Part shown: positions 1 through 64,000 of the stretch, piece after piece
How the letters are laid out: every line of letters starts with the position of its first letter
Position numbering within the stretch: the first letter of the stretch is position 1
NCBI GenBank assembly: GCA_008360955.1
Contig: LUCM01005575.1
Coordinates: 248,001-312,000, forward strand
DNA: 64,000 nt
Source of the DNA: Fasciolopsis buskii
Taxonomy: Eukaryota; Platyhelminthes; Trematoda; Plagiorchiida; Fasciolidae
Reading direction: 5' to 3'
Made by a program: the position numbers and the translations under genes
Notes under the pieces: model-generated
The model's database searches: none
What the model saw: only the letters and a program-made list of their open reading frames with translations
Told to the model about the DNA's origin: nothing

Positions 1-1289
1 CCGGTTTTCAAAAAAATTCTCATCATTCCCACAAAGGATGGGATCCATAGATCCATAGAAAATTTCTGTTGCAAACGGGTAATTTGGAGGACGGGGGAGG
101 GATCCCGGTGACGTAAGCGGGAAAATCTGAAGCTTCTCGGATCACGTCTTGCGACCATACAGCCGGTCCTCCACTGTGATGAGATGTGAATGGTATTGGC
201 ACGTGATTTCGGCTGTCGTATTTTGTTGAAATAAGGGAAACTTAAAAAGCACCAAGATTGGGAGATATTCAACCATTGGAATCATCTTGACGTGAGAAGA
301 CCCACCAACTGAGCTGGACGCGGAAGAAATATGTTGGGCAACAAGACCGGATATCAAAGAATCCGTTGATGCCAGCTCTACTGTCGTCTGTCATTGTAGC
401 TATAGTCGCAATATCTAAACCCATACATACACAAACACCTTGCTAAGTCGATCGTCCAACCCGCCGTGACAAACACGAGGTGCAACGCCGTTGTGCTCAC
501 TTGCGACTGCCATAATGCATTATCGATCAACGTGGCAAATATAGTCCACGAGCGCACAGCGGTGAGAATGTCGCGCAATGAACGATTTGACTAAATAAGC
601 TCAGTGAAAACGAGTATTTGAAATCTACCGCAGGCATCATTCGGATTGTCAGAGTTCTTCGGGAGTAATATACATAGGTTTTGTTCCAACTAGTTGTTAT
701 TTTGTACCAGTCTGAGTAAACTATGTTCATGGTCATAGGTTACGGTAAGTCTTTGCCTTCGCGCTTTGCCTCTACCTAGTTAGGTTGATGAACCGGAAGG
801 CATACTGATGCAATGTGCCAACTGTATCATTAGGATCTATCCGGTGTCCACCGCACCATAGTCAACCAACTGTAAAACATCGGTCCTCAACCCAGTTGGA
901 GACCAATAAACTGTACAAGGATGAAACAGCTGTGGTGAGTTGAGCGATGATACCACATGGTGAATTATTTCATGAAAATTGTACAATACTCACCCATGAG
1001 ATCTGTAACAGCCCGAGTAGGAACCTTAGAAAATTATTGTTTGTTCTCCAATGTAGCCATGGGAATATTCAGAACTGTTTGCTGCCCAAATTCTCTCGTC
1101 TTGCGAGGAATTAGGATGCAACATTGACATTGTCAGTGGAACTGGGCTGGAGCACAAAAAAGGTATTACGGAGCTCTACTGTATGTGGCTAGCTCTACAC
1201 TTGTTGTGGACATTTTGATATATTGTGGATTATGGTTTACATTTACCATAGCATTTGCTACTGGTTTATCTTCGAGTCCCGAAAGCTTC
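1..1289. other. No supportable gene
   Basis: Short open frames occur on both strands, but none shows a recognisable domain, a run of in-phase splice sites or a repeat match. I see nothing assignable here. Confidence 0.5.
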
Positions 1290-1450
1290 CCTGTCTTTCA
1301 GTGTCTCCAATCATGAAGAATATGATGAGCATACTGTATCTAAGTTCATCGCGCATTTGCTCATTACCACCCGCCACGTCTTCCGTTGACCTCCACGTGG
1401 CGTTTTGAACTTGGATAGGACAAAGCGCACTGTACGACAGATGCTTTCCA
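1290..1450 (-). mobile_element. RTE-like retrotransposon scrap, RT C-terminus (family II)
   Basis: Read on the minus strand, this short stretch gives pieces such as PRGGQRKTW, KCAMNLDTV and LETLKD. They line up in order with the C-terminal tail of the RT fragment at 15374-15840, which has GQQMTW, KCTANLDKVG and LETLKDMAVNR. The nucleotides also match directly around 1331-1440. That tail follows the RT palm and thumb in fluke RTE-like non-LTR elements. The frame is broken, and both the 5' part and the true 3' end are missing. The overlapping plus-strand open frame is antisense and is not a gene. Confidence 0.65.
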
Positions 1451-1671
1451 TAACCTTCCGACTAAATTGTTTGAAGAGATAGACCCAGCGATTGATCGTG
1501 TGACAAACCTCACAGTCACTAACGCCAGCTAGCGCCAGAAAAACTGATATTCAGCAAAAGCGAATTTGCTTGCTAATGGTAATGGACGTTCTTCACAGTC
1601 CTCGAACCTCGCCGTTACACGATTTTAAAGAAAGATGATATTAGCTGGCGGCCATCACGCCGTCAACACGA

Positions 1672-2070
1672 TTGTTCGTTTCGATTTATCAGATGGCCCG
1701 CATACACGACATGACGGCCTCATTTCACGTCATGACTGTATTTCCCAAAACTGAATTGACACGAACATATCACCCGATCCCAATCGCCACTGAATACAAC
1801 GCCGTTAAACGTTCCCGTCACGTGGTCGAAGATCGTTATTCGGCCGTATTCACAGGTCAAAAACCTCTAATGCATGCACTGCATACTGAATCTGACCACT
1901 TCTCTCGCCGAGAAGTCAGACATCCCGACCATCTTTCTCAGTTCAGGATTGACCTTCGTTACATCAAAAATGAGTCGAACTGCATTGCAGATGTGTTACC
2001 ACTTATTCAACTTAATACCGTTACGTCCCCCTTCCCAGACCCTTTTGCCATGGCTGCAGCCCAGATATAG
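1672..2070 (+). mobile_element. Ty3/gypsy pol remnant: RNase H domain
   Basis: A 132-codon open frame whose second half matches the RNase H domain of Ty3/gypsy LTR retrotransposons. In order it has AVKRSRHVVEDR, a block ending in GQKPLMHALHTESDHFS (usual form FTDHKPL..AL....D.yS), REVRHPDHLSQF (usual PRe.RHLdyISqf), and IKNESNCIADVL (usual g..N.vADaLSR). RNase H normally degrades the RNA strand during reverse transcription. The catalytic Asp of FTDHKP is Gly here, so the enzyme would be inactive. The upstream RT and protease are not recognisable. The frame runs on, after shifts, into the linker and integrase next door, so this is one old pol copy. Confidence 0.85.
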
Positions 2071-2740
2071 GATAAGTCTTGCATGGAAGCCAGCTCAATC
2101 GCCGTCGCCCCAATGTCATCAGGTACCAATGGCTAAAAATTCTAATGCGATACTCCTCAACACAGCCACTGGTTTACCACGACTAGTAGTGCCCTCTACT
2201 TACCAGCCTCTCCCGTTTAATAATCCAGGTATCTTAGTTAGTCTGTGGTTGGTTTCGGCACTATGTTTGGCTATTCAGGATTAAGAATGTTTTCGTGTGG
2301 GTTAAACAATGCGTCCACGATCTGAACGGCATACACACATAGCTTTGTCCTCCGATGCTTTCTCTACGTCTGATGCCCGCTATGAGCCCATCGTCCATCG
2401 ATAATGTTGGCTCTTTGATGTCATCATACGGGGTATGCCTGTTTACTAACTTAGACCAACTGATTTACCAGATAATCCGAAGGTATGCTCATCTCTGCTG
2501 TCACGGCCGGATCAGTGGCTCGACATTTCGTAGAACAATAGATAGTTCTGTATTGTTATCCGAATACCACCACAACTCACTGAGGACAACAATTTGAGTC
2601 CAATATGCTGCGCATGAAGCGGGTTCGCAAAACCACTTACTATACGGCCTCGAACAGTTAGGTCGAACGTTTCCATTGCCAACTAAAAGCCGCTCTCAGA
2701 TCTCACGAGAACCCGATTGGTGCGAAACGTTGAAGCCGGT
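2071..2740 (+). mobile_element. Ty3/gypsy pol remnant: linker and integrase
   Basis: Continuation of the pol relic. The linker keeps NTATGLPRLVVPSTY and NNPGI, related to the usual SHPGI zinc-binding segment. VWVKQCV follows, corresponding to the W...C..C block before the integrase core. Across shifting frames one then reads core-like pieces: GYACLLT, VTAGSVARHFVEQ, GQQFESNMLR, TTYYTASNS and VERFHCQLKAALRSH. Known gypsy integrases have GYtYLLTciDRFTRWPEA, VTAeTVA.aFv, DRGrQFES and VERFHRQLKAAL. The catalytic Asp before the QFES block is gone (H-stop-G-Q), and several stops fall in frame. No LTRs, primer-binding site or polypurine tract were recognised. Confidence 0.85.
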
Positions 2741-5700
2741 TTTGCTTGATATTAGTAATTAAATGCAAATATTCCAATGTTTTGCCGCAGAACTTGTGTT
2801 CAGCATGACATCACGACTACCGGAGGATTTTTTGGCGCCAATTCACTTGCTGTAGACATGCTGCTCCCCGATCTATGTGCACGTGGAACCTCTATCCGGT
2901 GCAAACTCGTCCTCAGCCACGACAGGCATCTGTTTCGAACGAAGTCAGCGTGTTTGAAAGTGCTTATCTGGTACACGAGCCACTGAAACAAATTTAAGAA
3001 AGCTCATTTGTGATTTCTTGTCACAACAAGTCCTTTAAGGTTACTCGACTAAGTCGCACCGATACCAATAGGATCGATAGTTTCAAATTCGCACATGGTG
3101 ATGATAGCACACTGGTTAATAACTGAAGATCCGATGTTGACCTTGCACAGTTCACTCGCGACACTTTCTTGTCAAGCTGGAGCGCCTAACCATTTTTTCC
3201 GGGTACGATTTCTAATCGGGACGCCGCCGCGTGTTCAAATCGCAAAGCTACGGCTTTGAACGACGCCATCGCCTCAAGTTGAAGTTAGCAATGTAGTACT
3301 GCACAATCTTCCGTGTTTATATTTACGGCACAAATGATATTCAATTCACTCTAATACGACAAATACATCACATCCGTGGCCCTGTCTGCATCGGTTTTCT
3401 TTCTGCTTGTTTCCAAGGCACTTGACTCATTGGTTTGCCAACTGGTCTCATGAAATTCTCCATCAGCCGTGTCCTGACTGTTTGTGGTGTTTGACGCCTT
3501 AATTGTCGACGTTACAATTTGAGCTCCGTAATTTTCTGGTCGTTTACTTATTTTGGACGTCTGGATGACGAATTCCGTTACCACTTCACTGTCACTGTTA
3601 TGGCTTCTCCTCCTGTAGAACGTCTGAATACACTCGCACGGCACGTGTATATTCGTTCACGCCGAACTGAGTTTCCATTGTGTGACTCCCCTCATACACA
3701 CTTATCAAAAGCCTTTCGAGATAACTAGATGGGATTTCTGTAACGGCGCCAACTGTTCGGATATCATCTTACCTACAATCTAATTTTAACCTCGATGCTC
3801 TGTTCGTTGCGTTTATTCTTTTGGACGCCATACTCTTATAGTTCCACACGCCCCGGTACCCTTTGAGAGTCTTCGCCTTCGAATCGCGCATACCGCTGTG
3901 ATTCTGTTATGGTTTGTTTCCACGTGTATTATCGTATCCGCACACTACTGCATCACATTCCACTCATTTGGTCGTTGCCCCGATCTTTCTCTCTATTCTA
4001 TCGACTGAAGGGGCCTCCCTTAATTGCAGTTTTAAAATGCTACAGAAAACATGCCTGGAGATCGCGCTGTGGAAGTCGTCTATAAGTGCGTCAAACGGGA
4101 ACACTTCCATTTCATTTGAAGCCGACTAAATTCAACTAGTTTCCTTGCAGTGAAGCGTGAAGTTTAATCGAGTTGAACAGCCTATGACGTTTGCGAATTT
4201 TCGGTAAAGGAAGGAGGATAAAATGAAATTCCGACGGTAGCTTCGTTTGCATATACAGTCAAATGTGATCATCATCACTGATACGGTAAAAAAAGCCAAT
4301 CAAATTGGAAAACAATTCAAAATTGCAGGTTTGTGCTTCACCTCAGATTTGAATTAACCAGAAGAACATTCCAAAAGTGAATTACTCTTTTTTGCGACCA
4401 TTCTCAAAGATAAAGAGATTTATCCGTGTGCGTCAGACTGGTCTAAACCACCGATGTTGGGTTTGCAAGCACCCTTCCTGGCCGATGAACTAAACGCACC
4501 TATAGACGCACATGTAGATAGAACGCGTACAGATTCGAGTAAACAGTGGCACCATGGAAGGCTCCCGTTTGCTACTGGTTTTTATGCTGACCCAATGACT
4601 ACTGAAACATTAACAGTGCATCAAGGCAAATTAATTTGAGATTTGACCCGAGTGTTGGGACAGCGACTAGACTGCTACCGCAAAACCGATCAAATACCAG
4701 AAAGCATCACGAGGGAAACTCGCAGAATCTGAGATAATCAAACCTCTGAGGTATTCACACCAATTTGACAAATTTGTGGTGACCTCAAGTGAACGTTTGG
4801 CTTCGCAAAAATTCCTACCAGAATCCTCAGATACATTATTACGTTAGTCTAACTTAGCGACAGAGATTGTCCAATATGATGCTACTGGGTTGTAGTTGTT
4901 TGTTCGATTGCTAGGATGTCACTCGGATTTCGCCTACTGAAATACACTATTCTGATTGTGTTGTTCGCCGGCCGTCGAAAACCCAGCCCCCTGGCTTGTT
5001 CTGGTGTCAGTGCCGCAGCAGATTTAAGGCAACGTGTTCAAAATTCGTCATTGTAATGGCTGCGCCACTTATGTGAATAGCGTTTTCCGAAAGTGATGCA
5101 ATCACTGCCTTGCTGCCCGTCCCTTTAGTCTAGACTAGAATAAAGTCAGCGATCACTATGATGGCTGCGAAACCTTTAAAATGAGAGCCACTTCTCGTTT
5201 CCGAGATAGAAAGCGAGCATTCAAACAAGAAAAAGCGAAACTATACAAAACAGTTTATGAAAACATAAGTGTCATGGAAGGATACTGGTGGCGCGTGAGG
5301 AACCGACAAATTTTTTGTCTCGACAACCGTACGTGGCACAGAAAAAACTAAAGAACTGGGCAGATAGGCGCTAGGAGATAAACAGAGACAGAGAAGAAAA
5401 TGCGTGCTGCCAGCTAGCAGCCAAAGAGAAAAATAGTAACCTAGACCGAATCGAGAACAGAATTTCCCCTCCCAGGATCCAATGTTACTTGCGCTGGAGA
5501 ATCCACGGAAGAATGTGCGCGTCACAAATCGAAGTCAAGTAAGGCCGACTGTTTTTGAACTGTTTGACTAGGATTCACACCATTTTCCTGGGACTGGAAC
5601 AAAAAAGAAAAAAAAACTGGCACGATTCTTCCAAATGGGCAAGAACGAACGAACAGACTACAGCTAGATTACCACTACAAATTTGCCTAAGGTTCCAATT

Positions 5701-8500
5701 AAGAACATCGGGATCCTGACTGAGCTATAAAAACATCACTGCTCATGTTTGAATCACCAGGTCCCTCGAAATCAGCCTCGTTTGAAAAGATAACATCATC
5801 GCACAAAATAGGCCTTGGTCTGAGTGACCACTGGTAAAAAGACGTTCTTCTCCATTTTCGTCTTTCAATGAAATACCGTGATGAAGTTAAAAAATGAAAG
5901 CTTAGGCGATGCAAAATACGTTTTGCAGAACTGCTTACTTCCCAGTGGAGGCCTACGATGAACAGAATCCGTCTTGACGACTTTCATAATCAACCCCCTC
6001 AAAGTGAACAGTGCAGGCCTCTGACCCCCGGATGTAATCGAAGTTGACGAACTGTGATCGGACGCGCTTGACAAGCCTAATTCAGCTTTGTCATTCAACG
6101 TTAGGCATACAGCGAAGAGCGCCTGAAAATGAGATGACCGATCCGAGTGCCACAAAAAACAGCACGAATATTGCTTGCATTCCATTATCTTGGTGGTCTC
6201 GTCATCTGAATTCTGGATGGGCTCAACTCATCTGGCCTAATGCGTTGGTGCCTCGGTTTTGTCGAGAGCTTACATTCTTGGACACGTGAATGGTCCTAAT
6301 GAGCACATGTCAGCCTAGCTCACATTTCTGACCAAGTGGAAACTGAAGTCATCGTTTTTGAGGCCCTACAACCTTAAGTCTTTCAGGTATTTCGGACTGA
6401 ACTGGGCCTAGATAAGCTTGCACATGATGACACAACCCTGACAGAGTTGAAGGCCCGTGTGCTATCGGCAAGCAAAGTCAGTGTCTGTGCATGTTTATGT
6501 AGGGGTAAGAGTTTAGGGCTCTTCATTTTGCTCCCGTTCCAGACCGGTTCGGTTATTATGACGCGCCTCGTAATTTTGCTCTACGTCAATCCATGTTTCA
6601 GGGTCATGGGGGGGGGCTCCCAACACTCCCAGTACTGGGCTCTGGTCCATACGAGGCATGCACCGTCCACTGAGGTCACGAGTAGAGCCTGAGAACAGAC
6701 TCCAAAGCGGACGGCAAGTCGCAAAAACAACTGGACCAAATGGAACAAACCCACGAGTGTACTGTGGCCTGAGTGCAGCTTCAGTGAGGTCAAATACCAA
6801 CACATTAACCCAGTGACGATCGATTTTAGTCGGTGTGTGTGTGCTGACTAGGTGCGGTCGGATGATGGTGGACTAGGATCAGCAGTTCAACCATGCACAC
6901 ACACACCTCCGTAGTCCTTCGGATGTCATAGTTGTGCTTGGATGGTATATGCACCTACAAAGTGAATAGCACAAGCGAGACGAATAAAACATTATGGTCT
7001 GAGCTATGGCCGGTGCACAACTAAACCATTGATCAGTACATGCTTGAGAAATCAAGCGATGACAGGCTGCTCGTCAGTTGCGTATGGGCCGAAGCGGCGA
7101 TGGTAACCCGCTGGTGCGCACTGGCGCATTTGACTGAACCAACATGTGAACCCTCAGGCCAAGCCTAAAGAATAGGTGGGGATCTGTTGTGGTTGTCACA
7201 GCAGTGGCCGTTCCATCAGGAAACTCCGAGCGCAGACTTCGTTTGGACCATAAGTCGGTGAAAACAAATGTGCATCCCCTCGGAAGTCGCTGCGTGAGCA
7301 GGCCTCAATCGATCACATTGAGTGGAGTTGGTCTCGGTGTAAATAAGGTAGTAGTGAAGCCGTCCGTCGTGAGCAGATGCAAGTAGCCGAACAAGGTGGT
7401 TGACTCAAACGTCAACTCGGTGCGCGAACCGTTCGGTGCCTGTTACTGAATCGGTTAGAGAACTGTCCCATTCAGCGAATATCGACGCTAGTTCCGAAAA
7501 TATACAGCGTCGAAGACTTCCGGTCGACCAAAGGGCGTTCGCAACAAAGCTACATCACAGCAGGTATTGGGAAGTATTGGAACTTGCTCAGTGGCAAACA
7601 AGCGTATGTTATTTGATCACATCGACTGTGACACAAGGGCACGAAATAACAATGGTGTACATAAGATAAAAATTGATTTGGAGGAATTTCATAAGTAATG
7701 TGTACTGACCTCGCATTTGATGATCATTCCAGGACCGAACTACGATACGGATTAACTTATGTGCAACAGCGAGCCAGAAAACCGTCACAATGAGACTGCA
7801 TCTTGACGTGGTGTAACGGCTGGTGTGCCTCCATTACCCATCGAGCCACAAGGGATGACTTATCTCTAATCGAAGATCCAATCATGCCCGGAAAGCTAAT
7901 GGGAAGTCTGACAAATCAGCGTACTGGTCCTCTAGGTTAGGGATAGATGCGAGTTGGCAACCCAGCCGGAGAACTAAGTAGGAAAATAATTGATCCAAGT
8001 AGATGAGCTTCCATTCAGCCACTCCTGCTGCCCTGCAGACAGGTTTTCGTTAGAACCAATTGTTTAAGCTGAGGATCCCAACCATTCTCCTGTCTGGTAG
8101 ATAGAATCCCTGGCACTATCCGCCAAAAAACTCGATGAATAGTACAAACTCAATAAATTCCACACTATAACGGTCGTCGCACAGAATAATCAGGCCCGTG
8201 CTACCCACTGCTTCGAACAGAGTAGGCAGTGATAAGTATGCCCTAGCTCCGAGTTTTCGTGCTGGGTTAACGCTTCACTGCCTTTTGGGTGAAACTTTCG
8301 AGTCAAAGGCTCCGGTTATGATTACCAAAGAAAAACTATGATGTGGGCAGCCGCAAAGTATTGACCGCCCGGGTGCTTCCAGCATCCTTTCTACAGGGAA
8401 CCTTTCTGCTTCTTGCTCTTCCGACCACGCAAGATACCATGGAAAATCGCGCCTCGATGAGTCCATTTGATGGCAGGATTAGCAGAAAGGGGAGGAATGG
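2741..8500. other. No supportable gene; unclassified DNA
   Basis: I recognise no protein, RNA or element here. Open frames up to about 107 codons appear on both strands without homology or consistent splice sites. A run of nine G lies at 6608-6616 and short CA tracts near 6896-6908. The stretch 6820-7680 has a repeat-like look (GTG/CAC-rich), but I could not pair it with another copy in this window. Confidence 0.45.
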
Positions 8501-8509
8501 TTTGGACGC

Positions 8510-9075
8510 ATGCTTAAACCTGCGTTCAATTCACCCAGCTGTCTTCAATATCCGCACATTCAACCTAAGCAGAAAAACAAACTGCCCTGGCCAGAACTAT
8601 TGAAGTTGATGTATACAGTCTCAAAAGTGCGCATAAAAGATCCCACTTTAGCAGTCCTTATTAGCAGCACAGGAACAACCTCATTCTCTCATCTCGTTCT
8701 TCACGTGTCCGGTGATCCGGTTTCAAGCGCTCGCGGTCATACTTTGCCATCACTCTGAGCACGCGAGTTGATCGTGCAGTTAGACTCGATTCAAGTCAAC
8801 CAACGACTGAAGCCTCGTTGGTTGTTCGTCACTTCTATGTGTACGTTCACTGATTGCAGCTCTATTAAAACCACAGATGAATTCAATCTCGATCACTTCG
8901 AAGTTTGCGGCCAACGGACATTGTGGTCACTCCAAGGCAAACATGCACCGACGCGGACTTCGCCCAAAAAACAAACAAAGCTGGTTCATTATTCCCTATG
9001 TTGTGATACCAAAAGATTTTACCGCTTCTCGTCTACTGCCTCACCGTCACGGTAACAGCGTGGGCATAACACTGC
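8510..9075 (+). mobile_element. RTE-like retrotransposon fragment, endonuclease N-half
   Basis: Plus-strand pieces match the EEP (APE-like) endonuclease of fluke RTE-like elements. KVRIKDPTLAVLISS corresponds to the usual SETRIQDP segment, with the metal-binding Glu replaced by Lys. LHVSGDPVSSARG corresponds to LRvSGDP.a...G. Then LDSIQVNQRL corresponds to LDWIPVNSRLCAVRL. The upstream part NIRTFNL resembles the N-terminal CNVRTL. The enzyme would nick target DNA for target-primed reverse transcription. Several frameshifts are present and no RT follows in this orientation, so it is a short dead copy. Its neighbour at 9466-12260 is a better preserved relative on the opposite strand. Confidence 0.7.
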
Positions 9076-9440
9076 GTAGAATACTCGACAAAATGAGTAT
9101 TTTTAATGAACAAACCAACTTGTTTTCTTCTATGAATGCAAACTAGGAAAGATGCTAGGGCCCTTCAAAAAGGTTCATGAGATTCTCATATTTTAGCAAG
9201 ATTCCGTTTGTAAATTTTCGAAGAGTTTGCCTTGGAAATCAAGATCACCCATGTTTAACTGGCCTTAATGTAGACTACAAACAAATACAATAAGGGGAAC
9301 CTCCAAATAAATTAATGATATTTGAAAACTAAGGAAAATAAAAAGGGAAATTTTTTTAATGCATCACAATCGGCAATACCTTCCCGTTCCATTTCTAATT
9401 CGCCACGGAGGATGTTATACATGACTTTTATCTGGTCAGA

Positions 9441-9460
9441 ATATATATATATATATATAT
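9441..9460. repeat. (AT)10 microsatellite
   Basis: A perfect AT dinucleotide run, sitting a few bases outside the 3' limit of recognisable homology of the minus-strand element at 9466-12260. Confidence 0.95.
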
Positions 9461-9465
9461 TACCG

Positions 9466-9887
9466 AAGTTTTGAGGTTAAACTCTTTGACGACCGACACA
9501 TACTGTTCAGGTACTCCATTCCTCAACAAATGGCCCTGCAGTCCGGACTACTCGACGGAACCAAAAGCCGCCTTCGTACAGGTAGCTCAGATGAGATGCA
9601 ACGGCTTGCAGGTAACTCCTATGAAGGCATCATGCTCCATTTCCAAAGCTCGTCCAGAATACCAGACCTCCCAATTCCTGTGTGAGCTTCCGTTCGGTTC
9701 ACATCTCGTGCTAAGCCGTGCTCCATTGTTTGTCACAAGCCGAAATGGAGTAGCGTGGGTCAATAAGGCACAGAGATTCAGGGTGTCGTAATATGACGGC
9801 TCAGGCCACAACTCACTAAGCCAGCGGAACGCAAGGCATTCTCGATAAGTAGCTAACGCTTATTGATGTTAATGGGCGGGGCCAATT
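9466..9887 (-). mobile_element. RTE-like element: RT remnant (3' part of the 9.5-12.3 kb copy)
   Basis: On the minus strand one reads VWYSGRALEMEHDAF, then CTKAAFGSVE, GLQGHLLRNGVPEQYVSVVKEF. The second block matches the RT motif A region of copy B at 29.9-30.1 kb (FDSVDRPALWHCSLRIGVPKK) and the family form FkaAFDSVDR.ALWh.LLR.GVPekyvs. The catalytic FDS motif reads FGS. The segment is much shorter than a full RT palm: most of the RT between the EN and motif A, and everything after motif A, is missing. It lies directly downstream of the EN domain at 10079-10798 on the same strand. Confidence 0.75.
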
Positions 9888-10798
9888 CTAGGCTTTCACT
9901 TTGCGCGTCATGGAAGATTGACAGGCGAGTGGAGCCAGCTTCACGCGATTTAACCGCCGCTGCAGCGTGCGTTTAGTGCCCATTAAAACACACGGACAGC
10001 TAGGTGAGGACCGGACCAACAAGTGGTAAGGGTTGAGGGGAGTGCCCGGTACAGCCGTCAATCTCGCGAACAACCTCGTTATTGGTAGTTCATCGTGATG
10101 TCCTCGATCTGGCTCCATCGCTGACTCGAAACGGACTGACGCCAAACGGTGTGCCGGGGACTGGAGTGCCTGAAGTGGTTGGCCCAGTGGTCCCAACACT
10201 GGGCCAACAACCGTCCCTCGTTGTTCAAACGACAAAAACTGAAACTAAAAGAGCCCATTAAATGCACTTCTTTCAAGGATAGCCCACCTACTCTAGCATT
10301 CCTGCCTCCTGCCAAAAACAGGATACCATATCGCGTAGCTGTGCATAAGAGACCGGGCATTTTGTGGAAGTGCCCTTGATTCCATCTGAAATGCAATCGG
10401 CAGGAACGTACGCTGACGACAAGCAAACTGCGTTTATAGAAGTAACGGCTGTGTGGTCTGCACGAAATTCCAAATCTCACTGAGCGTAGCCAGCTGCTTA
10501 CTAGGATACAGTCAAATAGTGCAACCTCAACACTCTCAATGAGTGCCACATAAACGCTGGTAAGATCAGCATTCGCAGCCTCAGGGTCCCAGAAAGGTAC
10601 AGATGAGGCTTTACCGAAGGACTGAATGGGTATGTAAGTTGAATGATAGATCTGGAGTCTTGAATGTATCTCTTGGATACAACACAATTCGATGGCTAGG
10701 GTCTCCAATGTACGACCTAAACACCCTTGTCGTCCTATCAGCATTTGCACATTGCATGTGGCTAGTTTGAAGGGGGAATTGAGGACGAAAAACAGCAT
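9888..10798 (-). mobile_element. RTE-like element: endonuclease domain (239-codon open frame plus tail)
   Basis: The longest open frame of the window (10079-10798) reads as an EEP/APE-type endonuclease of a non-LTR retrotransposon. From the N-terminus: FKLATCNVQMLIGRQGCL (family FkLATcNVRTLmq.gqq), TLETLAIELCCIQEIHS (family TLEtLaIDVCCvSETRIQ), a WDPEAA block (family SGDPEAA), LVSSWLRSVRF, LAGGRNARVGGLS (family LAGDmNAqVGrLS), and near the end RWSQIEDITMNY (family PWtQIDHIAisYR). The Asp of GDxNA is Gly and the DH pair is ED, so catalysis should be lost. A degraded continuation down to about 9888 corresponds to the EN-RT linker. This is a former element protein, not a host gene. Confidence 0.9.
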
Positions 10799-12260
10799 CA
10801 GCCGGTGGAAGCCGGTTCAATGAAATGTAGATGCTAGCTGAGGCAAGACATGAAACAACAGAGACACGACTTCTGGCGGCACTACCATTAGTACGATCGA
10901 CTGCAGTTTCCGATGAATGTGAGAACACTGGGTGGGAAGTGGAGCAAAACGAGTCAATACAGAAACAAACAGTTGTGCATGGTGGAAGATCGCTTCTGGC
11001 TGCGAGTGAAAAGTGGGAAAACATTTATTGTGAGATCAAAAATGTGCATGGTTGTTTGCGTTGTGGGCTATTGTATTACCCGGCCCCCCGGTCCACGGCA
11101 GGCACCTCTAGCCTTTGCGCAACCTAATACCATATGCAAGGCGGGATAATCGTTCCAAACGAGCTGATTGCCGGTTGAGCAATTAGTGTACCCCTTGTGG
11201 AAAAACTTTTCAGGTCAGCGGAATACGAGAGACAAAGACCTTTTTAAGTGGTGGGCCATATTCGCCACTCCATAATGCTACCAGTAAACTTTTGGGGTAT
11301 TTTTGTGGAGAATGCTTGCGGGGATAAAAATCAATATGCCGTCGATGCTGCCACTACTTATCCGTGGCCACTTGTTCAGTGAGCGTGGACATTATTCACG
11401 GGTAATCACCTAAATTTTGGTCGTCCTCTTACCTACCTCTAAATGTCTCAGTACGGTTAATACTGGGTATCGGTGTTAAGTGTCTGAGGATCCAAGTCGA
11501 CTACTCGCCCTGAACGCCTCTTAAAATGCTCCCAAATGACCGGCGTCTCAAATAACCTCTGCCGAGAAAGTCATAAACACTGTCTTCTTGTAGTGGAGGC
11601 GTTCCCACAAAAGTGCTAGGACAAAGGCGAATGACTAGGACTCTCCACCGGGTCTGGTCTCCGGTAATCAGTCCAGGAGATTTGACGAAACCCTGATTCC
11701 AAACCAATCATGAGCGACGTACGAAGCATACGGCTGATGCTCACGGGCATCTGTGGAACGGGGGCGTATTGAGTGTCTAGCCCCGACGGAAGGGCGTATG
11801 AATCTAGCAATCCGTCACGGGTCCCTAGCGGTAACGTAACTCTCAAATTGTCTTACTGCATTTTGGGTTTAATCATTTGACCAAAGACTTCGGGTAGCGT
11901 ACCCTAAGTCAACCCTTGATTTTGGTTTGGGCAACCGGGCAGTATCCAGTCCACAGAAGCCTCATGGATCGTGTTGGAAAGCCGATGAGGTGGAGGATCG
12001 GGAGGCCAAAATGTGGTGAACTATACGTTTCCTTTTCTTCCATCCTTCTCGCTAACTGTTTTCGTCCTTCACTATGACTCCGAGTGTAAGTGGTCTGTAC
12101 TCAAGTTTGTACAAATACATATACTCTTTTATCTGCAGCCCAGAGACGCGCTGTGGCATATAGCTCTACCCTGAGTCCCCGATGGGAAGCGTCTACACGT
12201 GTCGGATACATCTAGCACAATTTCTCCTTAAAAAGAAACAAGTTCGATTCGTTTTTGCAT
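10799..12260 (-). mobile_element. RTE-like element: 5' leader with an extra ~0.7 kb block
   Basis: Upstream of the EN, 10800-11030 matches the same part of the copy at 16560-16950. Further upstream, 11060-11420 resembles 35930-36290, sharing pieces such as ATCCGTGGCCACTTGTTCAG versus ATCCACGGCCCCTTATTCAG. Then 12120-12230 resembles 36310-36400, both carrying GTGGCAYATAGCTCT. In the 36 kb copy the two leader blocks are almost contiguous. Here they are separated by about 0.7 kb (11420-12120) that I cannot classify: either a later insertion or leader deleted elsewhere. No promoter could be placed. Confidence 0.6.
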
Positions 12261-12851
12261 AGTGGACGGTTTCATCCATCTTTCTTGGATTTCCAAACGG
12301 GAGTGCGCAGGATAAAAACCACAGCAACAGACGACAGACCAAACCACTGCGGTGGTCGATCGACTAAAGCCTCGTTTTCAAATTGAGCTTCAGAACTCCC
12401 GAGCGGCCTTCTGCACCTGGGCGCTTAGCCTGTGAGTTTCTTAGCCGCAAGCCATGTGAGGCGCTTGAACAACGATGGAGCCCGAGAACACGCAGTTCTT
12501 TTAAGAGTACAAAGACTGATCACCTGATTCTCCATGACCACATGATCAGCCGACTGTGTTAGTGCAACTACCTGAATGGGTAACAGATGCACACGTGACG
12601 ATGCTGACGAAGAAATAACGAATGGCATCGAAGGGGCGCGTACGTCCATTGCCTCTTCGGTAACACCACGCTGCATCGCATCATCAGCTCCAAGGAACAG
12701 AGTGAAAAACCGAAATCCCATTCTTGCTACTGATGGCGATATTAGTAGTTAAACGTTGATTGGATTCAGTAACACTTAGGGAAAAAACCTCAGCAATTCA
12801 ATCGCAACCATGCCAACAGCCGATGATGAGACAAAAGGATAAGTAGAGTGG

Positions 12852-12885
<34 letters not shown>

Positions 12886-13074
12886 GCTACAACGGTTTGA
12901 AATCGAGTACGATGACAACGCAACAACAAGTCAACGGAATTACACAAAATATACATTTAGGGAGTAAAACCATCATAAACCGTAACAAACCGACGAGCAT
13001 TTTGTGTTTTCACCGTAAACATTTTGTAATTTTTTCGTTATTTTCTGACTATTCATAACAAAAACAAATAGGCC
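12261..13074. other. No supportable gene; contains (AT)n at 12854-12884
   Basis: A minus-strand open frame at 12425-12721 (98 codons) has no recognised domain. The only clear structure is the AT dinucleotide run at 12854-12884. Confidence 0.5.
12854..12884. repeat. (AT)n microsatellite
   Basis: About 31 bases of uninterrupted AT dinucleotides, roughly 190 bases outside the 3' end of RT copy A. Confidence 0.95.
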
Positions 13075-13970
13075 ACACAGCATTCGCACCACTAACGTCT
13101 GTTCTGGGCCATATCTCTCAGCATCTCCAACAAACAACAATCCTCATCTCCCAGATCCCAACCACGAAGGCAGGAAGCACCAACTGAGGCGAAAACCGAA
13201 ACTAATTTCTTCATTCCTCCGCGTCAAGTCATAGCCTTAACACCATGTAGTTTCTTCTAGTCTTGCCCAACAGGTGCAAAAAGGTCAGGAAAAGGTAGAC
13301 GGTGGCCAGGCATACGCAATACGTGTCCAAGCCACCGAAGGCGACGTACACCGATTTTACCTCAGTCAGAGGACGACCGTCTGCACCCAACACACGACGA
13401 TGCGCCTCGTCATTGCTCACCCGATATTCCCACCAGATACAGAAAGTCAACGGGCGTCCTCAACGCGGATAGGCCAAATCTCACAAAGGTAAAGTAGAGC
13501 ACTACGAACTGTGGCATTGCCCACCCATCCCTTGAGAGAAAGCCAGATGTCGTGGTGGCACCACAAGTGTCGTAGGTCCATAAAATCTGTTCTGGCCTTC
13601 GCAATTCGTCATGTAACCTCCTCAACACCTCCGTCACGTGTGATCAGAATCACAAGGTACTTGAAGCTATTGACTACTTCTAGCTGATCACCACAAACAG
13701 TGACTGCAGGTACAGGCTCATGCCAGTCTTGCAGATGTGACTTGCCTTTTGAAGGTGCAAAGCACATACTGTATTAGAATATCTCAAACTCCAGGCGGTC
13801 CAGCGCACGTTGAATTGCCTGTCCAGTGTCAATCAGCAAGGCGATATTGTCGACATATTCCAAGTCAAAAAATATGTTCCCAGGGAGGAGTTTAACTCCA
13901 TCGTTTAAAGGACCACACAAAGCATTCTGCAGAACATCCTCTATGATAAAATTGAAAAGAAATGGGGTCA
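13075..13970 (-). mobile_element. RTE-like RT, copy A (3' half, family I)
   Basis: Minus strand, in order: FLFNFIIEDVLQNAL, DLEYVDNIALL (RT motif C, normally YADD), CFAPSKCK and LQDWHEP after a TAA, FKYLVI, a TGA, RIAKART, HLWCHHDIWLSLKGW, WWEYRVS, RVLGADGRPLTEV, then in another frame HRLPFPDLFAPVGQD and a tail with LEMLRDMAQNRR. This is the typical RTE-like C-terminal region after the palm domain. Motif C reads YVDN, so the second catalytic Asp is lost. The segment 13291-13968 is nearly identical to copy B at 29112-29815, including three in-frame stops, but lacks 34 bases. The 5' RT and EN are absent: homology breaks at about 13970. Confidence 0.92.
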
Positions 13971-15373
13971 TGAGCGATCCCTGGAAGTGAGAATGGTTGA
14001 TGCGGTGGACCAACAAATGGCTGTGTTAAGGGCAGAATAGTATTGCCCGGACGCAACTTGGCAGTGACTGCACATCAACAAACGGACTTAGGGTTTAAGT
14101 AAGAGCAACATTACGATGATAGCGCGCAATAAATGAGACGAAGATCGAATTGATACCGACTCAGAGTGGTGGACTGAGTTGACACTTTTGTAATGAAGAC
14201 ATTCATAGTTTTACAGCCAATTTTGCCTTCGAGCCTCATGGTTGTGACCGCAGCACATGTACACCTATAAAACCGACCAACGAATGCCAGATGAAGGATT
14301 TAATTAGTCTGAGAGCTATTGCGTATAGAATGCACTAGTGGTCAGTGAGCACTTCACACATTCCATGATGATAAGCTGCTGGTCATGGAGACGTTGGGTG
14401 ACGCACCAGCAAAAATAATAAGAGTGCGGAGCTCCAATCCGATTGACTGACCAACCAAACACATACAAACACAACAGGCTGTTGTTTATTTTTGTTCAGT
14501 TCTACTCACAATCACCCTATATCCGCTTTTTAGGCTTGGCCTAAAGAACCACGCGGACAAAACTACACACGCATGGGTAGGACCTACCGTGTCCAACGAG
14601 GACGAGACCGAATCGCCGGCGGAAGACACGTTCTTAGCGTACCTGATGAAAAGAGCGGAAGAGAGATGATAGGTCTGCTCAGCATACGGATCGTGTCAAT
14701 ATGAGACATTTCAACATCTACGTTCGCAACGCCACTGAACGGAGAACCACAAAACAACAACTCAAAATGACGGATGAGATTCGGCGGCACACAGTAAAAT
14801 ACATTGTACACGACGGGATTAGATACAAACAAAACAATCAACCGTCTTTTTGTGTTGATCACAATGCGAAGTCGTAAGAATTTTGTCTTTGTCTCTACGA
14901 ATCCGCGAACACCTCCATTTTTTCATATCCATTCGGGTTTGGAAATGCATAAACCTGTGAATAAAACAAACGTATTGCGAGATATAGGCGGATTGTCCGC
15001 TTCTCATGTTCAGTTGCCAACTTATAAGCATATAATCTCAGCGATAAAAGAACAATCTTGCGAAGAGTGCCTGCTTCTATAATATCGACATATTGCCTAA
15101 TCGTCTCGATTTGCCTGAAGTGGGTTAAATAATCGCGCTGTTCAGCTTAACTGAGTCACCTTTACAAAGCATCATCATCACCATCATCATCGTTCAGCGT
15201 AAAACACCAAAGCAAGCCTCACTGACCGCTGCCTTTTACCCAGAGTTACACGTTTCTATGAAAAGAGTGAATATCCAAGTGGAACAGGAAGTGGACACAC
15301 ACAGGCGAGAAACGATAAGATGCTGTTGCAGTCAACACACAGAACACAATCTAACTGTACAAACGCACATTCT
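13971..15373. other. No supportable gene; CAT repeat at 15170-15191
   Basis: Open frames at 14584-14862 (minus) and 14804-15082 (plus) overlap each other and show no family resemblance. A short imperfect CAT/CAC trinucleotide run lies at 15170-15191. Nothing else assignable. Confidence 0.45.
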
Positions 15374-15840
15374 TCAATCATTCTGATTCGACAGAAAATG
15401 ACAGCACGATCGCAACTGTTCACGGTTCACTGCCATATCCTTAAGTGTCTCCAGCCAGCCAGTTGACGAGTCTTTCGGAGCCCAACCACAAATAGGTGAG
15501 ACACCTACTTTATCTAAGTTCGCTGTACATTTTCTCATTCCACGTAGCCACGTCATCTGTTGACCTCTGCACGGCTTCTTCCATGCCCTGGGAGGAACAT
15601 AAAATAGGACACGATATGGTAGACGAGCGTTCCCCATAAGCAACATGTGACCCAACCAACGTAGTCTATTAAGTTTCATACGCTGACACAAGGTATTCTG
15701 AGATCCGGCACCTAGCATTAGATTCCTGACCTCCACATTACTCACCCGGTCACTCCACCTAATCCTACCCATAATACGTAGACATCGGTGGTCGAAAACC
15801 TCTTCCCAAAGTTATTCAACACAATAACCCAACTCAACAC
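15374..15840 (-). mobile_element. RTE-like RT C-terminus (family II), 132-codon open frame
   Basis: The open frame 15374-15772 and its upstream continuation read, on the minus strand: YSVELGYCVE, EVFDHRCLRIMGRIRWSDRV, SNVEVRNLMLGAGSQ, LNRLRWLGHMLLMGNARLPY, AWKKPCRGQQMTWLRGM, KCTANLDKVG, LETLKDMAVNREQLRSC. This is the conserved tail after the RT palm in fluke RTE-like elements (family form VFDHRCLR.I..IRW..RVSN.EVR and LHRLRWLGHVLRM). The tail is fairly intact, but the palm, fingers and EN are missing. Related family II copies are at 36800-37910 (plus) and 1290-1450 (minus). Confidence 0.9.
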
Positions 15841-16559
15841 TATACAGTGTTGAGCAAACGGCTCACTGCACAGTTCTATAAGCCAATAGATTTTTTGCAC
15901 TTCTATCAAGAGTACACACCGAGAGACCGCAATCAGCGAATATTCTTAACTGAAGAGCTTGATTTCGTGGCTGATTTTGAACGCAAAGAAAATGCCTTGC
16001 ATCCGAAAATTACGGCGTTGTCGCAGTAAGCGTGTCAAGAAGAATGCAAAATAAGCACAATCAAGTCATGTGACACAGATCAATGGTGTCCGGGATGTTA
16101 TGAGGCAAGAAATTCATTGCAGGTGTTTCAACTGCCAACAATTAACAGAACAACTGAAGTGAAAGATCCGATACTCTAAACTCCACCGGGACTGGGGTTT
16201 TGCCTCTGCGCGGGGACAAACATAATTCGATCCCAATGCTCGCTCGTATCCTGAGCACTGGCGAATGACAATAGTGGCGTACAAAACATCAACTGGAATT
16301 CAAGCAGGCGGTTATCGTCTGATGAATTATGGGACCCGATGATGTGGAGATAGAGGATGGAAGAGCTGTTTTGTGCGATGAAATCTACACAATATTTATT
16401 TTTTCAATCATTCGGCACTATTTTTCCTCCCCCTTTGGCACTACCTGTACATAGTTTGTGCAAAATAATATACGAATACGACATGGTAAAATAAGCGCAA
16501 ACCACTTCAATCTCCACTCTTGGGGGTTAGTCGAAATGCCTGGTTCTCAGCAAAACCAC
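15841..16559. other. No supportable gene
   Basis: A 60-codon plus-strand frame (15847-16029) is bounded by AG and GTAAGC, but its start overlaps the antisense of the RT fragment and no family is recognised. Otherwise nothing is seen. Confidence 0.4.
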
Positions 16560-16950
16560 ATGGTCGATCCTATGCATCATGTCCAATGATTCAATTATTT
16601 AAACAGTATCAACCTTCCAAAAAATTCATGTCTACCAGGATCAAAATGAACGAATCCAAAAAAACATTAAGAGGAAACAGCACACATCGATGGCTAGCGT
16701 CCCCAGTGTACGGTTAGTTTGAAGGGACACTGGGGATGAAGTGCAACAACCAGCAGGGATAGGTTTGGTGAGATTCGGATGCTGCCTAAGGGAGAACGCG
16801 AGAGAACAGGAACAACTTACTCCATTGACACTAATACTAACATAGCCGATTGCAGTTCCCGAAGGATTTAAAGAAATAGGGTGGGAAGAGGAATAACGCA
16901 CAGTGGAAGGTCGCTTTTGCAACTGAGAGGGGGGGCCAGAAATGTTCATG
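16560..16950 (-). mobile_element. RTE-like element: leader and EN start fragment
   Basis: The minus strand reads SLQTNRTLGTLAIDVCC, matching TLETLAIELCC of the EN at 10079-10798. The preceding bases match its leader (10800-11000), for example GGAAGGTCGCTT versus GGAAGATCGCTT. The EN breaks off soon after the first motif. On the 5' side the match stops shortly before the AT run at 16981. Confidence 0.7.
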
Positions 16951-16976
16951 CAAACATCAGTCGCATTCATGGTTGA

Positions 16977-16980
<4 letters not shown>

Positions 16981-17014
<34 letters not shown>
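16981..17014. repeat. (AT)17 microsatellite
   Basis: A perfect run of 17 AT units, between the RTE leader fragment and the hammerhead-bearing segment. Confidence 0.97.
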
Positions 17015-17017
<3 letters not shown>

Positions 17018-17076
17018 ATTTGTGGCGTCAGGAGTGTGCATGGGAGTGTACAAATAAAAGGATTTTTGAATGAGAG

Positions 17077-17136
17077 TACCGGGTACGCATACCTGACGAG
17101 CAACAATAGCCGCGAAACCGGTCGTGTGCTACCGGG
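17077..17136 (+). ncRNA. Hammerhead ribozyme-like motif (type I)
   Basis: All conserved core positions of the hammerhead self-cleaving ribozyme are in order. CTGACGA is at 17093-17099 and GAA at 17114-17116. A15.1 is 17117, then CCGG, U16.1 at 17122 and C17 at 17123, so cleavage would fall between 17123 and 17124. Stem I is formed by 17077-17092 with 17124-17136: six pairs next to the core (one G-U), then a further helix after a bulge. Stem II (17100-17113) has G-C and C-G at the core side and C-G closing an AATA loop, with two internal A.C mismatches. Stem III is minimal, as reported for hammerheads in Penelope-like elements and schistosome repeats. The core reads as complete; activity is uncertain because stem II is weakened. 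Confidence 0.7.
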
Positions 17137-17174
17137 CAAATTTTGTTCACTCATCCAGATACTACTTACTGCTT

Positions 17175-17193
17175 CTATATATACATATATATA
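17175..17193. repeat. Short TA-rich repeat at the PLE 3' border
   Basis: An imperfect TATATA run between the plus-strand hammerhead segment and the PLE 3' region. Confidence 0.8.
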
Positions 17194-17240
17194 GACAGAG
17201 AGAGGTTAGAAGGCATACACTGAGTTATAACGTATATTGT

Positions 17241-17270
17241 GACGTTTCGAACCAAACTAGGGCTCGTCAA
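17241..17270 (-). ncRNA. Degenerate hammerhead core at the PLE 3' end
   Basis: On the coding strand of the adjacent PLE the order is TTGACGA, a possible stem II region, then GAAAC followed directly by GTC. This is the hammerhead core with C3 changed to U. The motif resembles the conserved GAAACGTC-type sequence in PLE terminal repeats. I could not form a convincing stem I, so it is probably inactive. Confidence 0.45.
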
Positions 17271-17349
17271 ACGTGAATGAGTGATTGAATAGGATCGCTA
17301 GTTCCGTTCGTTTCGGTGCATTGTCCATCTGTGTCTCGTTATCCTGCAT

Positions 17350-18150
17350 CGTGGGTCTTGTTAAAATGACGCAACATTTATTAATCTCGACATGCCGATT
17401 GAACGAGTTATTTGAGTGGAGGGCTCCCCCTTTCTGTTTGCCGGGCTGGCTACCTCTGCGTTGTTGATGTTGGCCTCATGACCTGTTTGTGCACAGTGGT
17501 TCCATATCTGCGAGTGTGGGTCAGCGCGTCCTTGGGTTAGGCTATGTTCGGGCAACCGTGTGCGTAATTGTTTGCCTGTTTCACCGACATTGTTTATCGC
17601 ACCCTAGGCATGGAATGGAATAAACTACCCCTGATTGGTCGTGCTGGTCGACGCGATCTCTTCCGTTGAATAGAATCAGATCTCAGAGTGCCGGTCGGTT
17701 TGTGGGCGATTGTGATATCTAGTGGATGTAGGATGCGTTCGAACGCTTCGGGTACTCCCGTATGTGTAGAAGTAACACACGGTATTTGCTCTCTATTTTC
17801 TGCTAATACAGGTGTTGATGAAAGATTTAAATATCCATTGGCCGCAAATAACTTGACCAACCTAGATTGCTCTTGTTTCCGTAGTTGTTGTGTACTGCAG
17901 TGTGAGTCGGCTCGACGGAACAGAGTACGCACACAACTCTTTAAGTGACACGTTGGATGGCTGCTTTTGAAATTGAGTATGCGGTCTGTCGTCGTCCGTT
18001 TTTTGTGGGTTATCTGTATGATCCCGTTTGGTTGCCTCATAATTGGTATATATATATATATTTTTGCGGAAGCCCTACTCTGTTTTCTGGTGCTGATGTT
18101 CTCACTAAAGTGAAAGGAAGAAGACGGGTACCCGGAGTTCCTCACCGAGC
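17350..18150 (-). mobile_element. Penelope-like element: RT tail and GIY-YIG endonuclease
   Basis: Minus strand. The frame 17594-18145 (183 codons) contains TTTDRILNFKSSHPTCHL, KSCVRTLFRRADSHCSTQQL and AFERILHPLDITIAHKPTGTLR, matching the end of the RT and the linker of Penelope-like retroelements. After frameshifts the GIY-YIG domain follows as GVVYSIPCLGCDK, then VGETGKQLRTRLPEHSL, then RADPHSQIWNHCAQTGHE (17361-17555). The GIY-YIG nuclease would cut the target DNA. At least two frameshifts in the GIY-YIG region (near 17.59-17.66 kb) and an AT run at 18047-18060 show it is dead. The main RT palm is not recognisable upstream. Confidence 0.85.
18047..18060. repeat. (TA)7 inside the PLE reading frame
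   Basis: A TA run that is translated as alternating Tyr-Ile in the minus-strand PLE frame, just upstream of the RT tail. It replaces expected RT sequence. Confidence 0.85.
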
Positions 18151-21100
18151 TGACAGATCTTTGGTAGTCAGTCTAGCGGAGAGGGCTAAACTTTGATCAA
18201 GGACGGTACGTAATGCATTAAGCACAATACCGGAGGGTCTGGCCCCAGCCAAAGGGCGCATGATCTGAACAGTCAGTCATAGTTCCCCGCGGTTTATGGA
18301 CCCTCCGCTTCGCCCAGTTGCCTTACGGCTTAAGCTTTCGATATTTAAAGAGTTCGATTGTGGATCCCCAGGGAAAACTACGTGCGCTGATTTGGGGGAT
18401 CTTTCAGTAATGCGCTCACGAAAAAGTCGTGGATATGTACGACTATATTCCTATGTTGAAAATTGTTCACGAGGGGAGAATCGGAGTGAGAAGAAACGCA
18501 GAAAATAAAGTACAGTAAGAAGCAAAAAGATGTTTAAGTCAAAACATCGTAGCTCCGCCGCTGGCGATGATAACAGTCCCGAATGTTTCGGCTATGCTGC
18601 TTTTCAATTGGTCGATGAACGTTACTGGTATTTTGTTCAGATGCTTTTGTCAGAACATTTTACAAACTCTGAATATCTGGAAGGTGTCCCAATGAAATAG
18701 TCCTTTGGAAATTGTTCCATGTGTTTTGGATTAGCACAAAACTGGAGACTTCAGTGACCATTGAAGAGACCTAATGGCGCCAACTTTCTTCTAATTCTTC
18801 TCACTCGGTGGGGGAGTGTGTTGTTGTCATAGTAGACTGTTTGGCTTACTGATTCCTGCACATACCTTGCCAACTTATTCGAAAGTTTTACTTTGTCATG
18901 TACCATCCGGAGGGGCTGTAATCTCGGTTGTGCTGCTAATGTAGAACCCATTTTTTCAAGTTTTATCTGTAAACCTTCAGTTGTCTGGCAATGTATCTCA
19001 TACATATTTCTGCTTCACACATTCCAGTATCAGATGTTTTTTCCTCTCTAGACTGATCACGTTGAACGGAGACGACGTACCCATTCAGATGGATTCAGCT
19101 GGTTCGTGATCTGAAAGTGCACAAACATGTCGCACATTATATCCAAACGGTCCGGACAGCATAACACGTGCTGTCTGAACGCCGATGTAAAATCATAAGT
19201 GTTAGTGGTCTGGAAATTCGACAAGGAAACGGTGACATGAGGCTGAGAAAGACTCACTCAATGGCGATACTTAAAACCAAGAATAAGTACAAAGACTCAC
19301 TGGAATCAGGCGATTTATAAAAAGAAGGGGCATTGTTGACGTTGTGTGCAAGTTTTAACTCGCGAAATTTACCTCCGCGTTGTGATCGATCTCAAACCTT
19401 GGAATCACCAAATGAAAGCTGCTTCTAAAAATCTTTTTATGTTGCTCCTTCAGTTATTTGGTACCTAATTTCTGTTTGCATCCAGGCGCTATCTGGTAGC
19501 CCTTTTTTAGTAACTCCGAGACTGTTGCAGATGATTACGATTTATTATCAACATTGAGATGGTGGTTGGGATACGCATCAGACATCACCAGAAACTCCAA
19601 GTCCGACTGTGCTCAATTATGGTTTGTTGTAAATCAACCCCAAAATTGCGTGAACTCAACACAATTCAAGATCACATTATTTCAGGCTCTCTGCGTAAAG
19701 TAATCATGTGACATGAGTTACACAAAGCCCAATTAATCGACCAGATCAACAGAAAAGGCCAATAGGGGTTACTCAGAAACACGCATCATTTGGGAGGACG
19801 GATTAAACGGCATGGTATAAGCAAAGAGGAAAATGATACTTTCAAGTGTAAAGGAAAGCAATGGAAAGTACGGATATGGACCTCGGACTCCATATACGCA
19901 ATTACCGCAATTTTGTCGCTTACACGGTTATTTCAATGATCTATCACCATCGAAAAATTAATGTTCAAGGTATTGCTTTTTCACTATACATGTTATAATG
20001 CTAATAATACCTGCTGAATATTTTTTACCGTAGTCGAAAGCATGGCGAATTGGACTAGTTGGAATGTCGATTTGACTCATCCACTGTATCGAGCGACCTT
20101 GAAGGTCCATGTATATCTGATTTTCACAGGTGCTACGCTAAACCACTTTAATCCACTAGCATAATAGATTACTTTTCTGCAAACATCCGAAGTACGGCTA
20201 AAGCCACTTTGAACAATCCAAAGTCTAAGATGGTTGGATCAGAGCCGTTCGTCCGCGGTTTGCGTCAAACGGTGGGCATCGATAATGAGTTAGTAAATCA
20301 GATGAAAAAGCTGCACACTGCTTCTAGGATTTTTAAATGGTGCGCTGGGTGTTGATACTTTATGGTGACATTCAATTTCCTACTGCTGACATTAAACAAA
20401 AAAACATTGGAAAAAACAGGTAATAGTAATTAAGAAACGCATGGACCGCCCCAAGAGAATAGTATATAGAGAACGCAGATGAATTCGATAGAATCCAGTA
20501 CTAAACCACAACTATAGGCTGAAAGAAAACTCGCAAAGAATACGGGTACATCTGGAAGAACATTACTCCTATCAAAATGCAGGGATATTTCCATAAAATG
20601 AACGGATTAATAGGTTTGTGATAAGCATCGGACCAACCAAGGTTACCGCTACCGCAATCTGGGGGAAAATTGAGACATCTTGTAGACGGAAAGTCAATTC
20701 CACCAAGTGATCACCGATTTTGGATAGTTCAGCCCATGAGCCGAGCGAAGTATTGAGATTAGTGTCTGAGGTGCGTGCTTTTGAATGTTGAAGACGCTAA
20801 GCAATACTGATCGCGGGAAGAGAAAGTATTCGGAAAGGACGTCGGGCTGCTGAAATTACACAAATGTGATTCAAATTGGGGCACAGATAAGAAATGCACT
20901 GCTGAGGTTTACCAAGGGATCTCCAACAGCGAGTTGGATGCAACGATGAAGAACGTCATTCTTTCCGACGCATCCGAAATGATTTGGAGCACAGAAACAA
21001 CACAAAAAATATGAGGTACAGCTAACTCACCGGCTTGCCACATGCAATTCCCGTCGGGTAAAGGCGTGCTCAATCTGTTTCACATCTGGACGCTTTTTTC

Positions 21101-21359
21101 GTGAAGACCAACGGTCACTTGAATGACTCCGCAAATTACGGAACTCTCTTAGTCTCGAATAGTCCAGAGGATCATCAGTCTAGAAGAGATTTGAAAAAGA
21201 CAAATGTGTTGTCGAGATTGTACAGTTTCAGACTTTCCCACCAACTTTGCACCAAAGTGCTATGGATCTGGATAAAAGGAAAACGAGAAACAGTAAAAAT
21301 CGACAGCAAAATAATGCGAAGAACTGTAGAAAAGAGAAGAGATCTTGAAGACAAGAACC
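18151..21359. other. No supportable gene
   Basis: Minus-strand frames at 18751-19005 and 19057-19257 are open but match nothing I know. 19260-21100 has almost no open frame over 60 codons on either strand and looks like plain intergenic or intronic DNA. Confidence 0.5.
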
Positions 21360-21905
21360 CCACCGACTGAGGTACTGAGCCATATCACCGTCTCCAATCA
21401 TCACGTGGGCAGATCCCATAGATCCCAACCCGGTAATCTAACTGAATGTGCACGAGCTAGTCCGCTGGTTAAAGGTTTTATACTTTTTTGTCATGTCGTA
21501 GACGGGACACCTCCAACAATCTTCCAGTCATTGCCTGTCTCGGAGAACAGCGTACAGCGAGGCAGTTTTACTGTGGGTATGCGCAAAACATGCTCCAGCT
21601 ACCTTAGTCTATCTGCACGCAACGCCTTTTCTAACGAATGAGCCTTAAGACCCATTACCTCGCGCTTAATTTTTTAGTTACCCACAAAACTCTCCCACCA
21701 TATCCGACCAATATGACGAAAACAATGGTGTTCAAACATCGGAATTCTTCGCAGATCTGTCTTCAAAGGCCACGTTTCTGAGTCAAATGAGAGAACGAAC
21801 TTACTGTTGTTGTGCTTACTCGACTTTTGACAGATAACCGGATTTCACGCCAACGCCATAGATACCTGAAACTGGTAAATGTCGAGTCTTATTTATACAC
21901 AGACC
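21360..21905 (-). mobile_element. RTE-like RT C-terminal fragment
   Basis: Minus strand, with several stops and frame changes: LSFDSETWPLKTDLRRI, MFEHHCFRHIGRIWW, MGLKAHSLEKALRADRLR, LEHVLRIPTVKLPRCTLFS, GNDWKIVGGVPS, TSGLARAHSVRLPGWDLWD. These match in order the family tail (YGCETWPLRvEDiRRL.vFdHRCLR.I.RI.W, LHRLRWLGHVLRMP.hRLPRRaLf, GdgWKK.rGGq, lTsGL..vg..RLpGWGprD). Palm and EN are absent. Confidence 0.8.
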
Positions 21906-22674
21906 GACTACTCGATGGATACAATTACGCAGGTGACAAAACCTGTCAACTTCACTGATCCCTTCCTCCAAAAGGATAATATTCGGATTCCAGCCAAGTG
22001 AATCTGTTGGGGTGCGTGGTTAACTGAGAGGGGTAGCACTTCAGATATGGTAGACTGTCGTACACCTTGAGGTATCCTCCACCAGCCACCCAACTCTCAC
22101 TTGTGGCTCCACGAAGCTGAGGCGTGCATCGGCGGCCAGACACCGGTAAACCGCTCGACAGGCGGATTAAACCAGATTGAGGAAGATAAAGACTAAAAAC
22201 TTTGATAAGGCGGCGTCCAGCATGTGAATGCTCCCAAATAGGCAGGTGAGATCTGTTGGATCAAACAACCACGAGGATAAATGGTCCAGCCAACAGAGTT
22301 GCATGGACCAAAAGTTGCACTCAGTTCTTCCGAATGGCGAATGAGCTCCTAGTGAGCCACCGGCAATCATGCGCCAAAGTCATCTTGGACGCATCGGGCG
22401 TTCCGGAATGGTAGACTACCACCAAAATGCACATGAACCGCGTGGTCGGCCAGCGGCCCCCAACATCAGAACGTTCTTTTATCCGTCCAGGTTACACTTG
22501 GCTGTCCACGAGTTTGAGTTGCCGCCTCGAACGAGAGTCGGATTGCGCTGCGGACGTCATCTCGTATACTATTCCCAAGCATCTTCATGGATTTTGTCCT
22601 TATAGTTTGCTCTTATCATGCTACAGCTTCCTTGGTAAGCGACGCGCCTGTACCCCTCAGTGGCTGAGGTGAAC
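21906..22674. other. Possible leader of the element at 22.7-25.0 kb
   Basis: Open frames on both strands lack recognisable domains. The last ~100 bases lead without a break into the EN start of the following element, so part of this may be its 5' leader. No other copy is available here to confirm that. Confidence 0.35.
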
Positions 22675-23640
22675 CAGACACGAACTGGGAATGTAAACCT
22701 AAACACAAGGTCTCGCATACACATAGCCTGTTGGAAAGTGAAAACTCGTTTGGATACAGGTAGCCAATGCGTACATTCTAGGATTACAGGATCCATATTG
22801 CCTGCCTCTACGAAGTGCATCTACCCAACTCCGGTAGCCAATCCATTCAAGTTCTCCAGACGGTTGCATCTTACTGGATGTACCATAGTGGGCCCGAAGA
22901 CAATTTGGGACTTAACGGTGTTGCGATCAGTCGAGCCCACCGCGTCTTAATCTCTTGGGAAAAAATTTGTCTAAGACTTGCAACGAAACGACTAAGGAGC
23001 ACTTATTTCAACGCGATCATCATTCCAGTCTACACCCATAATCTACAGCCTGACACAAAGCTAAAGACGCACGCTACAACAAACTTCAGGGTCTAGTCAA
23101 CCGTACCCTAAGGCGCGACATCTTTCTAATTTCAGGAGATTGGAAAGCCCTCACGGGACTAGCAGATGAATACAACCACTACATACTTGGGGGGGGGGTT
23201 CGGGCCCGGTGGACGATGCTAAAATGGTGATCGCTTGGTTTCGCTTGCGGATCTCAACAGACTGGTAGTTATCAATATAGGTTCCCAGCATACAAAAAGA
23301 CATACTCTAACGCGGTACGGCAACGACGAAAGGACAGCACATCAGATGGACTATATCTGGATGCGTTCTCGATGGTTATCGTCGATCGAAGACTGTCGGG
23401 GATACAGTGGTGGCATAACAGGGATAGTAAACGACACGAACCAGACACTGGTCCGAACACGCCTCAAGCTTCACCTTTCAGCTCGACAGAGAATCCAACC
23501 GCACAGCAGATGCAACGGGTCCCGGTTAACAATTCCAGATAACGTCAAAACCCTGACCAACGCTATCACATCTGAACTATCCGAGATCGACGAAGATGGT
23601 AGCTTAGACGAGCTTTAAATGGGGGTAAAAACATCCATCA
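22675..23640 (+). mobile_element. Non-LTR retrotransposon (family III): endonuclease domain
   Basis: Plus strand. TRSRIHIACWKVKTRLDTG matches the EN start (family tRSRvHvACWNVRTLLDvG). After a frameshift come NSGSQSIQVLQ, YWMYHSGPEDNLGLNGVAI, AHRVLISWE, IIPVYTHNLQPD, FQETGKPSRD (family tGDWNARtG), LVSLADLNRLVVINIG, DYIWMRSRWLSSIEDCRGY, NDTNQTLVRTRLKLHLSAR. The terminal SDH of EEP nucleases reads TNQ and the GDWNA motif is destroyed, so it is inactive. A run of ten G at 23189-23198 interrupts the domain. An RT domain follows on the same strand at about 24106. Confidence 0.88.
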
Positions 23641-24105
23641 TGGGCGCATCTCTTGAACAGCTAGGCAGGACAAAATGGAACAGAAAAGACTGGATATCCA
23701 TGGAAACTCTAAGGCTACCGATGCGAGAGACTACACAACTCACCCGATTAACGCAATCTCCGTTGCGAAGCTACACGCTCGGCGAAGAATGACCAAAAGC
23801 GATATTGGCGTAAAATTGCAGACCGCATGGAAACCACAGCCGCCGTTGGAGATTTCGGGAAGCTTTTCACACTCGTACGCCCCTCTTCGGAAAAGGCGCA
23901 ACCTACGCCCTCTACGCTTCGTGAAGGCAGTGGCCACCTCATGTCAGAATGCAAACAAAGGTCCAAAAATGGGCCGAACATTTCAGCCAGTTGCTCAATC
24001 GCCCTCGCATCGAGCCTCTGTGTAGCACCACCAGATAACATGGAGCAATACGAAATTGATTTTGGGCCTCTCGACGAATTGGAAATCACCTCAGCCGTCT
24101 AGACA
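23641..24105 (+). mobile_element. Family III element: EN-RT linker
   Basis: Poorly conserved region between EN and RT with frames open on both strands. It has the length and position of the linker in related elements, and pieces such as PSEKAQPTPSTLREGSGHLM lead toward the RT start. No independent gene is indicated. Confidence 0.55.
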
Positions 24106-24970
24106 ATGAAAAACAAGAAGTTACCCGATGAGGATGGCACCCCACCCGAGATCCTCAAATCTTGTTTACCAGTTCTGTTGAGACCACTAACTAAGCTGTC
24201 TCGTCGTTTCTGGGACTCCGAAACTTGTTCTAAGGGCTGGGAAACCTCTATTCTACTCCCCTTACCAAAGAAGGGAGGTAAGACCATGCGTGTGAAGTAC
24301 GGAGGTATTAGCTTCATCGATACAGCAGCTAAGCACTTTGCAACCTCTTTGTTGCTGTTTGAGATGCAAGAGCAAGCTCTGCCCAGTATGGCTTTCGTCA
24401 AGGAAGAAGCTGTAGTGACCAATAGGCTTCACTTCGAGTACCTGGGCCTTACTATCCAACCTAACAGCCAAGCCAGAGACGAGGGTAAGCTCCGCGTAGA
24501 GTGTGTTAGAAGAATTTTTTATCACTTCGCAAAACTTTGCAGTCTCACAGCAAAATAAACCTCCGTAAGAAGCTGCCTATTTACCTGCTCACTTGGGGTA
24601 GACGATATAAACCGGCTAGGAAGTTTTGACCATTAGTCCTTCCATCATACCGCAAAAATCAAGTTGTATGACTGTCCCTCAAAGGCCGCTGTGCGTCAGC
24701 ATTGCATGAACGTCTAGAGGCTTTCGTCGTTTCTCCAAAGTCGCCTGCAGTGGTTGGGTTATGTTCTTCCTCGACCGAAAACGTAGGTTGTCATTATTAA
24801 GACGGACCTGGATCTCTTAGGTCTTCGGTCGGTTTTTCCGAGTACGCAGTTGGCGCAACAACTGGATTTCGCGCTAATGCAAACTTCGCTGTAAATCGCG
24901 CTGCACGGACGGCCGAAGTCAGAGACTTCCAAGAAGCCGACTTATCCCCTTGCAGAAGCTAGTAGCATGA
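24106..24970 (+). mobile_element. Family III element: RT with deleted catalytic core
   Basis: A 150-codon frame (24106-24558) starts with KKLPDEDGTPPEILKSC (family nKAPGeDGIPPEI.KSC), continues with WETSILLPLPKKGGKT and YGGISFIDTAAKHFA (family NYRGISLiDvAAKiFA), then jumps at about 24425 straight into FEYLGLTIQPNSQARDEGKL (family FKYLGs..lPNGQakDei). The whole palm with motifs A (FDSV) and C (YADD) is missing, about 150 residues by family comparison. In shifting frames the C-terminal tail reads RLQWLGYVL, LDLLGLRSVF, VRSWRNNWIS and AEVRDFQEAD to about 24970, near the normal end of the protein. An internal deletion fits better than decay. Confidence 0.85.
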
Positions 24971-25129
24971 AAGTAAAAACAAGTGAGTAATTCTGCAACC
25001 GCATCATACAAAATGCAAAATGCACCCCGAACATACCTGCATTATCGTTTATATAACCGATAAAAACATGGAACTCGACTTGAGTCTTCACTCAGAAGCA
25101 CAACATCGCGCGCATATTATAAATCATGC
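24971..25129. other. Spacer between two oppositely oriented retroelement remnants
   Basis: Nothing recognisable. It separates the plus-strand family III element from the minus-strand RT at 25130-25720. Confidence 0.5.
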
Positions 25130-25720
25130 ACGTTCCCTTCTGGCACTATTCTTATATGATGATAGGGCTACCTCCAAAACCATCTCAACGACAAAACTGA
25201 AAAGATGTAAGTGGACAACCCTGACGAACATCACTTCTCGTAGTGAACTCGAATGAAAGACTGCCCTAAGAGCGAACTCAGCTTTGGCGGTTTAAAGAGA
25301 GTGTAATGAATTTTTCTGGCACGCCTTTGGATGAGAAATAAGACCAGAAAATTGCACGATCGACTGAGTCGATTCAATTTCAAATCAAGCAAGACATAAA
25401 TCGTGAGTCTATGGAACGTGCCGATATTCTAAGACTTATCGCAAAGTGTATATTTGGTCAATACATCCCGGATCGGGTCGGAAATAGGCTTGACTACCAT
25501 GCATACACCTTTCGCGGGTACTAGATAATCAGGAGGATAATGCCCTCCAGCAGTTTGGATGTGATGCTTGCCAAACTAGCCCCTCCGTGATTTTCACACA
25601 AAGACCTATCGGCTTTCTTAAAAACCGATACAATCATCGATTCACAATAGCCGCTAGATATGTGTTTCTTTCGCCATACTGATTCCAGGAAAGTTTTGTT
25701 AACCCTAATGTGGACAATTC
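25130..25720 (-). mobile_element. RTE-like RT palm fragment
   Basis: Minus strand: YCESMIVSVFKKADRSLCEN, GGASLASITSKLLEGIILL (family NHRGISLt.viTKLLAsIiL), then DSVDRAIFWSYFSSKGVPEK (motif A region, family FDSVDRqALWscLs.KGVPEKFI), and FEFTTRSDVRQGCPLTSFQF (motif B, family F.t.SGVRQGCpLSPFLFNF). Several stops interrupt the frame. The first catalytic Asp region is degraded, and motif C and the tail are absent. It represents the RT region deleted from the neighbouring family III copy but belongs to a different family on the opposite strand. Confidence 0.82.
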
Positions 25721-28700
25721 GCCATCGTCTTGAACAAGGGCTGCTGACTCACTAGACTGATCGCTAATGTGAGCTCATCTAACATCAAGTTCAAAACCGT
25801 GTGTACGTTACGAGTTCGATTATGTGGTTGCCAGGTCAACGTCAGACAATTTAACACGGGTTGGAAATAATAATGCAAGCCCACGACAATAGACAAATGA
25901 GAAGTCCCGTAATGCAGGCAATTAACCCTTCTCACCGGGTTCTCCCGGATATTTTGTTTTTCTCATTGTTGCGGTTTTTCATCGGTAAACAGTTTTGTCA
26001 CATAGAGGCTGCAAACCCTATTGACCTCGGTAACTGTTATTACTATTAATCTCACTATTATTACAATTTCTGGACTTGGAAATCTTCAATCATTCTATCA
26101 CAATTCCTACGATGTGATACCGCGAAATGTAGTAACTGCTCCTTATGTGAGGGGAAGCGGATGGGACCTATCTGTAAGCTAAAAGTTTCAAATTATTGGA
26201 CGGCGTTTCTGCTTTGGTCTCGTGGCCTCAAGGAGATAACCAATAACCAGCATCGCAAATCTTGGACTTAATAGATATCAAAAAACGTAAGGATTCTATT
26301 CAGTTATCGACTTGGTAGGTGTTTATGGAAACTGTCGCCAATCGACAGTCATATGAGCCTGATAGCTCCAGAAGAGATAGCAAAGCCAATACAAAACTAA
26401 AATGGTGTTAGGAAAATCAGCAAGCATTTATTTAAATACTTAGGTGTGCATCACAGCCTTTGCGATTCCATTAGTATTTTTTCTTAATCCATTTCTCGAT
26501 AGCATATGTTGTGATGAGCAGACGCTTTGCTTGCATGAAACCAAAGGAAAGTTAGTACGCCCATATGGAGCAAAAGAAACCGTGGATCTAGCAAACCTAA
26601 AAGCCAAACAGGTGCTAGAAGTCGCTTTATCGCAACAGTACGGCCACAACCAATCGTAGTTTAGTGGCAAATGAACTAAGACAATCGGTGGGAAATTGGT
26701 CAATCAATAACCATCACGCAAATTGGATTAAGTTCGGCGGATGACTTTTATGAACCTGATATTTCATGGTAACAGGATTAGATGGTTCGAAGTTGTACAA
26801 GTTTTCATTCTAGATAATGGCTCGTGGCGTCGACCTTAAGATTTTATGGATGAAAATCAGACTAACGATGGTGATACGAAGGTGATACCAAACAACCTCA
26901 TGCTAAAGAGAGAATGGTCCCGTGAATTCGGTGCCTAATACTGAACAGGGCTTCAAAACGAACGACAGTTGTTTACACTGCATGCCCTAAGCGACAAGAC
27001 AAATGTGTGAAAGGTTAGCGCGCTGCGAACAGAACAAACGTTGACACTTGCATTACAGATAAATTTTCAAGAACAATCGGGAATCGTTCGGGATACTGAT
27101 CGAACGATAACAAAGGAGAAAAATAATTGGACACCACAAGGGAAATGCTAATGCGAAATACCATTGGTCCAGAAGTTTGGGGAAGAGCCCGCATGAATCT
27201 GGAAGGTCCAGAATGGAACAATTTCTTTTGAAAAGAGGAGGATTTACGGGTGGTGGATATTGAAGGTCGACACGAATGCGATGAAAACGCCGGTCAACAT
27301 GATTAATGAAGATCCACGGGAGTAGGTTACAAAGCCTGATGGACTAGACGGAACAGGGCAAACTCCGATTATTACACAATCACAGGCCACAAACGCGTGT
27401 AGCGCACAAAATCAGGTAAGGTTTTAGGGACGAGGACGTTGATTGAGAAAAACTCATCGTATCTTTAGGCACTGTTGCATCTTGTTTGCTGCAGAGCATT
27501 CAGTGAGCTTAAAGCCCTATCTTATACGGCTATCCATCAAGTTGGTGAGCCATCTGAGGGCTCACCAGATGATTCCCACAAAGCAGTACATCTAAGCCAC
27601 TGTAGATGCTGCCATGGTTTCGAACGGAGTTGTGGTGTGCGTAAACGCTGGTCAGTCGGTAGGACCAGTAAGCTAACCACAGATAAACATGGGCTGACAA
27701 CAATGGAAAAATATTTTCAAACGTCATCTAGATTAAGTTGGACAAAACGGATCAACCAGAAGCTAAAACTTACTAGCAACAGAAAATATTTTTTCGCTTT
27801 AATTGTCACCTCAGCCGGGGGGAGATCAACAGGAGGACCTGAACGACCATGAGGTTCTATGGACCGCTAAAATTCGGGGGCAGAAATGTATTCTTGTTTA
27901 ACCATGCTTGAGCTAATTTCGAAAAAAAGATTGCTACAAAACCAAAAGTGAAAAACTGCCAACCTTGGATGGGTTCAAATCCATGCATGCTCACAACCTA
28001 CGCTTTAGCAGTACTTCTGGTTTGGCAGCTAAGCCACAAAGTCAAACCAAGGAGTGTAAAGGTAATAGGCATTGGTTCATCATAAACACTGCCTTAGACA
28101 GAGCTCAACACAGCTGTTGTGACATGGCACTGGATGTGCCAGTCACTAATCTGAGCGAGAACACCGCATGAGAAAGTCGACGAAAAACGATGGACTAAAC
28201 TAGCCAGCAGGAGAATCGGTCAGTGAGTGTTAATCATGGAAGACCGGCAAAAGCTATTTCATTCTGACAAGTAAGTGAACTTTTGTGTTGGTTTGATTTG
28301 GTTTTTCGCAATATAGTTAGTGGCAACGGGTGATAGCGGTCGGAAGTTAGAATCGGTTGGAGATGAAGTAAAACAGACGTTTCTTCCCTTCCCTCCATTA
28401 CAAAACAAGGTATGGTAACGAGCCGGCGACCTGCCATTGTATTCATTTAGCTGATATACATATCCCGTATTTGTCCAGTTAATAAAGTACGGAAAGCTCA
28501 ACACGACGAAAGATCTCCAATCGTCCCCAAACCCATCCATCCCCTTCTCCAAGAGATCCGTACCATGTGTGCGCCAATGTTTGCTTCCATTGTGCCATTT
28601 TTGTCAGATCATGAAAGAATGTGATTGAAATTAGAAAACCAAAATATATTTAACAATTTCGGATTAGGGCAAAGGTGTCAAAACAAACATACCACGTGGT

Positions 28701-29033
28701 TGTCATAAAAGCTGACGGCGGCCTAATCGGTTCGTTTTGAAATCCCATGCCACAATTATTGTTTCGAGACCTTAGTAAGACTTTTGGGCATACTAGTCAC
28801 GAGGCTGAACCAAATCTTGACAGACATTTGTCCATGCTTCATTCATTATCGTCAGGTTTTCGATGATTACCAGATATACCTTGCTTCTGTGCACAGTCGG
28901 TCGACCAGCATCCCTCAACAACTGGGAAAACTGAGCTCCAAGCTCACTCACCTTAGTCCTAAGAAACATCAATGCATTGTTAAAATATGAAATCCAATTG
29001 CAGGTTTAAACAACTGAGAAGGAAATGAGAAGC
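25721..29033. other. No supportable gene
   Basis: Several open frames of 62-125 codons (for example 27475-27852 plus and 26440-26703 minus) lack recognisable domains. A weak resemblance to LTR-retroelement RT around 28784-28990 was not strong enough to call. An AT run starts at 29034. Confidence 0.45.
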
Positions 29034-29057
29034 ATATATATATATATATAATATATA
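29034..29057. repeat. (AT)n microsatellite
   Basis: An AT run with one phase slip, about 55 bases outside the truncated 3' end of RT copy B. Confidence 0.93.
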
Positions 29058-29111
29058 AAACGCTACTTCGCTTCTTCCAATCTAGCCCAGCATGCGTAAA
29101 AATATCACGAA

Positions 29112-30579
29112 AAGGTAGACGGTGGCCAGGCATACGCAATACGTGTCCAAGCCACCGAAGGCGACGTACACCGATTTTACCTCAGTCAGAGGACGACCGT
29201 CTGCACCCAACACACGACGATGCGCCTCGTCACTGCTCACCCGATATTCCCACCAGATACGAGCAATGCTTCGGAGATGTCAGGGGTCGGATACAGAAAG
29301 TCAACGGGCGTCCTCAACGCGGATAGGCCAAATCTCACAAACGTAAAGTAGGGCACTACGAACTGTGGCATTGCCCACCCATCCCTTGAGAGAAAGCCAG
29401 ATGTCGTGGTGGCACCACAAGTGTCGTAGGTCCATAAAATCTGTTCTGGCCTTCGCAATTCGTCATGTAACCTCCTCAACACCTCCGTCACGTGTGATCA
29501 GGATCACAAGGTACTTGAAGCTATTGACTACTTCTAGCTGATCACCACAAACAGTGACTGCAGGTACAGGCTCATGCCAGTCTTGCAGATGTGACTTGCA
29601 TTTTGAAGGTGCAAAGCACATACTGTATTAGAATATCTCAAACTCCAGGCGGTCCAGCGCACGTTGAATTGCCTGTCCAGTGTCAATCAGCAAGGCGATA
29701 TTGTCGGCATATTCCAAGTCAAAAAATATGTTCCCAGGGAGGAGTTTAACTCCATCGTTTAAAGGACCACACAGAGCATTCTGCAGAACATCCTCTATGA
29801 TAAAATTGAAGAGGAACGGCGATATAGGGCAGCATTGCCGGATCCCATTGGAACCGATAAAGGGTGACAAAAGCTATGAGCTCTAACCCGACCTAAGATT
29901 TAACGGCAAGACACTTTGACGACCGACATATTCTTCTTAGGTACCCCAATTCTCAACGAACAGTGCCATAGTGCAGGCCTATCAACAGAGTCAAAGGATG
30001 TGCTAATGTTCAAGAACACGACGATCGGTGGCCTTTGGAAAGTAAAACGGTGCTCTAACACCTGTCGCAGAATGAAGACCTGACCGACAAATCCAGGGCC
30101 AGCACGAAACCCAGTCTGTTCCTCACGAGTTTGCCCTTCACGCGTGCTGTACAACCTGCGAGGAACGACGGAAGGAAGCAGCTTTGACGCTATCGGGATT
30201 AAGTTAATACCCTATGGTTTGCGCTGTCACTACGCAAACCTTTTTGAAGTTGAGGAGAACCATCGAGGCCCCCACGAGGAAGGAATGTTCCCGGAGTACC
30301 AGATCTTTGAGAATAAAACGTGAAGGTCTCTGACCAGTCCTCCACCACTGAATAGAGCTGGGGAAGCACAATTGCAGTCCGGCGCTTCATAAAGTTCTAT
30401 GGCTTGGATTTCCCTGAGGCTTTCCGACTCAGTTGGTGGATCTGTTGTAACAAGCCACTGGACGCTTGCCGAAATAGCTGCGAGAGAGGCTGACAATGAG
30501 GGCCAGTCGGAGCTACTAACCACCCCACGCGTTTGAGCGATGGCCAGAAATTGCCATAAAACGGAATACCTGCAGTCAC
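29112..30579 (-). mobile_element. RTE-like RT, copy B (family I, most complete RT in the window)
   Basis: Minus strand, from the RT N-terminus: TTDPPTESESLREIQAIELY, ALFSGGGLVRDLHVLFSKIW, REEQTGFRAGPGFVGQVFIL, RQVLEHRFTFQRPPIVVFLN, FDSVDRPALWHCSLRIGVPK, CCPISPFLFNFIIEDVLQNA, DLEYADNIALLIDTGQAIQR, then the tail as in copy A. Motif A has VFLN instead of VFLD, and motif C has YADN instead of YADD, so both catalytic Asp sites are damaged. In-frame stops include those at 29628-29630, 29463-29465 and 29301-29303, and all three recur in copy A. Homology ends abruptly at 29112, so the last ~100 residues seen in copy A are missing. No EN is found upstream of 30579. Confidence 0.93.
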
Positions 30580-32879
30580 ATCTGAAAGCCTATAAACCTC
30601 AATTTCCCGAGATTAATCGAGTTGCTCCACTAGAGCATGGTAGTCAAAAGAGTGTAGGTTCCAAGATCATTGAAACTAAGTAGTAACTGTAGCGATGCGC
30701 TCACTGGGGTTAATATCTTCGGCTCCTTCACTTCTGTGCATGCTCAGATCGGCGACGCAACCCCTTTCGAAAATCCTTGCTTGTGTATTCTACACGACCA
30801 TATGATTGTCCATTTGACAACAATCGGTAGTGTAACAATGTTGCCCTACTCAAGATTTTGCATCGAATGTCCGTACTCGTCATCGAAACGCTTGTATTTT
30901 TTGGATCTACTCTTAGTATCAACCAAGGCATTTGCACCAGGCTCTTGAGGAACATTCGATGAGCAAGTTCACTAGAGAAAAGCACGATAGCCGCAGCACG
31001 TGATCTCAGGATTGAATTAGATCATTTACAAGAAGTCAGCTTTTACTGCAGTTAGGTTTCTTATTTTCCGTGATTTTTTGACTCCGGTAGATTTTGCAAT
31101 AAAACTGCTTACAGTACTTTAAAATGACGTGAAAAATAAAATTAGTCTAGCAGTCTTATGTATATGAATCTGAAAAATCCATGGAGGAATCGAGAATTTT
31201 CGTCATGGCATGGATAAGGTGAGTTGTGCAGGATGATCATGAAACCAGATCTAAGTAAAAAAAAGTCAAATCTTTGTCCATGACAGCTAAAGGTTGGCGG
31301 AAACCACAATGGACTAGCAGTAAACTATTCTGGCATTCGGCATGTCTCCCATGCCCAGGTAGTTATTAGTTACGTATACTAAGAAAGAAAAGTAAGTGCA
31401 TCTGGTAAGTTACGAAATGGCGAAATAGTTAACGCAACACAATATACTGAGTGCACATCAGTCTCACGGGATACACATGCGAGACTATGTTGGCGGAAAA
31501 ATTTCTTTCCCCTGCCGGGTTTCAGTGGTCAGTGTACAGTTAGCGATACCGCAGAAAGCTTGCAACTTACTTCAACTATTTGATTGGAGATCCTCGGCAT
31601 GTTCACAATCGGATACTTCCACCAAAATCAAATCGAAACTATCGCGTGAAGAAATGGCTGCTTAGAGACCTATTCCGATTATGCGATAATAAGAGAGAGT
31701 GGGATAGAATCCTGTTGTTCACCATAATAGACTCCGACGAAAGGACCATCACAAAATAAGAATCTTAGCTTAGACTATTCAAAAGAAATGTGCCTTTGTC
31801 TTGACATCAAAAAGCTACAGAGAGTCGCGACTGAGTTAAAAATCTCTTCGATGGAAGATTAAACTGTAACGAATAGGAAGTTTAACCAACCGGTCGGCCA
31901 TTAATCTGTAAAGATAAGAATATTGTTTTCGTACTGTCACTTCTATGATTGTAATAATTTAAATGGAAGATAGGAGGAAGGAAATGATGCTTCGGGTAAA
32001 AAACAAGGGTGTGTCTGTATGTGTATTATGGACGTACAACTGTGCGCACCGCACGAACGTTGCGTTTTGAGGGAATTGACAAGGACAGACACCGGGACGC
32101 CTTTTGTTCGGAACGCTTCCATCCTTGGCTCGGGGAGTCCGCAGATCTTGGCAAACGAATTCGCGCCTCTTTCGCATCGCGTGCAGGACAAGCACAACAT
32201 CGAACACGAACCTTTTGCAAACCGAGAATATCGTATTCAGAAGTATGCTCGTTCCTGTGACAGATAGAAATAAGGAAAGGGGGTTGAGTAGGCAGAACAA
32301 TGATTCGCACGTCACGCAGTGTCAACGCCCAGTGTGTCGAGCGTCGTACAGCCGACCCAACCTGGTGTATGCAACGCGCCCGAACTGGGATGTGAACGCA
32401 AGATGGACGCTTATGAGTAGAATGTCATGGCTTCTAGGTTATCCAAGCTGAACTCCAACTTCCTACTACAGAGGGCACACGTCCCCCATTGGTTTTGAGA
32501 TTCAAGAGCTTAATTGTAATGCAGCAAGATAACCTTCATCTTCAACATGTTCCCTGGATACGGAGGTCATAAGTTTATCACAAGAACTGAATTTTCGATC
32601 GAAAACATAAAAGGCAGTACAGACTTAGGAATTAGACTACATGCCTTCACCGAAATTCTTGCAGCCACAAAACTGCATTATCCGTTTTACAATGACAGGA
32701 AACTTCAACCACATTGAGCAAAACGACCAACTGTGACCAGGATTAAGTCACGTGGGTATTTCTTTTAGAACTAGTAAAAAAGATTCTGCCGGATGAATGG
32801 CACACAGCAAATCAAATAGACTGCGAACATAGAATGGGCAATCCACTTACGCACTAAGCATCAAAAAACCGACGCCATG
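30580..32879. other. No supportable gene
   Basis: Overlapping frames on both strands at 31943-32451 compete with each other and none shows homology. The remainder is AT-rich with few open frames. Confidence 0.45.
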
Positions 32880-32956
32880 AACCGGAATCGAACCTGAGAC
32901 CTTCCGCTTGCCGAGACGATCTGCCTCTGAACCATCCTGGACACAACTCTCGGACG
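32880..32956 (-). repeat. tRNA-like sequence (tRNA-derived SINE or tRNA relic)
   Basis: The minus strand has an A-box-like TGGTTCAGAGG, and 41 bases further a B-box matching the consensus, GGTTCGATTCC, followed by GGTTCATGGCG. The spacing fits a tRNA-type internal promoter. Acceptor and anticodon stems do not pair properly, so it is not a working tRNA gene. A diverged inverted relative lies at 33025-33097. Confidence 0.5.
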
Positions 32957-33024
32957 CGAATTACTTAAGTGAACATCCAGCGTTGCGCGAACCACTATTC
33001 CAATTAGTTCGAGAGCCGTATTCA

Positions 33025-33097
33025 CAGTAGCTCCGAGGTAGACCATCTTCTCAATGAGCGGAAGATTGGCTGCTCGATTCCGATTCGTGGAGACCAC
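33025..33097 (+). repeat. Second tRNA-like sequence, inverted relative to the first
   Basis: The plus strand carries AGCGGAAG, then a B-box-like GCTCGATTCC followed by GATTCGTGG. These align in the same order and spacing with AGCGGAAG, GGTTCGATTCC and GGTTCATGG of the minus-strand copy 70-140 bases away. The A-box is poor. Confidence 0.4.
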
Positions 33098-33630
33098 CTT
33101 TGGATGCGTCGTCCGTAAATGGATTATCATTATGCATAACGTCTGGGTCCTCGTGCTCCTAAACACAAATGCAGATTGAGAATAGTTCGATTTCATTGAC
33201 TGCCCTTCAGTATTGTCGCTTTGTACGCCTGATAGCTTTAGGATGATTAATCAGAACGGCATCTCCCACACTCCTTTCCAAGAGACACACCTACCAGCCT
33301 TAGTCACCCTGGGGTGGGCCGGCATATTGTTGCGCAGCTGAGCCACATGATTCCCTTAGTTTCATTTTAAACAGATTCCACATTTGTTTATCAATGTTTA
33401 AGGTTGATAAACGATGACTGAGTAGAAGCAGTCCGACTCTGGGATGATGTGGTTCTAGGAATGTTTTTCAAATCCGACGTCACGAAATTACAAGTGAACT
33501 ACTTTCATCTGATTTCACCGATGTTTCTCCTAACCGTTGCTTGCACTTTTTTATTCACGTAAGACGTTTGAATTAATCACAAATTTTCAACCCAGGACAC
33601 CAATTAAGTGCATGTTCATCTAATTGCAGT

Positions 33631-33761
33631 TCGGCTGTCTTGACAACGGCTGGCTCATTTAAGTGGGATGTCCTGCAATACCTCCTAGAGAATGCTGAGA
33701 CTGAACTCACCAATTCAGAAACGAAGATGGTTTCCATTCAAAAAAACATCGATTTCTTTGG
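33631..33761 (+). other. Possible isolated exon
   Basis: An open stretch (reading from the second base) is preceded by a good acceptor (CATCTAATTGCAG) and followed by a strong donor (GTAAGA). It would give about 43 residues, including FKWDVLQYLLENAETEL. No homology is recognised and no partner exon joins in phase with confidence. It lies about 0.7 kb from the p53-like gene, on the other strand. Confidence 0.25.
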
Positions 33762-34479
33762 GTAAGAATTCTCCAATCCTTTGTTGACCACAATACTGGT
33801 GCTGACTCTCATCGAGTGCACTGATGTGCTTCCAATCAAGATGTTGATGACGGCAGATAACCTGACGATTTTTTGAATACTGCATATATCCAAATTCTCA
33901 TTTCGCTCGAAATCATAGTGGCTTCTTGTGATATTCACTCTACTATTTCACCAACTTCGGATTCTAATGGAACAGGGCAAGGTCTTGGATTTCACGTGCT
34001 ACTATGCCTGTTATCAATCACTGTTCAGTTGTTGTTGGGACATCTGGTCAAAACGCATTGCATCATTCATACGGTCTGCTATCCATTTTGTTTCAAATAG
34101 CCTCATTTACCAAAAAATATGGGGTGACTTTACAACTTGATTCTGCTAACTGGTGCACGTGTATACAATGCGGCGAAGGAATGAAAAACAGACTTTTGTA
34201 AGAATTGTTAGAGCAAAAAAGTAAAGAGTGAGAAAAGTAATGCGCAGTAGGGGAGAATAGACCGAGTGTTGAAAACGAAATCGACGGACCCTGGCTACCG
34301 AGAGCAGGTTTTTTTAATCATTACCTGGGTTATCGCATGAATAAGTGTTGATACAACCATCACTCTCCCACAACCCAAGTAAGCGATATGACAAAATATC
34401 GACAAATGACACTATCAACCACGCCCCATCTTGGGCTAAGCGAGTACCTTTTCACGTGACACAATGTCCTGAGAATTAA

Positions 34480-35526
34480 TCACATAGGCTGCTTGGATTC
34501 AAAACGGATATCAGTCAACCAAGTTACTGGAAAATGAGCTTAGAAGACATGAATACATTACTCGCCGGAGGTCGAGGTTTATCTCTCCACGCACTGCATA
34601 TAATATGTACAGACTGTGCAAAACAGACCCTAGGAAACAAATAAAAACAATGTGCTGATGAAACTTACGATCGAAAGGATTCCAAAGTTACCAATAGCTC
34701 GACTTCACCTTTTGACCCGAAACCAAGACAACTGTTGTAACAATGAATTACGCAAAGAATAGATTTCCGGACGGTAGGTAACAATGTCGACTGATCCTGA
34801 CTTAGATCCTTCTCAGAATCATCTGTTCGATCTTGAGTGTATAATTTCATGATATCCAAAGGTAAACACACAGATATCTGATCACGCGAGCATACTCGAA
34901 GGGGTCCACTTCGCGTGTACTGAGCACTCCCATCTCGTATTTCTACGAAAGACAACTCCTGCAAACTGGAGCCCTGGTGAGTTCGGCATCTGAAATATGT
35001 AAAAGACATTCCAAATTGCATACCGCTCTACAGGATGTATTGCTCGCTCGGCGTCCGTGAAAACAGGAGTCACTCTTAGCCACCAATCAAGAGGCGTTAC
35101 TGACGGACGAAACGCTATCGTCATTGGCCACTGTCGACCACGAGGGACGCAAATTTGTGGCACGTCTGTGCGTGAGGTCGGCTCAATCACCTTGGGAATA
35201 ACACGATATAGATTTGCGGAACAATGAAACTAACCTGATAATGTGTTGTCACACAAGAACCGGGTTTCCCTGGAGTGGGAATCTTAAGATGAAAGTCGTG
35301 ATATCCCCTACATGGTTTGCTAGAAAAAAGCAACAACAAGCGTTGATACTTTTGACTTACCTGACATCCGTGGATAATCTTCTGTAACTGTTGACTAGTG
35401 GAGCCTGAGAGAGAATCTGGAATGTTGCATTCTAATAACAAATCAGACATTGAATACTACCTCAGTGTTGCTTATGAACTGAGCCAGCGACTCGGGGCTA
35501 ATTCTCAGCTCTTCGTCACAGGATAG
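34480..35526 (-). CDS. p53-family transcription factor, DNA-binding domain (partial gene model)
   Basis: Seven minus-strand exons join in phase: 35461-35526, 35361-35431, 35235-35319, 35024-35190, 34669-34989, 34562-34629 and 34480-34526 (stop). They give 274 residues without the true N-terminus. Introns are 29-44 nt with GT..AG ends. The product reads as a p53/p63/p73 DNA-binding domain. GYHDFHLKIP (about 50-59) matches YGFRLGF; the ICVPRGRQWPMTI region matches FCQLAKTCPVQL. VERCRTH (C131, H134) matches VRRCPHH, CYNSC (C213, C217) matches CNSSC, VTLES matches ITLED, and CSAWRDK (C248, R252) matches CACPGRDR. All four zinc ligands are present. Human R248 is Lys223, the R273 position is Ile246, and about 30 extra residues lie around 175-205. 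N-terminal exons and a tetramerisation domain were not found. The last exon is the least certain. Confidence 0.85.
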
Positions 35527-35878
35527 CTACATTTGATTGATTGAGAAGACGTAAAGAGAACACCAACCGGAAAAGCCATAATTCTGCCAACAGAGCATCT
35601 GGAAAAGTTGATAACCAGAGATTAAAACCGATTCATTTGAAGGAATGCTTATTTGAAAGATGTACTGCTTTCCAAATCTTCAAGCAATTTTATCCCACTT
35701 GGTTTTCATTCAGTAGGTATTTTCCCTTGCAGTTATTAAATGATTTAGTCAACTGATTTTTCCTTCGAATCACCGGACATGTACACGGACGATGACTTTA
35801 CGCATAAATCGGGACGCTGGTTTGTAGGACATTTAATAGCAGTTAGTCAAAGACGTCCTTCATAGGGAGGATAAATGC
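35527..35878. other. Upstream flank of the p53-like gene
   Basis: Immediately 5' of the first recognised exon the minus strand has a pyrimidine-rich stretch ending in an AG acceptor at 35527-35528, so this is probably intron. A further coding exon or promoter could not be identified here. Confidence 0.4.
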
Positions 35879-35924
35879 TATATATATATATATGCATACA
35901 TATATGCATATATATATACTTGTG
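35879..35924. repeat. AT-rich microsatellite with TGCATA interruptions
   Basis: TA dinucleotides broken by two GCAT insertions, abutting the RTE-like leader fragment. Confidence 0.9.
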
Positions 35925-36430
35925 GTTTTTTGCACTACTCGGCCACCCAGTCCGAAGTAGGTCTGTTTAATGGAAGGTGAATCTCTAGCGCAACCAAACG
36001 CCAACTGCAGAGTAGCAAAGTTGCATAAAAACGAGTTGGTTGCCGGTTGATTGGTTTATGCGTCTGCCATAGGAAACCCTGTCAGATCAGTGGAACAAAT
36101 GGCCTTATTTCGTTGGTACGTTACACCCGCCATGTCAATTCTAACAGGGGATCTTCCGCTACTTTCTAGGTAGGACGCTTTCCAGGCTAAATCCCACTAC
36201 TCCCACGGCAATGTCGCTGTTTATCCACGGCCCCTTATTCAGAGAGCGTGAATCCACATTTACAGATAACCACCAAAATGGCGGTTGTTTTCCCAACCGT
36301 GGATTGGAGCGGCGCCCGGTGGCACATAGCTCTGCGTTGAGCCCCAGCCGGGGCTCATGCCATATAAGACACAGGTGAAAGCACAAATTCTCCCGGAAGA
36401 ATACAACAGGTTTCGCGATTATTACCACCC
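35925..36430 (-). mobile_element. RTE-like leader (5' UTR) fragment
   Basis: This block resembles 11060-11420 and 12120-12230 in the element at 9466-12260, in the same strand sense. Shared blocks include the CCACGGCC..TTATTCAGAGAGCGTG region and GTGGCACATAGCTCTGCGTTGAG. The minus-strand open frame 36159-36428 lies wholly inside it and is not an independent gene. Where the EN should follow, an AT microsatellite occurs and the element stops. Confidence 0.6.
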
Positions 36431-36799
36431 GTCAGCTATGCGTACTATCTATATACGATGTCTTCTGCAACCGTGTGTCCTCTTCCTGAATGCTGTTCTT
36501 GAGTGACCGACAAAAAACGTTCCTCGAATCACCGCTGCTGTCCAAAAATGGACCCACTATTCATGTACACCTCTGGTTATTCAAAGATTCTAGTACTAAA
36601 ACCAACATCGGAATGTACAATCATATGAGCCATTGGACAGGTGTACCGGGCGTATATGTCCTTTGAGTGGTAATGACCTCAAGGCCAGTCGAGTGCCTCA
36701 GAAAAGTGCCTTATTGTTTACTTACACCACTAACGACTATTTTTTGTTTCATGCGCTCCCTGATACCAACTTGATCCGCGGCCTCTCATTCACATCATA
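36431..36799. other. No supportable gene
   Basis: Nothing recognisable between the leader fragment and the next RT. Confidence 0.5.
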
Positions 36800-37910
36800 A
36801 TTTCAGATAATTTTTTTAGTTTACCTTCTCAAAAGCTTGCTCCGGCTTCCGTTTCGACCTCAATTCGGTTCACTGGACAGCGCTACTCAGTGCACCCCAC
36901 CGGAAAGGTATTCCAAAAAAGTTCGTGAACCACCTGCCTGCACACCTATAGTCGCGCCAAGGTATAAGATGAACTACCAATGTTACTCAAAACGACTAAC
37001 AATGTTCGACAAGGATGCTTCATTTCTCGTTTCCTGTTCAAATTCGTCATTGACAAAGCAATGGAGGGTCATTTAGGAAGTTTTTAGTATGTTAGCATCA
37101 GACTGGCCAATATAGGGATGTTTGTGACCTGTTTTAAGCAGGCAATCTCGTGTGCCTGTTTAAATCTCCGGAACATGTGCAGCGTGCAGTAGATAGACTC
37201 GCGAGGGCTGTAGCTCCGCTTGACATGTGCTTTGCACCCTAGAAAAGTAAAGTGCTGTTACAAGACTGGACGACGTTAGTGACGAACTTGATCCTTGATG
37301 AAGAACTAACGGTTCTCGGCCGTTTGAGTTACCTTGGCATTTGCATGTCGAAGGACGGTAACACGGTAGTGGAGGAAAGCACGCGTATATCCAAGGCTCG
37401 AGCGCTGTACGCTGTACTAAAGCACTTGTGGCGCCGAGATGACTTTTCACTGAAGCACTGCACCGCAGTAAGTTCACCTATTTTTATATGGTTGCAAGAC
37501 ACGGATTTTGCGCGCCGAAGATTTTCATCGCTTGGAGATTTTCGACGATCAATGTCTGAGTAGTATAGTTAAGATATTGTAGAGTGACCATGTGAACAAT
37601 GTGCAGGTTGGGAATCTAATATTAGGTGCCGGTTGTGAGAACGCTTTGTCTCAGCGCAGGAAGTCTAATAGACTTCGTTGACCGGGCCACGTGTTGCGTA
37701 TGGAAAACATTCATCTACCGCATAATAGACAGGAAATAAGGCACGGCATACACCGTACCTCTCTCGGGACAGAAGTCACATAGAGGTCACCGGATGGCAT
37801 GGCAATGTCGAATGTGAACGTGTACAGCGAACTTAAGTAAAGTAGGTACCTTGCATTTTCGTGGTTGTGCTCTGAAAAACCTGACAATCATCCGGCTAGA
37901 GTGAAGCATA
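36800..37910 (+). mobile_element. RTE-like RT (family II), palm to C-terminus
   Basis: Plus strand, across several frames: FDLNSVHWTALLSAPHRKGI (motif A region), VRQGCFISRFLFKFVIDKAM (motif B), GNLVCLFKSPEHVQRAVDRL (motif C normally YADDIVCLF), MCFAP then KVLLQDWTTLV (family CFAPSKCKVLLQDWT), LSYLGICMSKDG, ISKARALYAVLKHLWRRDDF, then the family II tail with LILGAGCENALSQRR, MAWQCRM and CTANLSKVG. YADD is replaced by a stop plus AGN, and FDSV is degraded, so the copy is dead. It is the fullest family II RT here and the counterpart of the minus-strand tail at 15374-15840. Confidence 0.88.
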
Positions 37911-39019
37911 CGGTAGGGAATCGTAAACAGGGGCGATCGTCTTGTCATATTTTGTCGAATCAGGATGATTGGGAACAAATGCGTCCGTACGATTAGAGGG
38001 CATATATGTGTTGGCTATTACGATATCTTTTCCTCCGCCCTCTGTAGATCTACCTTCTGTCCCTACTGGATATTCAGATTCTATAACAACATACAACCCT
38101 TGAAAAAAGTCAGTGGGCTGCGGAACTTGCCCTGCTGTTTACCGCTGAACGATGATGATGAGAGTGATGACGCTGTACTATGTGCTATGGAGTGTAAGAA
38201 CTGAAAGGATGATAGGCGGAATACAAATCCAGTGGAAAACCAAATGTGACTAAGTTGATAACCAAAGCAATTAAGTATCCCACAGGACTTTATAGTGTTC
38301 TTGCAAAACCTGAGTGGTAATACACATTACTACTGTCATCTATGACGGTAACTTCATTCATTTTTCCAATATATGTAGTGGCTCATGCATTGTCATTAAG
38401 AAACATCATGCGGTGAGCACTGTGGTAACCTGAGCAGCATGTCTCCAAACTGTCCCCGACGGTGACTTGTTGCAGTGGGTTGGAAAACAGTACAAACCGT
38501 CATCGCTGGGGACTAAAAATCGTCCACCGATAGTTCCCGGAACGTTTCATCCGGGCGCCTTCGGGAACTGCTATTTGCCCTCAACAGGGGCAATTTTCTA
38601 CCAGAAGGGCATTATTTTGGGATTGCTTCAAAGCATGAAGGATAAGAGCAAACCTGTCGGAATAATTATTCAATGTCCACATTGACCTAGAGACATCGGT
38701 ATAGAGCGTACACTCAACACGTTCGGATTCCGGGTACCTTTGACGTAAATTTGCATGCCCGTTTCGAAGTGAAGTAGGAAATGGTACATGCCACCGTGGA
38801 CCACATAGTTAACAATTTTTTGAGGAGCATAGTTCCACCGGACATACGCCACATGGCTTTTAGCACGCCCGAATAATTCGGAGCCAGACTTTATTGTGCA
38901 CGCTGAACCAAACTGCACCACCATGGGCGAATTAATACGTAGAATAACAATAATTTACGAAACACTTACTTGGTTCCACGGCAGGAAAGACCGTTGATAA
39001 TTTTCGTTCATTCATCTCC

Positions 39020-39056
39020 GAAATATTAACCGAAATATTAACCGAAATATTTAACA
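39020..39056. repeat. Short tandem repeat, 12-base unit, three copies
   Basis: The unit CGAAATATTAAC occurs twice exactly and a third time with one extra T. Confidence 0.9.
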
Positions 39057-39142
39057 AGACAATAAACTAACTCCTTCAAACGCAACATAAGGCACCAGAA
39101 AGCAGAAATCAGCACCAAAACTTACACAATTAATCAAACGAG

Positions 39143-39211
39143 GCGGTCCACAGACCGCGCCGCACACCTTTCGACGCTTGAAGCCGCTCCATTGTCAAGG
39201 CCGAAGCGGCT
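39143..39211. repeat. Cluster of GC-rich hairpins
   Basis: GCGGTC (39143-39148) and GACCGC (39153-39158) form a 6-bp palindrome with a 4-base loop. AGCCGCT (39182-39188) pairs with AGCGGCT (39205-39211) across 16 bases. The stretch is GC-rich against AT-rich surroundings. It has no terminator-like T run and no known family. Confidence 0.6.
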
Positions 39212-42200
39212 CTGAGCGCTTAGCGGTTTGGCTACTGAAAGCAATCGTCTGGATTTGTAGATGCACATCATAGTTTCCATCTACAGTGCTATCATTTTTC
39301 TTGGTGCAATACTTGCCCTGCTTTTGCAGTCGCAAGTGAACGTGCTCGAGCCTTCTGGCCACACGTAAACTTTCCGTAAGACGAAGACAGACAGAATCGT
39401 CCGTGTGCATGCACCTCCATATCGCTGAGTTTCAACGAGACTGGTTAACAGTACCACAGTTAAAAGAACTGTAATTCCAGAGACACTACATCAACGTAGC
39501 CCAGAGTTCGAGGAACGATAAGCTACCAAATGGTCGCCGTGAAAAATTGCGAACTTCCGGATGGGCACTTCAATGGCAATCAAAAAGGAACAGGGGATGA
39601 TTGACAGACCAAATATTCCCGGCCGACGAACGAGTCAACTTACTTAGCTCTATGAAACAGAAAATATACGAGACTCGGCGCGGCGACCGCAATGGATAGG
39701 GCGCCCATACAGCGTGAAGTAATTCTCATTTAGGTCCTGGACAAGTTTCGTTACTTCTTTGCACATTCAAGGGAACGTGTTTTCCCAAGCCACAACACAC
39801 GTGTTGAACGGATGATCTCTCTAACTAAACATAGAACAAAAGCATCGCTCTCTGGAGACTGCGTATTAGTGAAAATTGACGTGACCTTGAGGTTATAGTC
39901 TCATTTGTGGAGGTAGCCGAATGTGAAAATTTCAACACATCCGCCATTTTTGTTCTCTATATTCTATCTCGGTGAATGATATATTCAGAAACTGGCATAA
40001 CACGGTATCATCGTAGAAGGCCATAGATGGTTAACATTAAATCCCGTGTTATAGGGCAAAACACATCACATGCGACTTCAGAACGGTCGGGCATAATTAC
40101 AGCGAATCAACCGGGCCGATTTTCTTTGTACATTATATCCTGGGGTGAGTGCCACCAGTAGACATGCAAGTCAAACGACTTAGTATGATACAGTGGGGAA
40201 AACAGCCTTCATAGGCTGAAGTCCAATGTTTGACGTTAACGACAGTGGTTTGTGCCCTAGGTTTCTTCAGTGAAGAGCTTTGAAGCAAGACCAAAATTTG
40301 CTACGTCAATTCACATCATGACAGGTTTCATGAACGAGTGATGGAGGCTTTAGGAATGGTGTTCCGACATCAGGGCTTCCTCGGAGCGAATTTTTGTGAC
40401 ACCCTTGGCCTCGGTCTTTACTTCAGCAAATCAAACCTCTTCGTCACCGATGCGAAATTCACTGACAATACAGGAGAGAAGTGACATATATGGTATAATC
40501 CACGGACGTTTGCCGGTTCAATCTAAAGAACACGGTGTTTGAGGTCCTACAATTGTTGCATCATTATTGGGTGGTAAACTGACAGGATTATGCAGGAGGT
40601 CGAGAGGGATAGTCAAAAGTTTCGCATGCATTGATGGCAAGACCAATATGCAGATAAAAATGTTGGGAAAGAATTGGCCCAAACTGTACCAAATCTATTA
40701 AAGGATGGGAATTACACCTTGAAATCTACGAAAATACTGATTTTACACAAACTGGTTGCAACAGTCGCGAAAAGGTGGGATTTGATATCGCCCTGGAGGT
40801 ATGGAGCGGCTTGTTTGCAAGCGTCCTTTCGTGGAAGGCACCATCGGTCCCTAAATACACGTGTCACAAATATTCACAACAAGTTCGTTTTTCAATATGT
40901 TGGTGCAGTCATTAGGATTGGTATATGTGGAAACTTTTACCATGCCTCCTGTGTTAATAGTTGCCGTCATGTTTTCCACCCAGTCCTTAGGTTCCTTTAG
41001 GCTATGGATGCACAAATAGATCGGTGGTAGAGCGTGGGTATTTCTGGCGGAAAGCCTTGAATGAGACTTAGGTCTGCATGTGAGTTTGCGCTACATTCCA
41101 GCAGAGTCTGAAACACGGAGATGGAAAGTGGATCCGACCCTCGCCCACGGTTTAGTTTGTGGTTGCCCGGGAAACGCAAACTGAGATTGACAAAAACATC
41201 GATTACTATCTAGAGTTTTGCATTTAGGTGAAATTTGATAGAGACAGTGTATAACAAGTGACTCATCATGTGTCTGGAGATTTCCATCCCTGAATATGGG
41301 CGCGGCGGCCGGGAAATGGAAGCTGAAATTCAAAACCTGCCACCGAATTTGAACTTAAATGGAACAGACTGATATCACTGCCTTAGGGCCATTTATTAGA
41401 TATGAAACGGTAGTGCCTTTAAACGTAGGGTGGATGCCGAAAGGCTGATCTAACGGGTTGCGGTATTTCAGTTCATTTCGGTTTGTTTCCAGGATTTGAG
41501 GTCTGAGTGCTTGTTCGTCCGGCCTCTTGTTTCGGTGAGCATCTTGTATCTCCTGGCACTTTGATGATGGGAAAACCAAAGACCTATTCATTCTGCTTTG
41601 ATGGGCAAAGTTCCATCTGCCTCTAGCTTTGCTGGTGATCTGCAAAGCTCTAATTAGATAAGAATCTTACGTACTTTGCGATTACCGGTCCGGTATTACG
41701 CAAAACCGGAAGGTGATCGTGAATCGAATTACTGATCAAACCCGGAGATCTTCCGTCGAGTAACCCGCACAACACTCATGTGCTTATACATGAAATCGTC
41801 TGCCGAGCCTGCGCCGGCTAATTCGGTTTGGAATTCGTTCCATCCATTTATGGTTCTTATCAAAGAAGCATGGCCAGTTGCTCCCATTTTTGCACATCCC
41901 TTTTTGATGGCCATTTCTTGGCTTCTTGGCAAAGAGTTGTTTCTTACCTCGAAAAGGTAACCAGTTTATCCATTACCTTTGTCTATTCGATACTATCGAT
42001 GCTAATATGACGTCGCTTCTAAATCTTCTTTCTTTTGGAAAGTAGGACGATCCTGATGCACATCATCGGCAACCGTCGACTGTGCTCTACTTTTTACCCA
42101 AGTGCCTGTAGTTCCACGGATCAAGGACATTCTGGAAGTCCATGTGGCAGAAATCGATTTGTTGCTTCTGTCCAGTCGGCTAGTAAATTTTTCGTGGAGG

Positions 42201-44689
42201 CTGGCCCTATTCGACAAATGCAATCAATCCTGCGTAAAATCGTGCTGGCATGTGGACCGCAGATTGTTGCGCTTAGGCTGTTCCACCGTTCTGTCCCTAA
42301 CGATGCTTGAGAGTTATCGAGTTCAGATTGATAAGCCTACGGCAGGAAATGTGGCGGGCGTACCGAGTGACAGTTCAACTAGCTACTTATTTCAGTTTCC
42401 TTTTCCATTCGGACAGATTCATTGCTGTCGTCCAACAACGAATGTCTTCAAGCTTAGTATTCGTACGCTTCTATTTGCAATGTCACCATTCAAGTTTCAC
42501 GGAACCTTGCGTCGTCCATGGATTAGTCCAGACATTGATTTCTAGCCTGCCAGTGAATGGTGCAGTCAAAGTTAGACAATGCGTATTTGCTTTTCCCTAG
42601 GGATAATAGTAAACATAGCGATATATTATTTAACTGCGTCGATGGATATGCTCCAGTGCAAGATCAAACTCTACGTAGACGCTACAAATCGCAGAGAAGA
42701 AAGTGCTTCAAAAATGAAAACAGATATCGGGGTTAGTCCAGATTATCTACCTGACATTCAGCGCAATACAACGCTCATAAGCACCAATGGCGCGCATTGC
42801 AATCACAAAGCTCAGTTGGCTAAGGGCGGCGAATGTCGAGGTATGGCCTCAGTAACTGAACCTAGTAGCCCTATAAAATAGACGTGAAAGTCAACTGGTG
42901 ATGCTGGAAATCAATAAATTTCATGAATACTGGACAGGTAATTGTCAAAATTGACCGAAATGGGAAAGAAAAAAGGTTTCAAATGATGCACAGCAGTACG
43001 ACGATGAAAAGGGGCCGGTCCTTGCACCTTGGTTCCTTCAGCCAAGGGAAATAATCAGAAGCCATTTGCAAATGCGGAAAAAGGCAGAATAATAATACAG
43101 GATTTTGGTAAGACCATGCCACGGAGAAATGGAAGTAAACCGCCAGCAAGTGATTGAGGAATATTATGCAACGTTTTGAATAATATGTTAAGCGCCAGTA
43201 ACACGGCCTTCTGGTTTCAGAACGAATAAGGCTACAAGCATAGGGGAGCCATGAGTGTCGGGGGAAAACTGACGATGTTAGGAGATAGAAAGTCGTGACG
43301 ATATTCGAAGAAGATGGATTTTGTGGTCGCCCACGCGGCGATTGATTGCCAGTGGGAGTTGGTAGCCATCGTTGGGCAGTTCCAGCAGTGAAGCTACATA
43401 GTTGGGAAGACTTGTCCATTCACAAAACGTTGACGTTTAGGAGCAAACTGCTGGGCCTCAGTTTCCAGACAGACCTGTGGTTTTGGTGTGTTTTTTCGGC
43501 GTTCCCCGGGGTTTGGGAGTAGTGTCTCCCTTAAGCGGGACCCATGAGTTGGGTCACGCTTGTCCATCCTGAAGCAGTAATTCTGAGTTTTGTGCCTGCC
43601 TGCTTTCCTGGTTTGGAGAGACAAGCAAGAAAGGAGCCAGAATCTGGATAGTACACTATTGATGAGACGCCTTGAACGGAAAATAATAGAAAGGTGGTGG
43701 TCTAAAAGTTTTGGTGAGGATTTTGATCCGCGTTGCAGAAACGGCGGGTTGCGAAAGGTGGTGTTTTTTAATGAGGCGGTAGATGATGCAACGCTTTCCG
43801 AATAGGGGGCCAGGTGACACTTTTGACCAGAAAGGAGAGTCAGTTGATGATAAAAATGTTGATTTGGGGTAGATATCTTATCGCCATAAATGTACATCTT
43901 TCTATTTATCTACCTTGTACCATGCTTGTTAAACACGGGCAATCCGGATGGGTAATAGTTGCGTCAGCAGTGTTTTGTGGGCAAAAAATTGCGGAAGATC
44001 AGCCAATTCCTTCTAATTGTGGCCGCAAAATTACGTCCCTTTGGAAACTATGGCGAATTCAACCGACTTGTCATTGAAGTAGAAGCCGAGCGGATTGTGC
44101 AAATTTATTATTTTATACGGATGGCTTTTTACATGGGAGGGAATATTTGACAGTGAAGTAGTTCCTAAATGGTATCTCGTACGCAGGAACTGAGATCACG
44201 AGCTCATTAAGGTGCAGAGCATCCTTTTGCGAACAACGCAAAGAAGAGAGGTTAATTTTTGCTTGGGGTAGCCAGGAGAAAGATAGCCCAGAAGTCGTTT
44301 CTTAAATATTCGATGAACGTCATCAATCTCGGCTCTATCGCAGTGTCCCACATCAGAAGACATGACAGGACGAGGATGAAGAATAGGCCTTACTTGGATT
44401 TAGTTTATCGAAAGCTTTCTTTTTGGATTTCCGATTTTTCTATGCATTAACCTAGCTGGTGTTCTGGCCTTTGCAATTTGGATAACTGTGCGTTCAGAGG
44501 GGTTGAACGCCACAAGGTAGTGCTAAACCAGACACTAGACTGCTTGTTAGATAGCAGTGGTTTTTTGTTGGATTTGAAGTTTCCTGTTGGGGTGTGGCAT
44601 TTGTGCGCAAATAGGTTGCTTTTGTGTGAATCGACGAATTTGTGCAATCCGAATCAAGGGAGGGTAAATTAATTTTTATGTCGCTCAGG

Positions 44690-45235
44690 GCATTGCATAT
44701 GGAAGCATATTCAGTTTTGGTATCACTCGTGTGAAGTTAGCAACTGATATTTTGTTTTTCTTTTGATGGTACTTAAGACAAGTGAGTGGGACTGGATCTA
44801 TAATTAGATTTACTTCTTCGGGCCATTTTGTAAATTGGGACAAGGACGGAAGTTTTTCTTCGATGAGGAAAGATCCCGCCGCCCAAAAGTAAATTGTGCA
44901 AATTGCACAGCCGTGTTGGAATACCCGCACCCAGAATTTAATGGAGTTTGGAAGAAGCCCATCTAGCCCAACTTGCAAATACGGTGTTTTTTTCAGATAG
45001 CAGTTAGGTGATACCGTTTCGGTGGAGTGCAAATTTTGCGGTTTGAAAAGAGACTAAAGCATTGTCCTGTACGGAATAAAAAGGCACTGAACATCCCTGA
45101 TGATGTGCTGGTGGGACCCCTAATATGGCCGATGTGATGTGTGAATTAGATAGGCAGTTGCCTATTCTCAATAATCTGTTTATTGCTGCAGCGTCGCTTG
45201 CAGGGTGACATTCTAAAAATTCCTTTTTCATAGGA
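44690..45235 (-). mobile_element. CR1/Jockey-type LINE RT fragment
   Basis: Minus-strand frames, read across small shifts, give LLGGGIFPHRRKTSVLVPIY and KSNYRSSPTHLS. These match the RT fingers of CR1/Jockey-type LINEs (L..G.fP..WK.A.v.PI.K.g....nYRPvSLTc). Before it, VGLDGLLPNSIKFWVRVFQ resembles the preceding SPGpDGip...LK segment. Palm motifs are not recognisable downstream. This is a different LINE type from the RTE-like elements in the first 38 kb. Confidence 0.65.
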
Positions 45236-48200
45236 ACTAATAGACTTTCTAATTCTGTCGGATAAACGGCTGGTCTGTAATGTCAGAAGAAACTCGCGGG
45301 CCTGGTTGAATCAGAAGTGTGCCGGGGATCACTCTTTGTAGGCAGTGCAGAGAGCCAACATATTTGGGACGCATTGAATTGGGTTGGTTGGATCCATTTA
45401 GTGGTCAGGAGTTGTGTAAAATTGATTGAATGCCAATTCGGAGTCCAAATAAGGGAAGCAGCGCAAAATTTTGGCTACAACGTGTGAAGTGAGGAATTTC
45501 CCGTGGGGCTACGTGCTGTGGTATGATTGAGGCTGAAGAGGAGAAAACGGACAGATAAACCAGCAATGCTGTTGCGTCTCTTTAATGACTAGATGCATGC
45601 TCAGGGTAATATCAGTTGGTACATGGGTGGTGATTAAATATTTTCGGGGAGGATGATTATAAATTCCAAGGTACCGAGGAGGTTAGATGAACAGAAGCAG
45701 CTGAAATCAACTAATAGAATCAGAAAGAACACAATTCCAGGCTGTCAAGATGATGTAAACATTTGTCCCGAATACAGGAAGACCTTAATGCTGTGTCTGT
45801 TTGAATACATTAGCAAGCAGAAAATAAAAAAGCTACCCTCACAGGGAGAAGTAAACATCTGCCTAAATGTGCTCTTATAAGCGATAAAGAACGTCATATA
45901 AATCGGCTTGAAAAGGGATGGGATGCCGAAAACAAATCAAGATTTAATGCCATAAGAAGGGCAATTGCGAATCGAAGGAATTCCTTTGAAACTACGTCAG
46001 TAGCAAAAAACGTAGGAGTGTTTAAGAATGCTGCAAGGAGTTCGGTTGAGGATGAATAAACTCTAAAAAGGACCTGACGACGGGTACAATTCATTGACCA
46101 GTTACAGCGAATGAAAAGGATAACTGCTGCTGTTGTTTCGACGCACTTATGGGAGGGTGGAAATCGATGAAGGACCATTACTATATGACCGGAATAGAAA
46201 AAATGATAATTGGATTAGATATTGATGCTTTCAATAATAAATTATAGATGTTTTGCCGTTTAGGGTTTTTGCTCGCTGGGCTGCAAAAAAGTTGGCCGGA
46301 AGCAAGGACAACACAATTACAAGGAGTTGGCGGTTGAGCCAGCGTGGGCTCGATGGTAAGCGTGTAGAATCGTTTGACCATCTCGTCGCTTGGAACACCC
46401 TAGGTTTCCCCGGGGGTACGCTCGGCTGTGGGACCCAACAGGAAGTTAAGTCAGGGATTTGAATCCAGCGTCCGACGGCCCACGGAAGGCAAAATGGGCT
46501 GGCAGTGTGGTGGTCATGGTGACGGGCTAGCGTCGGTGCCTAAACTGCATTTGAAATCCAAGAACAGGGACACAAGCGAACGATTTGGGACGGAATTCAC
46601 CGGAAGGGTTCGACGGATCAAATCGGACCAGTCAATCATGCTGCTCGACAGTCTAGAATGACAAAGAAAAGAGAAGGCAGTCAGAAATGTGTCCCAGGTG
46701 AAGCAATATGGTGCGTGACAGAAAGAAACAGATAAATGAACTAATAAGCATGTCTAAAAGTTTGTCGGTGAACGAGAAAACGAGGTAGACATGGCATTAA
46801 AACGTCTGCCGGTTGGAACATCCGGGAATAGTGATGTACCAAAACTAGGTCTATTCTCGGACTCGTTAGAACTATTTTCTTTACCCAGTGGGCTGCAAGG
46901 CTGGGTATTGTCCAATTTGCATGGGTAAATGTGGTCCTTTTGTACGCTTCCAGATGCCGTGACTGTGAACACGAAGGCTAACTAGAAAGAGAGGCGATGC
47001 AGCCCGGGCCATAGACAACCTGGTTAATGCGATCGACTTATGATGCAACATTCCCATCTCGGCTATGGGGAATAGGGTAGTAAACAAGGTTTTATAGAGA
47101 GACAGAAATCCGAGGGATTATGTGAAAAAAGAATTTAAGGAGAAATAAAGGTTGAAAATCTTGGTTGGTTGGAAAGTTTCAACAGGAGAGAAAACAGAGG
47201 AGTGGTTCGGCGTCGTCGTCTGAAAGCAATACGTGGATGGTACTGTCGCTGGTATAGTTCAAGGATAACAGGGTAGTTTGGAGACTAAATCAGATTTAGT
47301 TACAGCTGGTTGGGATCAAGCAATGGTGACGAAACACAGGCATTCTCCATTTTTGGACATGCGATAGTAGATTTTCACCTGTAAAAGAAAAAAGAGCGAA
47401 GAGTTTTTAAAACATTTGGCATGTGAGTGGTAGATGTTGCAGAGGAACTGATCATACACGCCTAGCGTGCAAATGGGAAGACTGGAAGTGGGATGAAAAC
47501 TTATACGGGCCGGGTCACGGATAAATTTGGAAAGCCCAGTGCACTAATGCCCCACTAAATCTACAGTTTAAGAACCAGTAGCACTTCAAGCCAACACGTG
47601 CACTGTGGGGTTTCGCTCCTCGCAGAATCGGAGCTAGACCGGTAGGAGATGACCCTTTTCCTTTACAACGCGGTCTAATATTCTGGGTTTATTTCTTTCT
47701 GGCGGAGATATGGATCTCTTATATAGGAAATTTCCAAACCTCCGTCTGACCACAATTTTCCGCATATTGGCAACCTAATTGTCACGGTTTAGAGTGATCA
47801 GTTATTCCTAAGGTCGCACGCCATCGCCCTTGCTATTGCAATAGAAAGTCCCACTGCACAAGACTGTGCAAAATGAAAGTACAGATAGGCAATCACACGG
47901 AGGAGTACAACATTTGTCGCACAGCACGTCACTGGGAATATGAACAAAGACAATGCAGAGCCTGTTCCCTTTTCTTGATTTAAACCACGCCTTTGGGTCG
48001 GTCGGGTGAGTGGAGCTTAACCAATGTGGAAAACAAGGACTCGAATTTACCCCTTGGCCGAAAGCCTGGGGGTCCAGAAGTAAACAGGACGGAATAAATA
48101 TCACGAGAGAGAGGGCACAGAAACATTTAGGAAGGAAACAACCATTGAATTGGTGGGATTATTTGTAAGGAGCTAATTGCATTGCTTCAGTAAGAGAAAA

Positions 48201-50349
48201 TAGAGCGGCTGGCTAAGAACGATAAGAGGGAAATGAAAGGAACACAAGGCTGACTTAAATTAGACGGCAATCTCTAGTCTGAGGTCACTTGTCAGTATGG
48301 TAATGTACTTGCTGTTACCGGATCCCGGTTTAATTGTGCGGAGTGTAGCGTAGATGGAGGCGTCTGGTTAGGTCTCATAAGTCGGCGGATGATGCAAAGG
48401 TACGCCCCTCTGAGCTATGGATGTTGGTCATTTGAAGATATTGGGTGGCGCTCAGGCAGATATTTTTGGCGGGTTTAAAACTGGATTGATTCTGTTTGCA
48501 GCTGATGCGCTTAGAATCGAAAAATGACACAAAAAAGAACGGTCATTCTACTTTGAAGTTCTCTGATTCAATTTCTCGATGAAAGTTCAATACGAATGGC
48601 ACATTGGCTTAGTTATTGGTGCCAGGATTATTCTTTCCCTGAAAAGAAAATAGGAGTAAACCAGTAAAAAACGTCTCAAATGCCCAGAAGTTGGTCATTG
48701 GTTGAGTTAATAGGTAATGCTTTTGGACTAGCTGAAAGTATGCAGTCATCAAGAAGGCCTATTCTGGGTTGTTGAGCCAAAAAGGAGAATAGGTGAACAT
48801 AAAAAGGACGTTTTATAGAAGACGAAGTTCTATAAAGTCAGAAAATTTGCTGACCTCTGATCCGTTTAATAATGTGTGAAATCATATTATGAATTGAACA
48901 ATTTGCCACTTCCGATAAGAGGACCTTCACCACACGAAGGACAATAATAATAACAATAATAATAATGAATATTTCTCGATTTACAAGAACCATCTGCTAT
49001 GCAAGATCAAATTTTTATAAGGATGATGCAGAGGAGACGCGAATAACAAAATTATAAAAAAATAAAGGATGCGTGGTGCCTTGCGTTATTGGAGATGCAT
49101 GCTGGAAAGTGAAATGAGATGCTGCAAAGCAATAGGGAATGTACGGGTGGGCCAGTGAGAACCAGAAACTAGAAAACTGATTTTTCAAGACCAAACGGAG
49201 TTTCCTGGGACTGTTTGCAAGCAGTGGACTACGAGTCATTTCCTGTTTAAGTGCGCTAAATGTGAGCATCGCTGGTGCAAAACATGGCTGGAGCTCAGCG
49301 CCGGATGTCGGGGTGTGTCCGGAGTCCCAAAACGTCAACAGCGTTACGTGATGCGCGGAAACGTTGAGCCGAGAAATGAAGCAATGGCATTACCGTGGGT
49401 AGATGGAATTAACAAAAGTCACGTGGAACACCATGTAAAGTGGATAAGACAGTCGCATTTGACAAAAATAAACGGCCGATGTAATGTTGAAAATGAAGGA
49501 AAACTGTCAAATTTGTCTCAAACTCTCCGAAGTCTATTTTATGCAGACTTGGATATGGAGCTCCCAAGGCTAGTCATTGTATTTACATGCTGATGGAAAT
49601 AAGCTCTGCTGGGAGGTTCGTCGGATAAAAGAATTTTGCGTGAAAACATCTAAATACACTAGCCAAGAATGTCCTCTATGATACCATTGTTGTTGTCACA
49701 GCTTTTGATCATAATCAACAGTACAGGAGGGGATATGAATTGCGCGAGTCGTTCCAGAGGCATTAGTAAGTGTGTTTTGTCCACCGGCATAGATCTGATT
49801 TCAGGTATCCAAGGCAATCAGCGGCTTAGTTTTGGCTGAACGGACCAGCACTCGAGCACCAATTCCAGCTAGCAAGATCGATAGGATAGCCGACGCAGAA
49901 TTGCCATTACGAGGACGGAACCGGCAATAGCGCGTCTACTACGGGTGCGGGATCTGAAACGCAAAGGAGCAAAGTAGCCTGGCTTGAGTGCCAGCTTGGG
50001 GTTATGGTGATTACTGGATCGCGACAACATATCTGTACCATAGTACATCTTTTCCGTAAAATTTGGTAACTAGAATTGAGCAATGGTAGCAGTGTTAGGG
50101 TAGTCGAAGGTCCAAGGCTATTAAGAACGATCTATTTAGCCTTGCCAAGCCAGCAAAGAGGGTAATATGACATGGGGGGGCGAGGAGCACACAGGATGAA
50201 ATTGTTTAAAATCACGGGATGTGATGAGAACATGTATCCCACAAGAAGTGCCCTGACATTTTAATCCGCCCACACTGGGGAAAGCTCAGAGGTTAGTCGA
50301 CTAAGGCACTGGTAAACAGGGTAGATCACATCAAGGGAGGTCAAAGAAT
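45236..50349. other. Mostly unassigned; AAT repeat at 48942-48966
   Basis: The minus strand stays pyrimidine-rich with medium open frames (45894-46178, 47808-48104, 49015-49338), suggesting more decayed LINE DNA, but no motif is clear enough to call. A plus-strand stretch at 46260-46660 (RVFARWAAKKL...) looks like a low-complexity interspersed repeat. The AAT trinucleotide run at 48942-48966 has one interruption. Confidence 0.4.
48942..48966. repeat. (AAT)n microsatellite
   Basis: AAT units with one AAC interruption. Confidence 0.9.
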
Positions 50350-51480
50350 GCATTATCGTAGACGTGGGAGGAACTGAGGAAGTAAGAGTTGAATCCGAAA
50401 CCCAAATGGTGATCTCAGGAAAGATTCGGTCATGAACAAGAATTCTAACTCATTTTCGTAGGTCTCGTCTAGTCCAATGTTAGCTCGCATCAAATTAAAT
50501 AGCAGCGGCCATCCAGTAGCATTGCCTGTTGGGCTTTGAACTGGGCCAAATTTGGGCAAGACCACAGGGAACTAGGGAGTTTGTTCCACAGTTTAGATTA
50601 ATCAACTGTAAAGAACTTTTCCCTTATCGATAGTCGAGTCAAGGGCATTGTTAACGAGTAGCATTTACTATGAAGGGGGTATGGCGGCCACCGGCGTCGT
50701 GTATAATGTTTGTGGTGGAGTGGACATCATTACATCAAAGATTAAAGGGCAATGCAAGGTTTAATTTGACTCGACGAAGCCACAGTGGTTCAAGTCCAAG
50801 CAGCTCGTGTTTGGCCCTGTAGTTTAGGCTAGATGAAGGACCTAGGAGATTTCTAGTGGAAGCCCGCTGCACATTCTCGGTTGCCATTTGACCGACTATA
50901 CGCATATGCGTGAAGATAGTCGGGTAGTACTCGAGGTGAGGCGTAGCATGGGACTTGGAGGTGATAATTCTGCGGTCTTGAGTGCGGAATGCCCTTTAGG
51001 TCATTGTAATGGTTCTTTCAGCTACGGCGGTCTGATAGCGGGTTTGCCAGTGGAAGTTGAAAGAGCAAGGGTATTGTAACCCTAAGTCCTTAACTGTGTG
51101 TGATACAAGAAATGGCATGCCGTTCATGGGGAGGAAGCCCGGAAGAACATGGCATTTGTACGTTATCAGAAAACTCTTGTCAGCAGAGAACTTCGTAAGC
51201 CACCTGGAACACCGGTTATCAAGAGACTGCAAGTCTTCAACGATAAGTGCAAGAGTGGAGCTAAATGAAGCAGCCTCAAAAGAGTAGACCATTTCAATGT
51301 CATAAGCAAACAGAAATGGTGTGCCAAGACCAATAACTTTTAAGATATCATTAATGTATAACAGGAATAGGACAGGACCAAGGAAGCTCCCTTGAATGAC
51401 CCCACTGGTGATAGCGCAGGGTGGAGAAAAAATACCGTTAATGTTGACTGCCCGAACGCCATCAGAAAGTTAAGACTATG
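50350..51480 (-). mobile_element. CR1/Jockey-type LINE copy 1: RT palm to C-terminus
   Basis: Minus strand: VNINGIFSPPCAITSGVIQG, SFLGPVLFLLYINDILKVIG and TPFLFAYDIEMVYSFE are RT motifs B and C, normally GVPQGSvLGPlLFLlYINDl and FADD. Then come SLDNRCSRWLTKFSADKSFL, SHTVKDLGLQ, a LEY-type segment, LLGPSSSLNYRAKHELLGLE and a C-terminal LSIREKFFTVD, KLWNKLPSSLWSCPNLAQF, the CR1 hallmark R..FF..RVV..WN.LP...V....v..FK. FADD reads FAYD, so the first catalytic Asp is lost. The tail is otherwise well kept. A second copy lies upstream at 54.6-56.45 kb in the same orientation. Confidence 0.88.
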
Positions 51481-53050
51481 ACCATGATAATAATGGATTT
51501 TATATCTCATAACTCAATCTTGGTCAGAAGTCGAGAATGGGAAATGACACCATATACTTTCGACAAGTCTTAAAATAGTATGAGCACCGACCGGTGGGAA
51601 TCAACACTCTGGATAGGTAAGTCCAAGAAGACAACCTGACAGGTGAGGCAAGGTCGGCCCTTAGGAGGCCATGTGAGGAAGGGTTGATGAGGCTGTGGGT
51701 GGTAAGAAAGTTAACTGACTGACCTTTAACAACTTTTTCCATAAGCCTGGATAGAACTGGAGTGTGGAGCGATAGTTCTTAGGTTTATGAATAGCACCTT
51801 TTTATGGTGTGGAACAATAATGGAAGTCTTCCGTCGTGAAGGAAAAGTAGTGCAAGACGTGGAGAACGGGAACGGGTGCAGAAGGAGCGGAGGAAGATCT
51901 GCACCAGCGGTGCGGAACGGGACTGGTGCGATACCATCAAGGCCAGCCCGTGGGATGGCTTAGCACATTTCACTCTCATGATGCCAGCAATGTTGAATGA
52001 CTTGGATGATAACCTAACCAAAGTTAGCATGGGATGAATTTCAGAGTGTTGCAGATTGTCATGAATGGGAATAGAAAAGAAATATGCATTAGGTGCCTCT
52101 GTGATGCCTATCAGGGGAATCAAAGCGTAGGCCGTTCAATAAGTTGATATTCGGAATGTCCAACGAAACAAACTGCGAGCGAGCTTTAAAATATGTGAAG
52201 TCTTTCGAAATGGGTTAGGCGACTCAAGAGCAGATATTTCTGCCTTTTGAACCTCAGTTCGGATTAACTAAGAAATTCTTGTTGCAAGCTGTTGGCTTGC
52301 ATTAAGAAAAAGTAGTTTCCAGTTTCCTTGGAAGATTTTCCTAGTCTTCAAAAGCTTCATCTGGAGATGACTAATCTTACTAAGCTTCCTGGGTTTATTT
52401 TGAGTGATCGGAGTAAATAGACGATTAACGGTAAAAAGAATTTTTGCGTAAAGGTCTTCTACCGCATTCTGCGGGTCAGGCGAAACAAGCTTGTCTAATC
52501 ATGGGTTCAAAAAGCGTCAGGGATTTCGTCCCTACTCGTCGACATATATGAAGAGACATTATGGTGGGTGCGCTTTCCCGGGGAAGGACTTTAGTACGGA
52601 AACCTTAAAATTAGGAGTGCTATGCTCAAAAACTAGGTCTAAAAATTATGAAAACTTGTGTCAGTAGTCACATGCTGAGTCCATCGTTCAGCGCGCGTTT
52701 CAAGAACAAGATCGAGTAGAGTAGGTGGGACGGACAAAGAGGAGCGACAACTTTTAAGGGCACATAAGTCGCCTGCAACTATTCCATGACTGAGAGGGAG
52801 ACCAGAAAAATAGCGGGGGGTGAGACGAGAACTATCAGATCTACTCCAGTTATATGATCGGTCCACACTTCCTAAGTGGATTGAGAGCTCGGGCAGGTGC
52901 ATGTGAAGCCAAAGGGTGTCAGGGATAAAATCACGCAGTGGGTGATGCAGAACGGAATCGCTGTTGCTGATTTACTTAGGCCAAGCAGTCGCCTTCCCTA
53001 CGATTTGGTCTATTGAATTGGTAGGAACTGTCACCCGACAACGAAGAAGG
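51481..53050 (-). mobile_element. CR1/Jockey-type LINE copy 1: endonuclease and RT fingers
   Basis: Continuing 5' on the minus strand, 51524-51742 gives MEKVVKGQSVNFLTTHSLIN and the start of a qHGFl..rSC segment, the RT fingers. 51785-52123 gives an LALMVSHQSRSAPLVQIF segment resembling G.DGIP..lL. 52639-52902 reads GLPLSHGIVAGDLCALKSC and LLDLVLETRAERWTQHVTTD, the central GDFN region and following helix of the LINE endonuclease. GDFN is altered to GDLC. Frameshifts and stops are frequent. Confidence 0.78.
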
Positions 53051-54300
53051 CGAAGTGTAGCTGCAGTCCGTTAACCAAGGCTGTTATCGAGAAAATATAG
53101 TCAGATTTTTTAGCCGCTAAAAGTCTTAGCTTTCTTACTTTATGAGCTAGTGAGCGGGATTTCATAAGGAGTAGGAAGAATTCACCGGTACAACTGAGTC
53201 CACGTGATATCTAAGAGGTGGGTTTTGTAGTGGTCAAGTAATTGACGGATATATAAGGGGCTCGGATATTGCATAGCTGCGATATGGGAGTAAATCTAAT
53301 AGAGCTAAATATTCTGGGTGGCGAGGGGTTGTCCGTGTAAGGAGATTTGTGAACTGAATGACAAGGCGAAAGAAGCTTAGGAGTTAATGGGCGTATTTTC
53401 AGAGGGTGTCGGTATTGGGTGTACGGTATCATTGGTGGCGAGACACTGTAGGGGGTAGATTGGTTACCTTGTCATGGCGGAACTGGCAACCTAGAGGATG
53501 GCGAGGAAGGGGGCTTTGGAGGATGCCGGGGAAAGGCTGGTTAGCAGGTATGTGCATGTATTTTTGGGGATAGGCATTACTTTTGGAATTCGCGGGATTT
53601 AGGAGAACAGTGGGGTTATTGATATAGGCTCTGGCCAATAGTGGTTTGAGAAAGAGGTCTCATGACAGGTTTTGGATCAAAGAGCGAAACACAGTTATCT
53701 AGGGTTTGCTCAGTTGCCTGGGGGAGCACCAGAGACACATCGTGCAAAGTTGAGGGTAATGGTAGTTGGGGTGAAGACTTGAGGGTACAGGAGCAGAACG
53801 AGGGCACTGGAGTGGCGGGAATGCATTCAAATAAGGTTGAATAATAAGTGGGTTAATGAAAAAGGGATAGGTGACAGGCCCTTAATATGGAGAGGCATTG
53901 GTGGCGTACTGGAAGGCAGCAACTGTGCTACCGTAGGAGAGTGGAGGCATGAATATGGTGGGCCAATTATCTCGTCATTGTAGACGGTTAGTTGGCCTGC
54001 GCGCTTGTGGTCCTTCCGACTTGGCGGAGCTCATGCCGGGATAGCTTACCCGATTTGAGCATTCCGAGAGTTCCAGGCTGTCAAGGTGCACAGGCAGGTT
54101 GGCCTACTGGATTGGCAGAATGTCTATTGATGTGAGAGATTGTGTGGTTAATTGGATTGGTAAAGGTACCCACAAGGCAAGGTGACAAAGCGCATAGCTT
54201 AGTTCGGTAATCTCTGGTGGTGAATGCAATTGCCGATCCATCAAAAACCAAAATTGAAAGTTATGTTTGTGGACTACTTTTAGTGGAATGTCGCTTGTGT
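53051..54300 (-). mobile_element. Probable ORF1 region of LINE copy 1
   Basis: The minus strand is rich in Pro, Ser and Gln codons in three adjacent frames (53211-53432, 53429-53638, 53616-53807) that shift into each other. It precedes the endonuclease in the position expected for ORF1, whose product normally binds the element RNA. No zinc knuckle, PHD finger or esterase motif was seen, so the call rests on position and composition. Confidence 0.45.
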
Positions 54301-54599
54301 CAGTTTAATCAAGGTCTAAAAATCTAACAACTTTATTAGCTGAGAGCTAAAACGAGATAAATTGGGAGTGACTACAGCCAACGTTGAGGTTAGTTCCCGA
54401 GATAAGCTTGGAAAATTGTGAAGACATTTTGCGTTGAACGATATCCGAGTCAGTGAGATTCGCAAAGCGCAAAATCTGTTGCGAAACAGTTACGGGTAGC
54501 TATGGATGTCATGCATGATTTTGGTATCAGCGTGAACATTATAATGATGCAGATTAAAGGGAAAATCGAGGTTCATATTGATGCGGTGAATCCATAGTG
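54301..54599. other. Junction between the two LINE copies
   Basis: No motif recognised. It could be the 5' end of copy 1 or the 3' UTR of copy 2. Confidence 0.4.
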
Positions 54600-56450
54600 A
54601 TTCAAAACCGCGGAATGAGCAGCTGGCCCTGCATTTTAGGTTAGACGCGGGACCAGGGAGGTTTATAGTTAGGGTCTATCACACATTCCCGATTGCGATT
54701 AGATCAGTTTCATGCAAACGCTTGAGCATAATCAAGCGATATTCGAGATGAGGCCCAACATGGGGTTTGTAGGAGGTTATCACGCAGTCCTGAGTGAGGA
54801 GTGCCCTTAGGATTATCGCAGCTGTCCCTTTCGTGAAGGCAATTTGGTGGGGACAAGTTGATGCATGTTTGTTCACCAAAGGCACCGGAGCCTTGAATCC
54901 TCAGCCGCATGTTACAGAACCAGGCATGACAATTATGAATAGCAAGCACGAAAGCGCATGATGTGTATACTATTAGAAGACTTTTGTCGGCGGAATACAA
55001 TATAAGCATCTTGGTACGAAAGCTATCTAGAGTCTTTAAGTCTTTATTCACAAGTACATGGTTGGAGTTAAATGTGTTCGTTTCAAGAGAGCAGATTATT
55101 TTGTCACTGACAAACAGGAATGGCGTGCCAAGACGAGTAGCCCTGAAGAATTCCCTGATGTACGGCGGGCACTGAAGGGGATCGAGGGGCTGCAATGAAT
55201 AACCCCACTGAAAATGGCGCAGGTTTGGGACAAAAATCCGGTAGTAGTAACGACCTGAAAGCAGATAGAAAGGTTAGATGTTAAACATGACAAGAATGGA
55301 TTTCTTATTTCGTACAGCTCAATTTCAGCCGCAAGTCTGGAACGTAAAATACGGTTAGTTGCTTTTGCCACGTCTAAACAATTATGAGAATCTACCGGTG
55401 GGTATCACAAATCGGGAAACTAGATTCGGGAATTCAAGCTGGAATGTGAATCAAGATCGCTCACTCAAGAAGCTGTTTAGAGGTGTTGATGAGATTGTGA
55501 GAGGTTTCCATTGTGACAGGGAAGTGGCCTTGAACAATGAGAGAGTTAACAGACTTAAAAGGAGCACCGGTGCTAAACAGAACTAGCGGGGCACCATCAG
55601 GTGAGATAGCTTGGCTTGATCCATCACTGTCCTGATGCCGGCAACGGCGAAGGAGATGAAAGATAGACTACCCGATGTCAGCAGATTGTCGCTAATTGGA
55701 GCGCAGGAGTACCACGCGGTAAAAGCTTTCCCAGTCTCTACAGGTGACTTCATGCGAAAGACGTTGAAGACGATGAAATCTGAAGTAGCTGAGGATTTGT
55801 GCTCCCCAAAAAATTTGGAAATCTTGTGAACTGGATTGGATGATTGAAGTGATGACATGTCTTGCTTTTTGAATTTCAGTCCAGATGGTGTAAGAAGTTA
55901 ATGTTACCAGCCGTTAGCTGATAATTAAAGCGCATGGTGTACTGTTTTGTTAAAGACCTCGCGGACCTTCGATATTTTCAGCTGGGGCCGGAAAAACCTA
56001 AGGCTTTTGGTTTTTTGTGAGTATCCTGGTCAAAAACCCGATAAACTGTGAACAGAAGTTTGGCCTAAATTTCGTTTGCCACATTTTCTGGGTCCGGGAT
56101 TAAAATGGGGCCAGTTGAGGGTTTGCATAGCGTCAGAGATTTCGTCCCAACACACCCCCAAATAGAATAAAGAGACAATAACTTTGGTGGACGTTGGTGG
56201 ATGGGGTTCTCGCAAAGAAAGAATCTGCAAGTTTTTATCTAATAGTCACTTTGAGAGGGGTTTCAGTGCTCAGACCCTTAAGTTAGGGACATTCTGTCCA
56301 ATAACTAGGTCTAATATGTTATGAACCTATGATCCATCTGGCGTTAATCTCATTGGAGTAGTTTTTGTTTACGGACTTGCGAATCCGAGTTGGGCCAGCA
56401 GTGATGATAAGGCCGGAAATGCTGTAATTCATTGTGGGAACCGCAAAATA
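54600..56450 (-). mobile_element. CR1/Jockey-type LINE copy 2: RT (more decayed)
   Basis: Same family and strand as copy 1. Matching blocks: RLGTPFLFVSDKIICSLE (copy 1 TPFLFAYDIEMVYSFE), YSADKSLLIVYTS (FSADKSFLITYKC), LKTLDSFRTKM, a LLRAxLTQD..ITSYKPHVGPHLEY segment after a frame change, and TCAIFSGVIHCSP (CAITSGVIQGSF). 55583-55858 and 56030-56230 match the fingers and EN-RT linker (LCKPSTGPILIPDPENVANEI in another frame). FADD is FVSD. Upstream EN is not recognisable. Divergence from copy 1 is large, so they are separate insertions of related elements, not a recent duplication. Confidence 0.78.
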
Positions 56451-58918
56451 CTGTGTTAACTTACCAAGCCATGCACTGGAAAAAGACACAAAAAGACATT
56501 TGGTAGGACAGACAGAAAAGCAACAAATCCCCGGCGCCTAAACACCGCTTGCCATCATAGTAGGCCCGAGAGGGCTGTCGGTCACGTTGAGTGCGCCATT
56601 TTTGCGACAAAATTTCTGCCCGATGTGTGCTAGGGGGTAGTAGATATCAAGGATATGTAAATCCTGGCTTCCAATTGCCATAGACATCCAGATTGTTTAT
56701 TGAAAGTCATTGAAAGTCGAGTGATTTTACCGATAGGGTTTCTGTTGCTTAAAGGTGACAGATTCCTTTGAGCTCATTTATCCCGCATTTTGCAAAAGCA
56801 TTGCAACAGATCGCAGCAACGCCGTTTTGTGCTTGTTATCGGGTTGTCCTGGCCCGTGTAATGAACAAAACCATACCTATGCGGGTACATAAACAGGCGA
56901 AGCACTTGCATCTCATATAATATTGAGCGGGAATTTAACCATGATGACGATAGCGGTAAGGCAGTATGAGGATGTTAATTTGGAAAAATGGAGCGTGGGC
57001 CATCAGCATCGTATTATTTCATTTGAGGTGATGGGTCATTGTGAAAATTACAAGAAGGAAGGTTGTTGGTGCAATGCCCACGAGGGGACTATCTCTTACT
57101 ATTCTTTGAATCTTAATCTAAGGCGAATTCCAAACTGTTTTTTGATAGCGTCAATGAACAGGCTAGTGACATTCGGGAGTGAGGATGCTGTGTGTCGTTG
57201 GCAGTGGGTATGACAGGGTTGAAAGAAAAACAAGGGAAAACAACAGGTATTTTGGCAACTTTTTTGACTATTTTTTGCACAAGCAGTTGCGATGTTGAGA
57301 GGCCCAATTGTAAATGACAGAAATTGTCAAACTATCGTCTTTGAAAGTAAGATAGTGAGTGCATCCTGATCGGCGGGTGCATTGCTTTCATGGGCCGGAG
57401 ATGACCAGTCGGTGGTGGCTCGGAAAAGATGGGGTCCAGTCAACAGATTCGCACGGTGCTTGCGCACATTTGGCGCTAAAGACGGAGCAGTAAACCTGGT
57501 GATGATGATGACGAATTGATACCTCGCTCGATGAGATAGTGGAGAATATTCTTTAGTGCCATGAGGTTCTTCAGTGGTGTTGAACATAGCTTGGGACGCG
57601 TGGGCCTATGTAAACGTTGTCCCATGGAGAAGGGTTCTGTCTATAAATAGTTTAATGATCTTGAAGACTGTGGAAGCAGCCGTGATTTTCTGCTTCCTGC
57701 AAAATAACACTCCCAGAGGGTTGGTTTGAAACAGCAATATGATTGGTCAATTACGACGTGGGTCGCTCTTCCGCAGCTTCGCCATTAAACACAGCATAAA
57801 GGAAATACCGCAAACCGCCAGAAGTGAATTTTAGAGCTATTCATGAAATACGATTTCAAGTGTTAGCGCATCTGGGAAACGGCCAACAATTCCCAATCTG
57901 TGTTTAGCTGACGCATTTTTAGGCTCAGTGAAATGCAAAGCAGATGAAAGCTTTACAAAAGTGCGCGCCGAATCGCTGAAGCCTAAGGGTGAACTGAACC
58001 ACACCCCTTCTAACATATGTGGTCTTTGATGCGCTTTATCTACTAGGTCATTAAGTATGATGGGGCACTGGATCGCTAGTTGCAACTGTGACCACAGAAT
58101 CGGCCCGGGGGCAAACTAAAAGGCGAACCCCAACGCATCACCTCCGGGGATCATTTTGAAAGACTGACCACAGTGGCCTAAACAGGGCAACCGGACAAAA
58201 AGCGTAATGGTGGAGACCAAAAATTGCTTTTGGGCTGCAGGATGATGTTCAGGGGCGTGGATACATGTATGGAAAATATGTAGAAAGGCCAGTTTAAGCA
58301 TCTACTCCATAAAAGAATGTATAAACCGACAGAATGTTATTAAATATCAAAGCCCTTAATAAAGGTCGGGTCACAGTTGGAAGCATGACAATCCAAGCCT
58401 AGGCAAGTCATTGGCATGATGGTTAAGTAGTAAGTAAGCGAAATATTGAGGTTTATAAAAATCAAGCAAATATTTCTTACTGCGCAAAAGCTTTTGACTC
58501 TCCTAAGAATGTTAGCCTGCCACACTAGCGGACTAAAAACCGAGAATGAAAACTCGCGACAATATTTCTGCGTCGCTCGCTTTCCTTGAGGTCACCATCC
58601 CAACAGTGGCAGACTCGGCCTGGCACAGCATATTTTGCGCCAGAAACATGCCGCACCCAAGACAGCTCCGATATCAGTTAGCCTAACAGGATCATGAGAT
58701 GTGCTCCGGTTTGATATAAGGCGTCGAGGTCAACCAGTCGAAGCAGATACGAAGAGGCACCTTGGTTTCAAGAATCCTGTAACTTGCAAGAATCTCTGGA
58801 TGGATAAGCGTAGATTACTATTTCGAAAACCTTTCATTTTATTCTCTACCCACGCCTGTTTAATAGAAACGTCTCACATTTGACAGTATACAAGGCCCGA
58901 TTACACGGTGTCCATTAC
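56451..58918. other. No supportable gene
   Basis: Minus-strand frames at 57327-57587, 57837-58085 and 58116-58301 and a plus frame at 56923-57213 have no recognised domain. They may be older LINE-derived DNA. Confidence 0.4.
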
Positions 58919-59370
58919 TTAATTTGTGCCACCTTTTTTGAGAAGTTTTACATTTCGTATCTTTTGTGTTGATGCGACCGCCTGTTCGCGCTCGATAGAC
59001 TTGGACTTTTGTACTGTTGCACTGGCCGCCCATTTGAGGTTTGTTGTCTTGTTCATTTTGATGGTTGTTAAGTTCAGTCCCGTAGAAACTTGCTGATTGC
59101 CTTTGGTTTCATTTGAGATTCGCATAAATTTGGCCGCGCGTTGCTTGCGCGCTCGATACTGAAACCTGTGAGTGTCATGGAGTCTACTAAGAAAGTATAC
59201 AACGAAAGCAGGTTTCAAGAGACTCAAGTGTCAAACAGTAAAGGAGCAGTTTACCTCGGTACGTGATCACACCGATAGCTCTGCCGAAATGAATCGTCCC
59301 GGGTGACAGAACATTTGGTCGGATAATTTGAAAACTTTTCCCCCTGCCAGGGTGCAGGTTAAAAGGCATA
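58919..59370 (-). pseudogene. Doubtful ribosomal protein eL24-like relic
   Basis: The minus-strand frame 58919-59227 is Lys/Arg-rich: RARKQRAAKFMR resembles KKRTRRAVKFQR of eL24, and EREQAVASTQK resembles REQAIRAAKEAKK. Just upstream, NLHPGRGKSFQI (59187-59369) resembles the IYPGHG...KVFQF start of that protein. About eight residues would be missing from the first match and about ten inserted in the second. A donor (GAG|GTAAAC) and an acceptor (TTTCTTAG) separate the pieces, but the frames do not join cleanly. The resemblance is weak; a chance Lys-rich frame is a real alternative. Confidence 0.25.
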
Positions 59371-62300
59371 GATCAAAGACTTCAAATGGTAAATGCATGC
59401 CTCCGAGGCAACCCCACTCTTTTAAGGCAGACTCAAGCACTAAGGAGGTTACGGAAAATGGACTTTGGATGCGACGTTTAAGGAATTCTGGAGCACCGGT
59501 AATGTCGCTGGTTTCACGGCGGTGGCTTCAGTTACACCGATATAGTTGGGGAGATAGTTAGGAAAATGAAAAGTATGTAACAAATGCGAAACAGGTTAGG
59601 CCAAGCGACCCTCAACAAACAGCTTCTTGAATCAGGTTGTAGAGTCCATAGAAGGAAGCAGGGTGATTAAGCGGAATTCAGAGGTCCCACGAATTTTATT
59701 CTTTAGTAAATCCTTGGCGCGCGTCAGTCAAGTGTGCTGCCGTTGCTCTGTCTATCCGTATCGTCGCTAGTGGCCGCCCAAGGCTGCTCGAGAATTCATC
59801 CTTCTGCTTTGACTGTTGGTGAATGCCACCAATGGTCCATGGCCTCAGACGACGGCGCCTCTATCCGGTTAATGGATGCCCTGCGTGCATTGGATTAACG
59901 TATGTGACTTCAGGGCCACCTATGATCAGTGATTGGTCTAAATATTGGTCACAGAGAGCCCCAGGAAGGAGGGCGGCAAGGCAGCAGATCCGGTGATATT
60001 TCCTGTTGGTGGTAAACCATTGTTTCTAAATCGACGTTTGTTAACTGGTAACAGATAAACAAAATGGAGCGTGACGGCACTAATGCCCATGGCCGTTCTT
60101 AATTCTGGACCACTAAGATTGTGCTGAAGTAAAAAATGACGGACAGGCACCTTGTATTTTTGGTGAGCGCGGTCTGACCATTAACCCAAGTTCTTCTGCT
60201 AAACCGGAGCTCGAAGATTTCCTGGAGTTCACACTGGTTGAACGGCAGTTTTTGAAAACTGGCCCGGCGAACGCGTGCTTATAGAGTCCGCCATAGCCAC
60301 AGTTCAGGAAATCAGCCACGATTACTATTCCTTGGGGTTTGTTCCACTTCAAAGTTCTGCCTTTTGGCCCCCTTGTGTCATTTGCCATATTATAAGCTGC
60401 AGTAGACGGAATGGTTCACGGCTCGAATAGTTTACTGGCCGACCGATATCGTCATTAACGCTGGTTTCACTAGAGAAGGGCATAATTCACTGTTGCAATC
60501 AGCAGCAGTTCCTCTCATACAGTGATAAATTTGCATCCAGGCGACGAAGTGCACGTTCGGTGAACCCGACGATGAATCTCGTGGATAAAGATAAGAGCGA
60601 TCGGCTATTAGCCAGATCCTGAGGGCCTGGAGCCGCAGCTGTGGACGGAGTCACTGAGGTGTTACTTCCACTTGTGGTGGGCTGTGGGATATTTGTTGTG
60701 TTTCTCCCGCTTCTTCCTCAATTTTACCACAATTGCGCAAAAAAATATGCTAAGGATTTTGAGTTGCAGTTATATGCATATTCGAACGCAACCCATCCCA
60801 ATAAGCCGCTCGAATCTGCTCCCCGAATCAAAGCTCAAGCAGAAGGACGACGATTAGCGTGGTCTGCTAAATACGTCATCATTAATAACAATGCGTGAAT
60901 AACCGATTCAATAAACAAGGCTCAAATGGCAATGAACCGTTTCACACAGGCTGTACATACCGGGAAACCACGGAAGCAAACCAAATTGTGAGGGAAGTCT
61001 ATAAACCAACCGATGGCACTGAGGCGACCAGCCATGCTCTCAACCGAGCCAACCGTAACCCAAAACAAAAAAATAGCTGGTCTCAACCACGGTATAATAA
61101 AAGCAACAAAACGTAAATATAAACAAGAATTAGGACCCGTTATTTTGCTGACCATATATCAACTTTTCAGCAGATGCAGTTTGGATTGATCCTTATTAAA
61201 TTAAAGCATTGGCTGCGACAAATTTTTATCATTCCAGTCCCTAGATGAATGTCAGTGGATGACGAGTGAGAGAATACTGCTCAGCTTGAACGAATATATC
61301 GCTCGTAGGTGGTGGCTCCTTCGGAGCCAAGAAAACGCTCCATGACAGTCATAGAACCACAGGAGACATGGAGTGGACAAGCTTTGGAACAGGAAAGAAG
61401 TTTGGTAACTTCCATCTTTTGATTACGGAATGCACTAGAGAATAGATGTTCCAGGAGAGCGATACGGGCCTTTGTCTTATTCCGAGTAGTGAGTTTTAGT
61501 CGTAATCACCATCTAGGAATGAGATTCCCAGCTCCTGCTCAGTCCACACCACCCCGTAGCCACGTCCGTGGCTGCAATGGGGTCCTTACTAGGGCAACAT
61601 GCGACTATGGCGACTTGTCTCAACCCTGCGAAGCGGCTGACTGGCCAACCGCTTGCCCCAGTTCTCAAAATTTCCTCTGGTCGAACAATGCAACTTTAGT
61701 ACACCGGTTGCCCTGGTGTCGAGGAGTGGCTTGCGTAAGTTCAAAAAGGTAAACCATTCTCCGGTCACATTGGCCACTGCGAAGGGCTGAAAATCAGAGG
61801 GAAGGCAGAAATACCCACAGTTTCTTGCGCATTGAAAAGAGTTCAGCGTGAAACCAGATGGTGCACTATGTTGTGGTAACCAAGTGGAAATCCCAAATCC
61901 TCTTTGCAAACCAGTTCTCGGTGAATCGCACAAAAGGTCATCTTAGAGTGGATGAGATAAGGTTCTTGACTTTGCGCTTGTGTTGGTGGCCAGAAGTGGA
62001 GGCAGACTAATATATAACGGCCAAATATGTGAGACGTACCAGCAAAAGGTACCTTGTCAAAAACAGTTAGAATCCATGACCAGAAGACTAGTTTCCGCGG
62101 CAGCGCATTTAAGCCGACTTCTGTGGTCCATTCTTGAACCGACGTAAGGCTTTACGTTCATTGGTGCGCGTCCGTGCTGTGATCTGTTTCCAGCCTACAA
62201 GTCCTGGTGGATACTGTTGATCCGAGCGTTTTCTAATTCGCCGCCCAAAATTTTATCCTGCATCCCACAATGCAGAGAAACACCAGTGTCATTTATGGAT

Positions 62301-64000
62301 AGAACCTGGGATTTGTTCTGACTGACTCGCAATCCCTGTGATGCTGTCTGTCATGCGAGTAAAGTGACGCTTAGAGCCCTATTTTATTAGCATTCGTTCT
62401 CTGAAGGACACTGACCATGTTTTTACTTTTCGCTTTCATGTTATAACATCCAAGAGAGTGTTCTGCCCTGATACATCACGGCGTGGTAAGCCGTCAGCAA
62501 ATCGAGTTAGTAAGTAGGAGTATGCTTGGAATGCAGAAAGTCAGGAACACCCAAAGAATGCGAGAAGTTAATAAGTCCAGCCAGAACTTACACACGAAAT
62601 TACCCGGATAGATCTCATGTTCAAAAAGTGAATGGACAAATTTGCTCTGTCACCGAATGGGCAGCCATAGTACACTGAATGAAAACCCATGCACACTGTC
62701 GGCAAACTTTCACCAAAAGGCTGAGAAAACAAAGACGCCAGAAACTTGTGTCAAGGCCGGGAGACCTGCACTCAGAGAACAAATTGAAAGTTTCGAATTG
62801 CGGATGGGTTCATTGTTGGTAAACCACTTGCCGGCTGCGACGCAGCTTCCACTCTGATACCATCCTAGAGCATTTTCGCAGGAGTTTTCTTTTACTTGCT
62901 TGATAGTCATGGTCATCTTTGGGGACCGTAGTATCTAACTGCGCATCGAATCTGTCTACTGTTCTTAAGACTATGGCGCTCAGATTCGAACTTCCTGAAG
63001 TCAAATTAGAGGCCATGCGGTGGGGGCGAGGGGTCTTCAGTTTTTCCCCTGGAGGAGTGGTTTCTTGACTGCGGCGGGAAAGGCAAGTATCCAGTGTGAC
63101 GCTTTTCAGTCGTGGTTCCACAAAAAGAGCATTTAACTTGCACAGACCACTGGAACTGTAAGCTATCTATGAAGGTTTAATTTGGATTTGTCCAAAGTGC
63201 ACCACGTACTGCAGGATGGGGTCACCCACTGCTAGGAGTAAGGTTAGTCTGAGTACAGCATAGAATCTTCACACCAGTTTTTGCATCACTATGCGGTCTC
63301 AGCCACGAGATGACCCTCAAAATGTGAAGCTTAAATAGCCCCGGTTGATAGACAAATGTAGTGGTTAAAGGGATATTATCATGTTGTCACACTGTTTATA
63401 CGATTCTCGAGGTTTGCAGACAAGCATGCGGGTTGCACAATTTTAACATGTGACGGAATTGTTGAAATGAAAATGTCGTTTCAATTGTTAAATATGGGGT
63501 AGTTCTGAAAACAAAATTGATGGGTGGCACTGCAGACTCCGAAGTGGGCAGTTGCGTGCAGTGTTGCTTGGGGGCGGAACTTTCGACGACGAGGTCAGTC
63601 AGCCTGTGACGGTGGCTTGAGCCGCTAACATTCGTTTGTAGCCTAGCCGGTGAATAGCGGAAGGTACTAACTAAGGAATATGAGGAAGGCGGAAAAATAG
63701 AAGAATATTGTGACTAATTTTGAAGTCAAATGCGCCGTCATTTTGAATCGCGTGGAACGGATCGGTAAACGGCGTGCGAGACCACAGGTACATCGACCAA
63801 GCTACTTCGGTACCCATTTAAAAGTGGAAGGAAAAACGCGCAAATAATTGGGCATTTGGAACTGGCATCAGTAATCAAGATGAATTATTGTCGAACGTTC
63901 CAGGGGCAGCTCTCGGGGCAACGTCGAGAATTTCAGCTGGGGTATCAGTCACGAAAAAGAATGCAAAAGAAGTATAAAAATGTTTTATTTCTTGGACGGT
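59371..64000. other. No supportable gene
   Basis: Open frames at 60113-60388 (minus), 60641-60898 (plus), 61489-61933 (both strands) and 62810-63121 (minus) were inspected. None gives a recognisable domain, splice series or repeat pair. Confidence 0.4.

What the first reader, a model, noticed from the sequence alone, without database searches (positions are those of the whole stretch)
34480..35526. A p53-family gene hidden in seven small exons
No single open frame shows it, but joining exons across GT..AG micro-introns gives a continuous p53-type DNA-binding domain. The zinc ligands C131, H134, C213 and C217 and several beta-strand signatures appear in the right order. It is the only host gene I can defend in 64 kb. 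Seen: splice sites, phases, motifs. Known: human p53 C176, H179, C238, C242. Inferred: that it is expressed and functional.
Basis: partly seen in the sequence, partly recalled or inferred. Interest (0 to 1): 0.95.

Follow-up and report, generated by a model that had tools for sequence, protein, structure and literature searches.

The report
Fluke p53-family gene, likely p53-2
This stretch of an intestinal-fluke genome carries a p53-family gene whose ten predicted exons, with four of the nine introns under 45 bases long, join into one open frame; it likely encodes the parasite-specific p53-2 kind of DNA-binding regulator already known in schistosomes, and the public gene model leaves out its predicted zinc-binding part.

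Summary
Two of its seven exons (34629-34528, 34488-34480) have no support, and the gene is far larger than 34480-35526. My ten-exon model runs from 39011 to 20759 (18.3 kb; introns of 29, 41, 44 and 34 nt plus larger ones) and gives a 433-aa frame (last exon tentative). P53 match E 2.6e-17; residues 40-403 align as one 221-bit domain to a profile of four schistosomatid proteins of 424-431 aa. The public protein FBUS_00633 of Fasciolopsis buskii ("hypothetical protein") is encoded here letter for letter. That model skips two exons, one carrying all four zinc ligands. Named relatives found are trematode proteins only, so it is likely an orthologue of p53-2, reported as specific to parasitic flatworms. 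The genome search for the other paralogue did not complete, so p53-2 stays an inference. New member of a known kind.

The parts
38970..39011 (-). Exon 1 (42 nt), ATG start, MNENYQRSFLPWNQ, donor GTAAGT
   Evidence: Encodes residues 1-14 of public protein P0001/FBUS_00633 letter for letter; weak likeness to schistosome N-termini. Predicted.
35461..35526 (-).
   Evidence: Acceptor ATGTAG and donor GTAGTA in phase; only loosely aligned with schistosome N-termini. Tentative.
35432..35460 (-). Intron 2, 29 nt
   Evidence: GT..AG
35361..35431 (-). Exon 3 (71 nt), NATFQILSQAPLV...
   Evidence: In P0001; the schistosomatid profile aligns from residue 40, which lies in this exon
35320..35360 (-). Intron 3, 41 nt
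   Evidence: GTAAGT..TTCTAG
35235..35319 (-). Exon 4 (85 nt), start of the DNA-binding domain region
   Evidence: In P0001; aligned by the schistosomatid profile
35191..35234 (-). Intron 4, 44 nt, weak acceptor CCCAAG
   Evidence: Junction YQ|VIEP matches YQVI/YQII/YQVV in four of the five orthologues that reach this place (P0003, P0006, P0009, P0010; P0008 reads HGVV)
35024..35190 (-). Exon 5 (167 nt), WPMTIAFRPSVTPLDWWLRVTPVFTDAERAIHPVER
   Evidence: tblastn with Trichobilharzia P0003; schistosomatid profile 40.6 bits for the unspliced piece
34990..35023 (-). Intron 5, 34 nt
   Evidence: Junction VER|CRTH matches VVQRCKKHE of P0003
34669..34989 (-). Exon 6 (321 nt, in-phase cassette) with zinc ligands C145, H148, C227, C231 and the predicted DNA-contact loop; absent from FBUS_00633
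   Evidence: Unspliced frame matches P53 at E 0.0039, under the curated cut-off; schistosomatid profile 79.6 bits; tblastn P0003 and P0004
32038..32254 (-). Exon 7 (217 nt), end of the DNA-binding domain ILGLQKVRVRCCACPARDAK
   Evidence: In P0001; P53 E 0.00034 for the unspliced piece, under the curated cut-off; junction matches P0004 TLESCRS-DDPFSAVYDILGL
27774..27866 (-). Exon 8 (93 nt), VDLPPAEVTIKAKKYFLLL
   Evidence: tblastn with P0004 E 3e-6; spacing and boundary match P0004 and the apparent intron retention in P0004 and P0005
21031..21179 (-). Exon 9 (149 nt), TDDPLDYSRLREFRNLRSHSSDRW...
   Evidence: C-terminal profile of six orthologues 12.7 bits against a maximum of 9.3 in 40 simulated windows; acceptor exactly at TDD. 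Moderate: with the whole-length profile only 8.2 bits, within the range of the simulated windows
20759..20849 (-). Exon 10 (91 nt) with stop TAA, tentative
   Evidence: Only frame, splice signals and total length (433 aa against 424-431 in P0006, P0008, P0009, P0010) support it
34480..34629 (-).
   Evidence: Exon 6 has no Pfam match alone; relatives P0003 and P0004 continue as 32254-32038 instead

Best explanation
The window holds a p53-family gene of a Fasciolopsis-type fluke on the minus strand (39011 to 20759), whose ten predicted exons join into one 433-codon open frame, and the protein is likely an orthologue of the parasite-specific p53-2, predicted to act as a zinc-stabilised DNA-binding transcription factor. 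Shown: the P53-domain match, the four zinc-ligand positions, the in-phase exons, and trematode relatives whose sequence crosses junctions 4-5, 5-6, 6-7, 7-8 and 8-9. Inferred: that the domain (exons 4-7) folds as a p53 beta-sandwich, with C145/H148/C227/C231 holding zinc and R269, R276, C273 and K237 at the places of human R273, R280, C277 and R248 (human numbering recalled) meeting DNA; that the C-terminal strand-plus-helix segment (exons 8-9) serves for assembly; and that, as reported for Schistosoma mansoni p53-2, it acts in stem and germ cells in the response to DNA damage. Four introns of 29-44 nt and five longer ones, one of them holding retrotransposon remnants, hide the gene from single-frame reading and probably misled the public gene predictor.
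Confidence: 0.75

Rival explanations
1. It is the fluke's p53-1 (orthologue of Smp_139530 and of planarian and human p53), a regulator of stem cells and tegument, rather than p53-2.
For: With P0001 as query, five matches were found in this genome, all from this locus (P0001 lacks exon 6 and only 6 candidates were scored). P0006 of Schistosoma japonicum is simply named Tumor protein.
Against: p53-1 is called canonical in a passage of PMC11349301, whereas this protein reaches human p53/p63 only at E 4e-5. The A2 profile brought up no named hit outside trematodes at E <= 0.001 among 3205 candidates, though candidates need shared words and a similar length. Fasciola hepatica has a gene named p53-1, D915_001973 (passage of PMC11484910), whose sequence I did not see.
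Confidence: 0.2
2. It is a decayed or non-expressed p53 copy.
For: No RNA evidence is available; one intron holds retrotransposon remnants.
Against: All ten exons are in phase without an internal stop; zinc ligands and most contact positions are kept; no second copy was seen with P0001 (limited as above); total length is close to that of schistosomatid orthologues.
Confidence: 0.04
3. The gene ends, in an alternative 3' exon at 34629-34480.
For: The same donor at 34668 could splice to the acceptor at 34630 after 39 nt, and the frame stays open.
Confidence: 0.03

Closest known systems
Schistosoma p53-2 (Smp_136160), parasite-specific p53 homologue
   Same: p53-type DNA-binding domain in a trematode; likely the same orthologous group (inferred)
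   Different: Not compared sequence to sequence: I did not hold Smp_136160. The paper on its function (Wendt 2022, PNAS) is not held here; seen only through passages of PMC11732142 and PMC11349301.
P0006, Tumor protein of Schistosoma japonicum, and P0003/P0008/P0009/P0010 of other schistosomatids
   Same: One continuous alignment of residues 40-403 to a profile of P0006/P0008/P0009/P0010; zinc ligands, CYNSC motif, VRCC-x-CP-x-RD motif, KKYF/RKYF strand followed by TDD or TDN
   Different: 34-38% identity; six residues fewer after the CxxH motif than P0003 and a different C-terminal tail
P0001, FBUS_00633 hypothetical protein of Fasciolopsis buskii
   Same: Equals, letter for letter, the join of exons 1, 3, 4, 5 and the piece 32254-32026 of this window
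   Different: Skips exons 2 and 6 (zinc ligands lost) and reads past the exon 7 donor at 32037 to a stop
Human p53/p63/p73 DNA-binding domain (PF00870)
   Same: Profile match from position 41 to 188 of 193; counterparts of C176/H179/C238/C242 and of R273, R280, C277 and R175 kept (human numbering recalled)
   Different: R248 position is K; longer before the CxxxC loop and between TLE and ILG; no tetramerisation domain detected by Pfam

Membership tests
p53 family (PF00870 domain) | Significant match to the P53 DNA-binding domain above the curated cut-off | tested here: met
   63.8 bits, cut-off 27, E 2.6e-17 for the 433-aa model; 65.4 bits for the 304-aa model
p53 family (PF00870 domain) | Zinc ligands C-x2-H and C-x3-C | tested here: met
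   C145, H148, C227, C231. The CxxxC loop aligns with C-SSC of p53/p63 chains; CxxH aligns with RCPNH/RCPHH, weakly with the single sequence, well with the orthologue profile. Zinc binding itself untested.
p53 family (PF00870 domain) | DNA-contact residues (human S241, R248, R273, C277, R280; numbering recalled) | tested here: inconclusive
   Read off the alignments: S230, K237, R269, C273, R276; R248 replaced by K. No binding data.
p53 family (PF00870 domain) | p53 beta-sandwich fold | tested here: inconclusive
   Only an orthologue (P0010) was modelled, pLDDT 37.9; its best matches are p53 family
p53 family (PF00870 domain) | Tetramerisation domain (PF07710) | tested here: inconclusive
   Not listed for any of nine proteins at E <= 10 (the 433-aa model was scanned only at E <= 0.01); the filters drop weak short matches. 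Strands at 331-338 and a helix at 372-401 are predicted in P0010 at low confidence. The genome search with PF07710 did not complete.
p53-2 (parasite-specific p53 of flatworms) | Orthology to Smp_136160 and not to p53-1 | not tested
   No sequence labelled p53-1 or p53-2 was at hand; the search for a second gene in G000 did not complete (last try)
p53-2 (parasite-specific p53 of flatworms) | Present in parasitic flatworms only | tested here: inconclusive
   Nine of nine named hits are trematode proteins, but the search reaches only relatives sharing short words and of similar length
p53-2 (parasite-specific p53 of flatworms) | Role in genotoxic-stress response | not testable with these tools
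   Needs knock-down in worms

The most novel reading that the evidence does not exclude
The 321-nt exon 6 is an in-phase cassette that carries all four zinc ligands; if flukes really skip it, as the public model FBUS_00633 reads, one gene would make both a DNA-binding p53-2 and an in-frame form without the zinc-held loops that could block it.
Probability: 0.08. Interest if true: 0.55.

Novelty: new member of a known kind. Interest (0 to 1): 0.32.

Why it matters
p53-2 has been put forward as an independently evolved DNA-damage responder of parasitic flatworms, studied in schistosomes (known to me here from passages and a title). A correct gene model in a fasciolid fluke would let that be tested outside schistosomes. 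It also shows how micro-introns can make automatic annotation lose the functional core of a conserved regulator, so that a p53 gene is filed as a hypothetical protein.

Tried and rejected
My own early idea that this fluke carries a natural R273H change came from those exons and vanished once the true exon 7 was found: the R273 position is R269. Rejected: reading intron 4 as coding in frame 0 (FHCSANLYRVIPK...): exon 4 and exon 5 lie in different frames, so the intron cannot simply be read through, and orthologues support YQ|VIEP.

PMC6981761 (p53 in Holozoa) names Schistosoma only in a figure legend. That the gene predictor dropped exons 2 and 6 because of a minimum intron length near 39 nt is a guess from a recalled default; it fits the short introns used by FBUS_00633 (41, 44) and not used (29, 34). 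The VIA rows come from Foldseek's own list, so other folds could not appear.

Full report
What was claimed. No strand was given. The frames that fit are on the minus strand.

Check of the claim. Six GT..AG introns of 29, 41, 44, 34, 39 and 39 nt join seven pieces into a frame open for 273 codons. The zinc residues lie at C131, H134, C213 and C217 as stated. Pfam P53 matches the join at E 2.3e-11, 44.4 bits, cut-off 27. One piece matches even unspliced, E 0.0039, under the cut-off. So the core of the claim is real.

Where the window comes from. P0001 is FBUS_00633, hypothetical protein of Fasciolopsis buskii. All 197 residues equal the join of 39011-38970, 35431-35361, 35319-35235, 35190-35024 and 32254-32026. 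The window is therefore F. buskii or extremely close; its assembly has 703 Mb in 6974 contigs. P0002 is the same DNA read with TGA as tryptophan, 185 of 186 residues.

Correction of the gene. Both are phase-compatible: that exon is 321 nt long and enters and leaves in phase 2. It now finds p63 and p53 among solved structures, best E 4e-5; of 60 sequences shown out of 102, 59 are named p53, p63 or p73 (one a fusion) and one only 'DNA-binding domain'. Independent proteins of Trichobilharzia szidati (P0003) and Echinostoma caproni (P0004) run straight from TLE into this segment.

The rest of the gene. P0004 matches a further exon at 27866-27774 (E 3e-6). The stretch between AVRT and VDLPP is 13 residues in both, and the intron boundary after KKYFLLL coincides with places where P0004 and P0005 seem to read into a retained intron. 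A profile of six orthologous C-termini then points to 21179-21031: 12.7 bits against a maximum of 9.3 in 40 simulated windows. The piece starts exactly at an acceptor and with TDD, which stands at that place in P0003, P0007, P0008, P0009 and P0010 (TDN in P0006). With the whole-length profile this piece has only 8.2 bits, inside the range of simulated windows, so it is moderate evidence. A last exon at 20849-20759 is suggested by frame, splice signals and length alone. The ten exons give 433 aa; P0006, P0008, P0009 and P0010 have 424-431. With the profile of those four proteins the model aligns as one domain over residues 40-403, 220.7 bits.

Control. The same profile, made without this window, scores three unspliced pieces of the window at 79.6, 40.6 and 40.2 bits; the best of 30 Markov-simulated windows is 9.3.

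Which p53. Parasitic flatworms have two p53 genes: p53-1, shared with planaria and human, and p53-2, found only in parasitic flatworms, whose knock-down protects proliferating cells from radiation (passage of PMC11732142). p53-1 is Smp_139530, p53-2 is Smp_136160 (passages of PMC11349301). p53-1 controls the tegument (passages of PMC12693960). In Fasciola hepatica a p53-1 (D915_001973; passage of PMC11484910) and a p53 homologue (FhHiC23_g6525; passage of PMC12688102) are named; I saw neither sequence. Of ten proteins found with profile A2 at E <= 0.001, nine are named trematode proteins and the tenth is this DNA. Together with the weak likeness to human p53 this favours p53-2. It is an inference: no labelled p53-1 or p53-2 sequence was available, and the genome search for a second gene did not complete in repeated tries (last).

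Mechanism. Likely, by family knowledge: a transcription factor whose beta-sandwich carries a zinc-held loop pair on the DNA. R269, C273, R276 and S230 stand at the places of human R273, C277, R280 and S241, K237 at R248 (human numbering recalled). The role in DNA damage is carried over from S. mansoni.

Why it was hidden. Introns 2-5 measure 29, 41, 44 and 34 nt; introns 1, 6, 7 and 8 measure 3.4, 2.4, 4.2 and 6.6 kb and intron 9 has 181 nt. Reverse-transcriptase pieces lie in intron 7, between exons 7 and 8. Each of the two exons missing from FBUS_00633 is bounded on one side by one of the two introns shorter than 39 nt (29 and 34), which that model does not use.

Noticed in passing
30211-29903 and 29873-29631, minus strand: Pieces of a reverse transcriptase (RVT_1, E 4.1e-5 and 1.4e-4, both under the curated cut-off) inside the intron between exons 7 and 8 of the p53 gene.
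   Followed up: partly
51469-50999, minus strand: Another reverse-transcriptase piece (RVT_1, E 6.7e-4, under the curated cut-off), outside the p53 gene.
   Followed up: no
13252-13965 and 29072-29819: Two copies of one repeat in the same orientation, 92.8% identical over 748 alignment columns; the second overlaps the reverse-transcriptase remnant in the p53 gene's intron 7.
   Followed up: partly
35190-34633, minus strand: A database protein without name or source (P0002, contig of 6839 bases) is this fluke DNA read with TGA as tryptophan across exon 5, intron 5, exon 6 and into the next intron: an annotation artefact.
   Followed up: yes
42001-58000: GC skew is 0.14 to 0.30 in all eight 2-kb steps of 42-58 kb, while the other steps lie between -0.13 and 0.10; unexplained.
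   Followed up: no
39011-35461, minus strand: The predicted N-terminus SFLPWNQL (across the junction of exons 1 and 2, the latter tentative) has an F-x2-W-x2-L spacing that recalls, but does not match, the F-x3-W-x2-L of the human p53 activation domain (recalled, not tested).
   Followed up: no
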